From: Planctomycetaceae bacterium
GTDB lineage: Bacteria > Planctomycetota > Phycisphaerae > Phycisphaerales > SM1A02
DNA length: 64,000 nucleotides
Assembly (NCBI GenBank): GCA_947492385.1
Contig: CANLMX010000006.1
Location: 1 to 64,000, forward strand
Reading direction: 5' to 3'
The translations under genes were made by a program, and so were the position numbers. Of the stretch, positions 1-64,000 are shown in pieces (position 1 is the first letter of the stretch; every line of letters begins with the position of its first letter). The notes under the pieces were generated by a model. It was given only the letters and a program-made list of their open reading frames with translations. It was not told where the DNA came from and made no database searches.

Positions 1-2
1 TC

Positions 3-173
3 AAGAGCCGGGACGCGGGCATGCTCGACTTCACCAGCTCGCTCGTCGAGCTGGTCGAGAAGGAGTACATCCACCAGACCGTCGCGCTCCAGTCGACGCC
101 CAAGCCCGAGGAGCTGCGCATGCGGCTCAAGGGCATCTCACAGGGTGCGTCCATGGTCGGGCGGGGAGCATGA
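3..173 (+). CDS. PilT-like ATPase, C-terminal end only
   Basis: The last 56 codons of a gene that begins before the window. The residues read LVELVEKEYIHQTVALQ followed by a helix with PEELRMRLKGIS, which resembles the C-terminal arm of PilT-type retraction ATPases of the type II secretion/type IV pilus family. The stop codon overlaps the ATG of the next gene (ATGA at 170-173), so the two are probably translated together. The next gene is a degenerate member of the same superfamily, which supports the assignment. Only the tail is visible, so the catalytic motifs cannot be checked and a PilB-type identity is possible. Confidence 0.6.
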   Translation, partial: KSRDAGMLDFTSSLVELVEKEYIHQTVALQSTPKPEELRMRLKGISQGASMVGRGA

Positions 174-1945
174 CCATGCAGCCGATCCCGATGCTTGCCG
201 AGACCGCGGTCCCGGTGTTCCTGATGAGCGTGGGCAAGCCGCTGGCGACCTTCGCCGCGTTCGTGCCCTACGCCGTGATCGTCTCGACCAAGCTCGAGAA
301 GGACGCGGCGTACTTCAACCTGAAGCCGCAGAAGTGGGCGTCGATCTTCCTCGCGTTCGGCGCCGCCGGCGTCCTTGCGGCGCTCATGATCCCGACGTGG
401 TTCGCGGGGTTCCCCCTCATGCTGGCGCTCTTCGTGGCGCCCTGCGCGTGGTACATGAAGTTCCGCAACGCGGCGCTCGCCGGCACCAAGGCGAAGAAGC
501 TCGCGTTCCTGGACATCGACTTCGCCGCGATGTCCGCGGCGCGGCGCGCGAAGGCCGCCCAGGCCAGCGTGTCGGTCCGGTTCCAGGCGAAGGACCGGTC
601 CGAGCGCCAGGTGCCGGATCGCAAGGACCCCGCGTTCGAGACCTACTCGACGCTCGAGCAGCTCGTGGTGGCGGCCTTCGAGGCGCGCGCATCGCGCGTC
701 GAGCTGGCACTCACCAAGCAGGGCGCGCAGGTGCAGCACTTCGTCGACTCGCTGCGGGTCAAGCGCGACCCGATCGCCGGCGAGCTGGCGACGCGCGTGG
801 TCGACCTCCTCAAGACCTTCGCCGACCTCGCCCCATCCGAGCGCCGGAAGATGCAGCGCGGCACCGCCGCGGTGCTGCGCGACGGCGAGCGGACGGTGCT
901 TTCCGTCACCACGGTCGGATCGATGCAGGGCGAGGTCGTGCGCATCGACGTCGAGCGGATCAAGCAGCTCTCCATCCCCGCGGGCAAGCTCGGCATGACC
1001 GAGTCCCAGCTCAAGTTGCTGGGCGACACTCTGCAGGGCAGCGCGAAGGGCGTCGTGTTGGTCGGCGCGCGGCCCGGACAGGGCCTGACGGCGCTCTCCT
1101 ACGCGCTGCTGGGGCGCCATGACGCGCTGATCTCCAACATCAAGACGCTCGAGCGCCAGCCCGAGCGGGACGTCGAGGGCGTGGAGCACGCGCAGTTCGA
1201 CTCGGGCAAGAGCGACTTCGGGACGCAGCTCCAGACGATCGTCCGCCGCGGCCCGGATGTGGTGTTCGCCTCGGATGTCGCCGACGCGGGCACCGGCAAG
1301 GTGATCTGCGCACCGGGCGCGGCCGACACCCTCTTCTACGTGGGCATGCCCTCGGACAGCGCGGTCGACGTGCTCGCCGCATGGGCCAAGGCCGTCGGTG
1401 ACCCGAAGGCCGCGTCGGATCGCCTGCGGCTCTTCGTGGCCCAGCGCCTGGTGCGCACGCTGTGCCAGTCCTGCAGGGCGGCGTACGTGCCGAGCCCCGC
1501 CGAGGCCAAGATGCTCGCGATCCCCGCGGGTAAGCAGGTGCAGATCTACAAGCAGACCGGCAAGGTGCTGATCAAGGACCAGCCGACGGAGTGCCCCACC
1601 TGCAAGGGATCGGGCTTCGTCGGCGTGTCGGCTGCCGTCGAGGTGCTTCCGTTCGACGACGAGGCACGCGCACTGCTGGCCTCGGGCGACGCCAAGGGTG
1701 CGGTCCTCCACGCCCGTCGCGCGTTCAAGTGCCCGTCGGTGCAGGATGCCGCGTTGATCAAGGTGCGCAACGGCGAGACCAGCTTCGACGAGGTGAAGCG
1801 CGTCTTCGCCCCGCCCGCGGCCGCGGCCGCCGGTGCCAAGCCCGCGGCCGGTGCCGCCTCGCCCGCTGCGAAGCCCGCGACGCCCGCGTCCGCGAAGCCC
1901 GCCGCCGCCCCCGCGCGCGCCGCGGCCCCCAAGCCCAAGAGCTGA
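170..1945 (+). CDS. Membrane-anchored PilB/GspE-like pseudo-ATPase
   Basis: A 591-residue protein. Hydrophobic segments near residues 14-40 and 57-95 would place it in the inner membrane, which is unusual because PilB and GspE are soluble. The C-terminal half follows the secretion-ATPase fold. At the Walker A position it reads VGARPGQGLTAL, so the invariant lysine of GxGKT is leucine (L306, codon 1085-1087). The Walker B/Asp-box region (about residues 363-374) reads DVVFASDVADAG, lacking the GEIRD signature, and the His box is VGMPSDS. The zinc tetracysteine typical of GspE is kept (C432, C435, C475, C478). The tail from about residue 545 is Ala/Pro-rich. It probably cannot hydrolyse ATP and may act as a scaffold or regulator of the upstream ATPase. 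The fold is fairly sure; the role is inferred. Confidence 0.75.
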   Translation: MTMQPIPMLAETAVPVFLMSVGKPLATFAAFVPYAVIVSTKLEKDAAYFNLKPQKWASIFLAFGAAGVLAALMIPTWFAGFPLMLALFVAPCAWYMKFRNAALAGTKAKKLAFLDIDFAAMSAARRAKAAQASVSVRFQAKDRSERQVPDRKDPAFETYSTLEQLVVAAFEARASRVELALTKQGAQVQHFVDSLRVKRDPIAGELATRVVDLLKTFADLAPSERRKMQRGTAAVLRDGERTVLSVTTVGSMQGEVVRIDVERIKQLSIPAGKLGMTESQLKLLGDTLQGSAKGVVLVGARPGQGLTALSYALLGRHDALISNIKTLERQPERDVEGVEHAQFDSGKSDFGTQLQTIVRRGPDVVFASDVADAGTGKVICAPGAADTLFYVGMPSDSAVDVLAAWAKAVGDPKAASDRLRLFVAQRLVRTLCQSCRAAYVPSPAEAKMLAIPAGKQVQIYKQTGKVLIKDQPTECPTCKGSGFVGVSAAVEVLPFDDEARALLASGDAKGAVLHARRAFKCPSVQDAALIKVRNGETSFDEVKRVFAPPAAAAAGAKPAAGAASPAAKPATPASAKPAAAPARAAAPKPKS

Positions 1946-1957
1946 GGAACGACCCCC

Positions 1958-3634
1958 ATGATCATGTCGCTGCTGGCCTTCGCGGCCGTCCTCCTCATCG
2001 CCTACTGGTGGGCCAACACCGGCGCCTTCAGTTCGCTGGTGCACATGATGTGCGTGATCACCGCCGGCGCCGTCGCCTTCGCCATCTGGGAGCCGGTCTC
2101 GTACCGGTTGCTCGAGACCCCGATCGAGGGGCATGCGAAGGGGCTGGTGCTCGTCGGCACCTTCGTGGGCCTCACGGCGCTCCTGCGGCTCTTCACCGAC
2201 AAGTTCATCCCGATGAACCTGAACTTCCCGCGCGCCGCGGACGTGGCCGTGGGTGGCGCGTTCGGCCTGGTGTCGGGCGTGCTCTCGGTCGGGATCATGA
2301 TCATCTCGATGGGCTACTTCCAGTCCACGGTCACGATCGGCGACTACACCGGCTGGTCGCGGCGTTCGGACGTGCCAACCGCCCCGACGATCGGGTCGGA
2401 CAACGCGCCGATGCTGCACATCGCGTCCGCGACGGCGTCGTTCTACGGCTACCTCTCCTGGGGTTCGTTCACGCCGTGGCTTGGGGGCGGCACGTTCGCC
2501 ACCCACTCGCCTGACCTGTTCCGCCAATCAGCGTCCATCAACCGCGACTCATTCGGCGAGGGCCAGGGCCGCATCGCGATCCAGCCGGGCGCCGTCTCGG
2601 ACCTGGCGCTGCTCGACGTGCCCGCGGCCCCGCTGTCGGGCGCCGTCGGCACGGCGCCCGCCGCGGCGTGGGCGGTCGGGTTCACCGTTTCGCAGGACGG
2701 CTACGACGGCGGCGGCCAGCAGTTCGTGCTCACCGCCGCGCAGGCGCGCATCATCGGCAACGGGAAGAACGCGGCCAGCGTGCACCCGGTAGCGTGGTCG
2801 CAGCCCACGCAGACCGCGCCGATGGGCTACTTCTTCTTCAGCTCGCCCTCCAACATGGTGACCTCGATCCCGAGCCAGGGCGAGTCGAAGTGCGTGCTGC
2901 TCTTCCCGAAGTCCGAGTTCGGGACGCAGGCCCCGAAGTACTTCGAGATCAAGGGCGTGCGCTACCTGCTGCCGGCCCCGAAGTCCGGTGCGGAGCTGCT
3001 TGCCGGAGGCGCGGCGGCCGCGGCCGGAGGTTCGCGCGGCAAGCGCATCGAGGACCCCGAGGCCACCGACATCAGCTCGCTCTGCGACTTCCCCGATCCG
3101 TACTACGCGATCGGCGGCACGGTCATCAACTCGAACGAGAAGGGAAACCTGGTCACCGATGGCGCGAACTTCGTCGTCTCGGGCGAGCAGAAGTTTCCGC
3201 GCGACGGCTCGGCCAACGTCTCGCCCGAACTGCGCGTGCGTGGCTTCCAGGTGCAGGCGGGCCAGCGCATCCTCCGGATGAACGCCTCGGCCACGGCCGA
3301 GGGCGTTCGGATCTTCCCCGACCTCAACGAATGGGTCCGCTCGGCGGGGGCCGAGGCGCAGGACGCGCGCGTCTGCGTGATCGACGATGCCGGCGCCAAG
3401 TACTACGCGGTCGGCCTGGTCGAGGACGACGGCGAGTGGGTGTTCGTCCGGAGCATGGGCGGCAAGCCGCTGCGCATCCGCGACATCCCGATCCAGCCGC
3501 TCGGCAGCGGCAAGAAGCTCTTCCTCCACTTCCGCGTCCCCTCGGGGGCCAACATCCGCGGGCTCATGCTCGTCTCGCCGTCTGGCGACCGCGTGGTGAA
3601 CGACATCTCGGTCACGGTCCCGAAGGAGCAATGA
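1958..3634 (+). CDS. CvpA-like membrane protein with large extracytoplasmic domain
   Basis: A 558-residue protein. The first 130 residues contain four hydrophobic helices and a glycine-rich last helix (AVGGAFGLVSGVLSVG) in the arrangement of the CvpA/colicin V production family. About 420 residues of mixed beta-type sequence follow with no further clear membrane span and would lie outside the cytoplasm. I do not recognise a family for this part. It starts 12 bases after the pseudo-ATPase and its stop overlaps the next start (ATGA at 3631-3634), so it belongs to the same transcription unit. The CvpA match rests on pattern only. Confidence 0.6.
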   Translation: MIMSLLAFAAVLLIAYWWANTGAFSSLVHMMCVITAGAVAFAIWEPVSYRLLETPIEGHAKGLVLVGTFVGLTALLRLFTDKFIPMNLNFPRAADVAVGGAFGLVSGVLSVGIMIISMGYFQSTVTIGDYTGWSRRSDVPTAPTIGSDNAPMLHIASATASFYGYLSWGSFTPWLGGGTFATHSPDLFRQSASINRDSFGEGQGRIAIQPGAVSDLALLDVPAAPLSGAVGTAPAAAWAVGFTVSQDGYDGGGQQFVLTAAQARIIGNGKNAASVHPVAWSQPTQTAPMGYFFFSSPSNMVTSIPSQGESKCVLLFPKSEFGTQAPKYFEIKGVRYLLPAPKSGAELLAGGAAAAAGGSRGKRIEDPEATDISSLCDFPDPYYAIGGTVINSNEKGNLVTDGANFVVSGEQKFPRDGSANVSPELRVRGFQVQAGQRILRMNASATAEGVRIFPDLNEWVRSAGAEAQDARVCVIDDAGAKYYAVGLVEDDGEWVFVRSMGGKPLRIRDIPIQPLGSGKKLFLHFRVPSGANIRGLMLVSPSGDRVVNDISVTVPKEQ

Positions 3635-3885
3635 TCATGGGCACGTCGAACCGCATGCTCCCGTCCCTCGGTGGCGCCGCGAAGCGCGCGTCGATCGCCT
3701 GCGCGTGCGCGGCGTGGGCGTTCGTGGACGCCGCGTTCGCCATGCAGGAAGTCGCCACGCCGCCCCAGCCCGACCGCAACATGGGCACGGTGAACCCCGT
3801 GGGTGGTTACGCGCTGATCGCGATCGCCGCGGCCGCGGTGGTGCTGGTCAACCTGATGCCCGCCAAGCGCGGCCACCAGGACTGA
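3631..3885 (+). CDS. Small exported single-span membrane protein
   Basis: An 84-residue protein. An N-terminal signal-like stretch (about residues 17-37, ending AFAMQ) is followed by a short Pro-rich linker and one transmembrane helix (GGYALIAIAAAAVVLVNLM) ending in a basic tail. The start overlaps the previous stop (ATGA), indicating translational coupling. It is the last gene of the PilT-like / pseudo-ATPase / CvpA-like set. No family recognised. Confidence 0.65.
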   Translation: MIMGTSNRMLPSLGGAAKRASIACACAAWAFVDAAFAMQEVATPPQPDRNMGTVNPVGGYALIAIAAAAVVLVNLMPAKRGHQD

Positions 3886-3967
3886 ATCGTTCCGGCCGGG
3901 CGCCGCCCGTGGGTCCGATTTCCCCGCCGATTGCGGCAGGAAGGCACGCATGGCCCGGAATCCGGGT

Positions 3968-3973
3968 TATGGT
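3968..3973 (+). promoter_or_regulatory. Candidate -10 box TATGGT, leaderless
   Basis: TATGGT lies 6 bases before the ATG at 3980 with no Shine-Dalgarno sequence. It fits the TANNNT pattern repeated before many genes here and decides the start of the cytochrome gene. Confidence 0.4.
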
Positions 3974-3979
3974 GGTCGC

Positions 3980-5914
3980 ATGCTCGCGCGCGACCGGAGC
4001 CTTGCCTGCCACGACGTCGGCACCGTGCGCGTGATCGCGCGTGCGTTTGCCGTCGTGATCGCCGCCGCCGGGCTCGCAGCCACGGTGCATGGCCAGGTCA
4101 CGGCCACCCCGGCGGACTTCGCGGCTCCCGGCACGCAGCCGGACCCGGCGCACGACACGTTCTACGAGGGCATCGGGTGCGCGAACTGCCACGGCTCGTT
4201 CGACGCGAACACCGCGCCGTTCCGCTCGTGGATCGCCAGCATGATGGCGCAGAGCGCGCGTGACCCCATCTGGCATGCGTCGCTTGCGATCGCGAACCAG
4301 GACGTCCCCTTCTCCGGCCAGGCTTGCATCCGCTGCCATGCGCCCACGGCGTGGCTCGGGGACCGCCATGCGGACGGGTCGACGAATGGGTTCGACCCGC
4401 TCCCGGACTTCGACGGGGTCACGTGCACCTTCTGCCACCGCATGGTGAACCCCGAGGCCGGAGCGCTGAGCGCGGTCGGCTACGCAGACAACATTCCGTA
4501 CGACCCGGATCCGGACGTCGAGATCCTCTCCGCGCTCGCGAAAGCCGGCACCCTGCCCGGCCCCGGGATGCGGACCAACGGGACGTACGTGGTCGATCCC
4601 CGCGATTCCCGCCGCGGGCCGTTCGACGACATCCCGGTGAACTACCACGGCGTGCCGCTGCACTTCTCGCCGTTCCACTCGACCGGCGAGTTCTGCGGGA
4701 CGTGCCACGATGTGAGCAACGCGATCACGGTGCGCCGGCCGAACGGGTCGTGGGGCCTCGACGCCCCCGGCGCGCCGCACGCGACCGGCGACGCGTACGA
4801 CATGTTTCCCGAGCAGCGCACCTACAGCGAATGGCTGAACAGCGCGTTCGCCTCCGATGGGGTCGCATTCGCCGACCGGCGGTTCGGCGGGAACCACCCC
4901 ACCGGCGTGATGCGGACCTGCCAGGACTGCCACATGCCCGACCACGACGGCGCAGGGTGCGTTCTGCACATCGACACCGAATGGGAACGCCCGGACGTCC
5001 CGCAGCACGGGTTCGCGGGCGCGAACTCGTGGGTGGTTCGTGCGGTGCGCGCACAGCTGGGCGCCGAGGCCAGCGGCATGGGCTTGACGCAGAGCCGCGT
5101 CGAGACGGCCATCGCGCGCAACGTGCAGATGCTGCGCGACGCCAGCGACATGGAGCTCGTGCAGGAGGGCCCCGACCTGCGCGTCCGGGTCATCAACCAG
5201 GGTGGCCACAAGCTCCCCACGGGCATCAGCGAGGGACGCCGGATGTGGCTGCACGTTCGCTTCCTGGATGCGGGCGGCGCGGTCGTCGGCGAGAGCGGCG
5301 CGTATGACTGGGCCACCGGCACCCTGCTCGACCGGTCGGCGAAGCAGTACGGCGCGCACATGGTGACCGCCGGCGAGCTTGCGGCGGCCGCGGGGATCCC
5401 GGACCCGACGGACTTCCACATCGCCCTCCTCAACAAGGTCGCGTTCGACAACCGCATCCCGCCGCGCGGGTTCCGGAACGCGGCATTCGCCGCCTTCGGT
5501 GGCGAGCCGGTCGGCGTGACGTATTCCGATGGGCAGCACTGGGACGACACGCGCTACCCCGTGCCGGGCGGCGCGGCGCGCGCGATCGTCACGCTCTATC
5601 ACCAGACCACGACGCGCGAGTACGTCGAGTTCCTGCGCGACGAGAACCGCACGGATTCCACGGGCCAGGCGGCCTACGACCTCTGGGTGCAGTTCGGCCG
5701 CAGCGCGCCCGTCGACATGGACACGGCCACCATCGAACTCGTGCCGGCGTGTGCGCCGCCCGACCTGGACTGCGACGGCACCGTGGGCGGCACCGACCTT
5801 GGGCTGCTGCTGTCCGCGTGGGGCACCTCGGCCGCAGACCTCGACGGCGACGGCATCACCATGGGATCCGACCTCGGGCTGCTGCTCGGGGCGTGGGACG
5901 CAGGCGCTCCCTGA
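3980..5914 (+). CDS. Exported five-haem cytochrome c with dockerin-like tail
   Basis: A 644-residue protein with a signal-like hydrophobic stretch (about residues 17-36, ending VHGQ). Five CxxCH haem-binding motifs are visible: CANCH (C67), CIRCH (C116), CTFCH (C149), CGTCH (C239) and CQDCH (C314). The last 50 residues hold two calcium-binding dockerin-type repeats (DLDCDGTVGGTDLGLLLSAW and DLDGDGITMGSDLGLLLGAW). This predicts an electron-transfer protein outside the cytoplasm, carried or anchored through its dockerin part. The start is placed at 3980 because of the TATGGT box; a GTG at 4025 would also leave a signal peptide. Electron partner unknown. Confidence 0.85.
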   Translation: MLARDRSLACHDVGTVRVIARAFAVVIAAAGLAATVHGQVTATPADFAAPGTQPDPAHDTFYEGIGCANCHGSFDANTAPFRSWIASMMAQSARDPIWHASLAIANQDVPFSGQACIRCHAPTAWLGDRHADGSTNGFDPLPDFDGVTCTFCHRMVNPEAGALSAVGYADNIPYDPDPDVEILSALAKAGTLPGPGMRTNGTYVVDPRDSRRGPFDDIPVNYHGVPLHFSPFHSTGEFCGTCHDVSNAITVRRPNGSWGLDAPGAPHATGDAYDMFPEQRTYSEWLNSAFASDGVAFADRRFGGNHPTGVMRTCQDCHMPDHDGAGCVLHIDTEWERPDVPQHGFAGANSWVVRAVRAQLGAEASGMGLTQSRVETAIARNVQMLRDASDMELVQEGPDLRVRVINQGGHKLPTGISEGRRMWLHVRFLDAGGAVVGESGAYDWATGTLLDRSAKQYGAHMVTAGELAAAAGIPDPTDFHIALLNKVAFDNRIPPRGFRNAAFAAFGGEPVGVTYSDGQHWDDTRYPVPGGAARAIVTLYHQTTTREYVEFLRDENRTDSTGQAAYDLWVQFGRSAPVDMDTATIELVPACAPPDLDCDGTVGGTDLGLLLSAWGTSAADLDGDGITMGSDLGLLLGAWDAGAP

Positions 5915-5920
5915 TCGAGG

Positions 5921-7276
<1,356 letters not shown>

Positions 7277-7331
7277 GGGTGTTGCCTTGCGCGCCGGTGG
7301 GGCGCGCGCGTGGTGCTCGGGGTGCGTCGTG

Positions 7332-7823
7332 TCAGCTCGGCTTGATCATGAAGAGCGGCTGGCCGAACTCGACCGCCTGCCCGCTCTTGACCAGGATCTT
7401 GGCGACGGTGCCGCCGCGCTCGGCCTTGATCTCGTTGAAGATCTTCATGGCCTCGACGAGGCACACGACGGAGTCCGGCCCCAGCTGCGCACCCACCGCC
7501 ACGAAGGGCGGCTTGTCCGGGCCGGGCGACGCGTAGAACGTGCCCACCATCGGGCTCTCGATCGCGACGAGCCCTGCATCCTCGTTGACGGCCGGTGCCG
7601 GTGACGCAGCGGCGGCGGCCGGAGCGGCGGCCGGCGCGGCGGGGGCGGCCGCCATCGGAGCATGCATCATGGCCGGCATGGCGTGGTGCACCACCTGGGG
7701 CGCGGCCTGCGGGCTGGCTCGGCGGATGGTGACCTGCTCGTCCTTGTCGCGCAGGTCGAGCTCGGTGAGGTCGCTCGCCGTCATGAGGCGGACGAGTTCC
7801 TTCAGCTTGCGGATGTCAATCAT
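7332..7823 (-). CDS. accB: Biotin carboxyl carrier protein of acetyl-CoA carboxylase
   Basis: A 163-residue protein with an N-terminal helix-rich part, an Ala/Pro-rich hinge (about residues 50-85) and a biotinyl domain. The biotin-accepting lysine is in EAMKIF (K127), 36 residues from the end, as expected. It carries CO2 between AccC and the carboxyltransferase. The start at 7823 (MIDIRKLKELV) matches the normal AccB N-terminus and lies 8 bases after a TACAAT box. accB and accC probably form one transcript. Confidence 0.93.
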   Translation of the reverse strand: MIDIRKLKELVRLMTASDLTELDLRDKDEQVTIRRASPQAAPQVVHHAMPAMMHAPMAAAPAAPAAAPAAAAASPAPAVNEDAGLVAIESPMVGTFYASPGPDKPPFVAVGAQLGPDSVVCLVEAMKIFNEIKAERGGTVAKILVKSGQAVEFGQPLFMIKPS

Positions 7824-7831
7824 GGCGCGGG

Positions 7832-7837
7832 ATTGTA
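7832..7837 (-). promoter_or_regulatory. Candidate -10 box TACAAT before accB, leaderless
   Basis: On the minus strand TACAAT is followed by 8 bases and the accB ATG, with no Shine-Dalgarno sequence. It is one of the closest matches to a sigma-70 -10 box in the window. Confidence 0.5.
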
Positions 7838-7925
7838 GGGGGAATGTGCCCGAACATGCGGCGATCGTGCGGCGATCGTGCAACCGGCGGTACGGCCGGA
7901 TTTTGGAGCCGATTTCCGGACCGGT

Positions 7926-8366
7926 TTATGCGCCAAGCGGTCGGTCCGCCCGCGGGCGCCCGAGCACCTCGGAGGCGATGATCGCGTCGCGCAGGGCCGC
8001 CCGGGTTCCCAGCGCCCGCCGTGACCGTGCGACATTCGCAACGCCGATCGGGGCGGCAGTCGGCGCGGGCGCCGCGCGCGGCGGAGTCGGGATCGTCACT
8101 GACGGGACGGCGACGGCGGGCACGACGGTTCGGGGCGCCGACGCCACGCGTCCGGGCGCCGGCGCGCTCGTCGGGCGAATCGTCGCAGGCTTCGCGCGAA
8201 CGGGCGCGGGGCGCGTTCGCTTCGCCTCGTCGCGTGCCGTGGTGGCCAGGTTCTCGAGTGACTTCGCCGCACGTTCGGCCTCGCGCTGCTTGTGCTTCTT
8301 GTACAGCGCGATGCCGCCGTTGATGAGCATCACCACCACGAAGAGGATGAGCTCGGTCTGGCGCAT
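7926..8366 (-). CDS. Small membrane-anchored Ala/Pro-rich protein
   Basis: A 146-residue protein with one N-terminal transmembrane helix (ELILFVVVMLINGGIALY), a basic coiled-coil-like stretch (KKHKQREAERAAKSLENL) and a low-complexity Ala/Pro/Thr tail. It begins 3 bases after the importer ATPase and is probably the last gene of that operon. No family recognised; a role in the importer is only suggested by position. Confidence 0.6.
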   Translation of the reverse strand: MRQTELILFVVVMLINGGIALYKKHKQREAERAAKSLENLATTARDEAKRTRPAPVRAKPATIRPTSAPAPGRVASAPRTVVPAVAVPSVTIPTPPRAAPAPTAAPIGVANVARSRRALGTRAALRDAIIASEVLGRPRADRPLGA

Positions 8367-8369
8367 GGG

Positions 8370-9140
8370 TCAGCTGGGGGGCATGGTAGTCCGGTAGTCG
8401 GGCGCCAGCACGCGGCCGCCCGCCGCGCCGATCGCGCTCACGGCATGCACCCCGAGCAGCGTCCCCACCCGTCCCGGGTCCAGCACGTCGCCTGCGGCGC
8501 CGAATGCCGCGGTGATTCCGTCGCGCAGCACCCAGGCATCGTCGGCAAGCGCGCATGCCAGCGCGAGGTCATGGGCGACCGCAAGCACCGTGGCGCCCTG
8601 CCCGGCCACGCGCCGCACCAGGCGCACCATGGCCACGGTCTCGGAGGGGTCGATCGCCGCGAAGGCCTCGTCGAGCAGCAGGATTCCCGTGGGTTCGAGC
8701 TGGGCCACGGCCCGGGCCAGCGCGACGCGCTGCTGCTGTCCCCCGGAAAGCGTGGCGAACGGGTCGTGCGCCCGGTGCGCAAGCCCCACCGCGTCCAGCG
8801 CGCCGTCGATGCGCCCGGGCGCCGCGGGTCGGGCGACGCGCCCGAGCGCCACCACGTCGCGCACGGTGAACGGTGCGGCCACCGCGGTGCGCTGGGGCAC
8901 GAACGCGATGCGCGCCGCGCGCTGCCACGGCGAACGCGTGGCGACGTCGATCCCATCCACCAGCACCGCGCCCGATGTCGGACGGAGCAGCCCCGCCGCG
9001 ACGCGGAGCGCGGTCGATTTGCCGCTCCCGTTGGCACCCATGAGCACGGTCACTGCGCCGGGTCGTGGGGTCACGCGGCCCGGCGCGAACCGGAACCGTG
9101 GCCGTTCGACGACCGGGGATTCGAATCGGAGCGGTTCCAT
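8370..9140 (-). CDS. ABC importer ATPase (BtuD/FecE type)
   Basis: A 256-residue nucleotide-binding subunit. Walker A is MGANGSGKST, the signature LSGGQQQRVALARA, Walker B ILLLDEAFAAID, and the switch histidine is in VAHD. The start at 9140 follows the permease stop by one base. With the permease and lipoprotein upstream it forms an importer of the cobalamin/siderophore/haem class. Substrate cannot be assigned from the ATPase. Confidence 0.9.
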   Translation of the reverse strand: MEPLRFESPVVERPRFRFAPGRVTPRPGAVTVLMGANGSGKSTALRVAAGLLRPTSGAVLVDGIDVATRSPWQRAARIAFVPQRTAVAAPFTVRDVVALGRVARPAAPGRIDGALDAVGLAHRAHDPFATLSGGQQQRVALARAVAQLEPTGILLLDEAFAAIDPSETVAMVRLVRRVAGQGATVLAVAHDLALACALADDAWVLRDGITAAFGAAGDVLDPGRVGTLLGVHAVSAIGAAGGRVLAPDYRTTMPPS

Positions 9141-9141
9141 G

Positions 9142-10137
9142 TCAGTGCCCCCACGCCCCGGCCGTTCGGCGAAGGAGGATGAGGAACGCGATGCCGCCGA
9201 GCGCCGCGGTGAGCGCACCGAGCGGAAGCCGCCCCGTGCCGACGTCGATCCACTGTCGGAGGGCATCCGCCCCGACGAGGAGGGCGCATCCGGTGGCCGC
9301 GGACGCCGGTACCAATGCGCGGTGCGTGGCGCCCACCAGCCCCCGCGCCAGGTGCGGTGCGAGCAGGCCGACGAACGCGATCGGTCCGCAGAGCACCACC
9401 GTCGTGGCTGTGGCGGTGCCGCATGCCGCAAGTAGCACCGTGCGCACGAGCCCGAGGTTCACGCCGACGGATCGGGCCTCGTCGTCGGACATCGAAGCGG
9501 CGTCGAGCGCACGGCCCCACCAGGTGCCGAGGCCTGCGACCGCCAGCCCTGCCAGCACGCAGGCCCGGAGTGCGGTGGCGTCGGGCATTTCGGGAATGCG
9601 CCCGAACATCCATCCCATGAGGAGTCCGCGTCGGTCGGGCGGGAGCATGGCCTCGGCCACGGTCGTGATGGCCGCACACACCGCGCCGACGATCACGCCG
9701 CCGAGCACCAGGGTCGTGGGGTCGACCGAACCGTGGCGGCGCGCGAGTGCGAGCGTCGCCACGAGCGCAGCGAGCGCGCCGATCGTCGCCGGTGCGGCGA
9801 GCGCCGCATCGGCCGGGGCCGCGGCTCCCGCGATCGAGGCAAGCAGCGTCACGATCGCGACGCCCGCACCCGCTCCCGAGGTGACCCCGAGCACGAAGGG
9901 CGAAGCCAAGGGATTCCGGAGCACGCCCTGGAGGATCGCGCCCGACGCGCCGAGGGCCGCGCCTGCCGCCGCGGCCGCGGTGGCCGCGCCGAAGCGGAAG
10001 CCGGCAATCGGTTCGTCGGGCCAGCCGATCGCCCATCCGTCGCCGGGCACGCGCACCACCAGGAGCCTGAGCGCCACGGCGCCCGCCGCAAGTGCCGCGC
10101 ATGCGCCCACGCCCAGCGCCTGCCGTCCGGGGTTCAT
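9142..10137 (-). CDS. ABC importer permease, BtuC/FecCD family
   Basis: A 331-residue polytopic protein with about ten hydrophobic helices and the family signature GASGAILQGVLRNPLASPF. The loop GLLAPHLAR, which contacts the ATPase, is present. Its start overlaps the stop of the binding-protein gene (10134-10137). It would form the inner-membrane channel for a cobalamin- or iron-chelate-type substrate. Confidence 0.9.
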   Translation of the reverse strand: MNPGRQALGVGACAALAAGAVALRLLVVRVPGDGWAIGWPDEPIAGFRFGAATAAAAAGAALGASGAILQGVLRNPLASPFVLGVTSGAGAGVAIVTLLASIAGAAAPADAALAAPATIGALAALVATLALARRHGSVDPTTLVLGGVIVGAVCAAITTVAEAMLPPDRRGLLMGWMFGRIPEMPDATALRACVLAGLAVAGLGTWWGRALDAASMSDDEARSVGVNLGLVRTVLLAACGTATATTVVLCGPIAFVGLLAPHLARGLVGATHRALVPASAATGCALLVGADALRQWIDVGTGRLPLGALTAALGGIAFLILLRRTAGAWGH

Positions 10138-11012
10138 GGCGCGCCTCCGCCGGCACCCTGGGCCACGAGCTCCGCATCCACGGCACGCAAGGCTGCGGGA
10201 GCGCGCTCGAGCATTCGAAGGCTGGGTTCGAGCAGCGCGGTCGACTCGGCCATCGCGACGGCAGGTGCGACGGTGCGGACCCAGTCAGGAACCGACGTCG
10301 CCTTCGGGACCACGATCACGATGGCGGTGGGCGCCAGGCGGACCAGGTCCTCGGCGCTCATGGTGGGATATCCCTGCGCGGTCACCGCGTTGCGCCCACC
10401 CATCGAGCGCCAGGCATCGTCGACGAAGGTGCCTGCACCGAACGCCGCCGGCGGGTCGGTCGAATAGAGGAACGCCACGGGCCGCGTGCACGCCACGGGC
10501 GACGCCGTCGCCAGGTGGTACGCGGCGGTCGCCTCGGCGGCGCGCGCGCGGGCGCCGGCCACACCCATCGACTCGAGCGCATCCGCCACGCTGGCTGCGG
10601 CGTCCTCGACGTCGCGCACCCGGTCGATCGCACGGACCTCGACCAGTCGCGCACCCATGCTCCGGACCGCGGCTTCAAGCGCCGGGTCGGGCACGGACGA
10701 CTGACGCAGGACGAGCGCCGGCCGAAGGGCGACGATGGCCTCGAGGTCGCGGTCTTCAAGCGACCCCACGATCCTGGCCGCGGGCGCATCGCACCAGGCC
10801 GTGCGGCCCACGATGCGATCTCCCGCGCCGAGGGCCTGTGCCGTGTGGGTGAGCGCGGGGCTCAGCGAGACGATGCCGCCGGCATGGGGTGCGCCGGAGC
10901 CCCCGTGCGCGTTCGCACCCCGCGGATCGGGTTCCGTGCGGCCGCACGCGATCGCGCAGGCAGCCAGCACGGCCGACACGGCGTGGACGATCGCGTTCAG
11001 GGCCCGAGGCAC
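10134..11012 (-). CDS. Cobalamin/iron-chelate binding lipoprotein (BtuF-like)
   Basis: A 292-residue class III binding protein, read from a GTG at 11012. The N-terminus ends in the lipobox LAAC, so it is a lipoprotein tethered to a membrane. The order SLSPALTHTAQALGAGDRIVG, then TAWCD, then LEAIVALRPALVL resembles BtuF closely. The GTG is 6 bases from a TACGAT box; an upstream ATG at 11081 would run into the divergent gene and break the signal peptide. First gene of a four-gene operon. No cobalamin riboswitch can fit in the 50-base gap upstream. Confidence 0.82.
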   Translation of the reverse strand: MPRALNAIVHAVSAVLAACAIACGRTEPDPRGANAHGGSGAPHAGGIVSLSPALTHTAQALGAGDRIVGRTAWCDAPAARIVGSLEDRDLEAIVALRPALVLRQSSVPDPALEAAVRSMGARLVEVRAIDRVRDVEDAAASVADALESMGVAGARARAAEATAAYHLATASPVACTRPVAFLYSTDPPAAFGAGTFVDDAWRSMGGRNAVTAQGYPTMSAEDLVRLAPTAIVIVVPKATSVPDWVRTVAPAVAMAESTALLEPSLRMLERAPAALRAVDAELVAQGAGGGAP

Positions 11013-11018
11013 GGCGCG

Positions 11019-11024
11019 ATCGTA
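11019..11024 (-). promoter_or_regulatory. Candidate -10 box TACGAT for importer operon
   Basis: TACGAT on the minus strand, 6 bases before the GTG at 11012. It shares a 50-base divergent region with the box of the opposite gene. Confidence 0.4.
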
Positions 11025-11048
11025 CGCCCGCTTCGGCCGAACAGCCGA

Positions 11049-11054
11049 TACGCT
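11049..11054 (+). promoter_or_regulatory. Candidate -10 box TACGCT, leaderless
   Basis: TACGCT is 8 bases before the ATG at 11063, with no Shine-Dalgarno sequence. Confidence 0.35.
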
Positions 11055-11062
11055 CCCGGCCG

Positions 11063-11917
11063 ATGCCCGCGTTCCTTGCATCCCTGCGCCGCCTCTTCAC
11101 GGGGCCCGAAGAGCCCGCCACCGCGCGGCGCACGAACGGCGGCGCCATGGACCGGATCGACGGCTCGGCCAGCCCCGTGCCCGCCGATTCGCAGGAGATC
11201 GTCGCGATGGCGCGCGACTTCCGCGCCTTCCTCGACCTCCAGGAGCAGCGCCAGCAGGAACTGGCGCGCGTGGTGGCGGCGCTCCCGCAGAGCATGGGCG
11301 CCCTGCCCGAGCTCGTCCGCCAGCAGACGCGGCTCGGCGACCTTGTCGCGCAGCAGCTGATGCTCACGCGCCAGCGCGACGACCAGGTCGAGAAGACCCT
11401 CGCGCGCATCACTCAGGGCGTCGAGCAGCAGCGTGACGTCATGGGCCTCGTGCAGCAGCAGCTCGACCTGAACCACGAGAGCGCGCTCAAGGTGGCCGAG
11501 GGCGTCACGACGCTCGCGGGTGCCGTTGTCCAGCTTCAGGAGACGACCGACCGCAGTGCGCAGGCCCTGCAGCGCCTCCTCGACCGGACCACCGAGCGCG
11601 ACGCCGGCGTGCAGCGCCTCCACTCGACGCTCCAGAAGTGGATGCTCTTCATCGCGATCCTGGCGTGCATGACGCTGGTGGGCGCGGTGTTCCTCACGAT
11701 GATCGTGCTCGATGCGCGCGGGACGGTCGCGTCCCAGTCGCCTGGGGCCAAGGCCATGGATGCCGCGGGGGCCGGGCCCGGCGTCGGCGCGGATGCTCCG
11801 GTCGAGCTGCCCGAGGCTCCGCCGCCCGAGGGCAAGACGATTCCCGCCCTTGGGGGCGCGCCCGAGCCCACGCCGGCCCAGCCGATCCCCGCGACCGGCG
11901 GTGCTGCGCCCCGCTGA
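11063..11917 (+). CDS. Coiled-coil membrane protein of unknown function
   Basis: A 284-residue protein. Residues 45-185 are rich in Gln, Glu and Leu with heptad-like spacing, suggesting long coiled coils, and are followed by one transmembrane helix (MLFIAILACMTLVGAVFLTMIVL) and a Pro/Ala-rich tail. The coiled coil is probably cytoplasmic. It is divergent from the importer operon and converges with the ABC exporter gene. No family recognised. Confidence 0.7.
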   Translation: MPAFLASLRRLFTGPEEPATARRTNGGAMDRIDGSASPVPADSQEIVAMARDFRAFLDLQEQRQQELARVVAALPQSMGALPELVRQQTRLGDLVAQQLMLTRQRDDQVEKTLARITQGVEQQRDVMGLVQQQLDLNHESALKVAEGVTTLAGAVVQLQETTDRSAQALQRLLDRTTERDAGVQRLHSTLQKWMLFIAILACMTLVGAVFLTMIVLDARGTVASQSPGAKAMDAAGAGPGVGADAPVELPEAPPPEGKTIPALGGAPEPTPAQPIPATGGAAPR

Positions 11918-11928
11918 AGGCTGCGCAA

Positions 11929-13725
11929 TCAGGCGACCAGCTGCGTGCGAGCGATGCGCGCGTACGTTTCGCACGCCGCGATGAGCGCGTCATGCGTGCC
12001 CTGGGCCACGATGCGCCCATGGTCCATCACCACGATGCGATCGGCCGCCAGCACGGTCGACAGCCGGTGCGCGATGACGAGCGTCGTGCGGCCTTCGCCG
12101 AACTCTCGGATCGCCGCATTGATCTGCTCCTCGCTCTCGGCATCGACCTGGCTCGTGGCCTCGTCGAGCACCAGCACCGCGGGGTCGCGCAGTACCGCAC
12201 GCGCGATCGCGATGCGCTGGCGCTGCCCGCCCGAGAGCGACGTGCCGCCCTCGGCGACCATGGTTGCGTATCCGTCGGGCATGCGCTCGATGAAGTGGTT
12301 GGCGTGGGCGCGGGCCGCCGCGGATCGCACGCGCGCGTCATCGGCCTCGAGCCCGAACCGAATGTTGTCGGCGACGGTCGCGTGCACCAGCACGGCGTCC
12401 TGCGTCACGACGCCAACCTGCGCGCGCACGCTGCGGATCGACGACGACGCAATATCGATGCCGTCGACCGTGATGCGCCCGGACGTCGGCTCGAAGAGCC
12501 TCGGCAGGAGCGAGAGCAGCGTGGTCTTGCCGCAGCCGTTCGGCCCGACAATGGCCACGCGCTCGCCGTGCGCGATGGTGAGTTCGATTCCCTGCAATGC
12601 GTCCGCGGAGGCACCCGGATAGCGGAACGAGACGCCCTCGAACCGGATCGTGCGCGCGTGGCGCGGCAGGTCCGGGCGCCGGCGGTCGCCCGCGTCCTCG
12701 CGCGCCGTGCCCGTGACCTCGAGCAGCCGCTCGGCCGGCGCGCTCGCGGCCTGGATCTCGTTGATCAGGCCGGAAATGGGCTTCAGCGAGCCTCCCGCGG
12801 CTGCCAGCGCGCCGAGCGACAGCACGAACGTGTCGAAGGCCAGCTTGCCGTCGAGGATCTGCCGCGCCGCCACGAGCGCCAGCCCGCAGACGGCGAGGAT
12901 CGCGATCGTCTCGACCACCGGCGAGGACAGCGCCTGCGCCAGCCGGATGCGCATCTCCTCTCGGAGCACCGCGTCGTTGGCCTCCGAGAACCGCCGGATC
13001 GCCTCGGGCTCGGCGCATGAACTCTTGACCGCGCGGAGCCCCTGCATCGACTCGTTGGCGGCGCGGAGCATGCGCTCCTGTGCCTGCAGCGACCCGCGCA
13101 TGCCGCGCCGGATCCGCTTGCCGAATTTGCGCAGCGGCACCGCGAGGACGGGCACCGCGATGAGTGCCACGAGCGTGATGCGCCAGTCGAGCCAGATCGC
13201 CGCCAGGAACGCCGCCGCACCCTTGGTGGCTTGCGCAACGGCCTTGCCCGTGAGCGCCACGAGCCCGCGCTGCAGCTCGGCGCTGTCGCGCGTGATGCGG
13301 CTCACGAACTCGCTCGCACCCCGCGGGAGCACCGTCGCAAGCGGCAGGTTCACCGCATGCTTGAACACGTCGCGCCGGACGTTCGTGACGACCCGCACGC
13401 AGAGCGTGAGCGCCAGGTACTGGTGCGCGAAGTTCGCCGCGGCGCCCACCACGGTCATCGCGGCCAGCACGCCGAAGACCAGGCTCACGCCGTGGAACGG
13501 GTCGGTGGGCAGTGCATCGACGACGCCTGCCGGGAGCCATGATGCGTTCTGGCGCGCCCAGTCCGCAAGCGACCCGCCCTTCGTGAGGAGCAGTTCGAGC
13601 ACCGGCGAGAGCGCGACGAGTCCCGCACCGAGACCGCCTGCGGAGACGGCCGCGAAGGCCATCGCCGCGGCCAGCTGGCCCTTGTGCTGGAGCAATCGCT
13701 TGGCGAAGTGCCAGAAGGCGCCCAT
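11929..13725 (-). CDS. ABC exporter, MsbA-like (fused membrane and ATPase domains)
   Basis: A 598-residue half-transporter that would work as a homodimer. The first 320 residues hold six membrane helices. The ATPase domain has Walker A VGPNGCGKTTLLS, a Q-loop VTQD, signature LSGGQRQRIAIARA, Walker B VLVLDEATSQVD and switch histidine VIAHR. Members move lipids, lipid A precursors or drugs out of the inner membrane. It starts 10 bases after the aroA stop, so it may be read with aroA, although a TAACCT box (13733-13738) could also start it. Substrate unknown. Confidence 0.9.
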   Translation of the reverse strand: MGAFWHFAKRLLQHKGQLAAAMAFAAVSAGGLGAGLVALSPVLELLLTKGGSLADWARQNASWLPAGVVDALPTDPFHGVSLVFGVLAAMTVVGAAANFAHQYLALTLCVRVVTNVRRDVFKHAVNLPLATVLPRGASEFVSRITRDSAELQRGLVALTGKAVAQATKGAAAFLAAIWLDWRITLVALIAVPVLAVPLRKFGKRIRRGMRGSLQAQERMLRAANESMQGLRAVKSSCAEPEAIRRFSEANDAVLREEMRIRLAQALSSPVVETIAILAVCGLALVAARQILDGKLAFDTFVLSLGALAAAGGSLKPISGLINEIQAASAPAERLLEVTGTAREDAGDRRRPDLPRHARTIRFEGVSFRYPGASADALQGIELTIAHGERVAIVGPNGCGKTTLLSLLPRLFEPTSGRITVDGIDIASSSIRSVRAQVGVVTQDAVLVHATVADNIRFGLEADDARVRSAAARAHANHFIERMPDGYATMVAEGGTSLSGGQRQRIAIARAVLRDPAVLVLDEATSQVDAESEEQINAAIREFGEGRTTLVIAHRLSTVLAADRIVVMDHGRIVAQGTHDALIAACETYARIARTQLVA

Positions 13726-13735
13726 CGCGTTCAGG

Positions 13736-15103
13736 TTATGCGAACGGCCGGAGGTGCGCCCGGGAGGTGCGATCGAGCTCGTCCCAGAAGCCCGGGTAGC
13801 TCTTCGCCACGCATCCGGGGTTCGCAACGCGGATTCCCCCGGTTCGGAGGCCCAGGATCGCGAAGCTCATGGCGATGCGGTGATCGCCGTGCGGGTCGAT
13901 GACCGCGTCGACGCGATGCCCGAGCGGGATGGGATCGATCTCGATCCAGTCGACCCCGAACGTGGCACGGGCTCCGACGGCGCGGAGACCCTCGGCCATC
14001 GCCGCGATGCGGTCGCTCTCCTTGGCCTTCAGCGTGCCGAGGCCGACCACCCGCGAGGTCCCGTCGGCGGCCGCGGCCGCCGCGATGAGCATGAGCGCTC
14101 CGTCGGGGCACGCCGCGCAGTCGGCGACGATGGGCCTCAGGCGCGCGGCCGCGTCGGCGTCACCACCGGCCGCATGCACGCGCATCCCGCCCGGCGCCGC
14201 CTCGAGGACGGCGCCCATCGACGCGAGGTGCCGGATCGCGAGCATGTCCGGCTGGCTCGATCGTTCCGGCAGGCCCGTGAGCGTGACGGCGCTGCCCGGC
14301 ACCAGCACCGCCGCCGCGGCCCAGTACAGCGCACTCGATGCATCGGGCTCGATCTCGCGCGCGCCGCCCGCGTCGGGCACCGCGGGACGAATCCGGACGG
14401 CCCGGAGCGTTGCGCCCGAGGACCGGATCTCATCGACCGGCACGCGCCATGCACGGAGTTCGTCGGCGGTGAGATCCAGGTAGGAAGCGCTCGTCGGCTC
14501 GCCGCGGAACTCGATCGAGAGTGCGTCCTGCATCGCGCACGCGGCCAGCATCACGGCGCTCACGAACTGGCTGCTCGCGACCTGCCCCACGTGCAGCTGG
14601 CCGCCCATGGGCGCGCCGCCGCGGCCATCGACCTCGACGGGAAGCCGCCCCTCGGTCCCGACCCACCGGATCCGCGCGCCGATCGCGCGGAGCAGGTCGA
14701 CGCCGTCCGCCACCGGGCGCTCGCGCATCCGTGCACTGCCGTCGATCACCGTGACGCGCGGGGCGAGCGCCGCGAGCGCCACGGCGAACCGGGTCGGCGT
14801 TCCGCCGTCGCCCAGGTTCACGTGCACCGCGCCTCCGGCGGGAAGCCTCCCGCCGCACCCGTGCACTGTGAAGCCGTCGTCCGATTCCGTGACCTGCACC
14901 CCGAGCGCCACGATCGCGCGGGCCAGCGCATCGGTGTCGTCCGACCGGAGCGCGTTCCTCAGGACGGTGGTTCCCCTCGCCAGCGCCGCCAGCACCAGCG
15001 CACGGTTCGTCACGCTCTTGGAGCCCGGGGCCCGCACCGCCCGCACGAACGGACTGCAGGCGTCGACCGCGCGCGGCGCGACCTCGCCGAATGCGGGTTC
15101 CAT
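13736..15103 (-). CDS. aroA: 3-phosphoshikimate 1-carboxyvinyltransferase (EPSP synthase)
   Basis: A 455-residue enzyme that joins phosphoenolpyruvate to shikimate-3-phosphate in the pathway to chorismate. Signatures seen are PGSKSVTNRALVLAALA at the N-terminus, DGSARMRERPV, SSQFVSAVMLAA, KESDRIAAMAEGLRAVGA and DHRIAMSFAILGL. The phosphoenolpyruvate loop reads LGDGGTPTRF, where E. coli has LGNAGTAMRP: the central GT is kept but neighbouring positions differ. It begins 8 bases after groES on the same strand. Function is secure by family; inhibitor sensitivity is not predictable here. Confidence 0.93.
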   Translation of the reverse strand: MEPAFGEVAPRAVDACSPFVRAVRAPGSKSVTNRALVLAALARGTTVLRNALRSDDTDALARAIVALGVQVTESDDGFTVHGCGGRLPAGGAVHVNLGDGGTPTRFAVALAALAPRVTVIDGSARMRERPVADGVDLLRAIGARIRWVGTEGRLPVEVDGRGGAPMGGQLHVGQVASSQFVSAVMLAACAMQDALSIEFRGEPTSASYLDLTADELRAWRVPVDEIRSSGATLRAVRIRPAVPDAGGAREIEPDASSALYWAAAAVLVPGSAVTLTGLPERSSQPDMLAIRHLASMGAVLEAAPGGMRVHAAGGDADAAARLRPIVADCAACPDGALMLIAAAAAADGTSRVVGLGTLKAKESDRIAAMAEGLRAVGARATFGVDWIEIDPIPLGHRVDAVIDPHGDHRIAMSFAILGLRTGGIRVANPGCVAKSYPGFWDELDRTSRAHLRPFA

Positions 15104-15111
15104 CGGCCGGT

Positions 15112-15441
15112 TCAGTCCTTCGCCTCTCCCGCCGCACGGAACACCGCGACGATGTCCTCGACCGGGATCACGAACAGCCGGTTGTCTCCCTCGAAGTCCA
15201 CGGGCACGCCGTGCTTCGGGTTGAACAGCACGCGGTCGTACTGCTCGATTGGGTAGTTGTCGTCCTTGGCGACCTCGGCCGAGATCGCCACCACGCGCCC
15301 CGTGATCGTCGGGATCTCGATCTTGTCCGGCAGGTGGATGCCGACCTTCGTCACTTTCTTGTCCTCGTCCTTGCGGATGAGGACCCGCTTGCCGATCGGT
15401 TCCACCACTTCGAGCTTGGTCGTTCGCGACGTGCGCGTCAT
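15112..15441 (-). CDS. groES: GroES-like co-chaperonin, not next to groEL
   Basis: A 109-residue protein with the Cpn10 pattern: PIGKRVLIRKDEDKKVTKVGI, a stretch DKIEIPTITGRVVAI and DRVLFNPKHG near the expected places. It lacks the usual nearby groEL and instead leads aroA. The start at 15441 lies 6 bases after TATCAT. It is longer at the N-terminus than typical GroES (about 95 residues). It may cap GroEL encoded elsewhere or be a diverged paralogue. Confidence 0.75.
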   Translation of the reverse strand: MTRTSRTTKLEVVEPIGKRVLIRKDEDKKVTKVGIHLPDKIEIPTITGRVVAISAEVAKDDNYPIEQYDRVLFNPKHGVPVDFEGDNRLFVIPVEDIVAVFRAAGEAKD

Positions 15442-15447
15442 GGCCGA

Positions 15448-15453
15448 ATGATA
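15448..15453 (-). promoter_or_regulatory. Candidate -10 box TATCAT before groES
   Basis: TATCAT on the minus strand, 6 bases before the groES ATG. It overlaps the box used in the other direction for apt, so the two promoters may exclude each other. Confidence 0.45.
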
Positions 15454-15457
15454 TAAC
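15452..15457 (+). promoter_or_regulatory. Candidate -10 box TATAAC before apt
   Basis: TATAAC is 10 bases before the apt ATG at 15468. It overlaps the divergent groES box by two bases. Confidence 0.4.
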
Positions 15458-15467
15458 CCCACCACGC

Positions 15468-16004
15468 ATGCAAGCCCAGCAGAACCCGGTCGAACACGTC
15501 GCACGCCTGATTCGCGCGGTGCCCGACTTCCCGAAGAAGGGCATCATGTACCGCGACATCACGCCGATGCTGGCGGACCCGGGCGCGCTGGCGCTGGCGG
15601 TCGAGCTCATGGCGAACCCGTTCCGAGGGCACAAGTTCGACGTCGTCGTGGGCGCCGAGAGCCGCGGCTTCATCTTCGGCGTGGCGGTGGCGCAGGCGCT
15701 CGGCTGCGGCTTCGTCCCGGTGCGCAAGCCGGGCAAGCTCCCGAGCAAGGCCGTCTCCGTCTCCTACACCCTCGAGTACGGGCAGGACTCGCTCGAGATG
15801 CACGCCGACGCCTTCCCCGCCGGGACCAAGGTGCTCGTGGTCGACGACCTGCTGGCCACCGGCGGCACGCTCAAGGCGTGCTGCGAGCTCGTCGAGCGCG
15901 TGGGCGGCGTTGTCGCCGGGGCCACGGCCCTCATCGAGCTTGCCGACCTTGGGGGGCGTGCCCTGATCGCTCCTCGCGACGTGCACACCGTGATCCGGTT
16001 CTAA
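15468..16004 (+). CDS. apt: Adenine phosphoribosyltransferase
   Basis: A 178-residue type I phosphoribosyltransferase that makes AMP from adenine and PRPP. The PRPP-binding motif is VLVVDDLLATGGT, the N-terminal part carries VPDFPKKGIMYRDITPML, and ESRGFIFG matches the APT family closely. Length is normal. Transcribed alone, divergent from groES. Confidence 0.95.
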   Translation: MQAQQNPVEHVARLIRAVPDFPKKGIMYRDITPMLADPGALALAVELMANPFRGHKFDVVVGAESRGFIFGVAVAQALGCGFVPVRKPGKLPSKAVSVSYTLEYGQDSLEMHADAFPAGTKVLVVDDLLATGGTLKACCELVERVGGVVAGATALIELADLGGRALIAPRDVHTVIRF

Positions 16005-16071
16005 GTTCCGCGCGCTCCGGCAACGGGGCGTCCGGCCTGCCCGTGCGCGCCGGCGCGATCGCCGGGCGGAC

Positions 16072-16077
16072 TATCAT
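16072..16077 (+). promoter_or_regulatory. Candidate -10 box TATCAT before hppD
   Basis: TATCAT is 6 bases before the hppD ATG with no Shine-Dalgarno sequence between. Confidence 0.45.
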
Positions 16078-16083
16078 TCCGGG

Positions 16084-17286
16084 ATGACTTCCGTCGCGAC
16101 CAGCCCCGTCACCCGCCCCGCCACGGGCACCGACCCGCTCGCCCTCATCGACGTCGACCACGTCCGGTTCTACGTCGCAAACGCCAAGCAGTCGGCGTTC
16201 TTCTACGCGTCGGCGTTCGGCTTCCAGGTCGACCAGATCAACGACCTCACGACCGGCAACCGGCAGTCCGCGCAGTACTTGCTCACCCAGGGCAACATCC
16301 GGTTCCTGCTCGAGACCCCCCTCACCAAGGACCATCCGGCCGCCGACGAGATCCGCCGGTTCGGCGACGGCATCAAGGACATCGCGTTCACCGTGTTCGA
16401 CGCCGAGGCCGCGTGGAAGCAGGCCGTCCGCAACGGAGGCACGAGCGCCCAGGAGCCAACCACGCGCAGCGACGCGAACGGCTCGGTCACGACCGCCGCC
16501 GTCCACACCTACGGACGCGCCACGCACACCTTCGTCAGCCGGACCGGCAAGTACGCGCTTCCCGAGGTCAAGCAGGGAGCGCAGTTCATGCCGGGCTTCC
16601 GGCCGTTCGGCGCCTTCGCGCTCAACGAGTGGAACCGCCAGCATCCCTGCGGCCTCAAGTTCGTCGACCACGCGGTGGGCAACGTCGAGGAGGGCAAGAT
16701 GAACCGGTGGGTCGAGTGGTACGAGCACGTGCTCGGCTTCTCGATGTTCAAGCACTTCGACGACAAGGACATCTCCACCGAGTACTCGGCCCTGATGTCC
16801 AAGGTGATGGCCAGCGGAAACCAGCTCATCAAGTTCCCGATCAACGAGCCCGCCGCGGGCAAGAAGAAGAGCCAGATCCTCGAGTACCTCGAGTGGCACG
16901 ACATGACCCCCGGCGTGCAGCACCTGGCGCTGCGCACCGACGACGAGCTTGCGAGCGTCGCCGAGCTGCGCCGCCGCGGCGTCGACTTCCTCACCATTCC
17001 CGAGGCCTACTACCAGGGCGTGTGGAACCGCGTGGACGCGATGCTGCGCCAGCATGGCCACGCGGCCGTCAAGGAAGACCACCAGCGGATCAAGGACCTC
17101 GGCATCCTGGTGGACGCCGACGACGAGGGCTACCTGTTGCAGCTCTTCAGCAAGCCTCTCCAGGACCGCCCCACCCTGTTCTTCGAGATCATCTGCCGCC
17201 GTGGCAGCCAGAGCTTCGGCAAGGGCAACTTCAAGGCGCTGTTCGAGAGCCTCGAGCTCGAGCAGGAGCGGCGCGGGAACCTCTGA
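16084..17286 (+). CDS. hppD: 4-hydroxyphenylpyruvate dioxygenase
   Basis: A 400-residue non-haem iron enzyme that turns 4-hydroxyphenylpyruvate into homogentisate. Iron ligands are visible as H196 (FVDHAVGNV), H280 (GVQHLALRT) and E368 (FFEIICRRG). The C-terminal helix GKGNFKALFESLELEQERRG is typical. It feeds HmgA (20286) and Fah (21639), encoded within 6 kb, and an aminotransferase at 42576 could supply its substrate. Hydroxymandelate synthase is a relative, but the homogentisate genes nearby favour HPPD. Confidence 0.94.
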   Translation: MTSVATSPVTRPATGTDPLALIDVDHVRFYVANAKQSAFFYASAFGFQVDQINDLTTGNRQSAQYLLTQGNIRFLLETPLTKDHPAADEIRRFGDGIKDIAFTVFDAEAAWKQAVRNGGTSAQEPTTRSDANGSVTTAAVHTYGRATHTFVSRTGKYALPEVKQGAQFMPGFRPFGAFALNEWNRQHPCGLKFVDHAVGNVEEGKMNRWVEWYEHVLGFSMFKHFDDKDISTEYSALMSKVMASGNQLIKFPINEPAAGKKKSQILEYLEWHDMTPGVQHLALRTDDELASVAELRRRGVDFLTIPEAYYQGVWNRVDAMLRQHGHAAVKEDHQRIKDLGILVDADDEGYLLQLFSKPLQDRPTLFFEIICRRGSQSFGKGNFKALFESLELEQERRGNL

Positions 17287-17289
17287 TCC

Positions 17290-18909
17290 GTGCGCGTGCG
17301 CCGGCTGGCCGCGTGGTGCGCGGCGGCGATCGCCGCCGCTGCGGTCGTCGCGTGCGTGATCGATGCCGCGCGTGACCGCGCGGACCTGGACGCCGCGGCC
17401 CGGCGGATCGCCGACGCGCATTCGGCGCTGGCGCGGCGCGCGCCCGGCGATGCCATCGACGCGCTCCGCGAGGCGGGCGAACGGTTGGGGGCATACGAGG
17501 CGCGCCCGGCCTGGCGCCATGCGTGGATGTCGGTCGCCGGATCGTCGCGCGACGCATCGCTCCGCGACGCGTTCGAGGCATGCGTGCGCGATGCGGGCGC
17601 TGCGCTGGACGCGCGCGCCGGGTTCCTTTCGCGGCTGAAGCAGGCCTTCGAGCGCATCGAGCGGTCGGTGACCCTCGAGGAGCTCGATGCCGCCGACCGC
17701 GAGCTGGGAGCCCTGGCCGCCGACGCGGGCGCGGATCCGGAGGCCCTTGCGCCGGTTCGCGAGGCCTCCGCGCGCGCCCGCACGTCCTACGAACGCGACG
17801 TGGCCCGCAACCGCGAGGCCCTCGCCGCGCTTACCGCGGAACTCGACCGTGCGGCGACCCCGTCCGAGCTGCGAGCGGTCATGGACGCCGTGCTTCCGGC
17901 GCGGGCGCGCGGCTCCGACGCCGGCGTCCTGCGCGCCATCACGGGGCGCGCCGCGGTGGCCCTCGACCGCATGCTTCGCGAACGGCTCGATGCCGCCGAG
18001 CGCGAAGGCGCCGACGCCCTCGACGCGGCACGGGCCGACGCGCTTGCGGAGCGCATTGAGCGCGACCCCGACCTGGCCCGGCCCGGTCATCCGTCGGTGG
18101 GCGAACGCGCGCGTGCGGTCCGGGCCTCGCTCCGGGCCCGTGCCGATGCATTGGGAGCCTGGGAGGCGTGCCTGCGCTCGGCGGTCACCGCCGTCGAGCG
18201 AGGCGACTGGGCCGCCGCGCACGCGTCGGCGCGCGACATGCGCGCGAACCTCGACGCGTGGGAGCGCGCGGCGCCCGGGGTTGCGGCACGGGTTGCGCCG
18301 GCGGTGGCGCGCATCGATGCCGCGGTCGACCGAGGGCGTTACGAGGCGCTGCTTCGGGCGCCGTGCCTGCGCCACGCGCGCGAGTACCTCGAAGGCGCGC
18401 CCACCCACCCGCGCAGCATGGCGGAGCCGGTGCGCGCGTGGCTTGCGGCCGCAGGCGATGCGCCGCTCCGCGTGGAACTCGCATCGATCCGTTGGGCGGC
18501 GACGGGTGCTCCGGTCCCGGGTCGCACGCTGGAGGACCGGCCGGACGCACGCGTGGACCTTCGCGTGGAGGATGCGCCCGGCGCACAGGTGTCGTTCGCG
18601 GACGTGGTCGAGGGCGCCGTGAGCCGTCCCGCGCAGCCCGTCGCGTGCGAGTGGCGCGCGCATGACGGAGGCCTCGTGCGGCTCGGCATCCGCATCACCA
18701 TCGACCTGCGCGACGCGATCGCGGCCGATCCCGTGGCGATCGGGGCGTTGGCGGCGCCGGCGGACGTGCTCGCCGCGCGACGGACCGTGGTGCTCGAAGC
18801 TCGTGACCCCGCATGGAGCGGCCGGCCGCACGAGGTCACGCTCCGCGCGGAGTACGCGGAGGTGCCGGGCCTGCCGGCGTTCGGGGCGTCGATATCCTCC
18901 GCGCCATGA
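17290..18909 (+). CDS. Ala/Arg-rich membrane-anchored protein of unknown function
   Basis: A 539-residue protein starting at a GTG 3 bases after the hppD stop. One N-terminal hydrophobic helix (AAWCAAAIAAAAVVACVI) is followed by about 350 residues of Ala, Arg, Asp and Glu, probably long helices, and a C-terminal region of shorter beta-like segments. The cysteine near residue 22 is not in a clear lipobox. The next gene overlaps its stop (ATGA at 18906). No family recognised. Its link to tyrosine breakdown is position only. Confidence 0.6.
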   Translation: MRVRRLAAWCAAAIAAAAVVACVIDAARDRADLDAAARRIADAHSALARRAPGDAIDALREAGERLGAYEARPAWRHAWMSVAGSSRDASLRDAFEACVRDAGAALDARAGFLSRLKQAFERIERSVTLEELDAADRELGALAADAGADPEALAPVREASARARTSYERDVARNREALAALTAELDRAATPSELRAVMDAVLPARARGSDAGVLRAITGRAAVALDRMLRERLDAAEREGADALDAARADALAERIERDPDLARPGHPSVGERARAVRASLRARADALGAWEACLRSAVTAVERGDWAAAHASARDMRANLDAWERAAPGVAARVAPAVARIDAAVDRGRYEALLRAPCLRHAREYLEGAPTHPRSMAEPVRAWLAAAGDAPLRVELASIRWAATGAPVPGRTLEDRPDARVDLRVEDAPGAQVSFADVVEGAVSRPAQPVACEWRAHDGGLVRLGIRITIDLRDAIAADPVAIGALAAPADVLAARRTVVLEARDPAWSGRPHEVTLRAEYAEVPGLPAFGASISSAP

Positions 18910-19541
18910 GCACGGGCGCCTCCTCGTTCCCTCCGATCGTCCCGCAGCCGGCCGTCGACCAATCCCGCGACGCCACGTGGCCGGGGTGGATCGGAGGCCT
19001 GTCGGTCGCGTTCGCTGGCCTCACCCTCCTTGGGGCGTGCTGCGGATCCGCCACCCTGCTCTCCGTCAAGCTGTTCGGTGGGATGGCAGGCATGGACATG
19101 GAACTGCCGAGCCCTCCGCGGATCATGGTGGGAATGGTGGTGCTGGGCGGCGTCGTCGCGGTGGTGATGGCCGCCATGCTGTTGATCGGCGGGATCGGCA
19201 CGCTTCGACGCCGTCCGTCGGGACCGCGCCTCCTCGTGCGGTACGCGGCGATCAGCCTGGTGCTGGCGATCGTCCAGTTGCCCCTGAACCTGATGAGCAT
19301 CCGTCCGGGTGCGGAGTGGGGATCGGCCCTCGCGCACGCGCAGTTTGATGCGCTGGAGAAGAACGGGACGCAGGTCACTGACGCCCAGCGCGCCGAAGCC
19401 GATGCGCAGGCCGAGCCGACCGCGGTGAACTACGTCATGACGGTCGGTGGCACGCTCATCGGATGCGTCTACCCGGCGGTGCTGCTGGTGTTCCTGCGGC
19501 GGCCGCGCGTGCGTGCACACTGGGAAGCGTGGGCAGGCTGA
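18906..19541 (+). CDS. Four-helix integral membrane protein
   Basis: A 211-residue protein with hydrophobic segments near residues 25-50, 68-92, 108-128 and 176-198. The start overlaps the upstream stop (ATGA), so it is translated with the preceding gene. No motif recognised. It converges with the RluA-family gene, leaving one base between the stops. Confidence 0.65.
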   Translation: MSTGASSFPPIVPQPAVDQSRDATWPGWIGGLSVAFAGLTLLGACCGSATLLSVKLFGGMAGMDMELPSPPRIMVGMVVLGGVVAVVMAAMLLIGGIGTLRRRPSGPRLLVRYAAISLVLAIVQLPLNLMSIRPGAEWGSALAHAQFDALEKNGTQVTDAQRAEADAQAEPTAVNYVMTVGGTLIGCVYPAVLLVFLRRPRVRAHWEAWAG

Positions 19542-19542
19542 G

Positions 19543-20265
19543 TCAACCCCGCGCGAAGCGCGCGTCCGGAGGGCATTCCACCGTCTCGCCGTCCACTTCC
19601 ACGCGCCACGCGTGGAGTGCGGGGTGGGCGTCGCGCGATGCGTCACCGCCGTAGAGCGCGTCGCCGCGCAGGGGGTGTCCCAGCGATGCGAGCCCCGCGC
19701 GCACCTGGTGGCGCCGGCCGCGACCGATGACCTCGACCTCGACCAGGTCGTGCGCACCGTCCACCGCGCGCTCGGCGACGTGCCAGCGGCATCGTCCGCA
19801 CTCGGGACCGGTGCCCTCGCGGCGCACCGTCACCTTGCGCGAACCCTTGTGCCGGCTCGAGAAGTACAGGCGGAACGTCCCGTCGTCGGGAAGCCCCGTT
19901 CGCGCAAGCGCCAGGTACGTCTTGCGCGCACCTCCCGAAGATCCAACCTCGCCACGCAGGCGCGCGTGCGCCTCGGCCGTGCGGCCGGCGACCACGCAGC
20001 CGCTCGTGCCCTGGTCCAGCCGATGCGCGATGCCGGCCTCCGGAATCGATGCATGCTCCGGGTGCGCCGCGCGCAGCCACGCCTCCAGGCTGCCGGCAGC
20101 GGCGTCCGCGTCGCGGCCTGGTCCGTCGGCGGCGTCACCTGCTTCACCACCGGACGGCCGTTCCCCGTTCCCGCCCGCGTGCGCCAGCGTGTGCCAGCCT
20201 GCGGGCTTCGCGAGGACGCGCCAGTCGGGACGCTCGATGATCACGCGGGGCTGCGCTGCTTCCAT
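19543..20265 (-). CDS. RluA-family RNA pseudouridine synthase
   Basis: A 240-residue protein. The catalytic motif HRLDQGTSG holds the active-site aspartate, and the C-terminal GRRHQVRAGLASLGHPLRGD is typical of the family. An Ala/Gly/Asp-rich insertion (about residues 30-60) is unusual. It probably modifies a uridine in rRNA or tRNA; the target cannot be told. The start lies 6 bases from TAGTGT, which overlaps the hmgA promoter. Confidence 0.85.
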   Translation of the reverse strand: MEAAQPRVIIERPDWRVLAKPAGWHTLAHAGGNGERPSGGEAGDAADGPGRDADAAAGSLEAWLRAAHPEHASIPEAGIAHRLDQGTSGCVVAGRTAEAHARLRGEVGSSGGARKTYLALARTGLPDDGTFRLYFSSRHKGSRKVTVRREGTGPECGRCRWHVAERAVDGAHDLVEVEVIGRGRRHQVRAGLASLGHPLRGDALYGGDASRDAHPALHAWRVEVDGETVECPPDARFARG

Positions 20266-20270
20266 CCTTC

Positions 20271-20277
20271 TACACTA
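20271..20277. promoter_or_regulatory. Overlapping divergent -10 boxes (hmgA / rluA-like)
   Basis: The plus strand reads TACACT (20271-20276), 9 bases before the hmgA ATG. The minus strand reads TAGTGT (20277-20272), 6 bases before the RluA-family ATG. Only 20 bases separate the two start codons. Both genes must share the same small stretch of DNA, and polymerase on one side should block the other. Confidence 0.5.
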
Positions 20278-20285
20278 CCCGAGCC

Positions 20286-21626
20286 ATGCCTTACTACTCG
20301 ACGCTCGGCCAGATCCCCAAGAAGCGCCACGTGCAGTTCCGCCGCCCCGACGGCGCGCTCTACAGCGAGGAGGTGTTCGGCACCGAGGGATTCGTGGGCC
20401 CCACGTCCACGCTCTACCACATCAACCCGCCCACGCAGGTGATTGGCTGGAAGACGCTCTACGGCACCAAGCCCGAGTACATCGAGCAGGACGTCATGCG
20501 CATGCGGCACCTGAAGACCGCGCCCATGCCGCCCAAGGGCGATCCCATCACCGGCCGCGTGGTCCTCTTCGGGAACTCCGACGTCGAGATGGCCATGTGC
20601 GTCCCGGCCGAGAAGATGGACTACTTCTTCAAGAACGCCATGGGCGACGAATGCATCTTCGTGCACTTCGGTTCGGGCGTCGTGCACACCACCTTCGGGA
20701 CGCTGAAGTTCGGTCCCAAGGACTACATCGTGATTCCCAAGGGCATCACCTACCGGATGACGTTCGACCGCCAGAAGCCCGGCGAGCCGAACCCCCGCTT
20801 CGTGGTCTTCGAGACCGCCAACGGCAGCCACATCGGCCCCCCGCCCCGCTACGTGAGCAAGCAGACCAGCCAGTTCCTGGAGCATGCGCCGTACTGCGAG
20901 CGGGACCTGCGCCTGCCCCAGCTGCCGCTCACCTTCGACACGAAGGGCGAGTTCGAGGTGCGCATCAAGGCCCGCGACCTGGTGCACAGCTACACGTACA
21001 CGTATCACCCGCTCGACGTCGTCGGCTGGGACGGCTGCTACTACCCGTACTGCTTCAACATCGACGACTTCGCGCCCATCGTCGGCAAGCTGCACATGCC
21101 GCCGCCGATCCACCAGACCTTCGAAGGGCACAATTTCGTCATCTGCAGCTTCTGCCCGCGGCTCCTGGACTTCCATCCGGACGCCATCCCGGTGCCGTAC
21201 AACCACTCGAACCTGGACAGCGACGAGATCCTCTACTACGTCGAGGGCAACTACAAGGCGCGCAAGGGCATCGAGCAGTGCTCGATCACCGTGCACCCGC
21301 AGGGCATCCCGCACGGGCCGCACCCGGGCACGGTGGAAAAGTCGATCGGCGCCAAGGAGACCTCTGAACTCGCCGTGATGTGCGACACCTTCCGGCCGAT
21401 GTTCCCGACGAAGGCGGCCATGGGCCTCGACGACCTGGCGTACCCGAGGAGCTGGGAGGGCGAGCATTTCCCCGTGAGCCTCGAGCAGCACCACGCGAAC
21501 GGCGCGCACCGGCGCGGCGGCGCGAAGGCCGCGAAGTCCGCAAGGTCCGACGGCCCCAAGGCGAAGGTCACGAAGCCTTCGAAGCCCGCCCGCAAGGCCG
21601 GCGGCTCGACCAACACCTGGGACTGA
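20286..21626 (+). CDS. hmgA: Homogentisate 1,2-dioxygenase
   Basis: A 446-residue cupin-fold iron enzyme that opens the ring of homogentisate to maleylacetoacetate. The segment ITVHPQGIPHGPHPG contains metal-binding histidines characteristic of the family, and FVICSFCPRLLDFHPDAIPV is also typical. The last 50 residues form a Lys/Ala-rich tail beyond the usual enzyme end. It converges with fah, the gene for the last step, 12 bases apart. Confidence 0.93.
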   Translation: MPYYSTLGQIPKKRHVQFRRPDGALYSEEVFGTEGFVGPTSTLYHINPPTQVIGWKTLYGTKPEYIEQDVMRMRHLKTAPMPPKGDPITGRVVLFGNSDVEMAMCVPAEKMDYFFKNAMGDECIFVHFGSGVVHTTFGTLKFGPKDYIVIPKGITYRMTFDRQKPGEPNPRFVVFETANGSHIGPPPRYVSKQTSQFLEHAPYCERDLRLPQLPLTFDTKGEFEVRIKARDLVHSYTYTYHPLDVVGWDGCYYPYCFNIDDFAPIVGKLHMPPPIHQTFEGHNFVICSFCPRLLDFHPDAIPVPYNHSNLDSDEILYYVEGNYKARKGIEQCSITVHPQGIPHGPHPGTVEKSIGAKETSELAVMCDTFRPMFPTKAAMGLDDLAYPRSWEGEHFPVSLEQHHANGAHRRGGAKAAKSARSDGPKAKVTKPSKPARKAGGSTNTWD

Positions 21627-21638
21627 GGAACCCCCGCC

Positions 21639-22937
21639 TCACCTTGCCGGCAGCACGACGCCGCGGCACTCGCCGAACCCGATGCGGCGCGCGCCGTGGC
21701 CTTCGCACCACCCGCGGATGACGAGTTCGTCGCCGTCCTGCAGGAAGCGGCGCTCGGTGCCGTCGCCGAGCATGATCGGCTCCGTCCCGCGCCAGGTGCG
21801 TTCCAGCATGCAGCCGCGGCTCTCCTTGGTGGGGCCGCTGATGGTGCCGCTCGCAAGCAGGTCGCCGGGCCGCATGTTGCAGCCGGTGGACGTGTGGTGC
21901 GCCAGCATCTGGCTCATGGTCCAGTACATGTCGGCGAACGTGCCCAGGCTGATCCGCGTGGGCGCCATGCCCTTCTCCCGCATCGCGGCGCTCGCCAGCA
22001 GGACCTCCAGCTTCACGTCGACCACGAAGTCGCCGTCGCACCGCAGGTAGTCGAGCACCGCGGGGTCGCCCTCGCGACGGGCGGGTCCGGGCACGCAGAA
22101 GGGCCGCAGCGCTTCAAGCGTGACCACCCACGGGCTCACCGACGTGCAGAAGTTCTTCGCGTTGAAGGGGCCCAGCGGCTGGTACTCCCACTTCTGGATG
22201 TCGCGCGCCGACCAGTCGTTGACGATCACGCAGCCGAACAGGTGACCGCGCGCGCTCGCCACGGGGATGCGCTCGCCCATGGCGTTGCCCGCACCGCCGA
22301 AGAACACGCCCATCTCCAGCTCGTGGTCGAGCAGCTTGCTCGGGCCGAAGCTCGGGGGTCCGTCATCGGAGGACACGGTCTGCCCGTGCGGCCGGCGAAC
22401 GGGTGTTCCGCTCGCGACGATGCTCGATGCGCGCCCGTGGTAGCCGACCGGGAGGTGCTTCCAGTTGGGCATGAGCGGCTGGTTCGGCCGGAACATGCTC
22501 CCGACGTTGGTGGCATGGTGCTCGCTGGCGTAGAAGTCGGTGTAGTCGCCGATCGCCGCGGGCACGTGCATGGCAAGCGACGCACGGTCGAGCAGCACGG
22601 CATCGCGCCGCGCATGGCGCTCGATGCTGGGCGGGCCGTCCGTCAACAACGCGCGGACGTGCGCGCGGGCCGCCGACCAGTCCGCGGCGCCCAGGGCCAT
22701 GAACGCGTTCAGCGTGGGCATGCGCAGCGCCGCCACGACGCGCGGCGGAAGCCCCTCGAGCATCCCGAAGCCCGCCGCCTCGGCCAGGTCCAGGGCGTGG
22801 TCCCCGATGGCGCACACCACGCGCGGCTCGCCCGGCCGGTCGGGTCGCACGGCGACGCCCCACGGCAGGTTCTCGATCGGGAAGTCCCCGTCGGCGCGGT
22901 CGGCGCCGGGGACCCAGCAGCGGGCGGGGTCGGTCAT
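21639..22937 (-). CDS. fah: Fumarylacetoacetase
   Basis: A 432-residue hydrolase that splits fumarylacetoacetate into fumarate and acetoacetate, ending tyrosine breakdown. Signatures seen are DYTDFYASEHHATNVGSMFR, PVGYHGRASS, the metal-binding ELEMGVFFG, NDWSARDIQKWEYQPLGPF and GTISGPTKESRGCMLE. Length matches the family. It is the last gene of a leftward set with the 308-residue protein (4-base gap) and the MFS transporter. Confidence 0.95.
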   Translation of the reverse strand: MTDPARCWVPGADRADGDFPIENLPWGVAVRPDRPGEPRVVCAIGDHALDLAEAAGFGMLEGLPPRVVAALRMPTLNAFMALGAADWSAARAHVRALLTDGPPSIERHARRDAVLLDRASLAMHVPAAIGDYTDFYASEHHATNVGSMFRPNQPLMPNWKHLPVGYHGRASSIVASGTPVRRPHGQTVSSDDGPPSFGPSKLLDHELEMGVFFGGAGNAMGERIPVASARGHLFGCVIVNDWSARDIQKWEYQPLGPFNAKNFCTSVSPWVVTLEALRPFCVPGPARREGDPAVLDYLRCDGDFVVDVKLEVLLASAAMREKGMAPTRISLGTFADMYWTMSQMLAHHTSTGCNMRPGDLLASGTISGPTKESRGCMLERTWRGTEPIMLGDGTERRFLQDGDELVIRGWCEGHGARRIGFGECRGVVLPAR

Positions 22938-22941
22938 GGAA

Positions 22942-23868
22942 TCAGGCCTTCGCCGCCGCGGGCGGCAGCAATTGGATCGATCGAAGGTCGCCGAGCGGCT
23001 CGTCGAACGAGCAGCTGCCGACGCTGGTCGCGAAGCGCTCGCGCGCCTCGCGGATCTCACCGAGCTTCAGCGTGCGTCCCTTCCAGCCGACGTTCGTCGG
23101 GGTGAACTCGAAGTTCTTCCCGTGGGTGTCGCAGAGGATCATCTCAAGCTCCTCCTGCTCAACCGTGCCGTGCCAAAGCAGCGCCGCGCCGACGAACACG
23201 TTCACGAAGCCGAATTGGTCGCAGCCCACGCTCGTCTCATGGTGGCGGAACGGATGGTGAAGGCCGGCAGTCGCCTTGAAGGGGACCCCGGCCGCCTTGC
23301 ACGCGCTCAGGAACTTCGCGACCTCGAGTGGCGTTGGATGCGCCTCGGGGACGGTGCCGCCGGTGCGGATCTTGGCGCCGGACTCCATCTCGCTGAGGGC
23401 CGCGACCATCCCGCGCACGTCCTGGTTCGCGGGGAGCTCGAACCACGGGAACAACTCCTCGGGCATGAGCTCGAGCGCGCCCTCGATGGTGTTCGCGCCC
23501 TTCGCCTTGATCTCGATGCTCTCGATGATGGCGCGCCCGGCGCCGGGCTCCGCATGCCGCTTGTTGAAGCGCTCGATCGCGTTCAGCTCGGCCTCGAAGC
23601 TCTCGTCGCCCGCTGCTTCGCTGAGGACGGTGAGCGGCCACGGATCCTCGCTGTCGTCGCGCTCGCCCGCGGGCATCAGCCCCTCGGCGCAGCGTTCGAA
23701 CTCCCCCAGCCGCTTCACGGGCACCACCAGCCTGCCGAGCGCCCAGCGGTCGTCGCTTGCGCGGTGGCGCGCATAGTTCGCGACGGTCTTGGGCATGTCG
23801 AGCGCCGCCGGCGGGAAGAGTCCCGCGTAGTCGACGATCCCGTGCATCAGTGCTCGCGTGCTCTCCAT
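22942..23868 (-). CDS. Uncharacterised 308-residue protein beside fah
   Basis: A soluble protein without signal or membrane segments. The alternation of helices and short strands, with ESIEIKAKG, AKIRTGG and VPFKATAGLHHPFR at strand-like positions, resembles a TIM barrel with polar residues at strand ends; FVNVFVGAALLW follows. I do not recognise a characterised family. It is placed 4 bases before fah and 10 bases after the MFS gene, so it is almost certainly co-transcribed with tyrosine catabolism. A maleylacetoacetate isomerase is missing from the cluster, so a role at that step or in a side branch is possible but unproved. Confidence 0.7.
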   Translation of the reverse strand: MESTRALMHGIVDYAGLFPPAALDMPKTVANYARHRASDDRWALGRLVVPVKRLGEFERCAEGLMPAGERDDSEDPWPLTVLSEAAGDESFEAELNAIERFNKRHAEPGAGRAIIESIEIKAKGANTIEGALELMPEELFPWFELPANQDVRGMVAALSEMESGAKIRTGGTVPEAHPTPLEVAKFLSACKAAGVPFKATAGLHHPFRHHETSVGCDQFGFVNVFVGAALLWHGTVEQEELEMILCDTHGKNFEFTPTNVGWKGRTLKLGEIREARERFATSVGSCSFDEPLGDLRSIQLLPPAAAKA

Positions 23869-23878
23869 GGGACGGGCA

Positions 23879-25342
23879 TTATGCCCGCTCGGCGGCGGGC
23901 GCGTCCGGCCAGTCCGTGCGGGATCCGTCCGCGGCCTCGGTCCAGTCGAGGCTCGAGCCGAAGCTCTCGCGCAGGCTCATCGCGGCGGCCATCGCCACCG
24001 GCACCAGCACGGCTCCTAGCAGCGCGGCCGCCCGCCACTTCGCCTGCGACGCCTCGGGCCCGGTGCCGTCGCCGGCGAAGACGCCTTCCAGGAGGTGCCA
24101 GAGCACCGCACTGCCTGCCGCCGACCACCGGACGAAGTTCGGGGCGCTCGTGGCGGCCGTCGCACGCAGGTTGGTGCCGAACTGCTCCGCCGTGGTCGTG
24201 ACGAACACCGCCCAGTAGCCGCACCCGAAGCCGATCGCCGCGCACACCGCGTAGAACGACCCTGGTGTCGACGCCGGCACGGTGAAGTAGGCCGCGATGG
24301 CCGCAGCGGTCACGACGTGGAACACCAGCAGCGCACGCCGCCGGCTGCGAAGCACCTGGCTCAGGAGGCCGCTTGCCAGGTCGCCAAGCGCCAGCCCCAC
24401 GTAGCACCACATGATCGCGAGGCCGGGGCTCGGCAGCCGGTCGCGCGCGATGCCCATCGAGAGCCCGATCGCGTCGCAATACTTCACGAGGATGCCGACG
24501 CAATACCAGATCGGCACCGCGCACAGGATGAGCGCCAGGAACCGCTTCAGCCGCATCGGAGGCCATGCGAGCATCCAGAATGCGCCCCGCCCCGTCGCAT
24601 GGGACTGCTTGACGCGGTCGAACATCCCGCTTTCGACGACGCCCACGCGCAGGAACAGCAGCGCCAGCCCGAGCAGCCCGCCGATCAGGAACGCGTTCCG
24701 CCAGTCGGCCACCATCTCGGTCACGAAGTAGGCGCACACGGCGCCCATGATCCCCACCGTCGCGACCATCGTGGTCGCGAATCCGCGGCGTTCCTTGTCG
24801 ACCAGCTCGCTGACGAGCGTGATGCCCGCACCGAGCTCGCCCGCAAGCCCGAAGCCCGCAACGAATCGCAGCACGGCGTATTGGTTGAACGCGCTCCCAA
24901 GGCCGATGGCGTGGAGCGCGGCGCCGAGCCCCTCGTTGGGCACGTCCGCGACGAACGCGTTCAGGATGTTGGCCACCGAGTAGACGAGGATCGACCCGAA
25001 GAGCATCTGCAGGCGGCCCAGGCGGTCGGCCAGCACGCCCCAGGCAAGCCCCCCGAGCACCAGGCCCGTCGTCTGCAGGTAGTTGTCGAGCAGCACGCCG
25101 TTGCGCTGCAGGATGTCGGTCTCGACGGCGGCCTTCGCCTGCTCCATTGACTCAGCATCCGCGAACCGTGCGCTCGCCAGCAGTTCCTGCTGCGCGGCCG
25201 CGATCTTGGTGCCCAGCAGGTCCTTCAGGCTGCGCACGCGGACGAGCGCGAAGAGCAGCAGGTCGAAAATGTCGACGAAGTACCCAAGCGCCGCCACGGT
25301 GGTGGCGAGCGCGACGTTGCGGTCCTGCATCAGCGAGCGCAC
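23879..25342 (-). CDS. MFS transporter in the tyrosine catabolic set
   Basis: A 487-residue protein with about 12 hydrophobic helices. The MFS loop between helices 2 and 3 reads GVLADRLGRLQMLFGS, and a long hydrophilic insertion (about residues 42-80) follows helix 1. It starts at a GTG at 25342 or the ATG at 25330, 13-25 bases after the HicA-like gene. It may import an aromatic acid or export a product; substrate not predictable. Confidence 0.82.
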   Translation of the reverse strand: MRSLMQDRNVALATTVAALGYFVDIFDLLLFALVRVRSLKDLLGTKIAAAQQELLASARFADAESMEQAKAAVETDILQRNGVLLDNYLQTTGLVLGGLAWGVLADRLGRLQMLFGSILVYSVANILNAFVADVPNEGLGAALHAIGLGSAFNQYAVLRFVAGFGLAGELGAGITLVSELVDKERRGFATTMVATVGIMGAVCAYFVTEMVADWRNAFLIGGLLGLALLFLRVGVVESGMFDRVKQSHATGRGAFWMLAWPPMRLKRFLALILCAVPIWYCVGILVKYCDAIGLSMGIARDRLPSPGLAIMWCYVGLALGDLASGLLSQVLRSRRRALLVFHVVTAAAIAAYFTVPASTPGSFYAVCAAIGFGCGYWAVFVTTTAEQFGTNLRATAATSAPNFVRWSAAGSAVLWHLLEGVFAGDGTGPEASQAKWRAAALLGAVLVPVAMAAAMSLRESFGSSLDWTEAADGSRTDWPDAPAAERA

Positions 25343-25355
25343 CCGGGGAGCCCGA

Positions 25356-25625
25356 TCACGCGTCCGACGGCGCGCATCCGCACGTCTTCAGGAAGCGGCG
25401 GATCTCGGAGATCTCGTGGTCGCTCTCCAGCGTGTGGCCGCCGTGCTTGGGGATCGGGAAGGACATCTCGTGGCCGTTCAGCTTGACCTTGAGGTGTTCC
25501 TTCTTGGTCTCCTCGCACGTGCCGCCGAGGCCCTCGAACATGTGGACGATGTCCCGCCAGTGGATGTTGTGACTGGTGGGGTGCGCGAAGATCTGCTTCA
25601 GGGTGTGTTCGGGGGCGTGGCTCAT
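25356..25625 (-). CDS. HicA-like small protein without a HicB partner
   Basis: An 89-residue protein. The pattern HTLKQIFAHPTSHNIHWRDI, then GLGGTCEET, then a strand HLKVKLNG and a C-terminal helix EIRRFLKTCG resembles the HicA double-stranded-RNA-binding-like toxin family. No antitoxin gene is adjacent. It leads a leftward gene set (MFS, 308-residue protein, fah), and its start is 13 bases after a TACGAT box. It may be a housekeeping relative rather than a toxin. The call rests on pattern resemblance. Confidence 0.6.
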   Translation of the reverse strand: MSHAPEHTLKQIFAHPTSHNIHWRDIVHMFEGLGGTCEETKKEHLKVKLNGHEMSFPIPKHGGHTLESDHEISEIRRFLKTCGCAPSDA

Positions 25626-25638
25626 GGGCTTCCCGGGG

Positions 25639-25644
25639 ATCGTA
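25639..25644 (-). promoter_or_regulatory. Candidate -10 box TACGAT for HicA-like/MFS/fah set
   Basis: TACGAT on the minus strand, 13 bases before the HicA-like ATG. If real, it would drive the whole fah operon. Confidence 0.4.
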
Positions 25645-25654
25645 CCGAACGCAC

Positions 25655-25685
25655 CCGTCCCGGCCGCGGTGAGCGGCCGGGACGG
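25655..25685 (-). terminator. GC-rich hairpin after a sorting-tail protein gene
   Basis: A perfect 13-bp stem (25655-25667 with 25673-25685) around a 5-base loop, 34 bases beyond the stop at 25719. There is no T run, so it may be an imperfect terminator or a 3'-end protecting hairpin. Confidence 0.5.
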
Positions 25686-25718
25686 ACGTGAATCGAGGAA
25701 GATTGAGCGTCCGACCGA

Positions 25719-26309
25719 TCAGTTCCGCCGCCGCCGCATGCCGATCAGCGCGGCAGCCCCAAGGAGTGCCGCGGAACCGGGTGCGGGCACCGCGAATGCG
25801 CTGAAGGAGACCTGCTCCGAGGAAGTGCCCGCGCGCAGTGCGAGTGTCCCGCCCGAGGTCATGATGCTGAATGACGGCGACGTCCACGTCCCGAACTGCG
25901 CGGCGCCAGAGCTGGCCGTGGTCGTGATGCCGCTTTCCATGTCCCAGCCCGCGGCGGCCGTCGGGGCGAAGTCACCCTTCAGGAGCGAGAAGGTCGAAGT
26001 CGATCGCGCGAAGCCGATGTTCGACGATGCGTCGACGAACGTCTTCGTCGAGGTGAAGAACATGAATGAGCCGACGCCATCGATGGCGATGAACGCCATG
26101 TCGTGGACCAACTCGTAGCCGCCGCCCGAGCGCGTCTGGCGGTTGTCGGAATCGGCCTGGGCGAAGATCGTGAACGCGCGACCGGTGAAGTTCGTGGCGC
26201 CGACGGAACCGTCGGCCACGCCCTGGAAGGTCACGGTGACCATGCCCGCGGTGCAGGCGAACGAGGCGGACAGCGCGGCGGCGGAGGCCGCGAGGGAGGC
26301 AGTCTTCAT
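25719..26309 (-). CDS. Exported protein with VPAPG-type C-terminal sorting tail
   Basis: A 196-residue protein with a signal peptide (MKTASLAASAAALSASFAC) and a beta-rich middle. The C-terminus VPAPGSAALLGAAALIGMRRRR has the layout of a PEP-CTERM signal: short motif, hydrophobic helix, arginine cluster. The glutamate of the canonical VPEP is replaced. Such proteins are processed by an exosortase and put on or outside the cell surface. An AAGGA lies 9 bases before the ATG. Function unknown. Confidence 0.8.
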   Translation of the reverse strand: MKTASLAASAAALSASFACTAGMVTVTFQGVADGSVGATNFTGRAFTIFAQADSDNRQTRSGGGYELVHDMAFIAIDGVGSFMFFTSTKTFVDASSNIGFARSTSTFSLLKGDFAPTAAAGWDMESGITTTASSGAAQFGTWTSPSFSIMTSGGTLALRAGTSSEQVSFSAFAVPAPGSAALLGAAALIGMRRRRN

Positions 26310-26358
26310 GAGGGGTCCTTGGAGAGGGTCAAGGGTGAGTGCGTGAGGAAGCGAGCGG

Positions 26359-26394
26359 TCCCGGCCCGCGCCGAGGGATCGGCGCGGGCCGGGA
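26359..26394 (-). terminator. Strong GC-rich hairpin between two sorting-tail genes
   Basis: A perfect 16-bp stem (26359-26374 with 26379-26394) with a GGGA loop, 15 bases beyond the stop of the 26409-27089 gene. It lacks a T run but is among the strongest palindromes in the window and probably ends or insulates that transcript. Confidence 0.6.
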
Positions 26395-26408
26395 TGCGTT
26401 GGGAGGGA

Positions 26409-27089
26409 TCAGCGGCGACGGCGAGCGCCGACCAGGCCGGCGGCGGCGAGGAGCACGAGCGAGCCCGGGCCGGGCACGGGTGCCATCCATCCGAGCATGA
26501 GGGAGTCGGCGCCGACGTACGACGTGCTGGAGCCGGTCCCGATGGCCGTGATGCGGAGTTCGGTGATCGTGGCGTTGCCGGGAGTCGTCCAGAAGCCTGC
26601 GAACGCGTCCGGCGAGTTGAAGTTGCGGAGGATCGCGGTGCCGTCCGACAGCTTGACGAGCACGCGGCCCGAGGTGCGGTTGCCGTTGGCGTCATAGAAG
26701 CCGAAGTGACCGCCGACGCCCAGGAGGCCGCCGGTGGAAGCGTTGTCGGTGAACGTGAAGACGAGCGAGGATCCGGCGGGCATGGAGAACAGCGCGCCAT
26801 TGACCTGGCTGACTTCGCCGTCCAGTGCGGACGAGCGGGCGCTCCAGTCGACGCGGCCGCCGCCGTCGAACATCTCGAAGTCGGCGATCGAGCTGGCCTC
26901 ACGCACCTCGGGCTGCGTGAATCGGACCGTGGCGGTGTCGGTGGCCCAGCCCGTCGGCACGAAGCCGAGGTCCGTCGGCGCGTCGTTCCAGTCGGCCTTG
27001 CTGGTGAAGGTGTAGGTGTCGACCATGCCGGCGAGCGACACGGACGAAACGATGGCGGCGAGGCCGCACGAAGCGAGAGCGATGCGCAT
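26409..27089 (-). CDS. Exported protein with VPGPG-type C-terminal sorting tail
   Basis: A 226-residue protein with signal peptide (MRIALASCGLAAIVSSVSLA), a beta-sandwich-like body (about residues 25-195) and the tail VPGPGSLVLLAAAGLVGARRRR. The body pattern, with GGLLGVGGHFGFYD and TELRITAIG, resembles surface beta-sandwich domains that often precede such tails; I cannot name the family. AGGGAA precedes the ATG at 27089. Together with its neighbour it forms a pair of surface proteins with separate hairpins. Confidence 0.8.
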   Translation of the reverse strand: MRIALASCGLAAIVSSVSLAGMVDTYTFTSKADWNDAPTDLGFVPTGWATDTATVRFTQPEVREASSIADFEMFDGGGRVDWSARSSALDGEVSQVNGALFSMPAGSSLVFTFTDNASTGGLLGVGGHFGFYDANGNRTSGRVLVKLSDGTAILRNFNSPDAFAGFWTTPGNATITELRITAIGTGSSTSYVGADSLMLGWMAPVPGPGSLVLLAAAGLVGARRRR

Positions 27090-27102
27090 TTCCCTGTTTC
27101 CC

Positions 27103-27114
27103 TTTGAATTCAAA
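27103..27114. promoter_or_regulatory. AT-rich 12-bp palindrome upstream of a surface protein
   Basis: TTTGAATTCAAA is a perfect palindrome 14 bases before the ATG at 27089, in otherwise GC-rich DNA. It could be an operator or part of a promoter. Confidence 0.3.
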
Positions 27115-27320
27115 CAACCCTGGAAGTCAGCGCACCTCGGAATCGTGGGCGCCGACAGGGACTCCGGAACAGGCCGTTCGGCCTGCCTGGGTCCCACTTG
27201 AGACCCTCCCTGCGGTGGGTGAGGCGGGAACCCCGGGGAGACCGGATCACGGAAATCGGGAAATTGTTCGCGCCCCCGCCCCAGGCCCGGGGAGCCACGG
27301 AACGCCGCGGGCCGGGCCGC

Positions 27321-27326
27321 TACACT
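27321..27326 (+). promoter_or_regulatory. -10 box TACACT of tRNA-Gly
   Basis: TACACT ends 9 bases before the mature 5' end of the tRNA. The tRNA-Val gene has the same hexamer at the same distance, so this is good evidence for the local housekeeping -10 sequence. No clear -35 box is seen. Confidence 0.6.
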
Positions 27327-27335
27327 TGTGGCCCC

Positions 27336-27390
<55 letters not shown>

Positions 27391-27408
<18 letters not shown>

Positions 27409-27631
27409 TTCTCGCTTCGCTCGAAGCGGTCAACCCGGCGCTGCGCGCCGGTGCCCCGTCGCTTCGCTCCGGGGCGGGGCCTACGGGCGCCCCTGGCGGG
27501 GCGCTGCGAGTCCCTTTGCCCGCTTTCTCGCTTCGCTCGAAGCGGTCAATCCGGCGCTGCGCGCCGGTGTCACGTCGCTTCGCTCCGGGGCTGGGCCTGC
27601 GGGCGCCCCTGCGGGGCGCTGCGAGTCCCTT
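27391..27631 (+). repeat. Tandem 116/115-bp repeat carrying the tRNA-Gly 3' end
   Basis: The first copy runs from inside the tRNA (27391) to 27506, the second from 27507 to 27621, and a third is cut short after 10 bases (27622-27631). Each copy starts with the tRNA 3' segment CGAGTCCCTT, then holds palindromes such as CGCTTCGCTCGAAGCG and GGCGCTGCGCGCC. The copies differ at several bases. A further copy of the junction is at 29058-29093. It fits repeated integration or slippage at a tRNA attachment site. The stretch up to 27669 contains no gene. Confidence 0.8.
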
Positions 27632-27669
27632 CTCGGGTAGTGGCCCCACCATTCCGGCCAACAGCCCCG

Positions 27670-28551
27670 CTACTTCCCGCCCCTCCGGTACGGCTCGAGT
27701 CCGGGCCCGTCTTCGCGAAGCGCGCGCTTCATTGCAGGGGTGAGGAGCGTGCGCCAACGGTCCTTCGGGTCGAACGAGAGCCATTCGAACCGTGGGAAAT
27801 CAGGAACCGTGGCATTCAGATCCACCAAGCGTCCGCCCTGGATGCCGACCAGCTCCCAGATCCAGAAGTTGTGTGGCTTGCCGTCCGTGCAGGCCTCGCA
27901 CATCGCGAATTGCTTCACCAGGAACTCCATGCGTCCGTTCCGGTCGATGTCGAGCGGATGCATGCCGTAATGGGTTCCCAGCGGCAGAAATCGCACCGAT
28001 GCGGCCGCACCCGGTCGGGCAGGCTCGAGCAGCACGATCGTGTCGTTGCCGATGTTGACGGAAAGGCCGCATCCGCTTGAGCCCCAATGGAGGATCATGT
28101 CGAGGGTCCCGTTGCCGTCGACGTCACCCGCGTCGATTGACGGCCCCGCGACGCCATCGATGCTTCCGCCACCGAAGTCGATGCGGTGCATGGCGACCGG
28201 TACTGGCCTCCCATCATGGGGCGCGCACACGCAGAGCCGTTCATCGGCGGTCACGACGACGACCCAGCCATCTCGGGGAAGCCGCCAGAGCACGACGTCG
28301 TCGTGCCCGGCGCCAGGTGCGCACTCCTTGATGGCTTCACGCTCCGCGTCGCTTCCCTCTTCGGGCGTGAGCGGCCGCACGAACTCGAGCGCTCCCCGCG
28401 CTGGCAACGAGAAGGCCGGGAAACGCTCTGACACGGTGGTGTCCACCATCGCCGTGCCGGCGCCCGGTTCCGCCGCGCCGGCAGGCGGTGCAGCGATGCT
28501 TCGCCCCGACAGAAACACGACACCGAGTATGCAGATCGTTCTTGGCACCAT
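27670..28551 (-). CDS. Exported FG-GAP/VCBS-like protein
   Basis: A 293-residue protein with a signal peptide (MVPRTICILGVVFLSGRSIA). Two stretches, DVDGNGTLDMILHWGS and DIDRNGRMEFLVKQF, match the calcium-binding loop pattern of FG-GAP/VCBS beta-propeller repeats, so it is probably an extracellular protein. A strong AAGGAGG precedes the ATG, unlike many neighbours. It lies inside the segment bracketed by tRNA-Gly 3'-end copies. Confidence 0.7.
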   Translation of the reverse strand: MVPRTICILGVVFLSGRSIAAPPAGAAEPGAGTAMVDTTVSERFPAFSLPARGALEFVRPLTPEEGSDAEREAIKECAPGAGHDDVVLWRLPRDGWVVVVTADERLCVCAPHDGRPVPVAMHRIDFGGGSIDGVAGPSIDAGDVDGNGTLDMILHWGSSGCGLSVNIGNDTIVLLEPARPGAAASVRFLPLGTHYGMHPLDIDRNGRMEFLVKQFAMCEACTDGKPHNFWIWELVGIQGGRLVDLNATVPDFPRFEWLSFDPKDRWRTLLTPAMKRALREDGPGLEPYRRGGK

Positions 28552-28655
28552 GGTTCCCTCCTTGGATGAGCCCGAAATCCGCTTCCTGCGGACCGACCGT
28601 CTTCGGCCACCTCCAGCGGAATGGATGAGAATTTGGATGCTTGTGGCGAGTCCCG

Positions 28656-29021
28656 ATGGTCTTCGGACGTGAATGCACGCAACGTGAACGAAACAATCGG
28701 AACCGGGCCGCCGGGCTCGGTGGCCACATCATCCAGGCGACCGTACTTGGCCAAGGCCGATTCGCCCAGGGCAACCCCGGTGGGCCGGGGAACCCCTACG
28801 CCAAGCGCGTGGCGGGCCTGCGGGCCGCGCTCCTGGAGAGCGTCACCGAGCAGGACATCCGCGCCGTGGCCCGTGCGCTGGTCAAGCGGGCCAAGGAGGG
28901 CGAGATCCCGGCCATCCGCGAGCTGCTGGACCGGCCGCTGGGCAAGGCCGGAGACAACCCGCCCGAGGACGCGGGCGGCATCGTCCTGAACGTCGTGACG
29001 GGGGTTCCGACGGAAGATTGA
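28656..29021 (+). CDS. DUF5681-like phage-associated protein
   Basis: The stretch GRFAQGNPGGPGNPYAKRV followed by helices LRAALLESVTEQDIRAVARALVKRA and IPAIRELLDRPLGKA resembles DUF5681, small proteins often found near phage terminase genes. Its start is unclear: ATG at 28656 gives 121 residues and a TTG at 28641 adds five. No ribosome binding site is visible and the N-terminal 25 residues look unlike the rest, so the gene may be a truncated remnant. It is the best hint that the 27.6-29.1 kb segment was mobile. Confidence 0.55.
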   Translation: MVFGRECTQRERNNRNRAAGLGGHIIQATVLGQGRFAQGNPGGPGNPYAKRVAGLRAALLESVTEQDIRAVARALVKRAKEGEIPAIRELLDRPLGKAGDNPPEDAGGIVLNVVTGVPTED

Positions 29022-29430
29022 GCCGTTCGCCCGAGGGATTTTGCGCCCCGAGGCTCACCCCTGCGGGGCGCTGCGAATCCCTTTGCCCGCTTTGGTTGAA
29101 GGTTGCGCTGGGGTTACGGATTCCTTGCACCCCGGGGGCGCGAGGACGGGTTGAGAACACCCACTCCCTCGCCATCTCGGGTAGGGGCGCCCACCCATCC
29201 GTCACGGATCACTGTGATTGATTATCGGGCGACGCAGCGTGGGCTCGCGTGTCCTCGACGAGGCGTGCCACCGGCCGCAGCCATCCGCCTCGCCCCGTCA
29301 AGGGGACCACGCCAGGCGCGCGCAGGATAGTTCCCTGGAGTTGCTCGCCAACCACGCCGCAGGAGGTACGTTGACGGATTCGGTCGATCCAAGGCCAATC
29401 CGTTCGCACTGCCTCCAGAGACTCGCGCCC
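29022..29430. other. Intergenic stretch without a recognised gene
   Basis: About 410 bases with no supported coding frame. It holds the distal tRNA-Gly 3'-end copy (29058-29093). A possible TTGACG promoter element lies at about 29373, before the gene at 29431. Nothing else recognised. Confidence 0.5.
29058..29093 (+). repeat. Distal copy of the tRNA-Gly 3'-end repeat junction
   Basis: 36 bases that match the junction between the two tandem copies (around 27496-27531) with one substitution in the core (CGAATCCCTT for CGAGTCCCTT), including GCCCGCTTT of the tRNA end. It is a candidate right-hand attachment site for the 1.5-kb segment that starts at the tRNA. Confidence 0.65.
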
Positions 29431-30618
29431 ATGAACACCCCGTTTCGGTCCGTCGCCGTCGCACTCGTCGTGATCCTGATGCCGGCACTCGCCCCGCGGG
29501 CATTTGGGCAGTCTTGCGCCCCCGCGCCCCACGTGCCGATCGCGACCGAGACGACCCCCGCACAGCTGAACCCGCTGATCGCGCAGATGCGCGACTTCCC
29601 CACCGAACTCGATCCGCGCATCTTCTGCGACGGCAGGCTGAAGCCCGCCGTTCGCGACCGCACGATGGATCTGGTGAGTGGGCTGTTCGCACGCCTGAAG
29701 AAGTCGCTGCCGACCTCGATCGCGTCCGTCGCGCCCGACGGAACCGTCAGCGAGGTGCAGGTCACCTGGGGCATCGGTGCCGTGGAACTTCTCGGAAGCG
29801 AGGCCGGCTTTGAATACGACGCCAAGTCCGACCTCGGCATCCACGTCTTCCTGAGCGCAAACGGGACGATCTGCACCGACGTCACCGAGGATGCGACCGG
29901 CAGGGAGATCATCGACTGCGATGCTTGCAGGGCGGCATGCATCGCAGACCCGGTCGCCAAGATCTTCAACAAGCTTGTCGAGTTTGAGCAGGAGCCTTCG
30001 GACCTATCTGACCCAGGCTCCGGCATCACGTTCTACGGCATGGTGGTCGAGGTCACCTTCCACGGAGCGCGCGGTCCGAGCTACCAGGTCTATCCGTCCC
30101 GCGGGCACTGGTCGGTCTCCGAAGACACCTGGGTCAACCAGCCCGTGGCCCAGAAGGACCTGACCGATCCCGCGCAGATGTTGACCGATGCAATGATGTG
30201 GATCAACCGGTACAACGACCTCGCGTGCGAGTACATCGCGTCGCCGGTTGGATTCGACTGCGATCGCTTCGGTGATCTCGATGACGAACTCGGCGATTAC
30301 CGCAATGACGGCATCGTTGCGGCTGGCGGAAACACGCGCTGCACGTCGAACATCACCTACCGCCTGCTGCGTCGTCTGCCGAGCGTGAACATCCCGGACA
30401 CGGTGGATGCGCTCGAGGTGCGCTGCTCGAACATCGGGACGTCGCTTCGGACCTGCCTCGGGGATCTCGACTGCAACAACGAAGTAAACGCGATTGACCT
30501 CGGAGCGCTGCTCGCGGCATGGGGACCCGGCAATGGCCCGGCGGACCTCAACGGCGATGGAGAGGTCAACGGCGACGACCTCTCGCTGCTTCAGTCGAAC
30601 TGGGGCACCTGCAGGTAG
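29431..30618 (+). CDS. Exported protein with C-terminal dockerin-like repeats
   Basis: A 395-residue protein with a signal peptide (VAVALVVILMPALAPRAFGQ). The middle 290 residues have eight or more cysteines and no recognised fold. The end contains two dockerin-type repeats, DLDCNNEVNAIDLGALLAAW and DLNGDGEVNGDDLSLLQSNW. The start at 29431 is the only one that gives a normal signal peptide. It is probably secreted and bound to a partner through the repeats; no cohesin gene is in the window. Confidence 0.8.
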   Translation: MNTPFRSVAVALVVILMPALAPRAFGQSCAPAPHVPIATETTPAQLNPLIAQMRDFPTELDPRIFCDGRLKPAVRDRTMDLVSGLFARLKKSLPTSIASVAPDGTVSEVQVTWGIGAVELLGSEAGFEYDAKSDLGIHVFLSANGTICTDVTEDATGREIIDCDACRAACIADPVAKIFNKLVEFEQEPSDLSDPGSGITFYGMVVEVTFHGARGPSYQVYPSRGHWSVSEDTWVNQPVAQKDLTDPAQMLTDAMMWINRYNDLACEYIASPVGFDCDRFGDLDDELGDYRNDGIVAAGGNTRCTSNITYRLLRRLPSVNIPDTVDALEVRCSNIGTSLRTCLGDLDCNNEVNAIDLGALLAAWGPGNGPADLNGDGEVNGDDLSLLQSNWGTCR

Positions 30619-30836
30619 CGCGGAAGGTGATGGCGAGCGCTTCCGAACCGGCTTCCTCAAGCTCGGGCGGTTCGGCAACGACGCGGAGCGCCTGATGTCT
30701 GGTAATAATTGATTGCAATTGAGTCCCGCGGATTCCTTGCCCCCTGCCCCCCGGAATCCGACCGTCCCTCACCGTCACCGACCGCCCATGGATGGATCGC
30801 GGCCTGTGTGTCGGCCCCGCGCGCTGAGGATCCTCG

Positions 30837-32582
30837 ATGCCTGAACCCCATGCCGACTCCGCCAGCGCCACGCGCGCGGCGCTGTCCCGGCCTTCGGATT
30901 TGGAACACCTGTTGCACTCCATCCCGGGTGGGGTCTTCATCTACGAGGAGTCCCCGGCAGGCGAAGGTCGGTTGGTGTTTGGCAACGCCGGCTTCATGAT
31001 CCTGTGCCCCCCGTGCGCCCAAACAGACGCGCCGCCAGGTCTTCACCCGATCACCCACCTGTTCCACCCCGACGAGTCCGAGCGCGTCGCGAGCGACCTC
31101 GAGCGCTCGGCGGCCGACCTCACGCCCTGGCATGCCGAGTACCGCCGAGCGACGGCCGACGGCTCCACCGCCTGGGTCGAGATCCGCGCCGAACCGCGGC
31201 CGCAGTCGCATGGGGTCGTGCGGTGGACCGGCTTCGTCTCCGACGTCACCGCGCGTGTCACTGCCGAGATCCAGCTCCGGCACGCACGCGCCGAGGCGTT
31301 GCGCGCAAGCCGCCTCAAGTCCGACTTCATCGCCGCGGTCAGCCATGAACTACGCACTCCGATGACGGCCATCATCGGCTACGCAGAACTGCTTCAGGAC
31401 GACCCCCGAGTGCGTGCCGATTCCGGCACCGCGTCCGCGGCCGAGGCCATCCTCCGCAACGGTGAGCACCTGCTTTCGGTGGTCAGCGACATCCTTGACG
31501 ACTCGCGCGTCGAGGCGGGCGCATTCTCCGTGCGCGCGGCCGAGATCGATCTCGCGCAAGTGGCGCATGATGCGTCCGATCTCCTCGCCATCCGGGCACG
31601 TTCGCGCGGCATCGGCCTGCAGTTCGCGGCCGATCCACGCGCGCCGTCGTTCGCCCGCGCCGATCCGTTGCGCGTGCGGCAGATCATTCTCAATCTCGTC
31701 GGCAATGCGATCAAGTTCACCGACCGGGGCAGCGTGCGCGTGAGCGTCTCGAACACCGGTGGCGCCGCATCCGTCACCGTTGCGGATGACGGCACGGGCA
31801 TGGATGCCGAACAGCTCGAGACGCTGTTCCGTCCGTACACGCAGTTCAACAGTGCGCGAGCATGCGAGGGAAGCGGCCTGGGGATGGCGCTCTCGCGCCG
31901 ACTGGCGCGCATGATGGGAGGCGACCTGCGCGTCGCAAGCACGCCGGGGCATGGGACCACGTTCACGCTCTCGCTCCCTGCCATCGCGCCCAGCCTGGGC
32001 GATGCACCGCCCGTCGTTGAGATCGCCCACGACGGCGCTTCCGATGCGGCCGCATCCGGTGCGCCCGGGGCCGACCGCGAAGGCGAACTCGCGCCGCCCT
32101 TGGCGGGATTCCGCATCTTGGTCGCAGAGGACGGCCCCGACAACGTCCGCCTCTACCTGCGGCAGCTCGGGCGCGCCGGCGCGGACGTACGCGTCGCGTC
32201 AAACGGCCGCGAGGCGGTGGCGCTGGCCCAAGCCGCGGCGGTCGGCGTGCTCGACGCCCCGTTCGACCTGGTCCTGATGGATGTGCAGATGCCGGTGCTC
32301 GACGGCCTTGAGGCCACCCGACGCCTGCGGGCCCTTGGCTTCACCGTGCCAGTGGTGGCGGTCACCGCCGCGGCGGGCGAAGAGGAGCGAGCCCGGTGCC
32401 TGGCGGCCGGTTGCGACGGATTCCTCGAGAAGCCCGTCCGGCAGGCGGACCTGATCGCGGCCGCCCGTGCCGCAGCCCTTCGTGGCCGCGCCTCAGCCGG
32501 CCCCGAGCATGCGCCCGGGGCCGGGAGCGGTCTGGGGCACCCTCCGGAGGCGGCCGTTCGAGATCCCCACCCAATGCCATAG
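30837..32582 (+). CDS. Cytoplasmic hybrid histidine kinase (PAS-HisKA-HATPase-REC)
   Basis: A 581-residue protein without signal or membrane segments. A PAS-like sensor occupies about residues 20-145. The HisKA box DFIAAVSHELRTPMTAIIG carries the phosphorylated histidine. The ATPase has NLVGNAIKFT (N box), VADDGTGMD (G1) and GSGLGMALSRRL (G2). The receiver domain (about 428-550) has the acidic pair in VAEDGPDN, the phospho-acceptor LVLMDVQMP, the threonine in VAVT and the lysine in EKPV. All catalytic residues are present. A GAGGA lies near the ATG. No response regulator or output domain is adjacent, so the target is unknown. Confidence 0.92.
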   Translation: MPEPHADSASATRAALSRPSDLEHLLHSIPGGVFIYEESPAGEGRLVFGNAGFMILCPPCAQTDAPPGLHPITHLFHPDESERVASDLERSAADLTPWHAEYRRATADGSTAWVEIRAEPRPQSHGVVRWTGFVSDVTARVTAEIQLRHARAEALRASRLKSDFIAAVSHELRTPMTAIIGYAELLQDDPRVRADSGTASAAEAILRNGEHLLSVVSDILDDSRVEAGAFSVRAAEIDLAQVAHDASDLLAIRARSRGIGLQFAADPRAPSFARADPLRVRQIILNLVGNAIKFTDRGSVRVSVSNTGGAASVTVADDGTGMDAEQLETLFRPYTQFNSARACEGSGLGMALSRRLARMMGGDLRVASTPGHGTTFTLSLPAIAPSLGDAPPVVEIAHDGASDAAASGAPGADREGELAPPLAGFRILVAEDGPDNVRLYLRQLGRAGADVRVASNGREAVALAQAAAVGVLDAPFDLVLMDVQMPVLDGLEATRRLRALGFTVPVVAVTAAAGEEERARCLAAGCDGFLEKPVRQADLIAAARAAALRGRASAGPEHAPGAGSGLGHPPEAAVRDPHPMP

Positions 32583-32644
32583 CCTGACGACAGCTCGGAG
32601 TGCAAGTTTCGGTGGGGACACGCGTTCTGCCGATGGCTTGACCC

Positions 32645-35248
32645 ATGCGACCGGCCCCGCACCCATGCCCTGACCGCCATCAGGCACCCCCGAGCGGGGC
32701 GTGCTCCCAGGGCCTCCGCCGCTTGGGAGCCATCTGCGTCGGGGCCGCACTCGCGCTTTCCGGCATTCCGGCATCAACTGCGCTGGCGCAGTCAGCACCC
32801 TCGCCCGCCGGCATCGACTACTTCGAGAAGAACGTCCGGCCCGTCTTCGTCTCGCACTGCTTTGGCTGCCACTCGGCGAACGCCACCAAGGTCCGCGGCG
32901 GCCTGCGCATGGACTCCTTCGCGGCGCTGCTTGCCGGCGGCGACTCCGGACCGGCCATCGTCCCGGGCGATGCGAACGCCAGCCTGCTGGTCAAGGCCAT
33001 TCGGTACACCGACCCGAACACCGAGATGCCGCCGAAGGGCAAGCTCGCCGACGCCGAGATCAAGGCCATCGAGCAGTGGGTGGCGATGGGCGCGCCGCAT
33101 CCCGACGCCGTCGCCGGTCCCGCCGTGCCGCAGCAGCCTGCGTCGGGAATCGACCTCGAGCGCGGTCGGCGCTGGTGGGCCTATGTCGCGCCCGAGCGTG
33201 GCGCGCCGCCGACCGTCAGGAACGCTGCTTGGGTGTCCTCGCCGATCGACCAGTTCATCCTCGCGCGCGTCGAGGAAGCCGGGCTCAAGCCCGCCCCCGA
33301 TGCCGACAAGGAAACGCTGGTACGTCGCGTCACCTTCGACCTCACGGGGCTTCCGCCCACCCCCGAGGAAGTCGACGCGTTCCGCAAGGACACGTCGCCG
33401 GACGCGTATACGCGCCTGGTCGACCGGCTGCTGGCATCGCCGCGGTTCGGCGAACACTGGGGTCGCCGCTGGCTCGACGTTGCCCGGTACGCAGAATCGA
33501 GCGGGAAGGAATCGAACATCGTCTATCCACACGCGTGGCGCTACCGCGACTACGTGATCGGTGCGTTCAACGAGGACAAGCCATACGACGTGTTCCTGCG
33601 CGAGCAGCTCGCCGGTGACCTGCTTCCCTCGACGAATCCCGACGAGCAGGCCGAGCGGATGATCGCCACGGGGTACCTCGCCATCGGCACCAAGGGCCAC
33701 AACACCCGCGGCGAGCCCCAATTCCGGGCCGACCTCGTCGACGAGCAGATCGACTCGATCGGGCAAGGGCTGCTCGCCACCACCATTGCCTGCGCGCGTT
33801 GCCACGACCACAAGTTCGATCCGATCCCGCAGCGTGACTATTACGCGATGGCGGGCATCTTCCATTCGACCGACACGCACTACGGCACCTACCGCACGCC
33901 GGGGAACGACCATCCGTCCACGCTGCTGGAGATTCCTGCCGGTGCGAAGGTGCCCAACGGCCCGACGATGCCCGGCCCCATCCGCGCCGCCGCCGAGCAG
34001 CAGCTTGAACGTGCCGAGTCGGACATGAAGGACCTCGCGGGCCTGCGCCAGAAGGCACGCCAAGCGCGGATGCCCGGAAGCGGCGTGAAGCTCACCGCGC
34101 AGGAGCAGCAGCAGTTGGTCCGTGCGCGCAGCGCGGACGGGCGGGCGGAGGCCAGCGCCGACCAGCTGGCGCGGTTCGGGCCAGATGGTCGCGCCACCTC
34201 GGCGAACCGGCTGGCCATGGGGGCCTCCGATGCCGCGAAGCCCACGGACACGCGCATCCTGGCGCGAGGCGAGCTCTCGACGCCCGGCCAGCCCGTGCCG
34301 CGGGGCTTCCTGCAGGTGCTGGCCGCGCCCGGCGATCGCCCCATCCGATCGGGCAGCGGTCGCCGCGAACTTGCCGACTGGATCGCAAGCGAAACGAACC
34401 CGCTCACCGCGCGGGTGTGGGTGAACCGGGTGTGGCTTAACCTCTTCGGCAAGGGCATCGTCCCCACGCCGGACAACTTCGGTGCGAGCGGCGTGCGTCC
34501 GACCAACCAGCCGCTCCTCGACTGGCTGGCCGTCGACTTCATGGAGGGCGGCTGGTCCACGAAGCGCCTCGTCCGCGAGCTCGTCCTGAGCCACGCGTAC
34601 CGCATGTCGGCCAAGGCCGACCCGAAGGCACTCGAGGTCGACCCCGACAATGCCCTGCTGTGGCGCATGCCCCGCCGGCGCCTGCCTGCCGAGAGCATTC
34701 GCGACGCGATGCTCATGGCCTCCGGCCAGCTGGACCTGACGCCGCCCGTCGGATCCCCCGTGGCGTTCCTCGAAGGCGCCGACCGCAACCCGGTGGTCGA
34801 CCGTGCGCTCGCGGGCGAGGCACTGTGCCGCTCGGTGTACCTGCCGGTCCTGCGCGACCGAGTCGACGAGATGCTCGACATCTTCGACTTCGCCGAGCCG
34901 GCCTACGTCACCGGCGATCGCGACGAGACCAGCGTGCCCACGCAGGCCCTCTTCATGATGAACAGCCCGCGCGTCCTCGCGGCCGCCGAGGCCATGGCGA
35001 CGCGGGTGCTCGGAGAGCGCCAATCCGAGGCGGACCGGATCACGCGCGCGTTCCAACTCGCGGTCGGGCGAAAGCCCTCGCAGGCCGAGATGGTCGCTGT
35101 ACGGTCATTCTTCGGCGACTTCGCGGGTGCGCAGACCGGCACGGAGGGGCGTGCGGCCAAGGCCCAGGCGAAGGGCCAGGAGCGCGCCATGTGGGCGGCG
35201 TTCTGCCAGGCGCTCATGCAGGGCGCCGAGTTCCGGATGGTGGAGTGA
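32645..35248 (+). CDS. Planctomycete cytochrome with DUF1549 and DUF1553
   Basis: An 867-residue exported protein. After a signal-like stretch (about residues 25-49) comes a PSCyt1 domain with one haem motif CFGCH and the distal EMPPKGKL methionine region. A DUF1549 domain follows (from about 160) with WGRRWLDVARYAESSG, then CARCHDHKFDPI, and a C-terminal DUF1553 domain with NRVWLNLFGKGIV and PRRRLPAESIRDAML. This combination is almost diagnostic of planctomycetes and allies. It is followed 13 bases later by its usual partner, a DUF1501 protein. The pair probably acts in the periplasm; the reaction is not known. Confidence 0.93.
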   Translation: MRPAPHPCPDRHQAPPSGACSQGLRRLGAICVGAALALSGIPASTALAQSAPSPAGIDYFEKNVRPVFVSHCFGCHSANATKVRGGLRMDSFAALLAGGDSGPAIVPGDANASLLVKAIRYTDPNTEMPPKGKLADAEIKAIEQWVAMGAPHPDAVAGPAVPQQPASGIDLERGRRWWAYVAPERGAPPTVRNAAWVSSPIDQFILARVEEAGLKPAPDADKETLVRRVTFDLTGLPPTPEEVDAFRKDTSPDAYTRLVDRLLASPRFGEHWGRRWLDVARYAESSGKESNIVYPHAWRYRDYVIGAFNEDKPYDVFLREQLAGDLLPSTNPDEQAERMIATGYLAIGTKGHNTRGEPQFRADLVDEQIDSIGQGLLATTIACARCHDHKFDPIPQRDYYAMAGIFHSTDTHYGTYRTPGNDHPSTLLEIPAGAKVPNGPTMPGPIRAAAEQQLERAESDMKDLAGLRQKARQARMPGSGVKLTAQEQQQLVRARSADGRAEASADQLARFGPDGRATSANRLAMGASDAAKPTDTRILARGELSTPGQPVPRGFLQVLAAPGDRPIRSGSGRRELADWIASETNPLTARVWVNRVWLNLFGKGIVPTPDNFGASGVRPTNQPLLDWLAVDFMEGGWSTKRLVRELVLSHAYRMSAKADPKALEVDPDNALLWRMPRRRLPAESIRDAMLMASGQLDLTPPVGSPVAFLEGADRNPVVDRALAGEALCRSVYLPVLRDRVDEMLDIFDFAEPAYVTGDRDETSVPTQALFMMNSPRVLAAAEAMATRVLGERQSEADRITRAFQLAVGRKPSQAEMVAVRSFFGDFAGAQTGTEGRAAKAQAKGQERAMWAAFCQALMQGAEFRMVE

Positions 35249-35250
35249 CC

Positions 35251-35256
35251 AGGAGG
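35251..35256 (+). promoter_or_regulatory. Consensus Shine-Dalgarno AGGAGG for the DUF1501 gene
   Basis: AGGAGG lies 5 bases before the ATG at 35262. It fixes that start and shows that genes inside operons here can use normal Shine-Dalgarno initiation. Confidence 0.7.
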
Positions 35257-35261
35257 ATTCC

Positions 35262-36677
35262 ATGAGCCTGTGCAACAACCGCTTCACCAGCTGGACCCGG
35301 CGCGATGCGCTGCAGGCGCTCTCGTGCGGCTTCGGGCTGCTTGCCTTCGCGGGCATCGCCAACCAGGCGCAGGCGCGCGCGCTCCGCCGGGACGAAGACG
35401 AGGGCAATCCGCTCTCACCGAAGTCCACGCACCTCGAGCCGCGCGCGAAGCGCATCATCTTCCTCTGCATGTCGGGCGGTCCGAGCCACGTCGACACGTT
35501 CGACCACAAGCCGCGCCTGGCGACCGACGCCGGCAAGACGCTGGGCGGCACGCGTGCGGGCGCGCAGCTTCTGCCCAGCCCGTTCAAGTTCAACCGCGCG
35601 GGCAAGAGCGGCCTCATGATCAGCGAGATCATGCCCCGCATCGCGGAACACGCCGACAGCCTGTGCCTGCTGCGCGGCATGAACACTGCCGTGCCGGCCC
35701 ACGCGCAGGCAAGCGTCCTGATGCACACCGGGAGCTTCCAGTTCGTGCGTCCTTCGCTGGGTGCGTGGACGCTGTACGGCCTGGGCACCGAAAACCAGAA
35801 CCTGCCGGGGTTCATCACGCTCAATCCGCCTGCGGGAAACGGCGGCGCGCAGAACTACGGTGCCGGCTTCCTGCCCGCCGTCTACCAGGGCACCCGAGTG
35901 GGCCTCGAGCGAAGCGCCCGCCGCAACGGCGGCGACGGCGGGATGCCGAACCTGAGGAACCCGAAGCTCACCGCGGATGCGCAGCGCGAGCAGCTCGACC
36001 TGGTGCAGAAGCTGAACCGCACGCGCCTCATGCGCGACCGCAGCGAGGACCAGATCGAGGGCGTCATCGAGAGCTACGAGCTGGCGTTCCGCATGCAGGC
36101 CGAGATGCCGGACCTCATGGACCTGGCCGGCGAGAAGCCGAAGACGCTCGAGATGTACGGCATCGGTCGCGGCAACGACTCGTTCGCGCGCCAGTGCCTG
36201 ATGGCGCGTCGCTTCGCCGAAAAGGGCGTGCGATTCATCGAAGTGAACCACGGCGGATGGGATACGCACCGCAACCTGAAGGCCGACCTCGAGCGCCAGG
36301 CCGCCGAGATCGACCAGCCCATCGCCGCGTTGCTCGCGGACCTCAAGCAGCGCAAGATGCTCGACGACACGCTGGTCGTTTGGGGCGGCGAGTTCGGGCG
36401 GACGCCCTATGCCCAGGGCAACGACGGCCGCGACCACAACCACAAGGGCTTCACCATGTGGGTGGCGGGCGGCGGCACCAAGGGCGGCTTCAGCTACGGC
36501 GCGACCGATGAACACGGCATCGAGGCCGTGGACGGCAAGATGGACATCCACGACTGGCACGCCACCCTGCTCCACCTGATGGGCATGGACCACGAACGCC
36601 TGACCTACCGCTGGGCCGGCCGTGACTTCCGGCTCACCGACGTCAAGGGCAGCGTCCACCGGGGCATCCTGGCCTGA
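35262..36677 (+). CDS. DUF1501 protein, Tat-exported
   Basis: A 471-residue protein. The N-terminus SWTRRDALQALSCGFGLLAF is a twin-arginine signal. The core, with RIIFLCMSGGPSHVDTFDHKP, VRFIEVNHGGWDTH and WGGEFGRTPYAQGNDGRDHN, is the alkaline-phosphatase-like DUF1501 family. It is expected to work with the preceding DUF1549/1553 protein outside the cytoplasm. No enzymatic activity is established for the pair. Confidence 0.93.
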   Translation: MSLCNNRFTSWTRRDALQALSCGFGLLAFAGIANQAQARALRRDEDEGNPLSPKSTHLEPRAKRIIFLCMSGGPSHVDTFDHKPRLATDAGKTLGGTRAGAQLLPSPFKFNRAGKSGLMISEIMPRIAEHADSLCLLRGMNTAVPAHAQASVLMHTGSFQFVRPSLGAWTLYGLGTENQNLPGFITLNPPAGNGGAQNYGAGFLPAVYQGTRVGLERSARRNGGDGGMPNLRNPKLTADAQREQLDLVQKLNRTRLMRDRSEDQIEGVIESYELAFRMQAEMPDLMDLAGEKPKTLEMYGIGRGNDSFARQCLMARRFAEKGVRFIEVNHGGWDTHRNLKADLERQAAEIDQPIAALLADLKQRKMLDDTLVVWGGEFGRTPYAQGNDGRDHNHKGFTMWVAGGGTKGGFSYGATDEHGIEAVDGKMDIHDWHATLLHLMGMDHERLTYRWAGRDFRLTDVKGSVHRGILA

Positions 36678-36698
36678 CCACGGCCTCCTGCCGGGCGA

Positions 36699-36726
36699 TA
36701 TCGTGATGGACCCCGGTGCGGGGTCC
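36699..36726 (+). promoter_or_regulatory. TATCGT box and start-site hairpin before the MscS-type gene
   Basis: A TATCGT (36699-36704) is followed by a perfect 7-bp hairpin (36708-36714 with 36720-36726) that ends one base before the ATG at 36728 and includes the alternative GTG at 36716. The hairpin could limit translation. Confidence 0.35.
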
Positions 36727-38278
36727 CATGCAAGCCGAAGCCAGCGGTTTCCCCTTCTCGACCCTCCTCGCCCTCGTCGGGTTCCCCTACGCGGCGCTCG
36801 CAGGCGTGCGTGCCCTCAGGCCGTCCGTGGGCGGCGGGGCGGTCTACGGCGGATCGCTCCTCGCGTTCGCGTTCCTGGGTTTCCTTGCGTGGATGGGTGT
36901 CGAGCTCGAACTCCCCATCACGATCGCGGCAGCGGCCGGGAGCGAGCCGAAGGTCGTCGACATCCCGTTGTGCAGGACCCTCGCCGAGGCATCCGCGGGC
37001 TCGGCGGTGAGCGCGTTCCTCGTGCGCACCATGGACCTTTGGCTCCGGACCCACGGCAAGGAGCACCTGCTCCAGTTCCAACGGATCGTGCTGTGGCTCG
37101 TCGGCGTGGTGCTCTCGATGGTGGTCATTTACCAGGTCCATTTCGCAGCGACCCTTCCGATCCGGACCGCGGTGCTCTCGATCGGTGGTGCGTCGGTCTT
37201 CATCATCGGCCTCGCGCTGCAGTCGGCGCTCGGCAACGTGTTCGCCGGCTACAGCCTCCACGCCTCGCGGGTGTTCCGCAAGGGCGATCACGTGCAGCTC
37301 GGCCTTCCGGGCTCTGGGAGCTCGGTGGTTGGCAACATCCTCGACAGCACCCTTGCCACCACGCGGATCATCACGCGCGACGGTCAGGTGCTGGTGGTCC
37401 CGAACGGCACGCTCCTGTCGAAGGACTTCATGAACCTCGACCAGCCGACGTCCCGGCTGCGCGAGAAGGTCCGGGTCGGGATCTCGTACGAGGTGCCGCC
37501 CGCACGCGTGAAGGACGCCGCGCACGGGATCCTTGCGACCGAGCCCAACGTCCTCCGGGATCCCGAGCCCGCGGTGTGGCTGGCCGACTACGGCGACTCG
37601 TCAATCGTCTACGAGATGGTCTTCTGGATCCCTGGATACGGCGTCCGCGACGAGACGCTCGACCGGGTACGCACGCGGCTCTGGTACGCGCTCAAGGACT
37701 GCGGCATCGAGATCCCCTTCCCGATCCGCACCGTGCGCATGGCCGGCATGGACGAGGAGCGCGCACGCGCGGAGCTGGAGCAGCGCCGCGCGCACGATGC
37801 CCATGAGGTGCTCCGCCGTTGCGCGCTCTTTGCCGACGGCGCCATCCGCGAAGCGGAGAGGCGCGAGGTCGCCCACGCAGCGATCGAGGTCGTGGTTCCT
37901 GCGGGCGACTACGTCGTGCGCCGCGGCGAGCAGTCGGACTCCATGTTCGTGGTCGCGGAAGGCACGTGCGAGGTGGTCCTTCCATCTGGACAGCGCGTGC
38001 CCATCGGGCCTGGCGGGCACTTCGGGGAAATCGCCCTTGTCACCGGCGAACGCCGGACCGCCGACGTGGTATCCGCGCATGGGATCGCTCGGCTGCTGAG
38101 GCTGCCCAAGGCGAGCGTCGAGCCGATCCTTGCGCGCCACGGTGAGTTCCAGACCAAGTTCACGGCCGTTGCACACGAGCGCAGGAGCGCGGCCCTCGGC
38201 GAGGGCCTGCAGCCCGGGATGGTGCGTCGGGCGTCGGGCTTCGCGCGTGCGGTGTTCCGCCTCATCTCGCCCTTCTGA
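36716..38278 (+). CDS. MscS-type channel fused to a cyclic-nucleotide-binding domain
   Basis: A 520-residue protein (516 if started at the ATG 36728). Four hydrophobic helices lead to the MscS pore and beta domain, with GLALQSALGNVFAGYSLHASRVFRKGDHVQLG and VVPNGTLLSKDFMN. From about residue 375 a cNMP-binding domain follows, with EQSDSMFVVAEG, GPGGHFGEIALVTGERRTADV and a final helix. This is the layout of bacterial cyclic-nucleotide-gated MscS relatives. It would be an inner-membrane channel controlled by cyclic nucleotide rather than only by tension. The phosphate-binding arginine appears to be in GERRTA. Confidence 0.9.
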   Translation: MRGPMQAEASGFPFSTLLALVGFPYAALAGVRALRPSVGGGAVYGGSLLAFAFLGFLAWMGVELELPITIAAAAGSEPKVVDIPLCRTLAEASAGSAVSAFLVRTMDLWLRTHGKEHLLQFQRIVLWLVGVVLSMVVIYQVHFAATLPIRTAVLSIGGASVFIIGLALQSALGNVFAGYSLHASRVFRKGDHVQLGLPGSGSSVVGNILDSTLATTRIITRDGQVLVVPNGTLLSKDFMNLDQPTSRLREKVRVGISYEVPPARVKDAAHGILATEPNVLRDPEPAVWLADYGDSSIVYEMVFWIPGYGVRDETLDRVRTRLWYALKDCGIEIPFPIRTVRMAGMDEERARAELEQRRAHDAHEVLRRCALFADGAIREAERREVAHAAIEVVVPAGDYVVRRGEQSDSMFVVAEGTCEVVLPSGQRVPIGPGGHFGEIALVTGERRTADVVSAHGIARLLRLPKASVEPILARHGEFQTKFTAVAHERRSAALGEGLQPGMVRRASGFARAVFRLISPF

Positions 38279-38305
38279 CGAGGCGAATTGCGCTCCGGGC
38301 CGGGC

Positions 38306-38311
38306 TACACT
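38306..38311 (+). promoter_or_regulatory. -10 box TACACT before the P450 gene
   Basis: TACACT identical to the tRNA -10 boxes, only 5 bases before the ATG at 38317. A transcript would start at or within a base or two of the start codon. Confidence 0.5.
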
Positions 38312-38316
38312 GCGGC

Positions 38317-39612
38317 ATGCAGACAGCCGCCGAGATCCCGGTCGCGACGCCCGCAGACCTGCAGCCCCTGCCCGGGGAGGATCCCCCGACCGCCGTGCTG
38401 CGCGTGGTCGGCTCGCTCGGCGGCATTGCGCAGGTCGTCCGGCCCAACGGCCGCATGGGAAGCGTGTTGGTGACCGACCCTGCCCTCGTGAAGCAGGTGC
38501 TCGTGCGCGGCTCGATGGACGAGGACCTGGGGCTCATCCGCAACTTCGCGCTGCGCGCCGCCGCTCCGCACGGGCTCATCTCGCTCACGGGTGCCGAGCA
38601 CCGCAAGGTGCGCGTCGCGATGGCGCCGTGCTTCCGCGGGAACGGGCTGGCGCCGCTCGAGTCCGCGCTCGACCGGCGCCTTGGACAAGGCCTCGACGAA
38701 TGGCCGGTGGACCAGGAGTGCGGCGCGGCGAAGCTGCTGCTCGAACTCCTCACGAAGGTCTTCATGGAGTGGGTGCTCGGGCCGCTTGAACCCGCCCGCG
38801 AGCGCGAGCTCTGCGCGGCCGAGCAGGCGCTGCTTGAGGTCTTCCACCACGCCATCCCGGACCTCAATCAGCTGTGGCCCGGCTCCGACGGCGAAGGTCC
38901 CGTCTCGTTCGACCAGATGGTGACGCGGTTCTTCGCGCTACGCACGCTGATCTCGGACACGATCGAGCGGTCCCCGCAGGGCATGATGGCCCAGCTCGAC
39001 CAGATGCTGCCGCCCCAGGGCGCGGGCCTGCCGCGCAGCGCGCAACTGACCGACCACGCGATCCACCTGCTGCTGGCCGGGCTCGACACCGTGTCGCAGA
39101 CCACCGGGCTCCTGCTCCACCACATCGGGCAGAATCCGTCGATCGGGGACCGCATCGCGGCCGAGGCGAGATCGTCGGAGGAGCCCATCTTCACCGAGGC
39201 GTGCATCAAGGAGATCCTGCGGCTCTATGCGGGCGTGCCGGTCGCGGTGCGCGTGACAAGCGCGCCGGTCGAGGTGCGCGGCCACGTCATCCCGGCGCAC
39301 CGTCCGATCATGGCATTCCTCATCTGCATGCAGCGCGACGAGCGCTCCTTCGAACGGCCGCTCGAGTTCCTGCCCGAACGATGGATGGAAGGGTCGCCGT
39401 TGCGCATGGACCTGTCGGCCTCCATGCCGTTCGGTACCGGGCCGCACATCTGCTTGGGTGAAACGGCGGCGAAGCTCATCATGCGGCGCACGGTGCCTGC
39501 CGTCTGCTCGCGGTTCCGCGTCCGTTCGCTCGACACCGGCCTCGTTCCGGTGCTCGTGCGCATCGTGGCGCTTCCCATGCGGGCGCCGCGCGTGGTGCTT
39601 TCGAGGCGCTGA
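38317..39612 (+). CDS. Cytochrome P450
   Basis: A 431-residue haem monooxygenase. The haem-binding loop is FGTGPHICLGE with the cysteine ligand C379. The I-helix oxygen-activation stretch is LLLAGLDTVSQTTG, the K-helix ExxR is in KEILRLY, and the meander PERW is present. No membrane anchor is visible, as in most bacterial forms. The substrate is unknown and no ferredoxin is adjacent. It begins an operon with the phosphodiesterase-like gene (2 bases later). Confidence 0.93.
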   Translation: MQTAAEIPVATPADLQPLPGEDPPTAVLRVVGSLGGIAQVVRPNGRMGSVLVTDPALVKQVLVRGSMDEDLGLIRNFALRAAAPHGLISLTGAEHRKVRVAMAPCFRGNGLAPLESALDRRLGQGLDEWPVDQECGAAKLLLELLTKVFMEWVLGPLEPARERELCAAEQALLEVFHHAIPDLNQLWPGSDGEGPVSFDQMVTRFFALRTLISDTIERSPQGMMAQLDQMLPPQGAGLPRSAQLTDHAIHLLLAGLDTVSQTTGLLLHHIGQNPSIGDRIAAEARSSEEPIFTEACIKEILRLYAGVPVAVRVTSAPVEVRGHVIPAHRPIMAFLICMQRDERSFERPLEFLPERWMEGSPLRMDLSASMPFGTGPHICLGETAAKLIMRRTVPAVCSRFRVRSLDTGLVPVLVRIVALPMRAPRVVLSRR

Positions 39613-39614
39613 CC

Positions 39615-40763
39615 ATGCCGATGCACGCTGCGGCCATCCTCGTCGCGATCGTGCTCCTGGGCGATGGCGACGCCGCGCCCGCCCCCGTGGCCGTGCCCGT
39701 CCCGGCCGTCCCGCCGCCGACCGAGCTGCGCCCGTTCGACCACGTCCTCGTCGTCAGCGTCGACGGCCTGCGACCCGACGCGATCGACGGTCCCGAGGAC
39801 GGCCCGCTGCCCGCGTTCCGCCGGCTCATGCGGGGTCCGCACACGCTGCAGGCGCGCACCGACGCGGACCTCACCATCACGCTCCCGAACCACGTGTCGA
39901 TGGTCACGTCTCGCCCGGTCGGCGGGCCGCTGGGGCACGGGTGGACCGACAACGTCGACCCGCCCGCCATCCGTCACGGCGGCACGCTCCACAAGCGGCG
40001 CGGCACCTACGTCGCCAGCATGTTCGACGTGGCGCACGACCGCGGCGTGGCCACCGCGGTGATCGCCACCAAGAGCAAGTTCGCGCTCTTCGCGCAGAGC
40101 TTCGACGACGAGAACGGCGCCCCCGACGCCGAGGGCGCCGATGACGGTCGGTGCAAGGTCGACCTGCTCGTCACGGCGCGCACCAGCGACGACGCGCTCG
40201 AGATGGCGCTGGCGCGCCTGCGCACGGCCAAGGGGCGGTCGCTGAGTCTGGTGCACTTCGCGGTCCCGGACTTCGTGGGGCATGCACTCGACTGGGACCT
40301 GCGGCCGGGATCGCCGTACCGCCAGGCGGTTGCCGAGGTCGATGGTGCGTTGCTGCGCCTGCTGGCTGCGATCGACGGGGATCCTGCGATCCGCGGCCGC
40401 GTCGCGATCATCCTCACGGCGGACCATGGCGGCGGCGTTCCTGCCAAGACCCACACCACGAACGCCGACCCACTGAACTACCTGATCCCGTTCATCGTGT
40501 GGCTCGGTGCCGACACGGAGCCGCAGGAACTGTCCGCGCTGAACGGCGATCGACGTGCCGTGCTGCCCGCCGGGCAGTGGGCCCCGCGCGACCTCGCGCC
40601 CCCGCCGATCCGCAGCGCCGAGGCCGGGAACCTGGCACTGCAGCTGATGGGCCTGCCGCCCATCCCGGGCTCGGTTGCCAACGCGACGCACGACCTGCGC
40701 GTGCTGCCCCGAGCACGGTCGGACGCGGCTTCCACGGCGCCCCCTGATGGGGTTGCGCGGTGA
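39615..40763 (+). CDS. Exported alkaline-phosphatase-superfamily phosphodiesterase
   Basis: A 382-residue protein with a short signal sequence. The two-zinc site can be traced: VVSVDGLRPDA (aspartate), TITLPNHVSM (nucleophile threonine), HFAVPDFVGHALDWD (Asp/His), ILTADHGG (Asp-His) and KTHTT (His). This matches nucleotide pyrophosphatase/phosphodiesterases and type I phosphodiesterases. It would cut phosphodiester bonds outside the cytoplasm; the substrate is unknown. Its stop overlaps the GTG of the next gene (40760-40763). Confidence 0.85.
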   Translation: MPMHAAAILVAIVLLGDGDAAPAPVAVPVPAVPPPTELRPFDHVLVVSVDGLRPDAIDGPEDGPLPAFRRLMRGPHTLQARTDADLTITLPNHVSMVTSRPVGGPLGHGWTDNVDPPAIRHGGTLHKRRGTYVASMFDVAHDRGVATAVIATKSKFALFAQSFDDENGAPDAEGADDGRCKVDLLVTARTSDDALEMALARLRTAKGRSLSLVHFAVPDFVGHALDWDLRPGSPYRQAVAEVDGALLRLLAAIDGDPAIRGRVAIILTADHGGGVPAKTHTTNADPLNYLIPFIVWLGADTEPQELSALNGDRRAVLPAGQWAPRDLAPPPIRSAEAGNLALQLMGLPPIPGSVANATHDLRVLPRARSDAASTAPPDGVAR

Positions 40764-41920
40764 CCGCCGAAGTGCCCGGTCGCACGGCCGACGGCGGCAC
40801 GTGCCACGTGTTCCATGCATTCGAGGCCGCGTTCGCTGTCGACCTCGAGCGTGCCGAGGCATTCCTGCGCGCGCACGACGGCACCCGCACCGGGCTGGCC
40901 GGCGGCGGGCGCAACGTCGGCGGCGAGGACTTCGAGCCGCGGCCCCTGCGCACATCCGTCCCCGTGGCCACCGTGACCGCAGCGGGCATCGCGAGCACCG
41001 CGACCGCCCACGTAACGGTCTTCGACTTCGGCGCAATCTCGGTCCGCATCGACTTCCCGCTTGCCGGTTCGGTCGAGGCGCTGACCGGGCTGTCGCGCGC
41101 ATTGGTCGGCAACGCCGCGCTTCGCGATGCGGCCCGCGACGCGGCAGGCCGGGTGCTTGCCGAGATCCTTCCCGCATGCCAGCGCCCTGCACTTTCCGAG
41201 CATGGAGAGGACTACGCCGTGTTCAGCCTGCCTCCGGTGGCGGGCGGTCCGCGCGCCGGGCTTCCGGACGCGCTGATGGCCCGCATCCTGCGTGCCGAGG
41301 AGGGTGCGCTCGGGTCGGACGAGGTCCGCGACGCGGTGGCATCCGTGGTGGGCTATTCCACCGACGACCTCGCGGTGGTCGACTGGAACGCCGCGATCCT
41401 GGTCGACCCGAGCCCTGGCGACGCGCTTGCGGTGCTCGAGTTCGCGAACGTCGAGCTCACCGAGATGCGGTGGCTCGACGGACGGCTCGACCGCGCGCTG
41501 GACGAGGCCGTGCGCGCCGCCGCCGATTCGCTGCGAGGCCCGCGCGTCCTGGGCATCCGCGTCCTCCACCATGCTCGGCGCATCGCCGAGATGCAGGTGG
41601 ATGCCGTGGCGCTCTACGAATCCGTGAACAACGCGCTGAAGCTCCTGGGCGACCAGTGGCTCGCGCGGCTCCATCAGGCCGCCGTCCGTCGCATGCATGT
41701 CGACGACTGGGAGCGGTCCATCCTGCGCAAGTCCGAGGCGCTTGATTCGATCTACGGCAAGATCCGCGACCGCCAGGTGCAGGTGCGCGCGGAGCTCCTC
41801 GAGTGGATCATCATCGCGCTGATCGCGGTCGAGATCGTCCTCTTCGTGGCCGGATGCACCACGGTGAGCGGGACCAACCGTTCGCAACTGAACATGGTCA
41901 GCGTGGAGCGCGAGCGCTAG
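40760..41920 (+). CDS. DUF155/RMD1-like membrane protein ending in lipoprotein-like residues
   Basis: A 386-residue protein starting at a GTG overlapping the upstream stop. The stretches VTVFDFGAISVRIDFPL, ILVDPSPGDALAVLEFANVE and SILRKSEALDSIYGKIRDRQ match the DUF155 (RMD1/YagE) family, which normally ends with the single membrane helix seen here (about 349-365, WIIIALIAVEIVLFVAG). Here the helix is followed by CTTVSGTNRSQLNMVSVERER, the mature N-terminus of an M48 lipoprotein peptidase, and then a TAG. The same frame continues into the peptidase body. This looks like a fusion of two genes interrupted by an amber codon. Confidence 0.75.
   Translation: MTAEVPGRTADGGTCHVFHAFEAAFAVDLERAEAFLRAHDGTRTGLAGGGRNVGGEDFEPRPLRTSVPVATVTAAGIASTATAHVTVFDFGAISVRIDFPLAGSVEALTGLSRALVGNAALRDAARDAAGRVLAEILPACQRPALSEHGEDYAVFSLPPVAGGPRAGLPDALMARILRAEEGALGSDEVRDAVASVVGYSTDDLAVVDWNAAILVDPSPGDALAVLEFANVELTEMRWLDGRLDRALDEAVRAAADSLRGPRVLGIRVLHHARRIAEMQVDAVALYESVNNALKLLGDQWLARLHQAAVRRMHVDDWERSILRKSEALDSIYGKIRDRQVQVRAELLEWIIIALIAVEIVLFVAGCTTVSGTNRSQLNMVSVERER
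41918..41920 (+). other. In-frame amber codon between DUF155 and M48 parts
   Basis: The codons read GTC AGC GTG GAG CGC GAG CGC TAG CTC GGC GAG GAG GCC. Both sides match M48 lipoprotein peptidases (RSQLN.VS.E then LGEEAY.EML) in one continuous frame. A substitution error, true mutation or readthrough site would all look like this. Confidence 0.8.
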
Positions 41921-41944
41921 CTCGGCGAGGAGGCCTACGCCGAG

Positions 41945-42607
41945 ATGCTCGGCGCCAAGGGCGTGAAGCGGCTCACGTCGGGTCCCGACTGGGACCGCGT
42001 CCAGCGCATCGCCGACCGCATCGAGGATGCGGCACAGCGCCTCCATCCGCGCGCGACGGCCGGGTTCGAGTGGGAGTGGGCGGTCGTCGACGACGAGAAG
42101 ACCGTCAATGCGTGGGCGCTTCCAGGCGGCAAGTCTGCCGTCTACACGGGCATGCTGCGCATGGCGCGCACGGATGACGAGCTTGCGGTCGTGATGGGCC
42201 ATGAGGCCGCGCACGCGATCGCGCGTCACGCGGGTGAGCGTATTTCGGGGGACATCTTGGTCCAGGGTGCGATGCAGGGCACGGCCGTGGCGCTCGGGGA
42301 CATGAGCCCCGGCACGCACCGGGCGACGATGGCTGCGCTCGGGCTCGGCTCGAACGTGGGCGTGCTGCTCCCGTGGAGCCGCATGCAGGAGAGCGAGGCC
42401 GACGAGATCGGGCTCTTCATTGCGGCCGACGCGGGCTACGACCCGCAGGCCGCCATCCCGCTGTGGGAGCGAATGGCCGGCCAGTCCGGCGCACCGGCCG
42501 AGTTCCTGAGCACGCACCCCAGCGAATCGACGCGCATCCAGCGCCTCCGGAAGCTGATGCCGCGCGCGATGGCGATCAGGGCTGCGGCGGATGCGCGCTC
42601 GGAGTGA
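41945..42607 (+). CDS. M48-family metallopeptidase body (OMA1-like), separated by a stop
   Basis: From the first ATG after the amber codon this gives 220 residues. The zinc site is VMGHEAAHAIARH (HExxH) with the third ligand in MQESEADEIG; DFEW-like and ALPGGKSAVYTGML stretches are typical of OMA1-like members. The active site is intact, but without the upstream part it has no signal or anchor. It may be made by readthrough, by restart at 41945, or not at all. It overlaps the convergent aminotransferase gene by 32 bases. Confidence 0.7.
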   Translation: MLGAKGVKRLTSGPDWDRVQRIADRIEDAAQRLHPRATAGFEWEWAVVDDEKTVNAWALPGGKSAVYTGMLRMARTDDELAVVMGHEAAHAIARHAGERISGDILVQGAMQGTAVALGDMSPGTHRATMAALGLGSNVGVLLPWSRMQESEADEIGLFIAADAGYDPQAAIPLWERMAGQSGAPAEFLSTHPSESTRIQRLRKLMPRAMAIRAAADARSE

Positions 42608-43781
42608 GCGCACGGAGCCGCTCGCCGGCCGCGGCGATGGTCTCGTGCCGCTTGCAGAACGCGAACCGCACCAAGGCGTGCGATTCGGCGTCGCGGGTCC
42701 CGTCCGCGCCCGGGGCGTAGAACGCGCTGCACGGAATGGCCGCCACGCCCACCTTCGAGACCAAGTGGCGCGCGAAGGCGACGTCGTCCGTGTGGCCGAA
42801 CGGTGCATGCGGGGCCAGCGCGAAGTACGAGCCCTCGGGTTCGTATGGCGAGAGTCCCGCTGCGCGCAGCACCTCGAGCATGTGGCGCCTGCGCTCGCGG
42901 TACTCCGCGCGCAGCGACTCGTGGTACGACGCAGGCGCCGACAGCGCGTCGGCCGCCGCGCGCTGCAGCGGGGTCGCGCCGCAGAACGTCAGGAACTGGT
43001 GAGCTGCGCGGATGCCGGCCGTGAGCGCCGGAGGCGCGATCGACCACCCGACCTTCCAGCCCGTCAGGCTGAACGTCTTGCCGAGGCTCGAGAGCGTGAT
43101 GGTGCGCTCGCGCATCCCGGGCAGCGTTGCGATGGAGCGCGGTCGTTCGCCGAACCAGATCTCGTCGTACACCTCGTCGGAGACGACCATGCACCCCGCC
43201 GCGCGCGCGATCCGTGCGACTCCCTCGAGCTCCGCGGGCGTGAGCACCCGGCCGGTGGGGTTGTGCGGGCTGTTGACGACGATCGCCTTGGTGCGCGGGC
43301 CGACCGCGCGCGCAAGGTCCTCGAGCGGGAAGGCAAAGTCGGGCGCGCGCAGGCGCACCGTGCGGACGGTGCCACCGGCCATGGCCACGCATGCCGGGTA
43401 CGAGTCGTAGAACGGCTCCACCAGCACCACCTCGTCGCCCGGATCGACCAAGCCGATCATCGTCGCCGCGATCGCCTCGGTGCACCCATGGGTCACCGTG
43501 ACCTCGGCGTCGGGATCGACCTCGAACTTGCCGAGCGCGTTCCAGCGGGCCGCCACCGCGCGGTTCAGTTCCGGAAGGCCGATGCTCCGGCCGTACTGGC
43601 CGAATCCCGCGTCGATGGCGCGCTTGCCGGCCTCGCGCACCTCGGGCGGGCCGTCGAAGTCGGGGAAGCCCTGGCCCAGGTTGACCGCTCCATGCTCTGC
43701 GGCGAGCCGCGAGATGACGGCGAACACGCTCTCTCCGAACGGACGAAGGCGGTGGGCGATGCCGTGGACGGTGGTCGTCAT
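42576..43781 (-). CDS. Class I PLP aminotransferase (kynurenine/methionine type)
   Basis: A 401-residue fold-type I aminotransferase. The PLP lysine is in SLGKTFSLTGWKVGW; VNSPHNPTGRVL, the aspartate in VVSDEVYDEIWF and NLGQGFPDFDGPP are family signatures. Closest in pattern to YbdL/kynurenine aminotransferase III, which act on methionine and aromatic amino acids. It could make 4-hydroxyphenylpyruvate for HppD, though this is inference. Its ATG overlaps the stop of the MscK-like gene. Confidence 0.88.
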   Translation of the reverse strand: MTTTVHGIAHRLRPFGESVFAVISRLAAEHGAVNLGQGFPDFDGPPEVREAGKRAIDAGFGQYGRSIGLPELNRAVAARWNALGKFEVDPDAEVTVTHGCTEAIAATMIGLVDPGDEVVLVEPFYDSYPACVAMAGGTVRTVRLRAPDFAFPLEDLARAVGPRTKAIVVNSPHNPTGRVLTPAELEGVARIARAAGCMVVSDEVYDEIWFGERPRSIATLPGMRERTITLSSLGKTFSLTGWKVGWSIAPPALTAGIRAAHQFLTFCGATPLQRAAADALSAPASYHESLRAEYRERRRHMLEVLRAAGLSPYEPEGSYFALAPHAPFGHTDDVAFARHLVSKVGVAAIPCSAFYAPGADGTRDAESHALVRFAFCKRHETIAAAGERLRALTPSAHPPQP

Positions 43782-46192
43782 GGGGCCTCCTTGCGCGACG
43801 ACCGGTCGCCCGGCATGTCGCGCACGTGGATGTCGAGCTGCGGGAACGCGATCTCGATGCCCCGCTCGCGGAAGGCCCGGTCGATGCGCAGGCAGAGCTC
43901 GTGGCGCACGGCCCGGGTTCCCTCGTCGGTGCTCAGCCACACGACCACGTCGATGTCGATCGAGCTTGCCCCGAACCCCTGCACCTGCACCTGTGGGTCC
44001 GGCACGGCGAGCACGCCCCTCGTCCCGGCGGCCGCGTCGCGGAGGAGTCCGGTCGCGGCCTGGAGGTCGGTCCCGTACGCCACGCCCACGCGGACGATCT
44101 CACGCACCGTGGTGTCGCCGAGCGTCCAGTTGACGATGGGATTCGTGATGAGCGCCTTGTTGGGGATGACCACGTCCTTGTTGTCGAAGTCGAGCAGCGT
44201 TGTCGACCGCGTCGAGATCCGGGTCACCTTGCCCGTCACGCCGTCCACGGTCACGAGGTCGCCCACGCGCACCGGACGCTCCGCGAGCACGATGACGCCG
44301 GACACGAAGTTGGCGAAGATCTCCTGCAGCCCGAAGCCGAGGCCCACCGTGACGCCCGCCGCCAGCCACTGCACGTCCTCCCACCGGATGTGGAGCGCGC
44401 CCAGCGCCAGGACGAGGCCCACGATCACCATCACGTTCCGCGCAAGCGCCACGAGTGCGTAGCGCAGGCTCCGATCGATCGGGAAACGACGGAGCACGAG
44501 GGCGTTCAGGAGCCCGGGCAGGTCGCGCACCAGCACCACCGTGACCGCGCACGCGCCCACGAAGGCCGCCAGATCCGCGATCGTGACGGGCGTCCCGGCG
44601 ACGGCGGGCGTCGTCGCCGTGGCTGCCCGCTTCCCGACCGACCAGAGTTCGGTCGATGCCATGCTCCAGAGGGCCGGCACCTGCTCCCGCCATGCCCAGA
44701 CGAGCCCGACGACGGCGATGGCAGTTACCGCAAGCCGGCCGAAGCTGCGGACCTGCCGGTCGAATCTCAGTTCCTCGGCGGCTTCCATGTCGCCGGTCAG
44801 GTCGAGCCTGCGGAACGCGCCCTGTCCCGCTCGCTCGAAGGCCGACGCGCCCACGCCGACCGCAAACAGCACCATCCAGCTTCGAAGGATGTCTTCGAGG
44901 ACGATCTCCGCCGTCGAGGCGTACCCGAGCAGCGCCGCGACCGCGAGCGCCGTCGGGACCGCCGTCAGCGCGGCGCGGAGGATCGGCGCGAACGTCGCGA
45001 TCCAGCCCGTCGGATGCCGCTCCACGATGCCCGCGAACACGCCGTTGCGCGGTCCGAAGACGCGGAAGGAGACCATCGCAAGCGTGCCGAGCGCGGCGAC
45101 GCACGCCGCGCGCTCGACCTCGGCCGCGCCCGGAAGTCCCGGGCCCCATGAGGCGAAGGACATCACGCCCATGAACGGGATCACGAGCCTCGACGCCGTC
45201 GTCGCCGCGCGACGGAGGGTCTCGGCCACGGAACGCGTCCACCCGAGCTGTTCGGTCGCAAGCCCGTTCCGTGCGCACGTCGTGGCGACGAGCGAGAGCC
45301 AGAACGCGGGAACCGCGAGCTTCGATGATGCGTGCGCGAGCGCCGCAGCCGCATCGCCCGAAGCGGTCGAACCGAGCAGCGTGCCGAAGAGGTGCAGGGT
45401 CAGCGGAAGCGGGAGCGCGCGGGCCGTCGCGACCGCCGCGGCGCGGACCGTGGCGGCAAGGCCGGTCGGTGACGCCGTGGCGGGAAGGACTCGCTCGACC
45501 AGCGAGCGTCCGCCCGGCCACCCGGCGACGAGCATGACCACCAGCCCCGCGGAAAGCAGCCACGCCACCGGGCGGCCCTCGATGGACGCACGCACGTCCT
45601 CGACGACGCTCCGAAGCCGCGCGGGGTCTGCGGCGGCGCGGACGAATGCCCGGAGCTCGTCGATCGATTCGCGGCGCACGGGCCGCATGTCCGCCGTCCA
45701 GAAGACCTGCGCGTCCAGGAACGCCCGGTACTCGATGAGCACGGCCTCGTACGCCACCAGTTCGGATTCGAGCCTGGCGTACCGTTCGACGCTGCGGCCG
45801 AGTTCCTCGGCAAGCGCGTCGTCCTGCGCCTCGACGGCATCGAGCCGGGAGAGCTCGCATTGCGCCGCGGCCGCGCGCACCTCGGCAAGCTGCCGAACCT
45901 CTCTGCGCACGATCGGAAGCGCGTCGCGATGGCGGATGAAGACCTCGTTGACGGGGCCGGACCCGGCGGGCGCGAACCGCCTCCGTTCGCGATCCGCCGC
46001 GAACCCGCGTTCGAGCGACTCGCGCAGGACAGTGGCGCGCACGACCTCCGCCTCAAGGCCCTGGCACGCGGCGCGCGCATCCTCGAGGCGCTTCGCATCG
46101 GCCGGGGCCGCCGTGGCCTGCGCCCCGGCCCCGCGGGCGAGCGCGAAAGCGGCAATGAGCGTCAGGAGCGTGGCGCGGATCCTCGGCGGCAT
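43778..46192 (-). CDS. Large MscS/MscK-type mechanosensitive channel
   Basis: An 804-residue protein with a signal peptide (TLLTLIAAFALARGAGAQA), a periplasmic coiled-coil region (about 25-185), about eleven hydrophobic helices and a C-terminal MscS domain with GVTVGLGFGLQEIFANFVSGVIVLAERPVRVGD and VVIPNKALITNPIVNW. The layout resembles MscK and long MscS relatives, shorter than the 1100-residue E. coli form. It releases solutes on membrane tension. The start at 46192 follows TATCAT by 9 bases. Confidence 0.88.
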   Translation of the reverse strand: MPPRIRATLLTLIAAFALARGAGAQATAAPADAKRLEDARAACQGLEAEVVRATVLRESLERGFAADRERRRFAPAGSGPVNEVFIRHRDALPIVRREVRQLAEVRAAAAQCELSRLDAVEAQDDALAEELGRSVERYARLESELVAYEAVLIEYRAFLDAQVFWTADMRPVRRESIDELRAFVRAAADPARLRSVVEDVRASIEGRPVAWLLSAGLVVMLVAGWPGGRSLVERVLPATASPTGLAATVRAAAVATARALPLPLTLHLFGTLLGSTASGDAAAALAHASSKLAVPAFWLSLVATTCARNGLATEQLGWTRSVAETLRRAATTASRLVIPFMGVMSFASWGPGLPGAAEVERAACVAALGTLAMVSFRVFGPRNGVFAGIVERHPTGWIATFAPILRAALTAVPTALAVAALLGYASTAEIVLEDILRSWMVLFAVGVGASAFERAGQGAFRRLDLTGDMEAAEELRFDRQVRSFGRLAVTAIAVVGLVWAWREQVPALWSMASTELWSVGKRAATATTPAVAGTPVTIADLAAFVGACAVTVVLVRDLPGLLNALVLRRFPIDRSLRYALVALARNVMVIVGLVLALGALHIRWEDVQWLAAGVTVGLGFGLQEIFANFVSGVIVLAERPVRVGDLVTVDGVTGKVTRISTRSTTLLDFDNKDVVIPNKALITNPIVNWTLGDTTVREIVRVGVAYGTDLQAATGLLRDAAAGTRGVLAVPDPQVQVQGFGASSIDIDVVVWLSTDEGTRAVRHELCLRIDRAFRERGIEIAFPQLDIHVRDMPGDRSSRKEAP

Positions 46193-46201
46193 CGGGCGCG
46201 G

Positions 46202-46207
46202 ATGATA
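46202..46207 (-). promoter_or_regulatory. Candidate -10 box TATCAT before the MscK-like gene
   Basis: TATCAT on the minus strand, 9 bases from the ATG at 46192. The divergent gene has its own box at 46238-46243. Confidence 0.4.
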
Positions 46208-46237
46208 GGTGCGCATCCCGCGGCCCTTCCCCACCCG

Positions 46238-46243
46238 TAGCAT
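46238..46243 (+). promoter_or_regulatory. Candidate -10 box TAGCAT before RluA-like gene
   Basis: TAGCAT is 7 bases before the GTG at 46251 and supports that start codon. Confidence 0.35.
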
Positions 46244-46250
46244 CGGGGCC

Positions 46251-47018
46251 GTGGCGACACCCCGCCCCAACCATTCCCTGCCCCTGCGCACGCTCGTCGA
46301 GGATCCGTCGTTCGCCGTTATCGAGAAGCCTGCGGGAGTGGTGACCGAGCCCGGGCTCGGTCATTCGGACGACTCCGTCATGAATGCTGCATTTGCGCGC
46401 TGGGGTACGGACCTTGCTCCCCTCGGCGAGGCGCGCGACCATGGGCTGGTGCATCGGCTCGATCGCGACACCAGCGGTGCGCTGCTCGTGGCGCGCACCG
46501 CGGCCGCGTACGACGCGCTTCGGGCGCAGTTCGAGGCCCGGACCGTGGGCAAGCGCTACCTCGCGTTCGTCGACGGTAAGCCGCCACGCGGCGAGGGAGT
46601 CATCGATCGTCCGCTCGAGGAGGTCCGGCGCGGCGACATGAAGGTCTCGGTGATCGGCCGCAACGGGGCCGGGCGACCCGCACGCACCCGATGGCGCACG
46701 GTGGGCCATGGTGCTGGTCGGACGTTGCTTGACATCGAGCTCGAAACCGGGCGCCTGCACCAGATCCGTGCCCACATGGCCGCCCTGGGATGCCCGGTCT
46801 GCGGGGATCGCGTCTACCGGGTCGATCTTCCGCCCAACACGGGGACGTCGGCGCGCGCGAAGGGTCTGCCGCTTGCGCTCCATGCGTGGGAGCTGGCGTT
46901 CGACCATCCCGTGACGGGCGCGCGCGTCACCGTGCGGGCTCCGATGCCGGCATCCATGGCCGACGTGGCGGCGTCAAGCGGGATCGTGCTTCCGCGCGAG
47001 ATGCGACCACCGGCGTGA
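46251..47018 (+). CDS. RluA-family RNA pseudouridine synthase (second)
   Basis: A 255-residue protein from a GTG start. The catalytic HRLDRDTSG, the nearby KRYLAFVDG and the C-terminal GRLHQIRAHMAALGCPVCGD define the family. It lacks an S4 domain, as RluA and RluC-like short forms do. Probable target is rRNA or tRNA; not assignable. It converges with the protease gene 10 bases away. Confidence 0.88.
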   Translation: MATPRPNHSLPLRTLVEDPSFAVIEKPAGVVTEPGLGHSDDSVMNAAFARWGTDLAPLGEARDHGLVHRLDRDTSGALLVARTAAAYDALRAQFEARTVGKRYLAFVDGKPPRGEGVIDRPLEEVRRGDMKVSVIGRNGAGRPARTRWRTVGHGAGRTLLDIELETGRLHQIRAHMAALGCPVCGDRVYRVDLPPNTGTSARAKGLPLALHAWELAFDHPVTGARVTVRAPMPASMADVAASSGIVLPREMRPPA

Positions 47019-47028
47019 GTGGGTCCGG

Positions 47029-48867
47029 CTACGGGGCGACCGCCGGTTCGGCGGGTGCCGCGGGCGCTGAGGCCGGCGCCGTCCGCTGTGACTGCGCGTT
47101 CCCGAGCATGCGCCGCACGGCCGCCTCGACCCGCACCGCACCCAACGCGTGCGTGGCGGTCCGGTCGAAGCGTGCGATGTTCAGGCCGACCACGCGCCCG
47201 TCGAGGTCGACCACCGGGCCGCCGCACTGCGTGGGTCGCACGATCGCGTCGTGCGCCAGCACCTCACCGAAGCCGCTCGATCGCCCGGAGATCGGCGTGA
47301 CCGTGTTGCCCCGCGCGGCACCGCGCGGGCCGCGGCGTCGTGCGCCCTCGTCGGGCCTCGGCGCAAGTTCCGCCTCGATCCGCATGCGCTCCCCGTTGCG
47401 CACGAGCTCGATCCCCACGCGTTCCCCGATCGCTCGCTCAAGGAGGCGGCGTCGAAGGCCGTCGCGGCCCGACACGGGCGCGCCGTCGACGGCGACGATC
47501 ACGTCGCCCACCTTGATGCCTGCCTGGTCCGCCGGGTTGCCCGACACCACCTGCACGATGCGCACGCCCTGCTCCACGCCCGCATCCTGGGCCTCCTGCT
47601 TCGTCATGGCCTCGCTCATCACGCCCAGGTACGGGCCGGCCATCGGGTCGCGCTCGCTCTCGCGGCGTTCGATGGCGGCGAAGCCGAGTGCGGGAGGTTG
47701 GTCCCCGAGCCGGGGCGTGAGCAGCACCTGACCGGCCGTGACCTGCGCCCCCGGGGTCCAGGCGATCGGCGGTGCCTCGAGCCCGGTCACTTCAAGCAGC
47801 GCAAGGTCGAGCGATGGATCCACTCCCACGACGCGGGCCTGGTGCCGCACGCCGTTCGGGTCGCGCACCCATGCCTCCGAGCCCACGTTCGCGCCCCGAA
47901 GCTGCGAACGCTTGGTCACGGCATGCCCGTCGGGGTCGATCACCGTCGCGTAGGACAGGAGTTCGTCGTCACGCTCGCCGGTGAGCACCTCGAGCATCGA
48001 GGCCTGCGCGACCCGCGTGACGTCCGCCAGCGGAATCGCTCGCTGCACCGCGAGGCGGCCGTTGCCGTCACCGCCGGGGACGAAGCGCGTGGCGACATCC
48101 CGGGCCTCGCCCGCGCCGAAGACCAGGAACAGCTCCTCGTCCATCCCCTCGCCGAACTCCACCATGCGCTCGCGCATGCGGTCCACGGGCGTGGCTGCGT
48201 TCTCCCACGGCTGCCTGCCGCAGCGCGAGTTGATTCCCACCACCTCGCCACGCAGGTTGAAGCTCGGGCCACCGGAGTCGCCGCTGTCGATCGGCGCGTC
48301 GAAGAGGAGCTCGTCGCGGTCGCACCGCAGCACGCGCCCCGCACGGACCAGCGCCGGGCGCGCCGACTGCGGTGGCCCCTGCGTGTAGCCGATGGTCACC
48401 AGCCAATCCCCCGGTGCGAGGTCGCTGGACGATCCGAGCGGCGACGTCGGCAGGTCGGCGCCCTCGGTGTCGAGTTGCACGAGCCCGCAGTCGAGCATGC
48501 CGATGTCGGCTTGCCCAAGCGTCCGGCCCGTGAGGGTGGTGCCGTCAGCGAGCGTCGCACGCACGCGGCGTCCCGCTGCCTCGCCGACGTGGCCGCACGT
48601 CACGACAAGTCCATCTGGGGTGATGACCACGCCCGATCCGCTCGACAGGCCGTCATCGCCCGCCAGGCGGAGCAGCACCACCGAGGGCCGCGCACGGTCG
48701 GCGACCTCTCGGATGCGGGCCTCGAGGGCGCGCAGGTCCGTCACCGACTCGATCCGGTCGAACCCGTCGTGCCCGACGATGTCGGCGCCCGTCACGCCCG
48801 CCGAAGCCGCAGCCCACGGCGTGAGGGCTGCGGCAAGCGCGATGAGGATCGGGGGCAGTCCGGTCAC
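47029..48867 (-). CDS. Exported double trypsin-like/PDZ protease
   Basis: A 612-residue protein from a GTG whose bases overlap the upstream stop (GTGA). A signal peptide (about 1-24) is followed by a complete trypsin-like domain: H93 in TCGHVG, probable D126 in GMLDCGLVQL and S198 in DSGDSGGPSF. A second trypsin-like domain begins near residue 275, is interrupted by a PDZ domain (about 395-480, with NPADQAGIKVGDVIVAVDG) and resumes at TQCGGPVVDLDGRVVG, where the nucleophile position is cysteine (C548). The first domain is likely active, the second probably not as a serine protease. HtrA-like, but of unusual layout. Confidence 0.82.
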   Translation of the reverse strand: MTGLPPILIALAAALTPWAAASAGVTGADIVGHDGFDRIESVTDLRALEARIREVADRARPSVVLLRLAGDDGLSSGSGVVITPDGLVVTCGHVGEAAGRRVRATLADGTTLTGRTLGQADIGMLDCGLVQLDTEGADLPTSPLGSSSDLAPGDWLVTIGYTQGPPQSARPALVRAGRVLRCDRDELLFDAPIDSGDSGGPSFNLRGEVVGINSRCGRQPWENAATPVDRMRERMVEFGEGMDEELFLVFGAGEARDVATRFVPGGDGNGRLAVQRAIPLADVTRVAQASMLEVLTGERDDELLSYATVIDPDGHAVTKRSQLRGANVGSEAWVRDPNGVRHQARVVGVDPSLDLALLEVTGLEAPPIAWTPGAQVTAGQVLLTPRLGDQPPALGFAAIERRESERDPMAGPYLGVMSEAMTKQEAQDAGVEQGVRIVQVVSGNPADQAGIKVGDVIVAVDGAPVSGRDGLRRRLLERAIGERVGIELVRNGERMRIEAELAPRPDEGARRRGPRGAARGNTVTPISGRSSGFGEVLAHDAIVRPTQCGGPVVDLDGRVVGLNIARFDRTATHALGAVRVEAAVRRMLGNAQSQRTAPASAPAAPAEPAVAP

Positions 48868-49652
48868 TTCTGCTTCGCGGGATTCTCCGGCTTCGCACCC
48901 GAGGCGACCGGCCGGACCTTCAGGTTGCGGTACATGACCACGTCGCCGTGATCCTGGAGCGCGATGTGCCCCTTGGTCTTCGTGCCGAAGGCGGGCATGG
49001 ATGCGAACTTGCTCCCCTTGACGGTGTCCTTCCACTGCTGGCTCGACATGTCGAAGTCGGCGGTGACCACGCCGTTGAGCATGTACGTGACCTTGGGCCC
49101 CATGCAGCGGATGACCGCATGGTTCCACTCGCCGGCGGGCTTCACTGCACCGGCCGGGGCCGCGTACAGCGCGTAGCACGCACCTGCCGACGTGAGGCGG
49201 CTCTTGCCGTCGCCGTGGCGCTCATCGTCGAGCACCTGCATCTCGGGACCGGTCTCCCACGGCGCGCCGAACTCCTCGGAGACGTGCCACATGATGCCGC
49301 TGTTTCCGCCTGGCGCGACCTTCCAGTCGCATGCGAACTCGAAGTCACCGTACTCCTCGCGGGTGACGAGGTCGCCTCCCTTGCCGCGCAGGACGATGCA
49401 GCCGTCCTCCACGGCCCACTCCTTGGGGAACTCGCCGCGCTGGAAACCGCGCAGGTGCTTGGAGGGATCCGAGCCGTCGAACAGCAGCTGCCAGCCTGCG
49501 GCCTTCTCCGCGGCGGTGAGCGTGTTGGGCGCACCCGAAGCCGAGGAGCCCTTCGACGCGGTGCCCTCCTTCGTGGCGGTGGCGCATCCGAGGATGCATG
49601 CGAGTGCGGACGTGGCGATGACGGTGGGACGGATCGTGCTCACGGTGATCAT
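48864..49652 (-). CDS. DUF1080 (3-keto-disaccharide hydrolase-like) lipoprotein
   Basis: A 262-residue protein. The N-terminal signal ends in the lipobox ILGC. The body is a DUF1080 jelly roll with GWQLLFDGSD, GDFEFACDWKVAPGGNSGIMW, the tract ETGPEMQVLDDE and AGEWNHAVIRCMG. Family members have been linked to cleavage of 3-keto-glycosides. It is coupled to both neighbours by overlapping start/stop codons (49649-49652 and 48864-48867). Confidence 0.88.
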   Translation of the reverse strand: MITVSTIRPTVIATSALACILGCATATKEGTASKGSSASGAPNTLTAAEKAAGWQLLFDGSDPSKHLRGFQRGEFPKEWAVEDGCIVLRGKGGDLVTREEYGDFEFACDWKVAPGGNSGIMWHVSEEFGAPWETGPEMQVLDDERHGDGKSRLTSAGACYALYAAPAGAVKPAGEWNHAVIRCMGPKVTYMLNGVVTADFDMSSQQWKDTVKGSKFASMPAFGTKTKGHIALQDHGDVVMYRNLKVRPVASGAKPENPAKQK

Positions 49653-50203
49653 GGCTTGGCTGGGGCGCCCGTCGGCGCCGGGCGCGCGGTGATGCGCGTG
49701 GGTGCGTCGCGGGAGAGCTGCACGGAGACCACCTCCGTGCCGGGCGCCACCTTCACGGGGGCGCCGTTGGTCCAGAGTTCGATCGACGGGCGAGCGGGCT
49801 GTGGCCGCAGGTCGAACACCACGTCGACGGAGTAGCCCGCAGGCAGCGCATCGACGCGGTAGGCGAACTCCATGGCGCCGTCTTCCTGCAGCTTCGCCCG
49901 GACGGTGACGGTGGTCTCCACGGAATTGAGCGACCGCAGCACGAACCGCTCGGTGCCGTCGGTCAGCCGGGCCTGCACGGTCTCGTACGCCAGCAGGCGG
50001 TCGCCGAAGAGCATGCGCGGGGCGGGCGCCTCCATCCAGGGCAGCCGGATGACGAGCGAATCCCGGGCGTTGTTGCCCGTGATGCGTCCGGTTCGCGCCT
50101 GGGGATCCTCGCCTGAGATCACCTCCCGCACGCACCCCGCCGACCACATGCACGCGGCGAGGCCGGCCATGGTCGACAGGGTTCGGAAGGGAGCTTGGTT
50201 CAT
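49649..50203 (-). CDS. Small lipoprotein, first gene of the DUF1080/protease operon
   Basis: A 184-residue protein; the signal peptide ends WSAGC, a lipobox. The body is beta-rich, with FVLRSLNSVETTVTVRAKL and YSVDVVFDLRPQPARPSIEL, resembling DUF1425-like (YcfL-type) lipoproteins in general style, but I am not sure of the family. The start at 50203 is 11 bases after TAGGAT. Its stop overlaps the DUF1080 start. Confidence 0.65.
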   Translation of the reverse strand: MNQAPFRTLSTMAGLAACMWSAGCVREVISGEDPQARTGRITGNNARDSLVIRLPWMEAPAPRMLFGDRLLAYETVQARLTDGTERFVLRSLNSVETTVTVRAKLQEDGAMEFAYRVDALPAGYSVDVVFDLRPQPARPSIELWTNGAPVKVAPGTEVVSVQLSRDAPTRITARPAPTGAPAKP

Positions 50204-50214
50204 CGGGCGGCTCA

Positions 50215-50220
50215 ATCCTA
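50215..50220 (-). promoter_or_regulatory. Candidate -10 box TAGGAT, lipoprotein operon
   Basis: TAGGAT on the minus strand, 11 bases before the ATG at 50203. Confidence 0.35.
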
Positions 50221-50343
50221 ATCCCCCCAGACGAACGCCGTCCTGCGGCCGTGATTTCGCCCGAGAACCCGCCCGTTCCCGCGTGCGAGCCGGGACCCGC
50301 GCCGATCCGGACGGAATTCGGTTGCGTGCCCGCCACGGGACCC

Positions 50344-50349
50344 TACAGT
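50344..50349 (+). promoter_or_regulatory. Candidate -10 box TACAGT before dockerin-only gene
   Basis: TACAGT is 6 bases before the ATG at 50356. Confidence 0.4.
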
Positions 50350-50355
50350 CCGTTC

Positions 50356-50682
50356 ATGGAGCCGGGAGCACCCGCATCCCCCGCCATCGACGCACGCCGA
50401 CGGCGCATGGCGCTCGCCCTGATGGCGGGGGTCGCGCTTTCGCTGCGTGCGTGGGCGCACCCGGACGATCCCGGTTCCCCACCCCCGGAACTCCCGCCCT
50501 CCGATTGCCCGGCCGACCTCAATGGCGACGGGTTCGTCAGCGGCTACGACCTGGGCTACCTGCTGTCGGAATGGGGAGATCCCGCCCCTGCCCTCGGCGG
50601 AGACATCAACCGGGACGGCGTCATCAACGGGATCGACATCGGCATCCTGCTCGGCGCGTGGGGCGACTGCCCCGGCGACTGA
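50356..50682 (+). CDS. Small exported protein that is little more than a dockerin
   Basis: A 108-residue protein. After a basic N-terminus (DARRRRM) comes a hydrophobic export stretch (ALALMAGVALSLRAWA), a Pro-rich linker and two dockerin repeats, DLNGDGFVSGYDLGYLLSEW and DINRDGVINGIDIGILLGAW. No other domain is present. It could compete for, or cap, cohesin-like partners of larger dockerin proteins. The start was chosen by the TACAGT box. Confidence 0.7.
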   Translation: MEPGAPASPAIDARRRRMALALMAGVALSLRAWAHPDDPGSPPPELPPSDCPADLNGDGFVSGYDLGYLLSEWGDPAPALGGDINRDGVINGIDIGILLGAWGDCPGD

Positions 50683-50697
50683 TCCGCAGGCGCCGAA

Positions 50698-51480
50698 TCA
50701 CTTCTTCGGCGTGAACTTCCGCTTCTTCTTCGGGTCTGAGGCGACGCCCGCCGCTTCCTCGGCCGCCTTCTGAGCTGCCAGGCGGCGTTCTTCGGCCGCC
50801 TGCTCCTCCGCAGCCCGGATCTCCTCCGCATTCACCTTCTTGTTGAGTTCGTCGGAGAGGCGCGCGTGCGATGCGACCGCGGGGATGGTGCCCATCACGA
50901 ACGGCTTGACGGCTTCATCGGTGCAATGCTCGTACTGCCAGCGGAAGAGCGACTGAAGGGTCGCGTGCCGCTCGGACATGAGCGTCGCATAGGCCTTGTC
51001 GAAGGCCTCGCCCTGCAGCGTCGAAAGGCGCGCGACGGCCTCGTCGTCGGCCTGCGTCGTTCCCGACGGCACCTTCCCGCCGCGCCCTTCGGCCAGCCGT
51101 CCCATGATGACCAGGACCGCCGTGTCGTTCGCGCGGATGCGTTTGCCGAGGTCCTTCACCGCGTCGGAGGCTCCGCGCTCCATCGCCAGCTGGCCCATCG
51201 CGACGTCGCCGTTGGCGGTCTCCGCGACCTCGCGCAGGAAGGCGTCGATCGTCCGCTCGGACGGATCCGCTGGGGCCTCGGCGGCCGCGGCCTCTGCGCC
51301 GGGTGCGGGCTCGGGGGCCGAGGGCTCGTCTTCCCCTTCCTTGCTCGAGGGTGCGGCCGGAACCGGCGCGGCGGCACCAGCGGGGCGCGCCGCAGGCGGC
51401 TTCTTTGCGGCGGGGGCCTGGGCCAGGCATGCCGCGCATGCGGCAAGCACGGTGGGAACGATGAGGAGGTGGAGTCGCAT
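50698..51480 (-). CDS. DUF4142-type exported protein
   Basis: A 260-residue protein with a signal peptide (MRLHLLIVPTVLAACAACLAQA), a Pro/Ala/Glu-rich linker (about 25-80), a helical bundle with FLREVAETANGDVAMGQLAMERG and AFDKAYATLMSERHATLQSLF as in DUF4142, and a Lys-rich C-terminus ending KKKRKFTPKK. It starts 14 bases after the outer-membrane receptor gene, so it is probably the last gene of the TonB locus transcript. Role unknown. Confidence 0.75.
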   Translation of the reverse strand: MRLHLLIVPTVLAACAACLAQAPAAKKPPAARPAGAAAPVPAAPSSKEGEDEPSAPEPAPGAEAAAAEAPADPSERTIDAFLREVAETANGDVAMGQLAMERGASDAVKDLGKRIRANDTAVLVIMGRLAEGRGGKVPSGTTQADDEAVARLSTLQGEAFDKAYATLMSERHATLQSLFRWQYEHCTDEAVKPFVMGTIPAVASHARLSDELNKKVNAEEIRAAEEQAAEERRLAAQKAAEEAAGVASDPKKKRKFTPKK

Positions 51481-51494
51481 GGGTCCCTCGCGGG

Positions 51495-54400
51495 TCAGAA
51501 GAAGAGCGTGTAGCTGAGCGCGAACGTGAAGTCCACGCCGGTGGTGTAGGTCGAGTTCAGCCCGTCGTTGCCGTCGAACGAGCGGTACTGCGTCTGTCGG
51601 TCGGGGTTGGTCAGGTTCTTGGCGGCGAAGTTGAAGCGCAGGCCCTGGATGATCTCTTGCGACGCCGTGAAGTTCACTGTTCCGTACCCGATCTGGTAGA
51701 GGTCGGGGACGAGCGCGGTGCCGGTCGGCTGGGCACTGATCGACGCAGCGCTGATGAGCGAGTCGCCCTGCAGGTTGTAGAAGATGCCGAGCTGCGTGCC
51801 GGTCGGTCGGAAGTCGTAGGTGACGTTGGTGTTGAAGAGGTAGTTCGGCGTCGCGGTCATCGGGATGCTGCTCCCTCCGCCGAAGGGCGCCAGCTCCGCG
51901 GCCTGGTCGGCCGGCAGCGTCACAGAGGACTCCATGTACGTGAAGTTGAAGCCGCACGCCAGGCCCTCGAACGCCTCGCCCAGGATCGGGTCAAGCGTCA
52001 CCCTCGACTCGAGTTCCACGCCCAGGAGGCTGGCCGTGTCGTAGTTCAGTGCCGTGGTGTACGAGAAGCCCGACGTGAACTGCTGCTGGTACTGGATGGG
52101 CCTGCTGATGGTCTTGTAGAAGAGCGACGCCGAGATCAGCCAGTCGGTGTTCGGCGTCCAGTCGATGCGCGCGTCATAGTTGTTGATCGAGCTCATCTCG
52201 AGCGCCGGGTTCCCGATGAACACGGGGCCGCCGATGTACTGGTACTGCAGCACCGGCACCAGCTCGAAGAAGTTCGGGCGCGCAAGGGTTTCCGCGTAGG
52301 AGCCGCGGAGCACCAGCTGGTCGGTGATGTTCCAGTTGAGCCCCACCATGGGCAGGAACAGGTTCTCGGTGAACCCTGCGTTGACCGCGGGATTGATCTG
52401 GCCGGTGGCTGGATCCTTCACCGAGATGTAGCCCGCGGCGGGGTCGAGCGGATTGATCCACACCGCCTGGTCGTCGGGGATGACCGACGTGCTCATCTCG
52501 GTGCCTTCGTACCGCAGGCCGGTGACGAGGTTCATGGTCTCGTTGAACGGGAGGTCGATCATGCCGTACCCGGCGGTGATCGACTGACTGCCGTTGTACG
52601 AGATGTCGAACTGCGACTGGTTGATCGGGTGCACCTGCGACGGGAACACGGCGCTCCACGGCTCGGTGAACGGCACCGGCGTCACCGGCGGGTCCTGGTA
52701 CTGCGAATTCGGGTCGCCGTTGTTCTGCCACGTGTCCTGCCGGTACGAGCGCGAGACGCTGTCGACGAAGGCGCCGAACTTCAGGTAGCCCTCGCGGTCG
52801 TTCCACTGCAGGAACGGCAGCTTGCCGTTGAAAGCGAACTGCGTGCTGTCCTCGATGGTCTGGTAGAAGATGTGCTGCACCCAGCCGACGTTCGTGTCCT
52901 GCGCCGGCGGGTACGCCGTCCATCGCGACGGATCGGTGAAGACGAACGGCGGGAAGACGATCTCCTGCGTGGCCTGCCACTTGGCAGAGAACTGCGTCTG
53001 GTCGGGCTGCTCTTCCTCGGCGCGGCTCAGGGAGAGCCGCCAGTCGACCGTCGGGGCCCCGAGGCCGATCGGCGACGGGATCTCGTCGTCCTCGCCGGGG
53101 CCGAGGAAGCCGAGCGTGTGCTCGCCGTTCAGGATGAACGCCTGCGTGCTGACTTGGCTGTAGTCGAGCGTCTCGAGCCGGTTGTAGGGGGCCTCGTTCG
53201 GGCGGTCGACGCCCGGGCTGGTGGGGTCGTTCGGGTCGTAGCCCGGGAAGAAGAACTGCTTGCCGCGCGTGTCGATCAGCCGCACGGCCTGGTCCTCGGA
53301 CAGCAGCGTGTAGATGAACTTACCGCCGACCTTGTGCTCCTCGGTCTCGATGCCGGCGGAACCCATGCCGCCCCACTGGATCGACTGCGTGCCCTGCGTG
53401 ACGTCGAAGAGTTCGGTGGTGAAGTCGCCGACGCCGAGCTGCTCGGGCGAGAGCGCCGCGCCGGGCGCGGTCTGCACCAGCGAGTTGAGCTGGCCGTTGT
53501 CGAAGAACGACGCGCCCTGGTCGTAGAAGAAGTTGCCGAAGGCGCCGATCTTGACGCCGTCGTCGACCTCCCACGAATCGCCGCCGGCGGCGGACCACTT
53601 GTAGATCAGCGGTGCATCCCCGGTCGTGGTCCCGGTCGGGTTGGGCCACGACTGGCCCGCCAGGTCGGGCCTCAGCTTCTGCGTGTCGTTCTGGCCCCAG
53701 AATCCGAGGCCGCCGCCCGGGTACGTGAGGAACTCGCCGTTCTTCACCTGCGAGTTGAAGCCCATCTGGTACCGCAGCTGCAGCACCGCCTCGTCGGGGA
53801 TGTCCTTCAGGACGACGTTGACCGCGCCGCCCGACGCCTCGCCCTGCTGGTCGGGGGTGAAGCTCTTGCTCACCTCGATGCGCTCGATCACCGCCGTCGG
53901 GAACTGGTCGAGCTGGACGGCGCGCTTGTCCGGTACCGAGACCGGAAGGCGGACGCTGTCGAGGAGCACGCTCACGTAGCGGTCGGGAAGGCCGCGCACG
54001 ACGGCGTACTTGCCGTCCTGCAGCGAGGCTCCCGGTACGAGAAGCAGTGCCGCGGCGGCATCGGATGCGCCCGAGCGCGAGATCGTCTCGACGCCCAGCA
54101 CGTCCAGCAGCTGCGGGCTGTCCAGGCGGATCGAGAAGTCCAGCGGCAGCGTCACCACCACCGGCTCGAGGTCGGGCAGCGGCATCACGGCCTGCGTGTC
54201 GACCACCTCGGGGCCCAGTTCCATGTCCTGGACCACGAACTCTTCCATGTCCTCGAACTCGCCGGCCATCTGGACGTCGGCCTCGACGAGGCGGCCGCCG
54301 GTGATGGTGACGTTCGGCCGCACTTCGCGGACGTACCCCGACTTCGTGATGATGAGCGTGTAGGTGCCGTCCGGGACGTTGGGGATCAGGAACGATCCGT

Positions 54401-54587
54401 TGGCCGAGGTCGAGACGCGCGTCTTGGTGCCCAGGATGTTGACCGTGGCGATCTCGATCGGAGAGCCGAACTCCTTGTCGGTCACCGTGCCGCGGATGGC
54501 ACCCGACGCCGGCGCCTGCGCCCGCGCGAGGGGCGCGACTGCGAGGCACAGGATGGCTGGAACCGCGCGGACCGCGTGATTCACCAC
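51495..54587 (-). CDS. TonB-dependent outer-membrane receptor, Oar-like
   Basis: A 1030-residue protein. After a signal peptide (about 1-23) comes a carboxypeptidase-regulatory-like beta domain (about 28-110, GTVTDKEFGSPIEIATVNI). A candidate TonB box LEPVVVTL near residue 140 precedes the plug, where AVVRGLPDRYVSVLLDSVRLP and EASGGAVNVVLKDIP are typical. The C-terminal 750 residues have the aromatic/polar alternation of a 22-strand barrel and end in phenylalanine (ALSYTLFF). It would import a large ligand with energy from the ExbB-ExbD-TonB proteins encoded in the same locus. Substrate unknown. It overlaps the upstream lipoprotein gene by 7 bases. Confidence 0.9.
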   Translation of the reverse strand: MVNHAVRAVPAILCLAVAPLARAQAPASGAIRGTVTDKEFGSPIEIATVNILGTKTRVSTSANGSFLIPNVPDGTYTLIITKSGYVREVRPNVTITGGRLVEADVQMAGEFEDMEEFVVQDMELGPEVVDTQAVMPLPDLEPVVVTLPLDFSIRLDSPQLLDVLGVETISRSGASDAAAALLLVPGASLQDGKYAVVRGLPDRYVSVLLDSVRLPVSVPDKRAVQLDQFPTAVIERIEVSKSFTPDQQGEASGGAVNVVLKDIPDEAVLQLRYQMGFNSQVKNGEFLTYPGGGLGFWGQNDTQKLRPDLAGQSWPNPTGTTTGDAPLIYKWSAAGGDSWEVDDGVKIGAFGNFFYDQGASFFDNGQLNSLVQTAPGAALSPEQLGVGDFTTELFDVTQGTQSIQWGGMGSAGIETEEHKVGGKFIYTLLSEDQAVRLIDTRGKQFFFPGYDPNDPTSPGVDRPNEAPYNRLETLDYSQVSTQAFILNGEHTLGFLGPGEDDEIPSPIGLGAPTVDWRLSLSRAEEEQPDQTQFSAKWQATQEIVFPPFVFTDPSRWTAYPPAQDTNVGWVQHIFYQTIEDSTQFAFNGKLPFLQWNDREGYLKFGAFVDSVSRSYRQDTWQNNGDPNSQYQDPPVTPVPFTEPWSAVFPSQVHPINQSQFDISYNGSQSITAGYGMIDLPFNETMNLVTGLRYEGTEMSTSVIPDDQAVWINPLDPAAGYISVKDPATGQINPAVNAGFTENLFLPMVGLNWNITDQLVLRGSYAETLARPNFFELVPVLQYQYIGGPVFIGNPALEMSSINNYDARIDWTPNTDWLISASLFYKTISRPIQYQQQFTSGFSYTTALNYDTASLLGVELESRVTLDPILGEAFEGLACGFNFTYMESSVTLPADQAAELAPFGGGSSIPMTATPNYLFNTNVTYDFRPTGTQLGIFYNLQGDSLISAASISAQPTGTALVPDLYQIGYGTVNFTASQEIIQGLRFNFAAKNLTNPDRQTQYRSFDGNDGLNSTYTTGVDFTFALSYTLFF

Positions 54588-55813
54588 GGCTCCCCGAGCT
54601 GCTTGCGCACCGCATCGATCTTCTGCGCGGTCAGTGGGTCAGGGACGACCCCCGCGACGGCCATGGCGACGCACGTGGCAGTGAGGTCCTCCGCGCGCGG
54701 ACGGCCGTTGGGGTTGATCAAGCCCGCATCGAGCGCATCCCGGAAGGACTGCCGCGCCATGATCTGGTCCCCTGCCTTCGCCCACGCGCTGCCGATCGCC
54801 CGAAGGCTCCGCGCGAGGCGAGTGGTCATGATTTCACCGCGGCGACGGTCGAACTGCTCGCGAAGCCGGCGGAGTTCCTCCGCTGCACCGGCGCGGTCCC
54901 CTGCGGCGATCCGGGCCTCGACGACCATGGCGCCGATGGGGGCCTCGTCCTCCGGGAGGAGTTCCGCCGCCTTGAAGAGGTCGACCGCAGACTTGAGCCT
55001 GGTGGATGCGTCCGACGCCAGGCCGAGTTCGCGCAGCACGCCGGAAAGCTTGACGTTCGCATCGATCCGCAGGTCCACGGGAAGTCCTGCAATCGCGCCG
55101 TCGAGCGCCGCGAGCGCGCGCGTCCGCAACGGTTCGTCCTTCGCCCACCGCTTCAGGAGCGCGGTCCATCCTTCGACCGCGGAACGGACCATGTCGAGGT
55201 CCCTGGTCGCGATCGCTGCATCGAGTGCATCGGCCTCGGCAGGCAAGTCCGCCGACGCGAGCGTCGGGATGACTGCGGCACGGATGCGCGGCATGTCGCT
55301 TGGCACCACCAAGGGCAGCAGTTCGGCAGCCATCGCTGGCTCGCCGGCGCGCTCGAATGCGACCGCCGTCTCGAAAGCGACCCGCTCGCGCGACCAGTGC
55401 GATTCCTGCGGCATCGCGGCCTTCGCCCGCTTGGCGAGGTCAACGGCGTCCTCGCGCCTGCCCTCTCCGGCCGCACGCTGGGCGGCGCGCGCGTAGATCT
55501 CCGCGCGCCGCCAGTCGAGCACCTCGCGTGCCATTTCGACCGCGCGCCGTTCCATCCCGAGTTCCAGTGCTGCGAGCGCAACCTCTTCCTGGGTGCGGGC
55601 ACGTGGTCGGGCGTGGGGTCCGCCCGGCATCGCGCATGCCACTTCGAATGCCTGCTCCACGAGGGCCTGCGACTGCGCGCGAGAGGCCGTCGTGGCTGCA
55701 GCCGGGGTCTGGCCGTTGCCACCGCGCGGCGCGCTGCATCCCTCAAACCACAACGTCCCGGCCGCGATCGCGGCCAGGACGGCTCGTGAAACCTTGACTT
55801 CCAAGTCCTGCAA
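54581..55813 (-). CDS. TPR-like helical lipoprotein of the TonB locus
   Basis: A 410-residue protein whose signal ends FEGC, a likely lipobox. The remainder is helical hairpins with TPR-like spacing (ALAALELGMERRAVEMAREVL; DLAKRAKAAMP; AGDRAGAAEELRRLREQF). It would sit on a membrane surface and bind other proteins. It is coupled to the receptor gene by overlap and preceded by a strong hairpin. Confidence 0.7.
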   Translation of the reverse strand: MQDLEVKVSRAVLAAIAAGTLWFEGCSAPRGGNGQTPAAATTASRAQSQALVEQAFEVACAMPGGPHARPRARTQEEVALAALELGMERRAVEMAREVLDWRRAEIYARAAQRAAGEGRREDAVDLAKRAKAAMPQESHWSRERVAFETAVAFERAGEPAMAAELLPLVVPSDMPRIRAAVIPTLASADLPAEADALDAAIATRDLDMVRSAVEGWTALLKRWAKDEPLRTRALAALDGAIAGLPVDLRIDANVKLSGVLRELGLASDASTRLKSAVDLFKAAELLPEDEAPIGAMVVEARIAAGDRAGAAEELRRLREQFDRRRGEIMTTRLARSLRAIGSAWAKAGDQIMARQSFRDALDAGLINPNGRPRAEDLTATCVAMAVAGVVPDPLTAQKIDAVRKQLGEPW

Positions 55814-55835
55814 GGGTCCCTTTCGCCAGATGCTA

Positions 55836-55872
55836 GGCGCCTGGCGGCCGAATGTCCCGGCCGCCAGGCGCC
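55836..55872 (-). promoter_or_regulatory. Perfect 15-bp hairpin inside the TonB locus
   Basis: Stem 55836-55850 pairs with 55858-55872 around the loop AATGTCC, between the beta-helix gene stop (55901) and the next start (55813). No T run follows on the minus strand, so it may be an attenuator or an mRNA-stabilising end that raises the beta-helix product over the receptor. Confidence 0.6.
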
Positions 55873-55900
55873 CAATGCAATCAGAAGCGTTCAGTGAAAC

Positions 55901-57625
55901 TCAGCCGCACGAACCCCAGGCGCCGAGGAGGATGCCCAGGTCCTGACCGTCGACCGAGGCGTCGCCGTTCAGGTTGCCCGCGCCCGTGCCGCCCCAGTTG
56001 CCGAGCAGGACGCCCAGGTCCTGGCCGTCAACCGAGCCGTCGCTGGTGAGATCAGCCGGGCAGTTCGACTCGACGGTGCAGCCGTTCGGGGGAACGACGC
56101 TGTAGCCGTACGCGTGAGCCGCCGTCCAACCGCACATCCAGTTCTCCGTGGGGCTGAAGGCACCACGGAAGGTGACCGGCGTGAAGAACCCGTTGTTCGG
56201 GGCCTGGGTCACGCTGGTCGCCGCCGCACCCGCCGCGCGGGGGTCGAGCGCGGTGACCGGGGCGATCGTGCCGCCCGTGAGGATCTGCGGCGAGCCGCGC
56301 GTGATCGACACGATCGGCAGCGCCGCGGGCTCCTGGACGTTGTTGTTCGCCGCTGCGAACACACCACGGGTGTTGGCTTCGGTGTAGGCCGCAGCGTTCG
56401 AGTTGCCGTAGAACACCGTATCGGTGATCTGGTTCAGCTTGCCGGCGGACTGGGCCGAGTAGAAGCTGGCGTTCGACGCAGTGCTTCCCGACCCCGCATT
56501 CACGGTGGGATACACGTTGTAGTCCGTGGTCCAGGTGGCCGCGAAGGTGTGGGTTCCGTTGTGGCCGTAGCCGGTCTGGCCGTCGGTGGCCTCGCCGTCG
56601 GTGTTGTCGTTGCGGACCACGGCCTCACCGGCGTTCATGATGATGCTGTTGTTCACCTGCATGCGCGCGTTGTCGCGGTACTTCAGCGCGCGCTTGCCGC
56701 TGAGCGGCTGGCCGATCAGCGTCATGTTGTAGAGGTTGACCGTGGTCACCGGCTGCGCGTCGGACTTCGCGGCGCCGTCGATCTCGATCATCGAGTCGCA
56801 CACGCCCGAGCCCGAGGCGGCGTTCAGGGAGTATCCCTGGACGATGAGGCCGAACTGCGCGCGGCCGCGCCAACCGTGGTCGAGGTCGAACGAGTCGTCA
56901 CCGATGTTCCAGATGCTGAAGTACTTGAGGTCGACCTTGCCGCCCCAGATCTCGATGCCGTCATCGACGTTGTTCATGATCTCGACGTGGTCGATCTCGG
57001 TGCCCTGGCCGACGCCGCCGAGCGAGATGCCGTTGAGCTCGGTGCCGAGGCCCACCACCTTGCCGCCGTAGCGGAACGAGGCGTAGCGCAGGGTGCCGCT
57101 GTCGTCCTGATCGTTGCCGCCGCCGTAGCGGACGCGCGTGTCGTTGGCGTCGGCCGCGACCAGGCCTTCCATGTTCGCGAAGTTGGCCGCGTTCGGCGTG
57201 GCCGTGTTGCCAGCCGGGGCGCCGTTGCCGTACTTGCCGATGTAGCCGTTGCCCATGATCGTCAGGTTGCCCCACTCGTTGGCAGCAGCACGCCACGAAC
57301 CCTGCGGGTTCGCGACGGTCCACGTTGCGCGGTCAGCGGCCGACGTGAAGATGATGGGCTCGGAGGCGCTGCCGTCAGCCACGATGCGGCCGTCGCGACC
57401 GACCGCGAGCGAACCGCCCGCTTCGCTGGCGATCACGGTGCCGGCCTCGATGGTGAGGGTGGCGCCGGGCTTGACGAAGACCTGGCCCGAGAGCTTGTAG
57501 ACGTTGTTCTTCGTCCAAGTCTGCGAGGTGGTGATGTCGCCCGAGATGGTGATGTCGGCGGCAGTGGCGGTACCGGCGGCAAGGGCCGCGGTACCGAGGG
57601 CGAGAACGAACTTGCGAGTCTTCAT
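55901..57625 (-). CDS. Secreted beta-helix protein with dockerin tail, TonB locus
   Basis: A 574-residue protein with a signal peptide (FVLALGTAALAAGTATA). The N-terminal part, ITISGDITTSQTWTKNNVY and GATLTIEAGTVIASE, starts a right-handed beta-helix with polar turns (LKYFSIWNIGDDSFDLDHGW) running to about residue 400. The last 50 residues hold two dockerin repeats (DLTSDGSVDGQDLGVLLGNW, NLNGDASVDGQDLGILLGAW). It lies between the TonB machine and its receptor, so it is a probable extracellular partner or ligand collector. Ligand unknown. Confidence 0.85.
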   Translation of the reverse strand: MKTRKFVLALGTAALAAGTATAADITISGDITTSQTWTKNNVYKLSGQVFVKPGATLTIEAGTVIASEAGGSLAVGRDGRIVADGSASEPIIFTSAADRATWTVANPQGSWRAAANEWGNLTIMGNGYIGKYGNGAPAGNTATPNAANFANMEGLVAADANDTRVRYGGGNDQDDSGTLRYASFRYGGKVVGLGTELNGISLGGVGQGTEIDHVEIMNNVDDGIEIWGGKVDLKYFSIWNIGDDSFDLDHGWRGRAQFGLIVQGYSLNAASGSGVCDSMIEIDGAAKSDAQPVTTVNLYNMTLIGQPLSGKRALKYRDNARMQVNNSIIMNAGEAVVRNDNTDGEATDGQTGYGHNGTHTFAATWTTDYNVYPTVNAGSGSTASNASFYSAQSAGKLNQITDTVFYGNSNAAAYTEANTRGVFAAANNNVQEPAALPIVSITRGSPQILTGGTIAPVTALDPRAAGAAATSVTQAPNNGFFTPVTFRGAFSPTENWMCGWTAAHAYGYSVVPPNGCTVESNCPADLTSDGSVDGQDLGVLLGNWGGTGAGNLNGDASVDGQDLGILLGAWGSCG

Positions 57626-57670
57626 GGATGCGTCTTTCGTGGGAAACGGTGCCTGTCGGAGTCAGTCAAC

Positions 57671-57687
57671 GGGCCGAACGTCGGCCC
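57671..57687 (-). promoter_or_regulatory. Hairpin in the leader of the beta-helix gene
   Basis: A perfect 7-bp stem with a 3-base loop, 46 bases before the ATG at 57625. The 172-base gap upstream also holds an inverted repeat at 57755-57773 (CGTTCA, 7 bases, TGAACG), a possible operator. Together these suggest separate control of this gene. Confidence 0.4.
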
Positions 57688-57797
57688 CATGTCCACACAG
57701 ACGCAAAGGATGCCCTTCGCGCTTTTCAACAAGGTGTTCGTTACGACAAAGGGGCGTTCATCTTGCGTGAACGTTTCGTTCAGCACCATAAGTCATT

Positions 57798-59219
57798 TCA
57801 GCGCTTGGACTTGGATGCGCGCTCGACTTGCTCCAAGTACCGCGCGACGTCCTCGCGCGGACGGATCGATTGGGCGTCCCGCAGCAGCGGGAGCGCGTCG
57901 GCGAAGCGCCCCTGCGACACGTAGACCTGGGCGATCTTCACCTTGGCGGGCGCGGCGAACGCGTCAATCCGGGCCGCCCGCTCGTAGTACAGGATGGCCT
58001 GGTCCGGGCGCCCGCCCTTCGAGTGGTGCTGCGCGAGCAGCATCAGCGCCTCGCCATCAAGCGGGTCGAGCTCGATCACCTCCTCGAGCACCCGAGCCGT
58101 CTCGTCGTCCCCCGCCCCGGCGCTCATCGCGAAGCGCGCCTGGAGCTTCAGGCACTTGCGCTTGTCCGTGTCGGACATCGACGCGTCCCACTGCGAACGA
58201 ACCTTCCCGAGGAGCGCCTTGGCCTGCTGCGATCCCCCCCGGGCGGCCAGCATCTCGGTGCAGCGGATCGCCCGCGCCGGCGGCTGCGCCGGGTCCTTGT
58301 CGATCGCGCGTGCGAAGGCGCCGAAGGCCATGTCGGGAAGCGACTCCGACAGGTAGATGTCGCCGAGCGTGTACAGGCTGTCGGTCGAGCTCTTGCCGAT
58401 CGAGTCGAGCGCCTCGAGGTTGACCGCGGCCTTCGCCGGCTGCTTGAGCCCGAGGTAGGTGTGCGCCTGGAGCATCCAGAAGTCGGGCTTCTCCGGGAAC
58501 GTCGCGATGAGGACGTCGAGGAGGCTCGCCGCGTCCTCGTACTTCCCCTGCTTGAACACGGACCGCGTGAGTCCCAGCCGCCACTCGACATTCTCCGGCT
58601 GCAGGAGCAGCGCGTTGCGGTACGCCGCCTCGGCCGGCTGGTAGTCCTGCTTGCTGGAATGGCAGAACCCGAGCAGGCCGTACGAATATGCGTCCGCCCC
58701 GCCCAGTTCGATCATCTTGTTGAACGCGGCGATCGCATCGTCGATCTTGCTCTGGCGAACGCAGATGAGCCCGATGTTCCGGTAGGCGCGCCGGAAGCTC
58801 GGGAACTTCGAGGTCGCGGTCCGGTAGTTGGCCAGCGCGTCGTCGAGCCGCTCCTGCTGGAACTGGATCCCGCCCAGGGTGAGGTCGAGGATTGCGGAAC
58901 CGTCGTTTCGGACCGAGTCGCGGAGCAGCGCCTCGGCCGCGGGCAGGTCGTTCGGCATGAGCTGCCGGACGAGTTCGAGCACCGCGATCTCGTCGGGAGA
59001 GATCTTCGGCTCGAGCTCGGGATTGATCCCGTAGCCCGCCACGAACGACTTCTGGAAGCCAGGGTCGCCCCAGATCGCGTTCAGGTCGGGGGGCGAGACC
59101 TGCGTCGAGGGCGCTGGCGGCCCGCCGAGGTCGCCGGCGGCATGGGCGCCCGAGGCGATCGCGACGCATGCGGCGATGCCGGTGACGAGGGCTCGGAGGG
59201 CGGTGCGCGTGTTCTTCAT
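57798..59219 (-). CDS. Periplasmic TPR protein of the TonB system
   Basis: A 473-residue protein with a signal peptide (about 1-27) and roughly ten TPR hairpins, such as GSAILDLTLGGIQFQQERLDDAL, YRNIGLICVRQSKIDDAIAAF and ALPLLRDAQSIRP. A TPR protein next to TonB is a feature of the TonB2-type systems of Vibrio and Shewanella, where it helps the complex work. The upstream ATG at 59234 is also possible. It follows tonB by 52 bases. Confidence 0.82.
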   Translation of the reverse strand: MKNTRTALRALVTGIAACVAIASGAHAAGDLGGPPAPSTQVSPPDLNAIWGDPGFQKSFVAGYGINPELEPKISPDEIAVLELVRQLMPNDLPAAEALLRDSVRNDGSAILDLTLGGIQFQQERLDDALANYRTATSKFPSFRRAYRNIGLICVRQSKIDDAIAAFNKMIELGGADAYSYGLLGFCHSSKQDYQPAEAAYRNALLLQPENVEWRLGLTRSVFKQGKYEDAASLLDVLIATFPEKPDFWMLQAHTYLGLKQPAKAAVNLEALDSIGKSSTDSLYTLGDIYLSESLPDMAFGAFARAIDKDPAQPPARAIRCTEMLAARGGSQQAKALLGKVRSQWDASMSDTDKRKCLKLQARFAMSAGAGDDETARVLEEVIELDPLDGEALMLLAQHHSKGGRPDQAILYYERAARIDAFAAPAKVKIAQVYVSQGRFADALPLLRDAQSIRPREDVARYLEQVERASKSKR

Positions 59220-59271
59220 GGCGTGGTCCGTCATGGTGGCGGGTCGTTCGTGGAGGGTTCCTGTGCGCGGG

Positions 59272-59997
59272 TCAGCGGGGCTGGAACCTCATGGGGACGC
59301 GCATGCGGCAGCTGACCCGCTTGCCGCCCTTCATGGCCGGCTCGAATCGCCACTGCCGCACCGCATCGAGCGCGGGCTTCTCGAACTCGGGGCGCGTGGC
59401 CTTCTCGACCTTCGGGTTCACCACGCGTCCGGTCTCGTCGACGATGAAGATCAGCGAGACGACACCCTCGGCCTTCACCTTGCGCAGTTCGGCGGGGTAT
59501 GTCGGCGCCACCTGCTGCACGGCGCGGGGGCGTTGGTCGATCTCGGACATGCTGAAGGCGCCCTGGAACTCGTCCTGCGTCTCGCCGCCGCCGATGCGGC
59601 CCGTGCCGCCGATGCGGCCGCCGCCCTGCAGCGAGGCCACCGCCCCGAAGTCGCCGCCGCCTGCGGCGCCCGCGTTGCCGCTCAGCGCCGCCTCGATGGC
59701 GCTGAGGCTGGCGGCATCGAGGGCCGGGGCGTCGTCCGAGGACGATGGGGCCTCCACGTTCGAGGCCACCGACTCCGGGTCCGGCGGGGCCTCGTCCTGA
59801 TCCTTGATCTCGTCCTGGGGTTGCTGTTCCTCGGGCTTCTCCTCGTTCTCCTTCTCGACCGACTCGGTGACGATCTCGACGTCGCGCTTGCTCGCCTGCT
59901 GCTCCTCGTGGGAGAACAGGTACCCGCCGAACAGCCCGACGAGCACGTGCACCACGAGCGCGGCGAAGATGACGAGGATGACCTTGAGGAAGTCCAC
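59272..59997 (-). CDS. tonB: TonB energy transducer
   Basis: A 241-residue protein: one N-terminal membrane helix (VILVIFAALVVHVLVGLFGGYLF), an acidic Pro/Glu-rich periplasmic spacer (about 35-85), a Gly/Ala linker and the C-terminal TonB domain with APTYPAELRKVKAEGVVSLIFIVDETG and ALDAVRQWRFEPAMKGGK. It passes energy from ExbB/ExbD to the receptor. The membrane histidine (VHVL) typical of TonB is present. Confidence 0.92.
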   Translation of the reverse strand: MDFLKVILVIFAALVVHVLVGLFGGYLFSHEEQQASKRDVEIVTESVEKENEEKPEEQQPQDEIKDQDEAPPDPESVASNVEAPSSSDDAPALDAASLSAIEAALSGNAGAAGGGDFGAVASLQGGGRIGGTGRIGGGETQDEFQGAFSMSEIDQRPRAVQQVAPTYPAELRKVKAEGVVSLIFIVDETGRVVNPKVEKATRPEFEKPALDAVRQWRFEPAMKGGKRVSCRMRVPMRFQPR

Positions 59998-60009
59998 GGC
60001 GCGCCGGCG

Positions 60010-60429
60010 TCACTTCTTGTCGGTGTTGATCCCGACCTTCGCGATCCCGATCTTCCGGACCTCGTCCAGGACGGCGACCACGAACTTGAAGTCCGCGGAT
60101 CCGTCGCTGTTGATGATGACCTTTGGGTCCTTCGCGGTCAGCTTGTAGGTCTGCAGCTTCATGGGCAGCTGCGTGATCAGGATCTTGTCCTTGTTGAAGA
60201 AGACCTCGCCCTTGTCGTTCACGCTGAGCGTGACGGCCTTGTCCATCTCCTGGTTGTCGCCGAGCGACTGCGCGCTGGAAGCGCCCGGGAGCGACACCTG
60301 CACGCCCTGATTCTTCGACATGCTCAGGGACACCATGATGAACGTCGCCAGCAGGAAGAAGATGATGTCGATGAGCGGGATGATGTCGATCCGCGCCCCC
60401 TTCTTGCCTCGGCGTCCTCCGCCTGCCAT
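60010..60429 (-). CDS. exbD: ExbD-type biopolymer transport protein
   Basis: A 139-residue protein with one membrane helix carrying the essential aspartate (DIIPLIDIIFFLLATFIMVS) and a periplasmic domain (VSLPGASSAQ, KAVTLSVNDKGEVFFN). It forms the proton path with ExbB. It sits 2 bases after exbB and 12 bases before tonB. Confidence 0.93.
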   Translation of the reverse strand: MAGGGRRGKKGARIDIIPLIDIIFFLLATFIMVSLSMSKNQGVQVSLPGASSAQSLGDNQEMDKAVTLSVNDKGEVFFNKDKILITQLPMKLQTYKLTAKDPKVIINSDGSADFKFVVAVLDEVRKIGIAKVGINTDKK

Positions 60430-60431
60430 GG

Positions 60432-61958
60432 TCAGGACCCTCCCGCCGGTGCCGAGGCGGCGCCGTCGAGGAAGTCGAATGCGTCATCATCGCCGCCGGT
60501 CGACGGGGGGGCGGACGGCGGCTCGGGGGCCGGACGCGCGGCGCGGCCCGCGGGTCCCTCGAGCGTGAGCTTCAGCTGCTCACCGGCGGCGAGGAGCTCG
60601 GTCTCGACCTGCTCGATCCGGTTGTTCAGGTAGTTGAACGGGATCAGGCAGATGATCGCGATGATCAGGCCGAAGGCCGTCGCGATGAGCGCCTCGGCGA
60701 TGCCGCCCGTGATGGCGCCCGGGGAGCTCAGGTCGCCGCCGATCACGGCGAACGATCCCATCATGCCCGTGACCGTTCCTAGGAGGCCCAGGAGCGGCGC
60801 CAGCGTGATGACGGTGTCCAGGACGGCGATGCCGCGCTTGTACCGCTTGATGGTCCGGGTCTCGGCGTAGGTCAGCGCGTGGGACAGCGACTGGTCGCGA
60901 TGCTCGAGCGCAAACCCGAGCGTCTTCACGATCGCGTCCTTCGACCCGTTGGCGATGTCGATGGCCGCCTGCAGGTTGCCCTTGGTGACCTCGCCGAAGA
61001 ACTTCATCACCGTCTTCGGGCTGCGCTTGCGCTGCTCGTTGAGCAGGAAGAACACACGCTCCAGCACCACCGCGAGGCCGATCACCGACGCCGCGAGCAT
61101 GGGCCACATGATCGGCCCGCCCTTGATGAAGATGTGCACCAGGCTGGCCTTGGCCACCAGCGCCTTCAGCGCCCCGCCCCGCGAGGGGTCCAGGGGCAGC
61201 GTTCCGCTTCCCGAGGCCACGAGCGTGCCGAGCGCCGGCCCGAGGTCGCCGTCGAGTGGCCGGATGAGCGGGTTCGCCGAACCGACCTGCGGGACCGCGA
61301 CCCCGGACTCGCCGCTGTCGGCCCGGAACAGCGTCACGGGCCCGATCATCGCGAACTGCCCGTTGAGCACCGTGCCGAGCATGTCGACGCCGACGCCCGC
61401 GAAGCGGACGCCACCGAGCGCCTCGGCGATGCGCTTGATCGTGAGGGCGGCGAACGTGGTCTGGGCGCCGAACTTTTCGCTCGGGGTGAGCGTCTTGTTC
61501 TCGACCGCCTGCTTCGCGGCGACGATCGGCTCGCCGTAGACCTGCAGCTCGCCGACAGCGATCTTCGTCTCGAAGGTGCGGACATACTCGTCGAGCAGGC
61601 TGCTGACGTAGCTCAGCTCGTCCTGGCGCGACTTGATCTCGGCCTGCATCGTGCCGATCTCGAGGGCGCCCGCGTCGACCAGGCGCTGGACGCGCTGCTC
61701 TTCCTTGCGGAGCGCGACCACCTCTTCCTCGAGCGCCGTGAGCTGCTGCGACATCGGCAGCTTCTCCGAGGCGATCTGTGCACGCATGGCGTTGAGGTCG
61801 GCGATGGTCTTGTTGAGCTCCGACTCGGCGTTGCGGGCGACCTTGCCCATCGCGGCGTCGCCGGCGGCCTGCTGGGAGTCGGGCGCCTGCGCGACGGCGG
61901 ACGGCGCGATCGCAAGGGCGGATGCGAGGACGATGATCGTGGCGGCAATGCGGCGCAT
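60432..61958 (-). CDS. ExbB-type proton channel with long N-terminal periplasmic extension
   Basis: A 508-residue protein, twice the size of ordinary ExbB. A signal peptide (MRRIAATIIVLASALAIAPSAVAQ) leads a coiled-coil/periplasmic domain (about 25-255). The channel part follows with three membrane helices: GGPIMWPMLAASVIGLAVVLERVFFLL, TLAPLLGLLGTVTGMMGSF and EALIATAFGLIIAIICLIPFNYL. The extension is as in TtpC-like ExbB proteins of TonB2 systems. It energises TonB by proton flow. Confidence 0.9.
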   Translation of the reverse strand: MRRIAATIIVLASALAIAPSAVAQAPDSQQAAGDAAMGKVARNAESELNKTIADLNAMRAQIASEKLPMSQQLTALEEEVVALRKEEQRVQRLVDAGALEIGTMQAEIKSRQDELSYVSSLLDEYVRTFETKIAVGELQVYGEPIVAAKQAVENKTLTPSEKFGAQTTFAALTIKRIAEALGGVRFAGVGVDMLGTVLNGQFAMIGPVTLFRADSGESGVAVPQVGSANPLIRPLDGDLGPALGTLVASGSGTLPLDPSRGGALKALVAKASLVHIFIKGGPIMWPMLAASVIGLAVVLERVFFLLNEQRKRSPKTVMKFFGEVTKGNLQAAIDIANGSKDAIVKTLGFALEHRDQSLSHALTYAETRTIKRYKRGIAVLDTVITLAPLLGLLGTVTGMMGSFAVIGGDLSSPGAITGGIAEALIATAFGLIIAIICLIPFNYLNNRIEQVETELLAAGEQLKLTLEGPAGRAARPAPEPPSAPPSTGGDDDAFDFLDGAASAPAGGS

Positions 61959-61963
61959 GGGAT

Positions 61964-62860
61964 TCACTTGATCTCCACCGGCAGGGGGACGAACGCAGGC
62001 GGATGCTTGCCTTGGATGACCTCGAGCGCGACGAGCAGCTGGCCCGCGATCTCCGGTGCGGGCTTCCAGTTCCACCCGTCCTCACCCGGGGTGCCGATGC
62101 CGGCTTCGCCGCGCGGCGACAGGTAGTACGCCTGCGCGAGCCCGACGTAGATCACCTGCACTTCGCTGGAGCTTCCGTCGGCGAGCGTCCGGACCTCGTA
62201 CGAGAGGGAGATCTCGCTGTTGGCCCGGTTCATCTCGTTCAGGATGCCCAGCACGTTCTGGAAGCGTTCGGCGACCGTCACGCGCGTGGTCGAGGCCTCG
62301 GTCGGGATGCGCTGCAGGAGCGGTGCGAGCCGCTCGGCCACCGGTTGGGGCATGCGCTTGGCGAGACCGCGAACCTGACCCTCCATCACGCTGACTGCGG
62401 TGGCGAGCTGGGCGGCGGTGGCCTTCAGCTGCTCGTTCTCCGCGACCAGCCGTTCCTTCTTCTGGTCGCTCTCCGCAACGGCCTTGACGCTCTCGGCGAT
62501 CTTCTCCTTGAGGACGCTGACTTCCTTGCCGACCAGCTCGATTCGCCCTTCCAGGATCTCCTTGCCCTGCTGCCAGTCGTTGCGCTCCTTGGCGATGATC
62601 TGCTGGGTCTCGATCCACTTCGCCAGCGTCAGCCGCGTCTCCTCGAGGCCCGGCCGGTCCGAGGGCTCGCTGGCGGCGGCGGGCGCCGGTGCAGCTGCCG
62701 GGGCGGCGCCCGGGGCCTTGGCCGGGGCCTTCGCTCCCGGGGCCGGGGTGCCTTGGCGCGACCGCGCGGGCGCCTTCGCCTGGTCCTGGGCCGCTCCCAG
62801 CATCAGGCATGCGAGCGTGAGCGCGGCGGCCGCGACGGCGATGGGTCGAGTCAGGTGCAT
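61964..62860 (-). CDS. DUF3450-type periplasmic coiled-coil protein, first gene of TonB system
   Basis: A 298-residue exported protein. After a signal peptide (IAVAAAALTLACLMLGAA) and Pro/Ala linker comes a coiled coil (about 80-165) and a C-terminal domain with VIYVGLAQAYYLSPRGEAGIG and DGWNWKPAPEIA. The pattern fits DUF3450, whose genes usually precede TtpC-type exbB. It ends 5 bases before exbB. An alternative ATG at 62869 lies in a palindrome. Confidence 0.82.
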   Translation of the reverse strand: MHLTRPIAVAAAALTLACLMLGAAQDQAKAPARSRQGTPAPGAKAPAKAPGAAPAAAPAPAAASEPSDRPGLEETRLTLAKWIETQQIIAKERNDWQQGKEILEGRIELVGKEVSVLKEKIAESVKAVAESDQKKERLVAENEQLKATAAQLATAVSVMEGQVRGLAKRMPQPVAERLAPLLQRIPTEASTTRVTVAERFQNVLGILNEMNRANSEISLSYEVRTLADGSSSEVQVIYVGLAQAYYLSPRGEAGIGTPGEDGWNWKPAPEIAGQLLVALEVIQGKHPPAFVPLPVEIK

Positions 62861-62876
62861 GGGAACCATGGTTCCC
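62861..62876 (-). promoter_or_regulatory. Perfect 16-bp palindrome at the start of the TonB operon
   Basis: GGGAACCATGGTTCCC directly precedes the DUF3450 ATG and contains the alternative start. Further upstream on the minus strand is TTGCGT, 9 bases, then TATCGT (rc of ACGATA near 62932). The palindrome could be an operator or an mRNA structure controlling the operon. Confidence 0.4.
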
Positions 62877-63094
62877 GGGCGGAGGCATCTGGGCGAGTCG
62901 CCGTTGCCTGCAGCCGATCGGGGACCGGGGACGATATGAACACAACGCAAGTGGTTTGCGAGCGTTCGGTTCAGATTCGGTTGGCGACGTTGGGATTCGC
63001 AGGACGTTCCGTGATGGGAGCGCAACCAGAAATGCGTTCAGGTTCCTGTAACCGGTCCGTTCGACGGCCCCATGGAAGGAGCCCTGTCGTGGAA

Positions 63095-63724
63095 ATGAAG
63101 ACATGCATCGCGCTTGCCGTCGCTGGCGGCGCATTCACCGTCGGCGCCACGAGCGCTGGCATCGCGCCCGGAGCATTCGCCAGCTGGACCTCGTCGGCCC
63201 CACCCGGCTACGTGGAGGACGCGGCGGTTGCCCCCGGACCGGGAACCTACGAGGCATCGGTGACCGATGCCACGGCGTCGCTTGTGTGGGGCGCGTCCTC
63301 GAGCGCGTTGTCTGGTCATGCATCGGGTGGAACGACCGTGACGGCGCGCGCACGCGGCGTGGCGCTCCTGACCTTCGATGGCGACACGTCGTTCGCCATC
63401 ACCTGGGCCATGCAGCAGTGCGTCGCCGAGGGCAACGTGATCGGCTGGGGTCTGGTTGACCTGGCCGGAGGCGGAGACCCGACGCTGGGCGTCCAGTTCG
63501 TGGGCATTGAGGCGACGGCGTTCGGAGGCGTGGCCGCCACTTCGTCGGGCTCCTTCGTGGGTACCGTGGCCGCGGGCACCTACCTGCTGGTGATGGCCGC
63601 CGAGAACGCGGCCGCAGGCGGGGCATTCTCGTACTCGGCGACGTTCTCGCAGGTGCCCACTCCCGGGGCGTTGGTCACCCTGCTGGTTGCGGGCGTGGTG
63701 GCAACGGCGCGTCGGCGCCGATAG
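63095..63724 (+). CDS. Exported protein with VPTPG-type C-terminal sorting tail
   Basis: A 209-residue protein with a signal peptide (MKTCIALAVAGGAFTVGATSA), a beta-rich body and the tail VPTPGALVTLLVAGVVATARRRR, the third sorting-tail protein in the window. An AAGGAG (63076) would suit the GTG at 63089 slightly better than the ATG at 63095. It diverges from the TonB operon across a 234-base gap that holds possible promoters for both. Function unknown. Confidence 0.8.
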   Translation: MKTCIALAVAGGAFTVGATSAGIAPGAFASWTSSAPPGYVEDAAVAPGPGTYEASVTDATASLVWGASSSALSGHASGGTTVTARARGVALLTFDGDTSFAITWAMQQCVAEGNVIGWGLVDLAGGGDPTLGVQFVGIEATAFGGVAATSSGSFVGTVAAGTYLLVMAAENAAAGGAFSYSATFSQVPTPGALVTLLVAGVVATARRRR

Positions 63725-63764
63725 GCCAGCGCACGGCATCCAGAGGCACATGAGCCAAACGACA

Positions 63765-63787
63765 AGCCCCCGGCGGGGCCGGGGGCT
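63765..63787. terminator. Hairpin between sorting-tail gene and tRNA-Val
   Basis: A perfect 10-bp GC-rich stem (63765-63774 with 63778-63787) and 3-base loop, 8 bases past the tRNA 3' end on the minus strand and 40 bases past the plus-strand stop. It can serve both converging transcripts. Confidence 0.65.
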
Positions 63788-63795
63788 GTCTGAGG

Positions 63796-63869
63796 TGGAC
63801 CGTACTGGACTTGAACCAGTGACCCCCTCCGTGTCATGGAGGTGCGCTAGCCAACTGCGCCAACGGTCC
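63796..63869 (-). tRNA. tRNA-Val (anticodon GAC)
   Basis: A 74-base cloverleaf on the minus strand: acceptor GGACCGT/ACGGTCC, D stem GCGC/GCGC, anticodon stem CCTCC/GGAGG with loop ATGACAC, and T arm ACTGG TTCAAGT CCAGT. The anticodon GAC reads GTC/GTT valine codons. CCA is not encoded (the genome reads CCT). Confidence 0.95.
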
Positions 63870-63878
63870 GGCCCGAGG

Positions 63879-63884
63879 AGTGTA
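63879..63884 (-). promoter_or_regulatory. -10 box TACACT of tRNA-Val
   Basis: TACACT on the minus strand with exactly 9 bases to the tRNA 5' end, the same hexamer and distance as for tRNA-Gly. Confidence 0.6.
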
Positions 63885-63980
63885 GCCGGACCGGCCCCCG
63901 GCGCAACTCGTCGAAGTCGCGGGAGCCGTGCGGCCGATGAACCCTGATGACCCGTGTGTTCGGGTCTCAGGAGGCCTCTC

Positions 63981-64000
63981 ATGGACCGTACCCCCGCTGC
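63981..64000 (+). CDS. Start of a gene cut by the window end
   Basis: ATG at 63981 preceded by AGGAGG (63969-63974) with 6 bases between. Only MDRTPA is visible, so no function can be given. Confidence 0.45.

Follow-up and report, generated by a model that had tools for sequence, protein, structure and literature searches.

A Conserved TonB Receptor/Beta-Helix Cluster with PHO-Type Boxes in Planctomycetota and Its Probable Role under Phosphate Starvation

A cluster of genes at positions 50698 to 62860 of contig CANLMX010000006.1 from a Planctomycetaceae bacterium probably encodes an outer-membrane TonB uptake device that is induced by phosphate starvation and carries its own motor. We refer to the whole 64-kb stretch of DNA analyzed as the window. 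What was observed directly is the gene content, a module conserved in several phyla, the boxes, and a phoBR/pstS neighborhood. Since the cluster stands near phosphate-control genes and behind phosphate-type boxes in distant bacteria, it probably serves phosphorus capture by starved cells. More tentatively, it may represent a phosphorus-devoted, self-powered TonB importer with an extracellular beta-helix capture protein that is common to Planctomycetota and Alteromonadales and is the only TonB-dependent system of some planctomycetes.

Growth in lakes and oceans is limited by phosphorus, and to our knowledge, little is known about TonB-powered active transport of phosphorus compounds through the outer membrane. 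The cluster would join the orphan Caulobacter ElpS family, an unstudied planctomycete locus, and the little-understood TtpBCD motors in one testable system, and it provides a candidate PHO-box consensus for Planctomycetota.

Gene content and conservation of the cluster

All nine genes are on the minus strand, with the positions, orientation, and families described in the initial annotation. The first gene of the motor operon encodes a TtpB-like DUF3450 protein (61964..62860; Pfam PF11932, E = 9.9e-25). It is followed by a TtpC-like long ExbB of 510 aa (60432..61958), in which a long N-terminal extension precedes the MotA_ExbB match at residues 354-456 (E = 2.3e-28), and then by ExbD (60010..60429; PF02472, E = 5.7e-28), TonB (59272..59997; PF03544, TonB_C, E = 4.5e-20), and a TtpD-like protein with matches to Pfam TPR families (57798..59234). 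Next are a secreted beta-helix protein, here called BH (55901..57625), which is recognized from its structure model and orthologues and has a conserved core at residues 1-505, and a lipoprotein modeled as a TPR-like alpha-solenoid (54581..55813). An Oar/CC0171-type TonB-dependent receptor (51495..54587; Pfam TonB-dependent barrel, 2e-30, plus Plug and CarboxypepD_reg) and a DUF4142 protein (50698..51480; Pfam, E = 4e-22) complete the order.

The first eight genes, from DUF3450 to the receptor, are present in all 32 complete neighborhoods (fetched relatives whose sequence extends 9.5 kb or more to both sides of BH) and occur there in five gene orders. The TtpD-like protein and the TPR lipoprotein are likewise found in 32 of 32, and DUF3450 and BH share a contig in about 35 of 39 BH genomes. 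A planctomycete available in culture, Poly30, carries the cluster as well (L145). Given the 32 of 32 complete neighborhoods, the cluster is far beyond chance. BH, receptor, and the TtpBCD-type motor are conserved together, so the cluster withstood the refutation test set in the initial annotation (a pair not conserved together), and the two-part capture-and-import device originally proposed stands as the best reading. DUF4142, which had been counted into the locus, was seen in just 12 of the 80 relatives, in two of them on the opposite strand; it is a peripheral neighbor outside the conserved module. As for clues to the ligand, no enzyme gene is conserved beyond the module in the flanks shared by the relatives, and the cluster itself encodes neither a phosphatase nor any other phosphorus enzyme.

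Beyond the points of the initial annotation, the window receptor and TonB are the sole ones found in the source genome's assembly, as judged by Plug and TonB_C matches. Just one receptor and one TonB are also found in each of three relatives, one with a complete genome (G127) and two with near-complete genomes (G251 and G198); the TonB of these three may therefore serve phosphorus, not iron.

The structure model of BH is a confident beta-helix (pLDDT 86). Neither a Pfam search nor a PDB sequence search with BH returned a match, and its orthologues are distributed across Planctomycetota, with homologues in Pseudomonadota and Bacteroidota. The N terminus in the window reads as a plain signal peptide; only 2 of 120 planctomycete BH proteins passed a crude lipobox test, and lipoprotein-like signals are present on the homologues of Pseudomonadota and Aureibacter. 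The initial annotation counted the C-terminal dockerin (55907..56068, minus strand) among the functional parts of the device. This tail is of a generic, dockerin-like GC type and reaches 17 bits against the dockerin_GC profile NF041540, below the curated cut-off of 29; it has about 68 other matching places in the source genome, and most BH orthologues carry something else in its place. We thus ruled out the dockerin as a clue to function and regard it as a generic, exchangeable tag.

A structure comparison places phage tailspikes and alginate epimerases/lyases among the neighbors of the modeled BH (Z about 19-21), and many acidic residues are invariant, which could indicate an enzyme of the polysaccharide lyase, hydrolase, or depolymerase type that acts on an extracellular polymer, with the receptor importing the carbohydrate product. 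We consider such an enzyme quite improbable. The matches reflect the general beta-helix arrangement, as Foldseek found no specific relative of the model (best E = 1.7e-3, TM <0.35), and the relatives' neighborhoods share no glycan gene. In addition, the refolded ElpS of Caulobacter had no phosphatase activity, and the available part of that study reports no glycan activity (PMC2996285).

PHO-type boxes and the phosphate neighborhood

PHO boxes are direct repeats with an 11-nt period, built on the unit CTGTCAT in Escherichia coli and GTTCACC in Streptomyces (PMC4415409). Direct repeats of this architecture lie upstream of BH in the window (57750..57782, minus strand; TGAACGAAACG TTCACGCAAGA TGAACGCCCCT), with the unit GTTCACG. 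Under a matrix whose training set left out both the window and the relative L092, this box scores highest in the 64-kb window, and it was matched exactly in the genome search. A weaker box before DUF3450 (62930..62984, minus strand) ranks fifth among the window's sites and is stronger in two relatives (G294 and G296). One-mismatch genome matches outside the cluster are associated with no recognizable Pho gene.

A de novo repeat search upstream of BH scored 953 for period 11 versus 541-660 for periods 8-10 and 12-14. Period-11 matches occur in 37 of 105 BH upstreams where 5.7 are expected; no other period is enriched to a similar degree, and the held-out half gave a p of 1.5e-17. The candidate planctomycete consensus is TTMACR N5; the E. 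coli-type box is essentially absent from Planctomycetota, with one match in the window plus 80 loci. Nine of 30 pstS upstreams score above the 99th percentile of shuffles, and a similar box precedes pstS in several relatives, including one with a single box type upstream of both pstS and BH (G209) and one with a site upstream of porin-pstS (G127). In the source genome, no box lies directly upstream of pstS; on widening the search to the whole operon, the highest-scoring position in the 12-kb pst region was found about 60 nt upstream of phoB-phoR-pstS-pstC-pstA, with a modest score of 9.3. Several BH and pstS upstreams have no box, and a matrix built from pstS upstreams alone is noisy and yields weak enrichment before BH (p = 0.0016). 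The tandem 11-nt repeats common to the BH and phoBR/pst promoters form an architecture that fits a candidate Pho regulon. The box speaks for regulation, not for the identity of the ligand.

Homologous BH/receptor pairs are also present in Alteromonadales, within the same cluster, and in Sphingomonas, Indioceanicola, and one bacteroidete; a BH homologue on a Marinobacter plasmid has no receptor adjacent. The gene order in Pseudoalteromonas is identical to that of the window cluster, and four CTGTCAT-like units with 11-nt spacing lie upstream of DUF3450 and of BH, with none at control genes. Alteromonas macleodii pBGP9 carries, on one strand, phoB-phoR-phosphate-binding protein-oxygenase-BH-receptor-DUF3450-ExbB-ExbB-ExbD-TonB-TPR, and its BH upstream has no clear box. 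The boxes, the Alteromonas phoBR-pstS linkage, and the Caulobacter ElpS work point to phosphorus, where the initial annotation had seen no clue to the ligand and proposed an undescribed nutrient.

Vibrio vulnificus requires TtpB2, TtpC2, and TtpD2 to take up iron through siderophores (PMC6957404), and the system here might likewise import an iron compound, with the phosphate boxes secondary or misread. Iron uptake appears very unlikely: the window receptor has no detectable match to a siderophore receptor of a cluster-bearing Pseudoalteromonas, the relatives' neighborhoods contain no conserved iron gene, and the boxes and phoBR linkage favor phosphate.

Direction of transport and proposed mechanism

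In Caulobacter crescentus, ElpS (CC0170) is a surface lipoprotein that is made under phosphate starvation and is encoded next to a TonB receptor (CC0171) and adjoining type II secretion system (T2SS) genes (PMC2996285). Several TonB receptors, along with the T2SS, belong to the PhoB regulon of Caulobacter (PMC11208175). T2SS genes likewise stand beside the BH/receptor pairs of Sphingomonas and Indioceanicola, and the Sphingomonas layout equals that of ElpS/CC0171. The window BH matches the Sphingomonas protein in this position (E = 2e-25) and, by this shared context, may belong with the ElpS family. The window receptor is homologous to the partner receptors of Sphingomonas, Indioceanicola, and Alteromonas (E = 9e-35 to 8e-44).

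The receptor and motor could alternatively export or release BH, which would act outside under phosphate control with no ligand import. Oar, a TonB-dependent transporter, is required in Myxococcus xanthus for secretion of the protease PopC (PMC6434023), the window receptor is Oar-like with a CarboxypepD_reg domain, and BH is its constant partner; PopC differs in being a protease, whereas BH has no protease match. We nevertheless judge export unlikely, as in Caulobacter deletion of cc0171 did not abolish ElpS-3Flag production and ElpS release depended on the T2SS (PMC2996285). The lipoprotein-like signals on BH homologues also argue against it, since other surface routes therefore exist.

For phosphate-controlled import, the sequence suggests the following path. 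Under phosphate shortage, a PhoB-type regulator would bind the boxes of 11-nt repeats upstream of BH and, probably, those upstream of DUF3450. BH would be secreted, in Planctomycetota without a lipid anchor and with the TPR lipoprotein alongside, and may gather a phosphorus-containing substrate or present it to the Oar/CC0171-type receptor. The receptor would be powered by a private TtpB-TtpC-ExbD-TonB-TtpD motor, by analogy with the Vibrio TonB2 system, and phosphate would finally enter the cell via PstSCA.

Relation to known systems

SusCD-type systems of Bacteroidota place a CarboxypepD_reg receptor beside an alpha-helical lipoprotein, and the window cluster has the same adjacency. However, its lipoprotein, a generic TPR-like alpha-solenoid (pLDDT 90), matches no SusD model in Pfam, and BH is added; the absence of SusD among the fold matches listed for the lipoprotein proves nothing.

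The V. vulnificus TonB2 system comprises six essential parts, TtpB2, TtpC2, the short ExbB2, ExbD2, TonB2, and TtpD2 (PMC6957404). The initial match of the first five genes to TtpC-type TonB2 systems is borne out for DUF3450, long ExbB, ExbD, TonB, and TPR, which occur in matching order, but not for the separate short ExbB: only 3 nt separate the end of TtpC from the start of ExbD, and space for a short ExbB is missing in 29 of 55 relatives as well. The window motor is therefore a variant of the Vibrio type rather than a strict member, and its cluster further differs in including a dedicated receptor and BH and in carrying PHO-type boxes, in contrast to the known iron role.

Like ElpS/CC0171, the window cluster pairs a secreted protein of the cell surface, perhaps from the same family, with a TonB receptor encoded next to it, and both pairs are linked to phosphate starvation. 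Their settings differ: the Caulobacter pair stands beside T2SS genes, whereas the window pair is embedded among TtpBCD-TonB motor genes in a module with no T2SS gene (the source genome's secretins are on other contigs). Moreover, ElpS is a lipoprotein, whereas the window BH lacks a lipid anchor and is accompanied by a TPR lipoprotein as a separate component.

Gene content of the cluster and its recurrence

The source bin (Planctomycetota; 2.07 Mb, 69% complete) carries on its contig C6 nine leftward genes from 62860 to 50698, encoding DUF3450 (TtpB), a long ExbB (TtpC) of 510 residues, ExbD, TonB, a TPR protein (TtpD), the beta-helix protein (BH; 55901 to 57625, minus strand), a TPR-type lipoprotein, a TonB-dependent receptor, and DUF4142, just as the initial annotation had listed them. 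Of 294 Planctomycetota genomes sampled, about 39 contain a match to the BH core at 45 to 64% identity, and the neighborhoods fetched around BH contain the window's cluster genes again. The wider set comprised 80 loci from named genomes, including lake Phycisphaera-like MAGs, the cultured planctomycete Poly30, and a MAG labeled Candidatus Brocadia. The lipoprotein, receptor, DUF3450, long ExbB, TonB, and TPR genes are all present in each of the 32 loci with complete neighborhoods (at least 9.5 kb on both sides of BH). The two-part system suggested initially is real and conserved. DUF4142 occurs in 12 of the 80 loci. The window cluster has no short ExbB, and 29 of 55 relatives have no room for one. 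Since content is conserved across five different gene orders, function is favored over recent ancestry as the cause. DUF3450 matches also lie within a few kilobases of a divergent BH subfamily (38 to 41% identity; G118, G178, G149, G043, and G015), albeit weak ones in G043 and G015, so the BH-DUF3450 linkage predates the BH family analyzed here.

The cluster contains the genome's only Plug and TonB_C domains, a count limited by 69% completeness, and four more MotA/ExbB domains lie outside it. In the phylum sample, a single Plug and a single TonB_C domain were likewise counted in the near-complete G251 and G198 and in the single-contig G127; we assign these to the cluster because it is present there.

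Although the dockerin of BH had been read as a meaningful part, full-length BH matches 68 further places in its own genome, nearly all through the C-terminal tail only. Orthologue tails are a dockerin doublet in the same family only, a single degenerate repeat elsewhere in the class, and unrelated or missing outside it; the conserved part is the core (residues 1 to 505). The tail is therefore incidental to the system. Such GC-type dockerin-like tails occur on several dozen proteins of this genome (in the window also at 50494 to 50670, 30448 to 30612, and 5747 to 5902), and may serve as a general tag for sorting or anchoring. Separately, a multiheme cytochrome-like protein (3950 to 5911, plus strand) with Cytochrome_C7 and MtrC/F-like matches hints at extracellular electron transfer.

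PHO-type boxes and phosphate genes

An unbiased tied-repeat search before planctomycete BH genes found the unit CTTCAC N5 on the gene's strand, with period 11 scoring 953 versus 541 to 660 at other periods. This repeat matches 37 of 105 BH upstream regions (5.7 expected), a degree reached by period 11 only. A box matrix from half of the BH upstream regions recognized the other half (p = 1.5e-17). Its scores also surpassed the 99th percentile of shuffled sequences in 9 of 30 pstS upstream regions and seldom did so ahead of lipoprotein (7%) or TonB (1%) genes; the overall pstS distribution was only weakly shifted (p = 0.19 with three units, 0.007 with two). The best-scoring site of the 64-kb window precedes BH and the fifth-ranked precedes DUF3450, and a strict pattern yielded three exact matches in four genomes, every one at this cluster. 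PHO boxes consist of 11-nt repeats in tandem, in which the recurring motif is CTGTCAT in E. coli and GTTCACC in Streptomyces (PMC4415409); the window's GTTCACG is close to the Streptomyces motif. In six Pseudoalteromonas, four CTGTCAT-like half-sites with 11-nt spacing precede both DUF3450 and BH, and none precede the receptor, asd, or exbD. In both phyla, then, the DUF3450 and BH promoters carry boxes, although of different sequence.

The best site of the genome's 12-kb pst region (contig C10, 40000 to 52000; locus L224) lies about 60 nt before phoB-phoR-pstS-pstC-pstA (11186 to 6119 of that locus, minus strand; names assigned from reading translations). A box site precedes a porin-pstS pair in G127, and pstS and BH both have similar four-unit boxes in G209. 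On Alteromonas macleodii pBGP9, phoB, phoR, a phosphate-binding protein gene, and an oxygenase gene are followed directly by the cluster, all on one strand.

The divergent gene at 63095 to 63724 (plus strand) encodes a secreted protein whose end is PEP-CTERM-like (VPTPGALVTLLVAGVVATARRRR); it shares with DUF3450 an intergenic region containing the weak PHO-type box and may be co-regulated with it. A near-match of the box directly precedes a lipoprotein gene whose product weakly matches Peptidase_M48 (L211, contig C10 at 22861), a possible further regulon member.

Homologous pairs in other phyla

Pseudoalteromonas plasmids and chromids carry DUF3450-ExbB-ExbB-ExbD-TonB-TPR-BH-receptor in the window's gene order, Sphingomonas and Indioceanicola carry BH-receptor-T2SS genes, and the bacteroidete Aureibacter carries receptor-BH. 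The window receptor is homologous to these partner receptors (phmmer, E values of 9e-35 to 1e-45). The same program detected no match between it and a siderophore receptor from one of these Pseudoalteromonas records. BH itself has a lipoprotein-like signal in these other phyla; in Planctomycetota it lacks one (2 of 120 proteins pass a crude test), and a separate lipoprotein is present instead. The BH core is doubled in tandem in Indioceanicola and some Pseudoalteromonas (L081, 9764 to 12634; L078, 8405 to 11200) and single in other species.

Candidate nutrient and known systems

The locus had initially been interpreted as a capture device for what may be an undescribed nutrient. The conserved two-part system stands, but phoBR linkage, the boxes, and the Caulobacter protein ElpS indicate that the nutrient is probably phosphorus. 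ElpS (CC0170) and its receptor (CC0171) form a secreted-protein/receptor pair ahead of T2SS genes; ElpS is surface-anchored and made under phosphate starvation, and when it is overproduced, supernatants show higher alkaline phosphatase activity (PMC2996285). The T2SS and several TonB receptors belong to the PhoB regulon of Caulobacter (PMC11208175).

The sequence data establish the gene content, its conservation, the boxes, and the gene neighborhood. From these we propose that a PhoB-type regulator would induce the cluster, that BH would be secreted and would capture or present a phosphorus-containing substrate to the receptor, and that a TtpBCD-type motor would energize the receptor; in Vibrio, TonB2 function requires every one of the motor's counterparts (PMC6957404). 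The main rival is TonB-dependent export of BH itself, as for the Myxococcus xanthus receptor Oar and protease PopC; iron uptake and a polysaccharide role are less likely. BH is modeled as a beta-helix (pLDDT 86) with generic structural neighbors. Its invariant residues (D221, D222, E225, D243, D244, D247, D249, R253, and Q257) could, we speculate, bind metal or phosphate. The literature searched yielded no description of a phosphate-controlled cluster uniting these components with its own motor. The single components are already known; what appears new is their union in one cluster that is probably under phosphate control.
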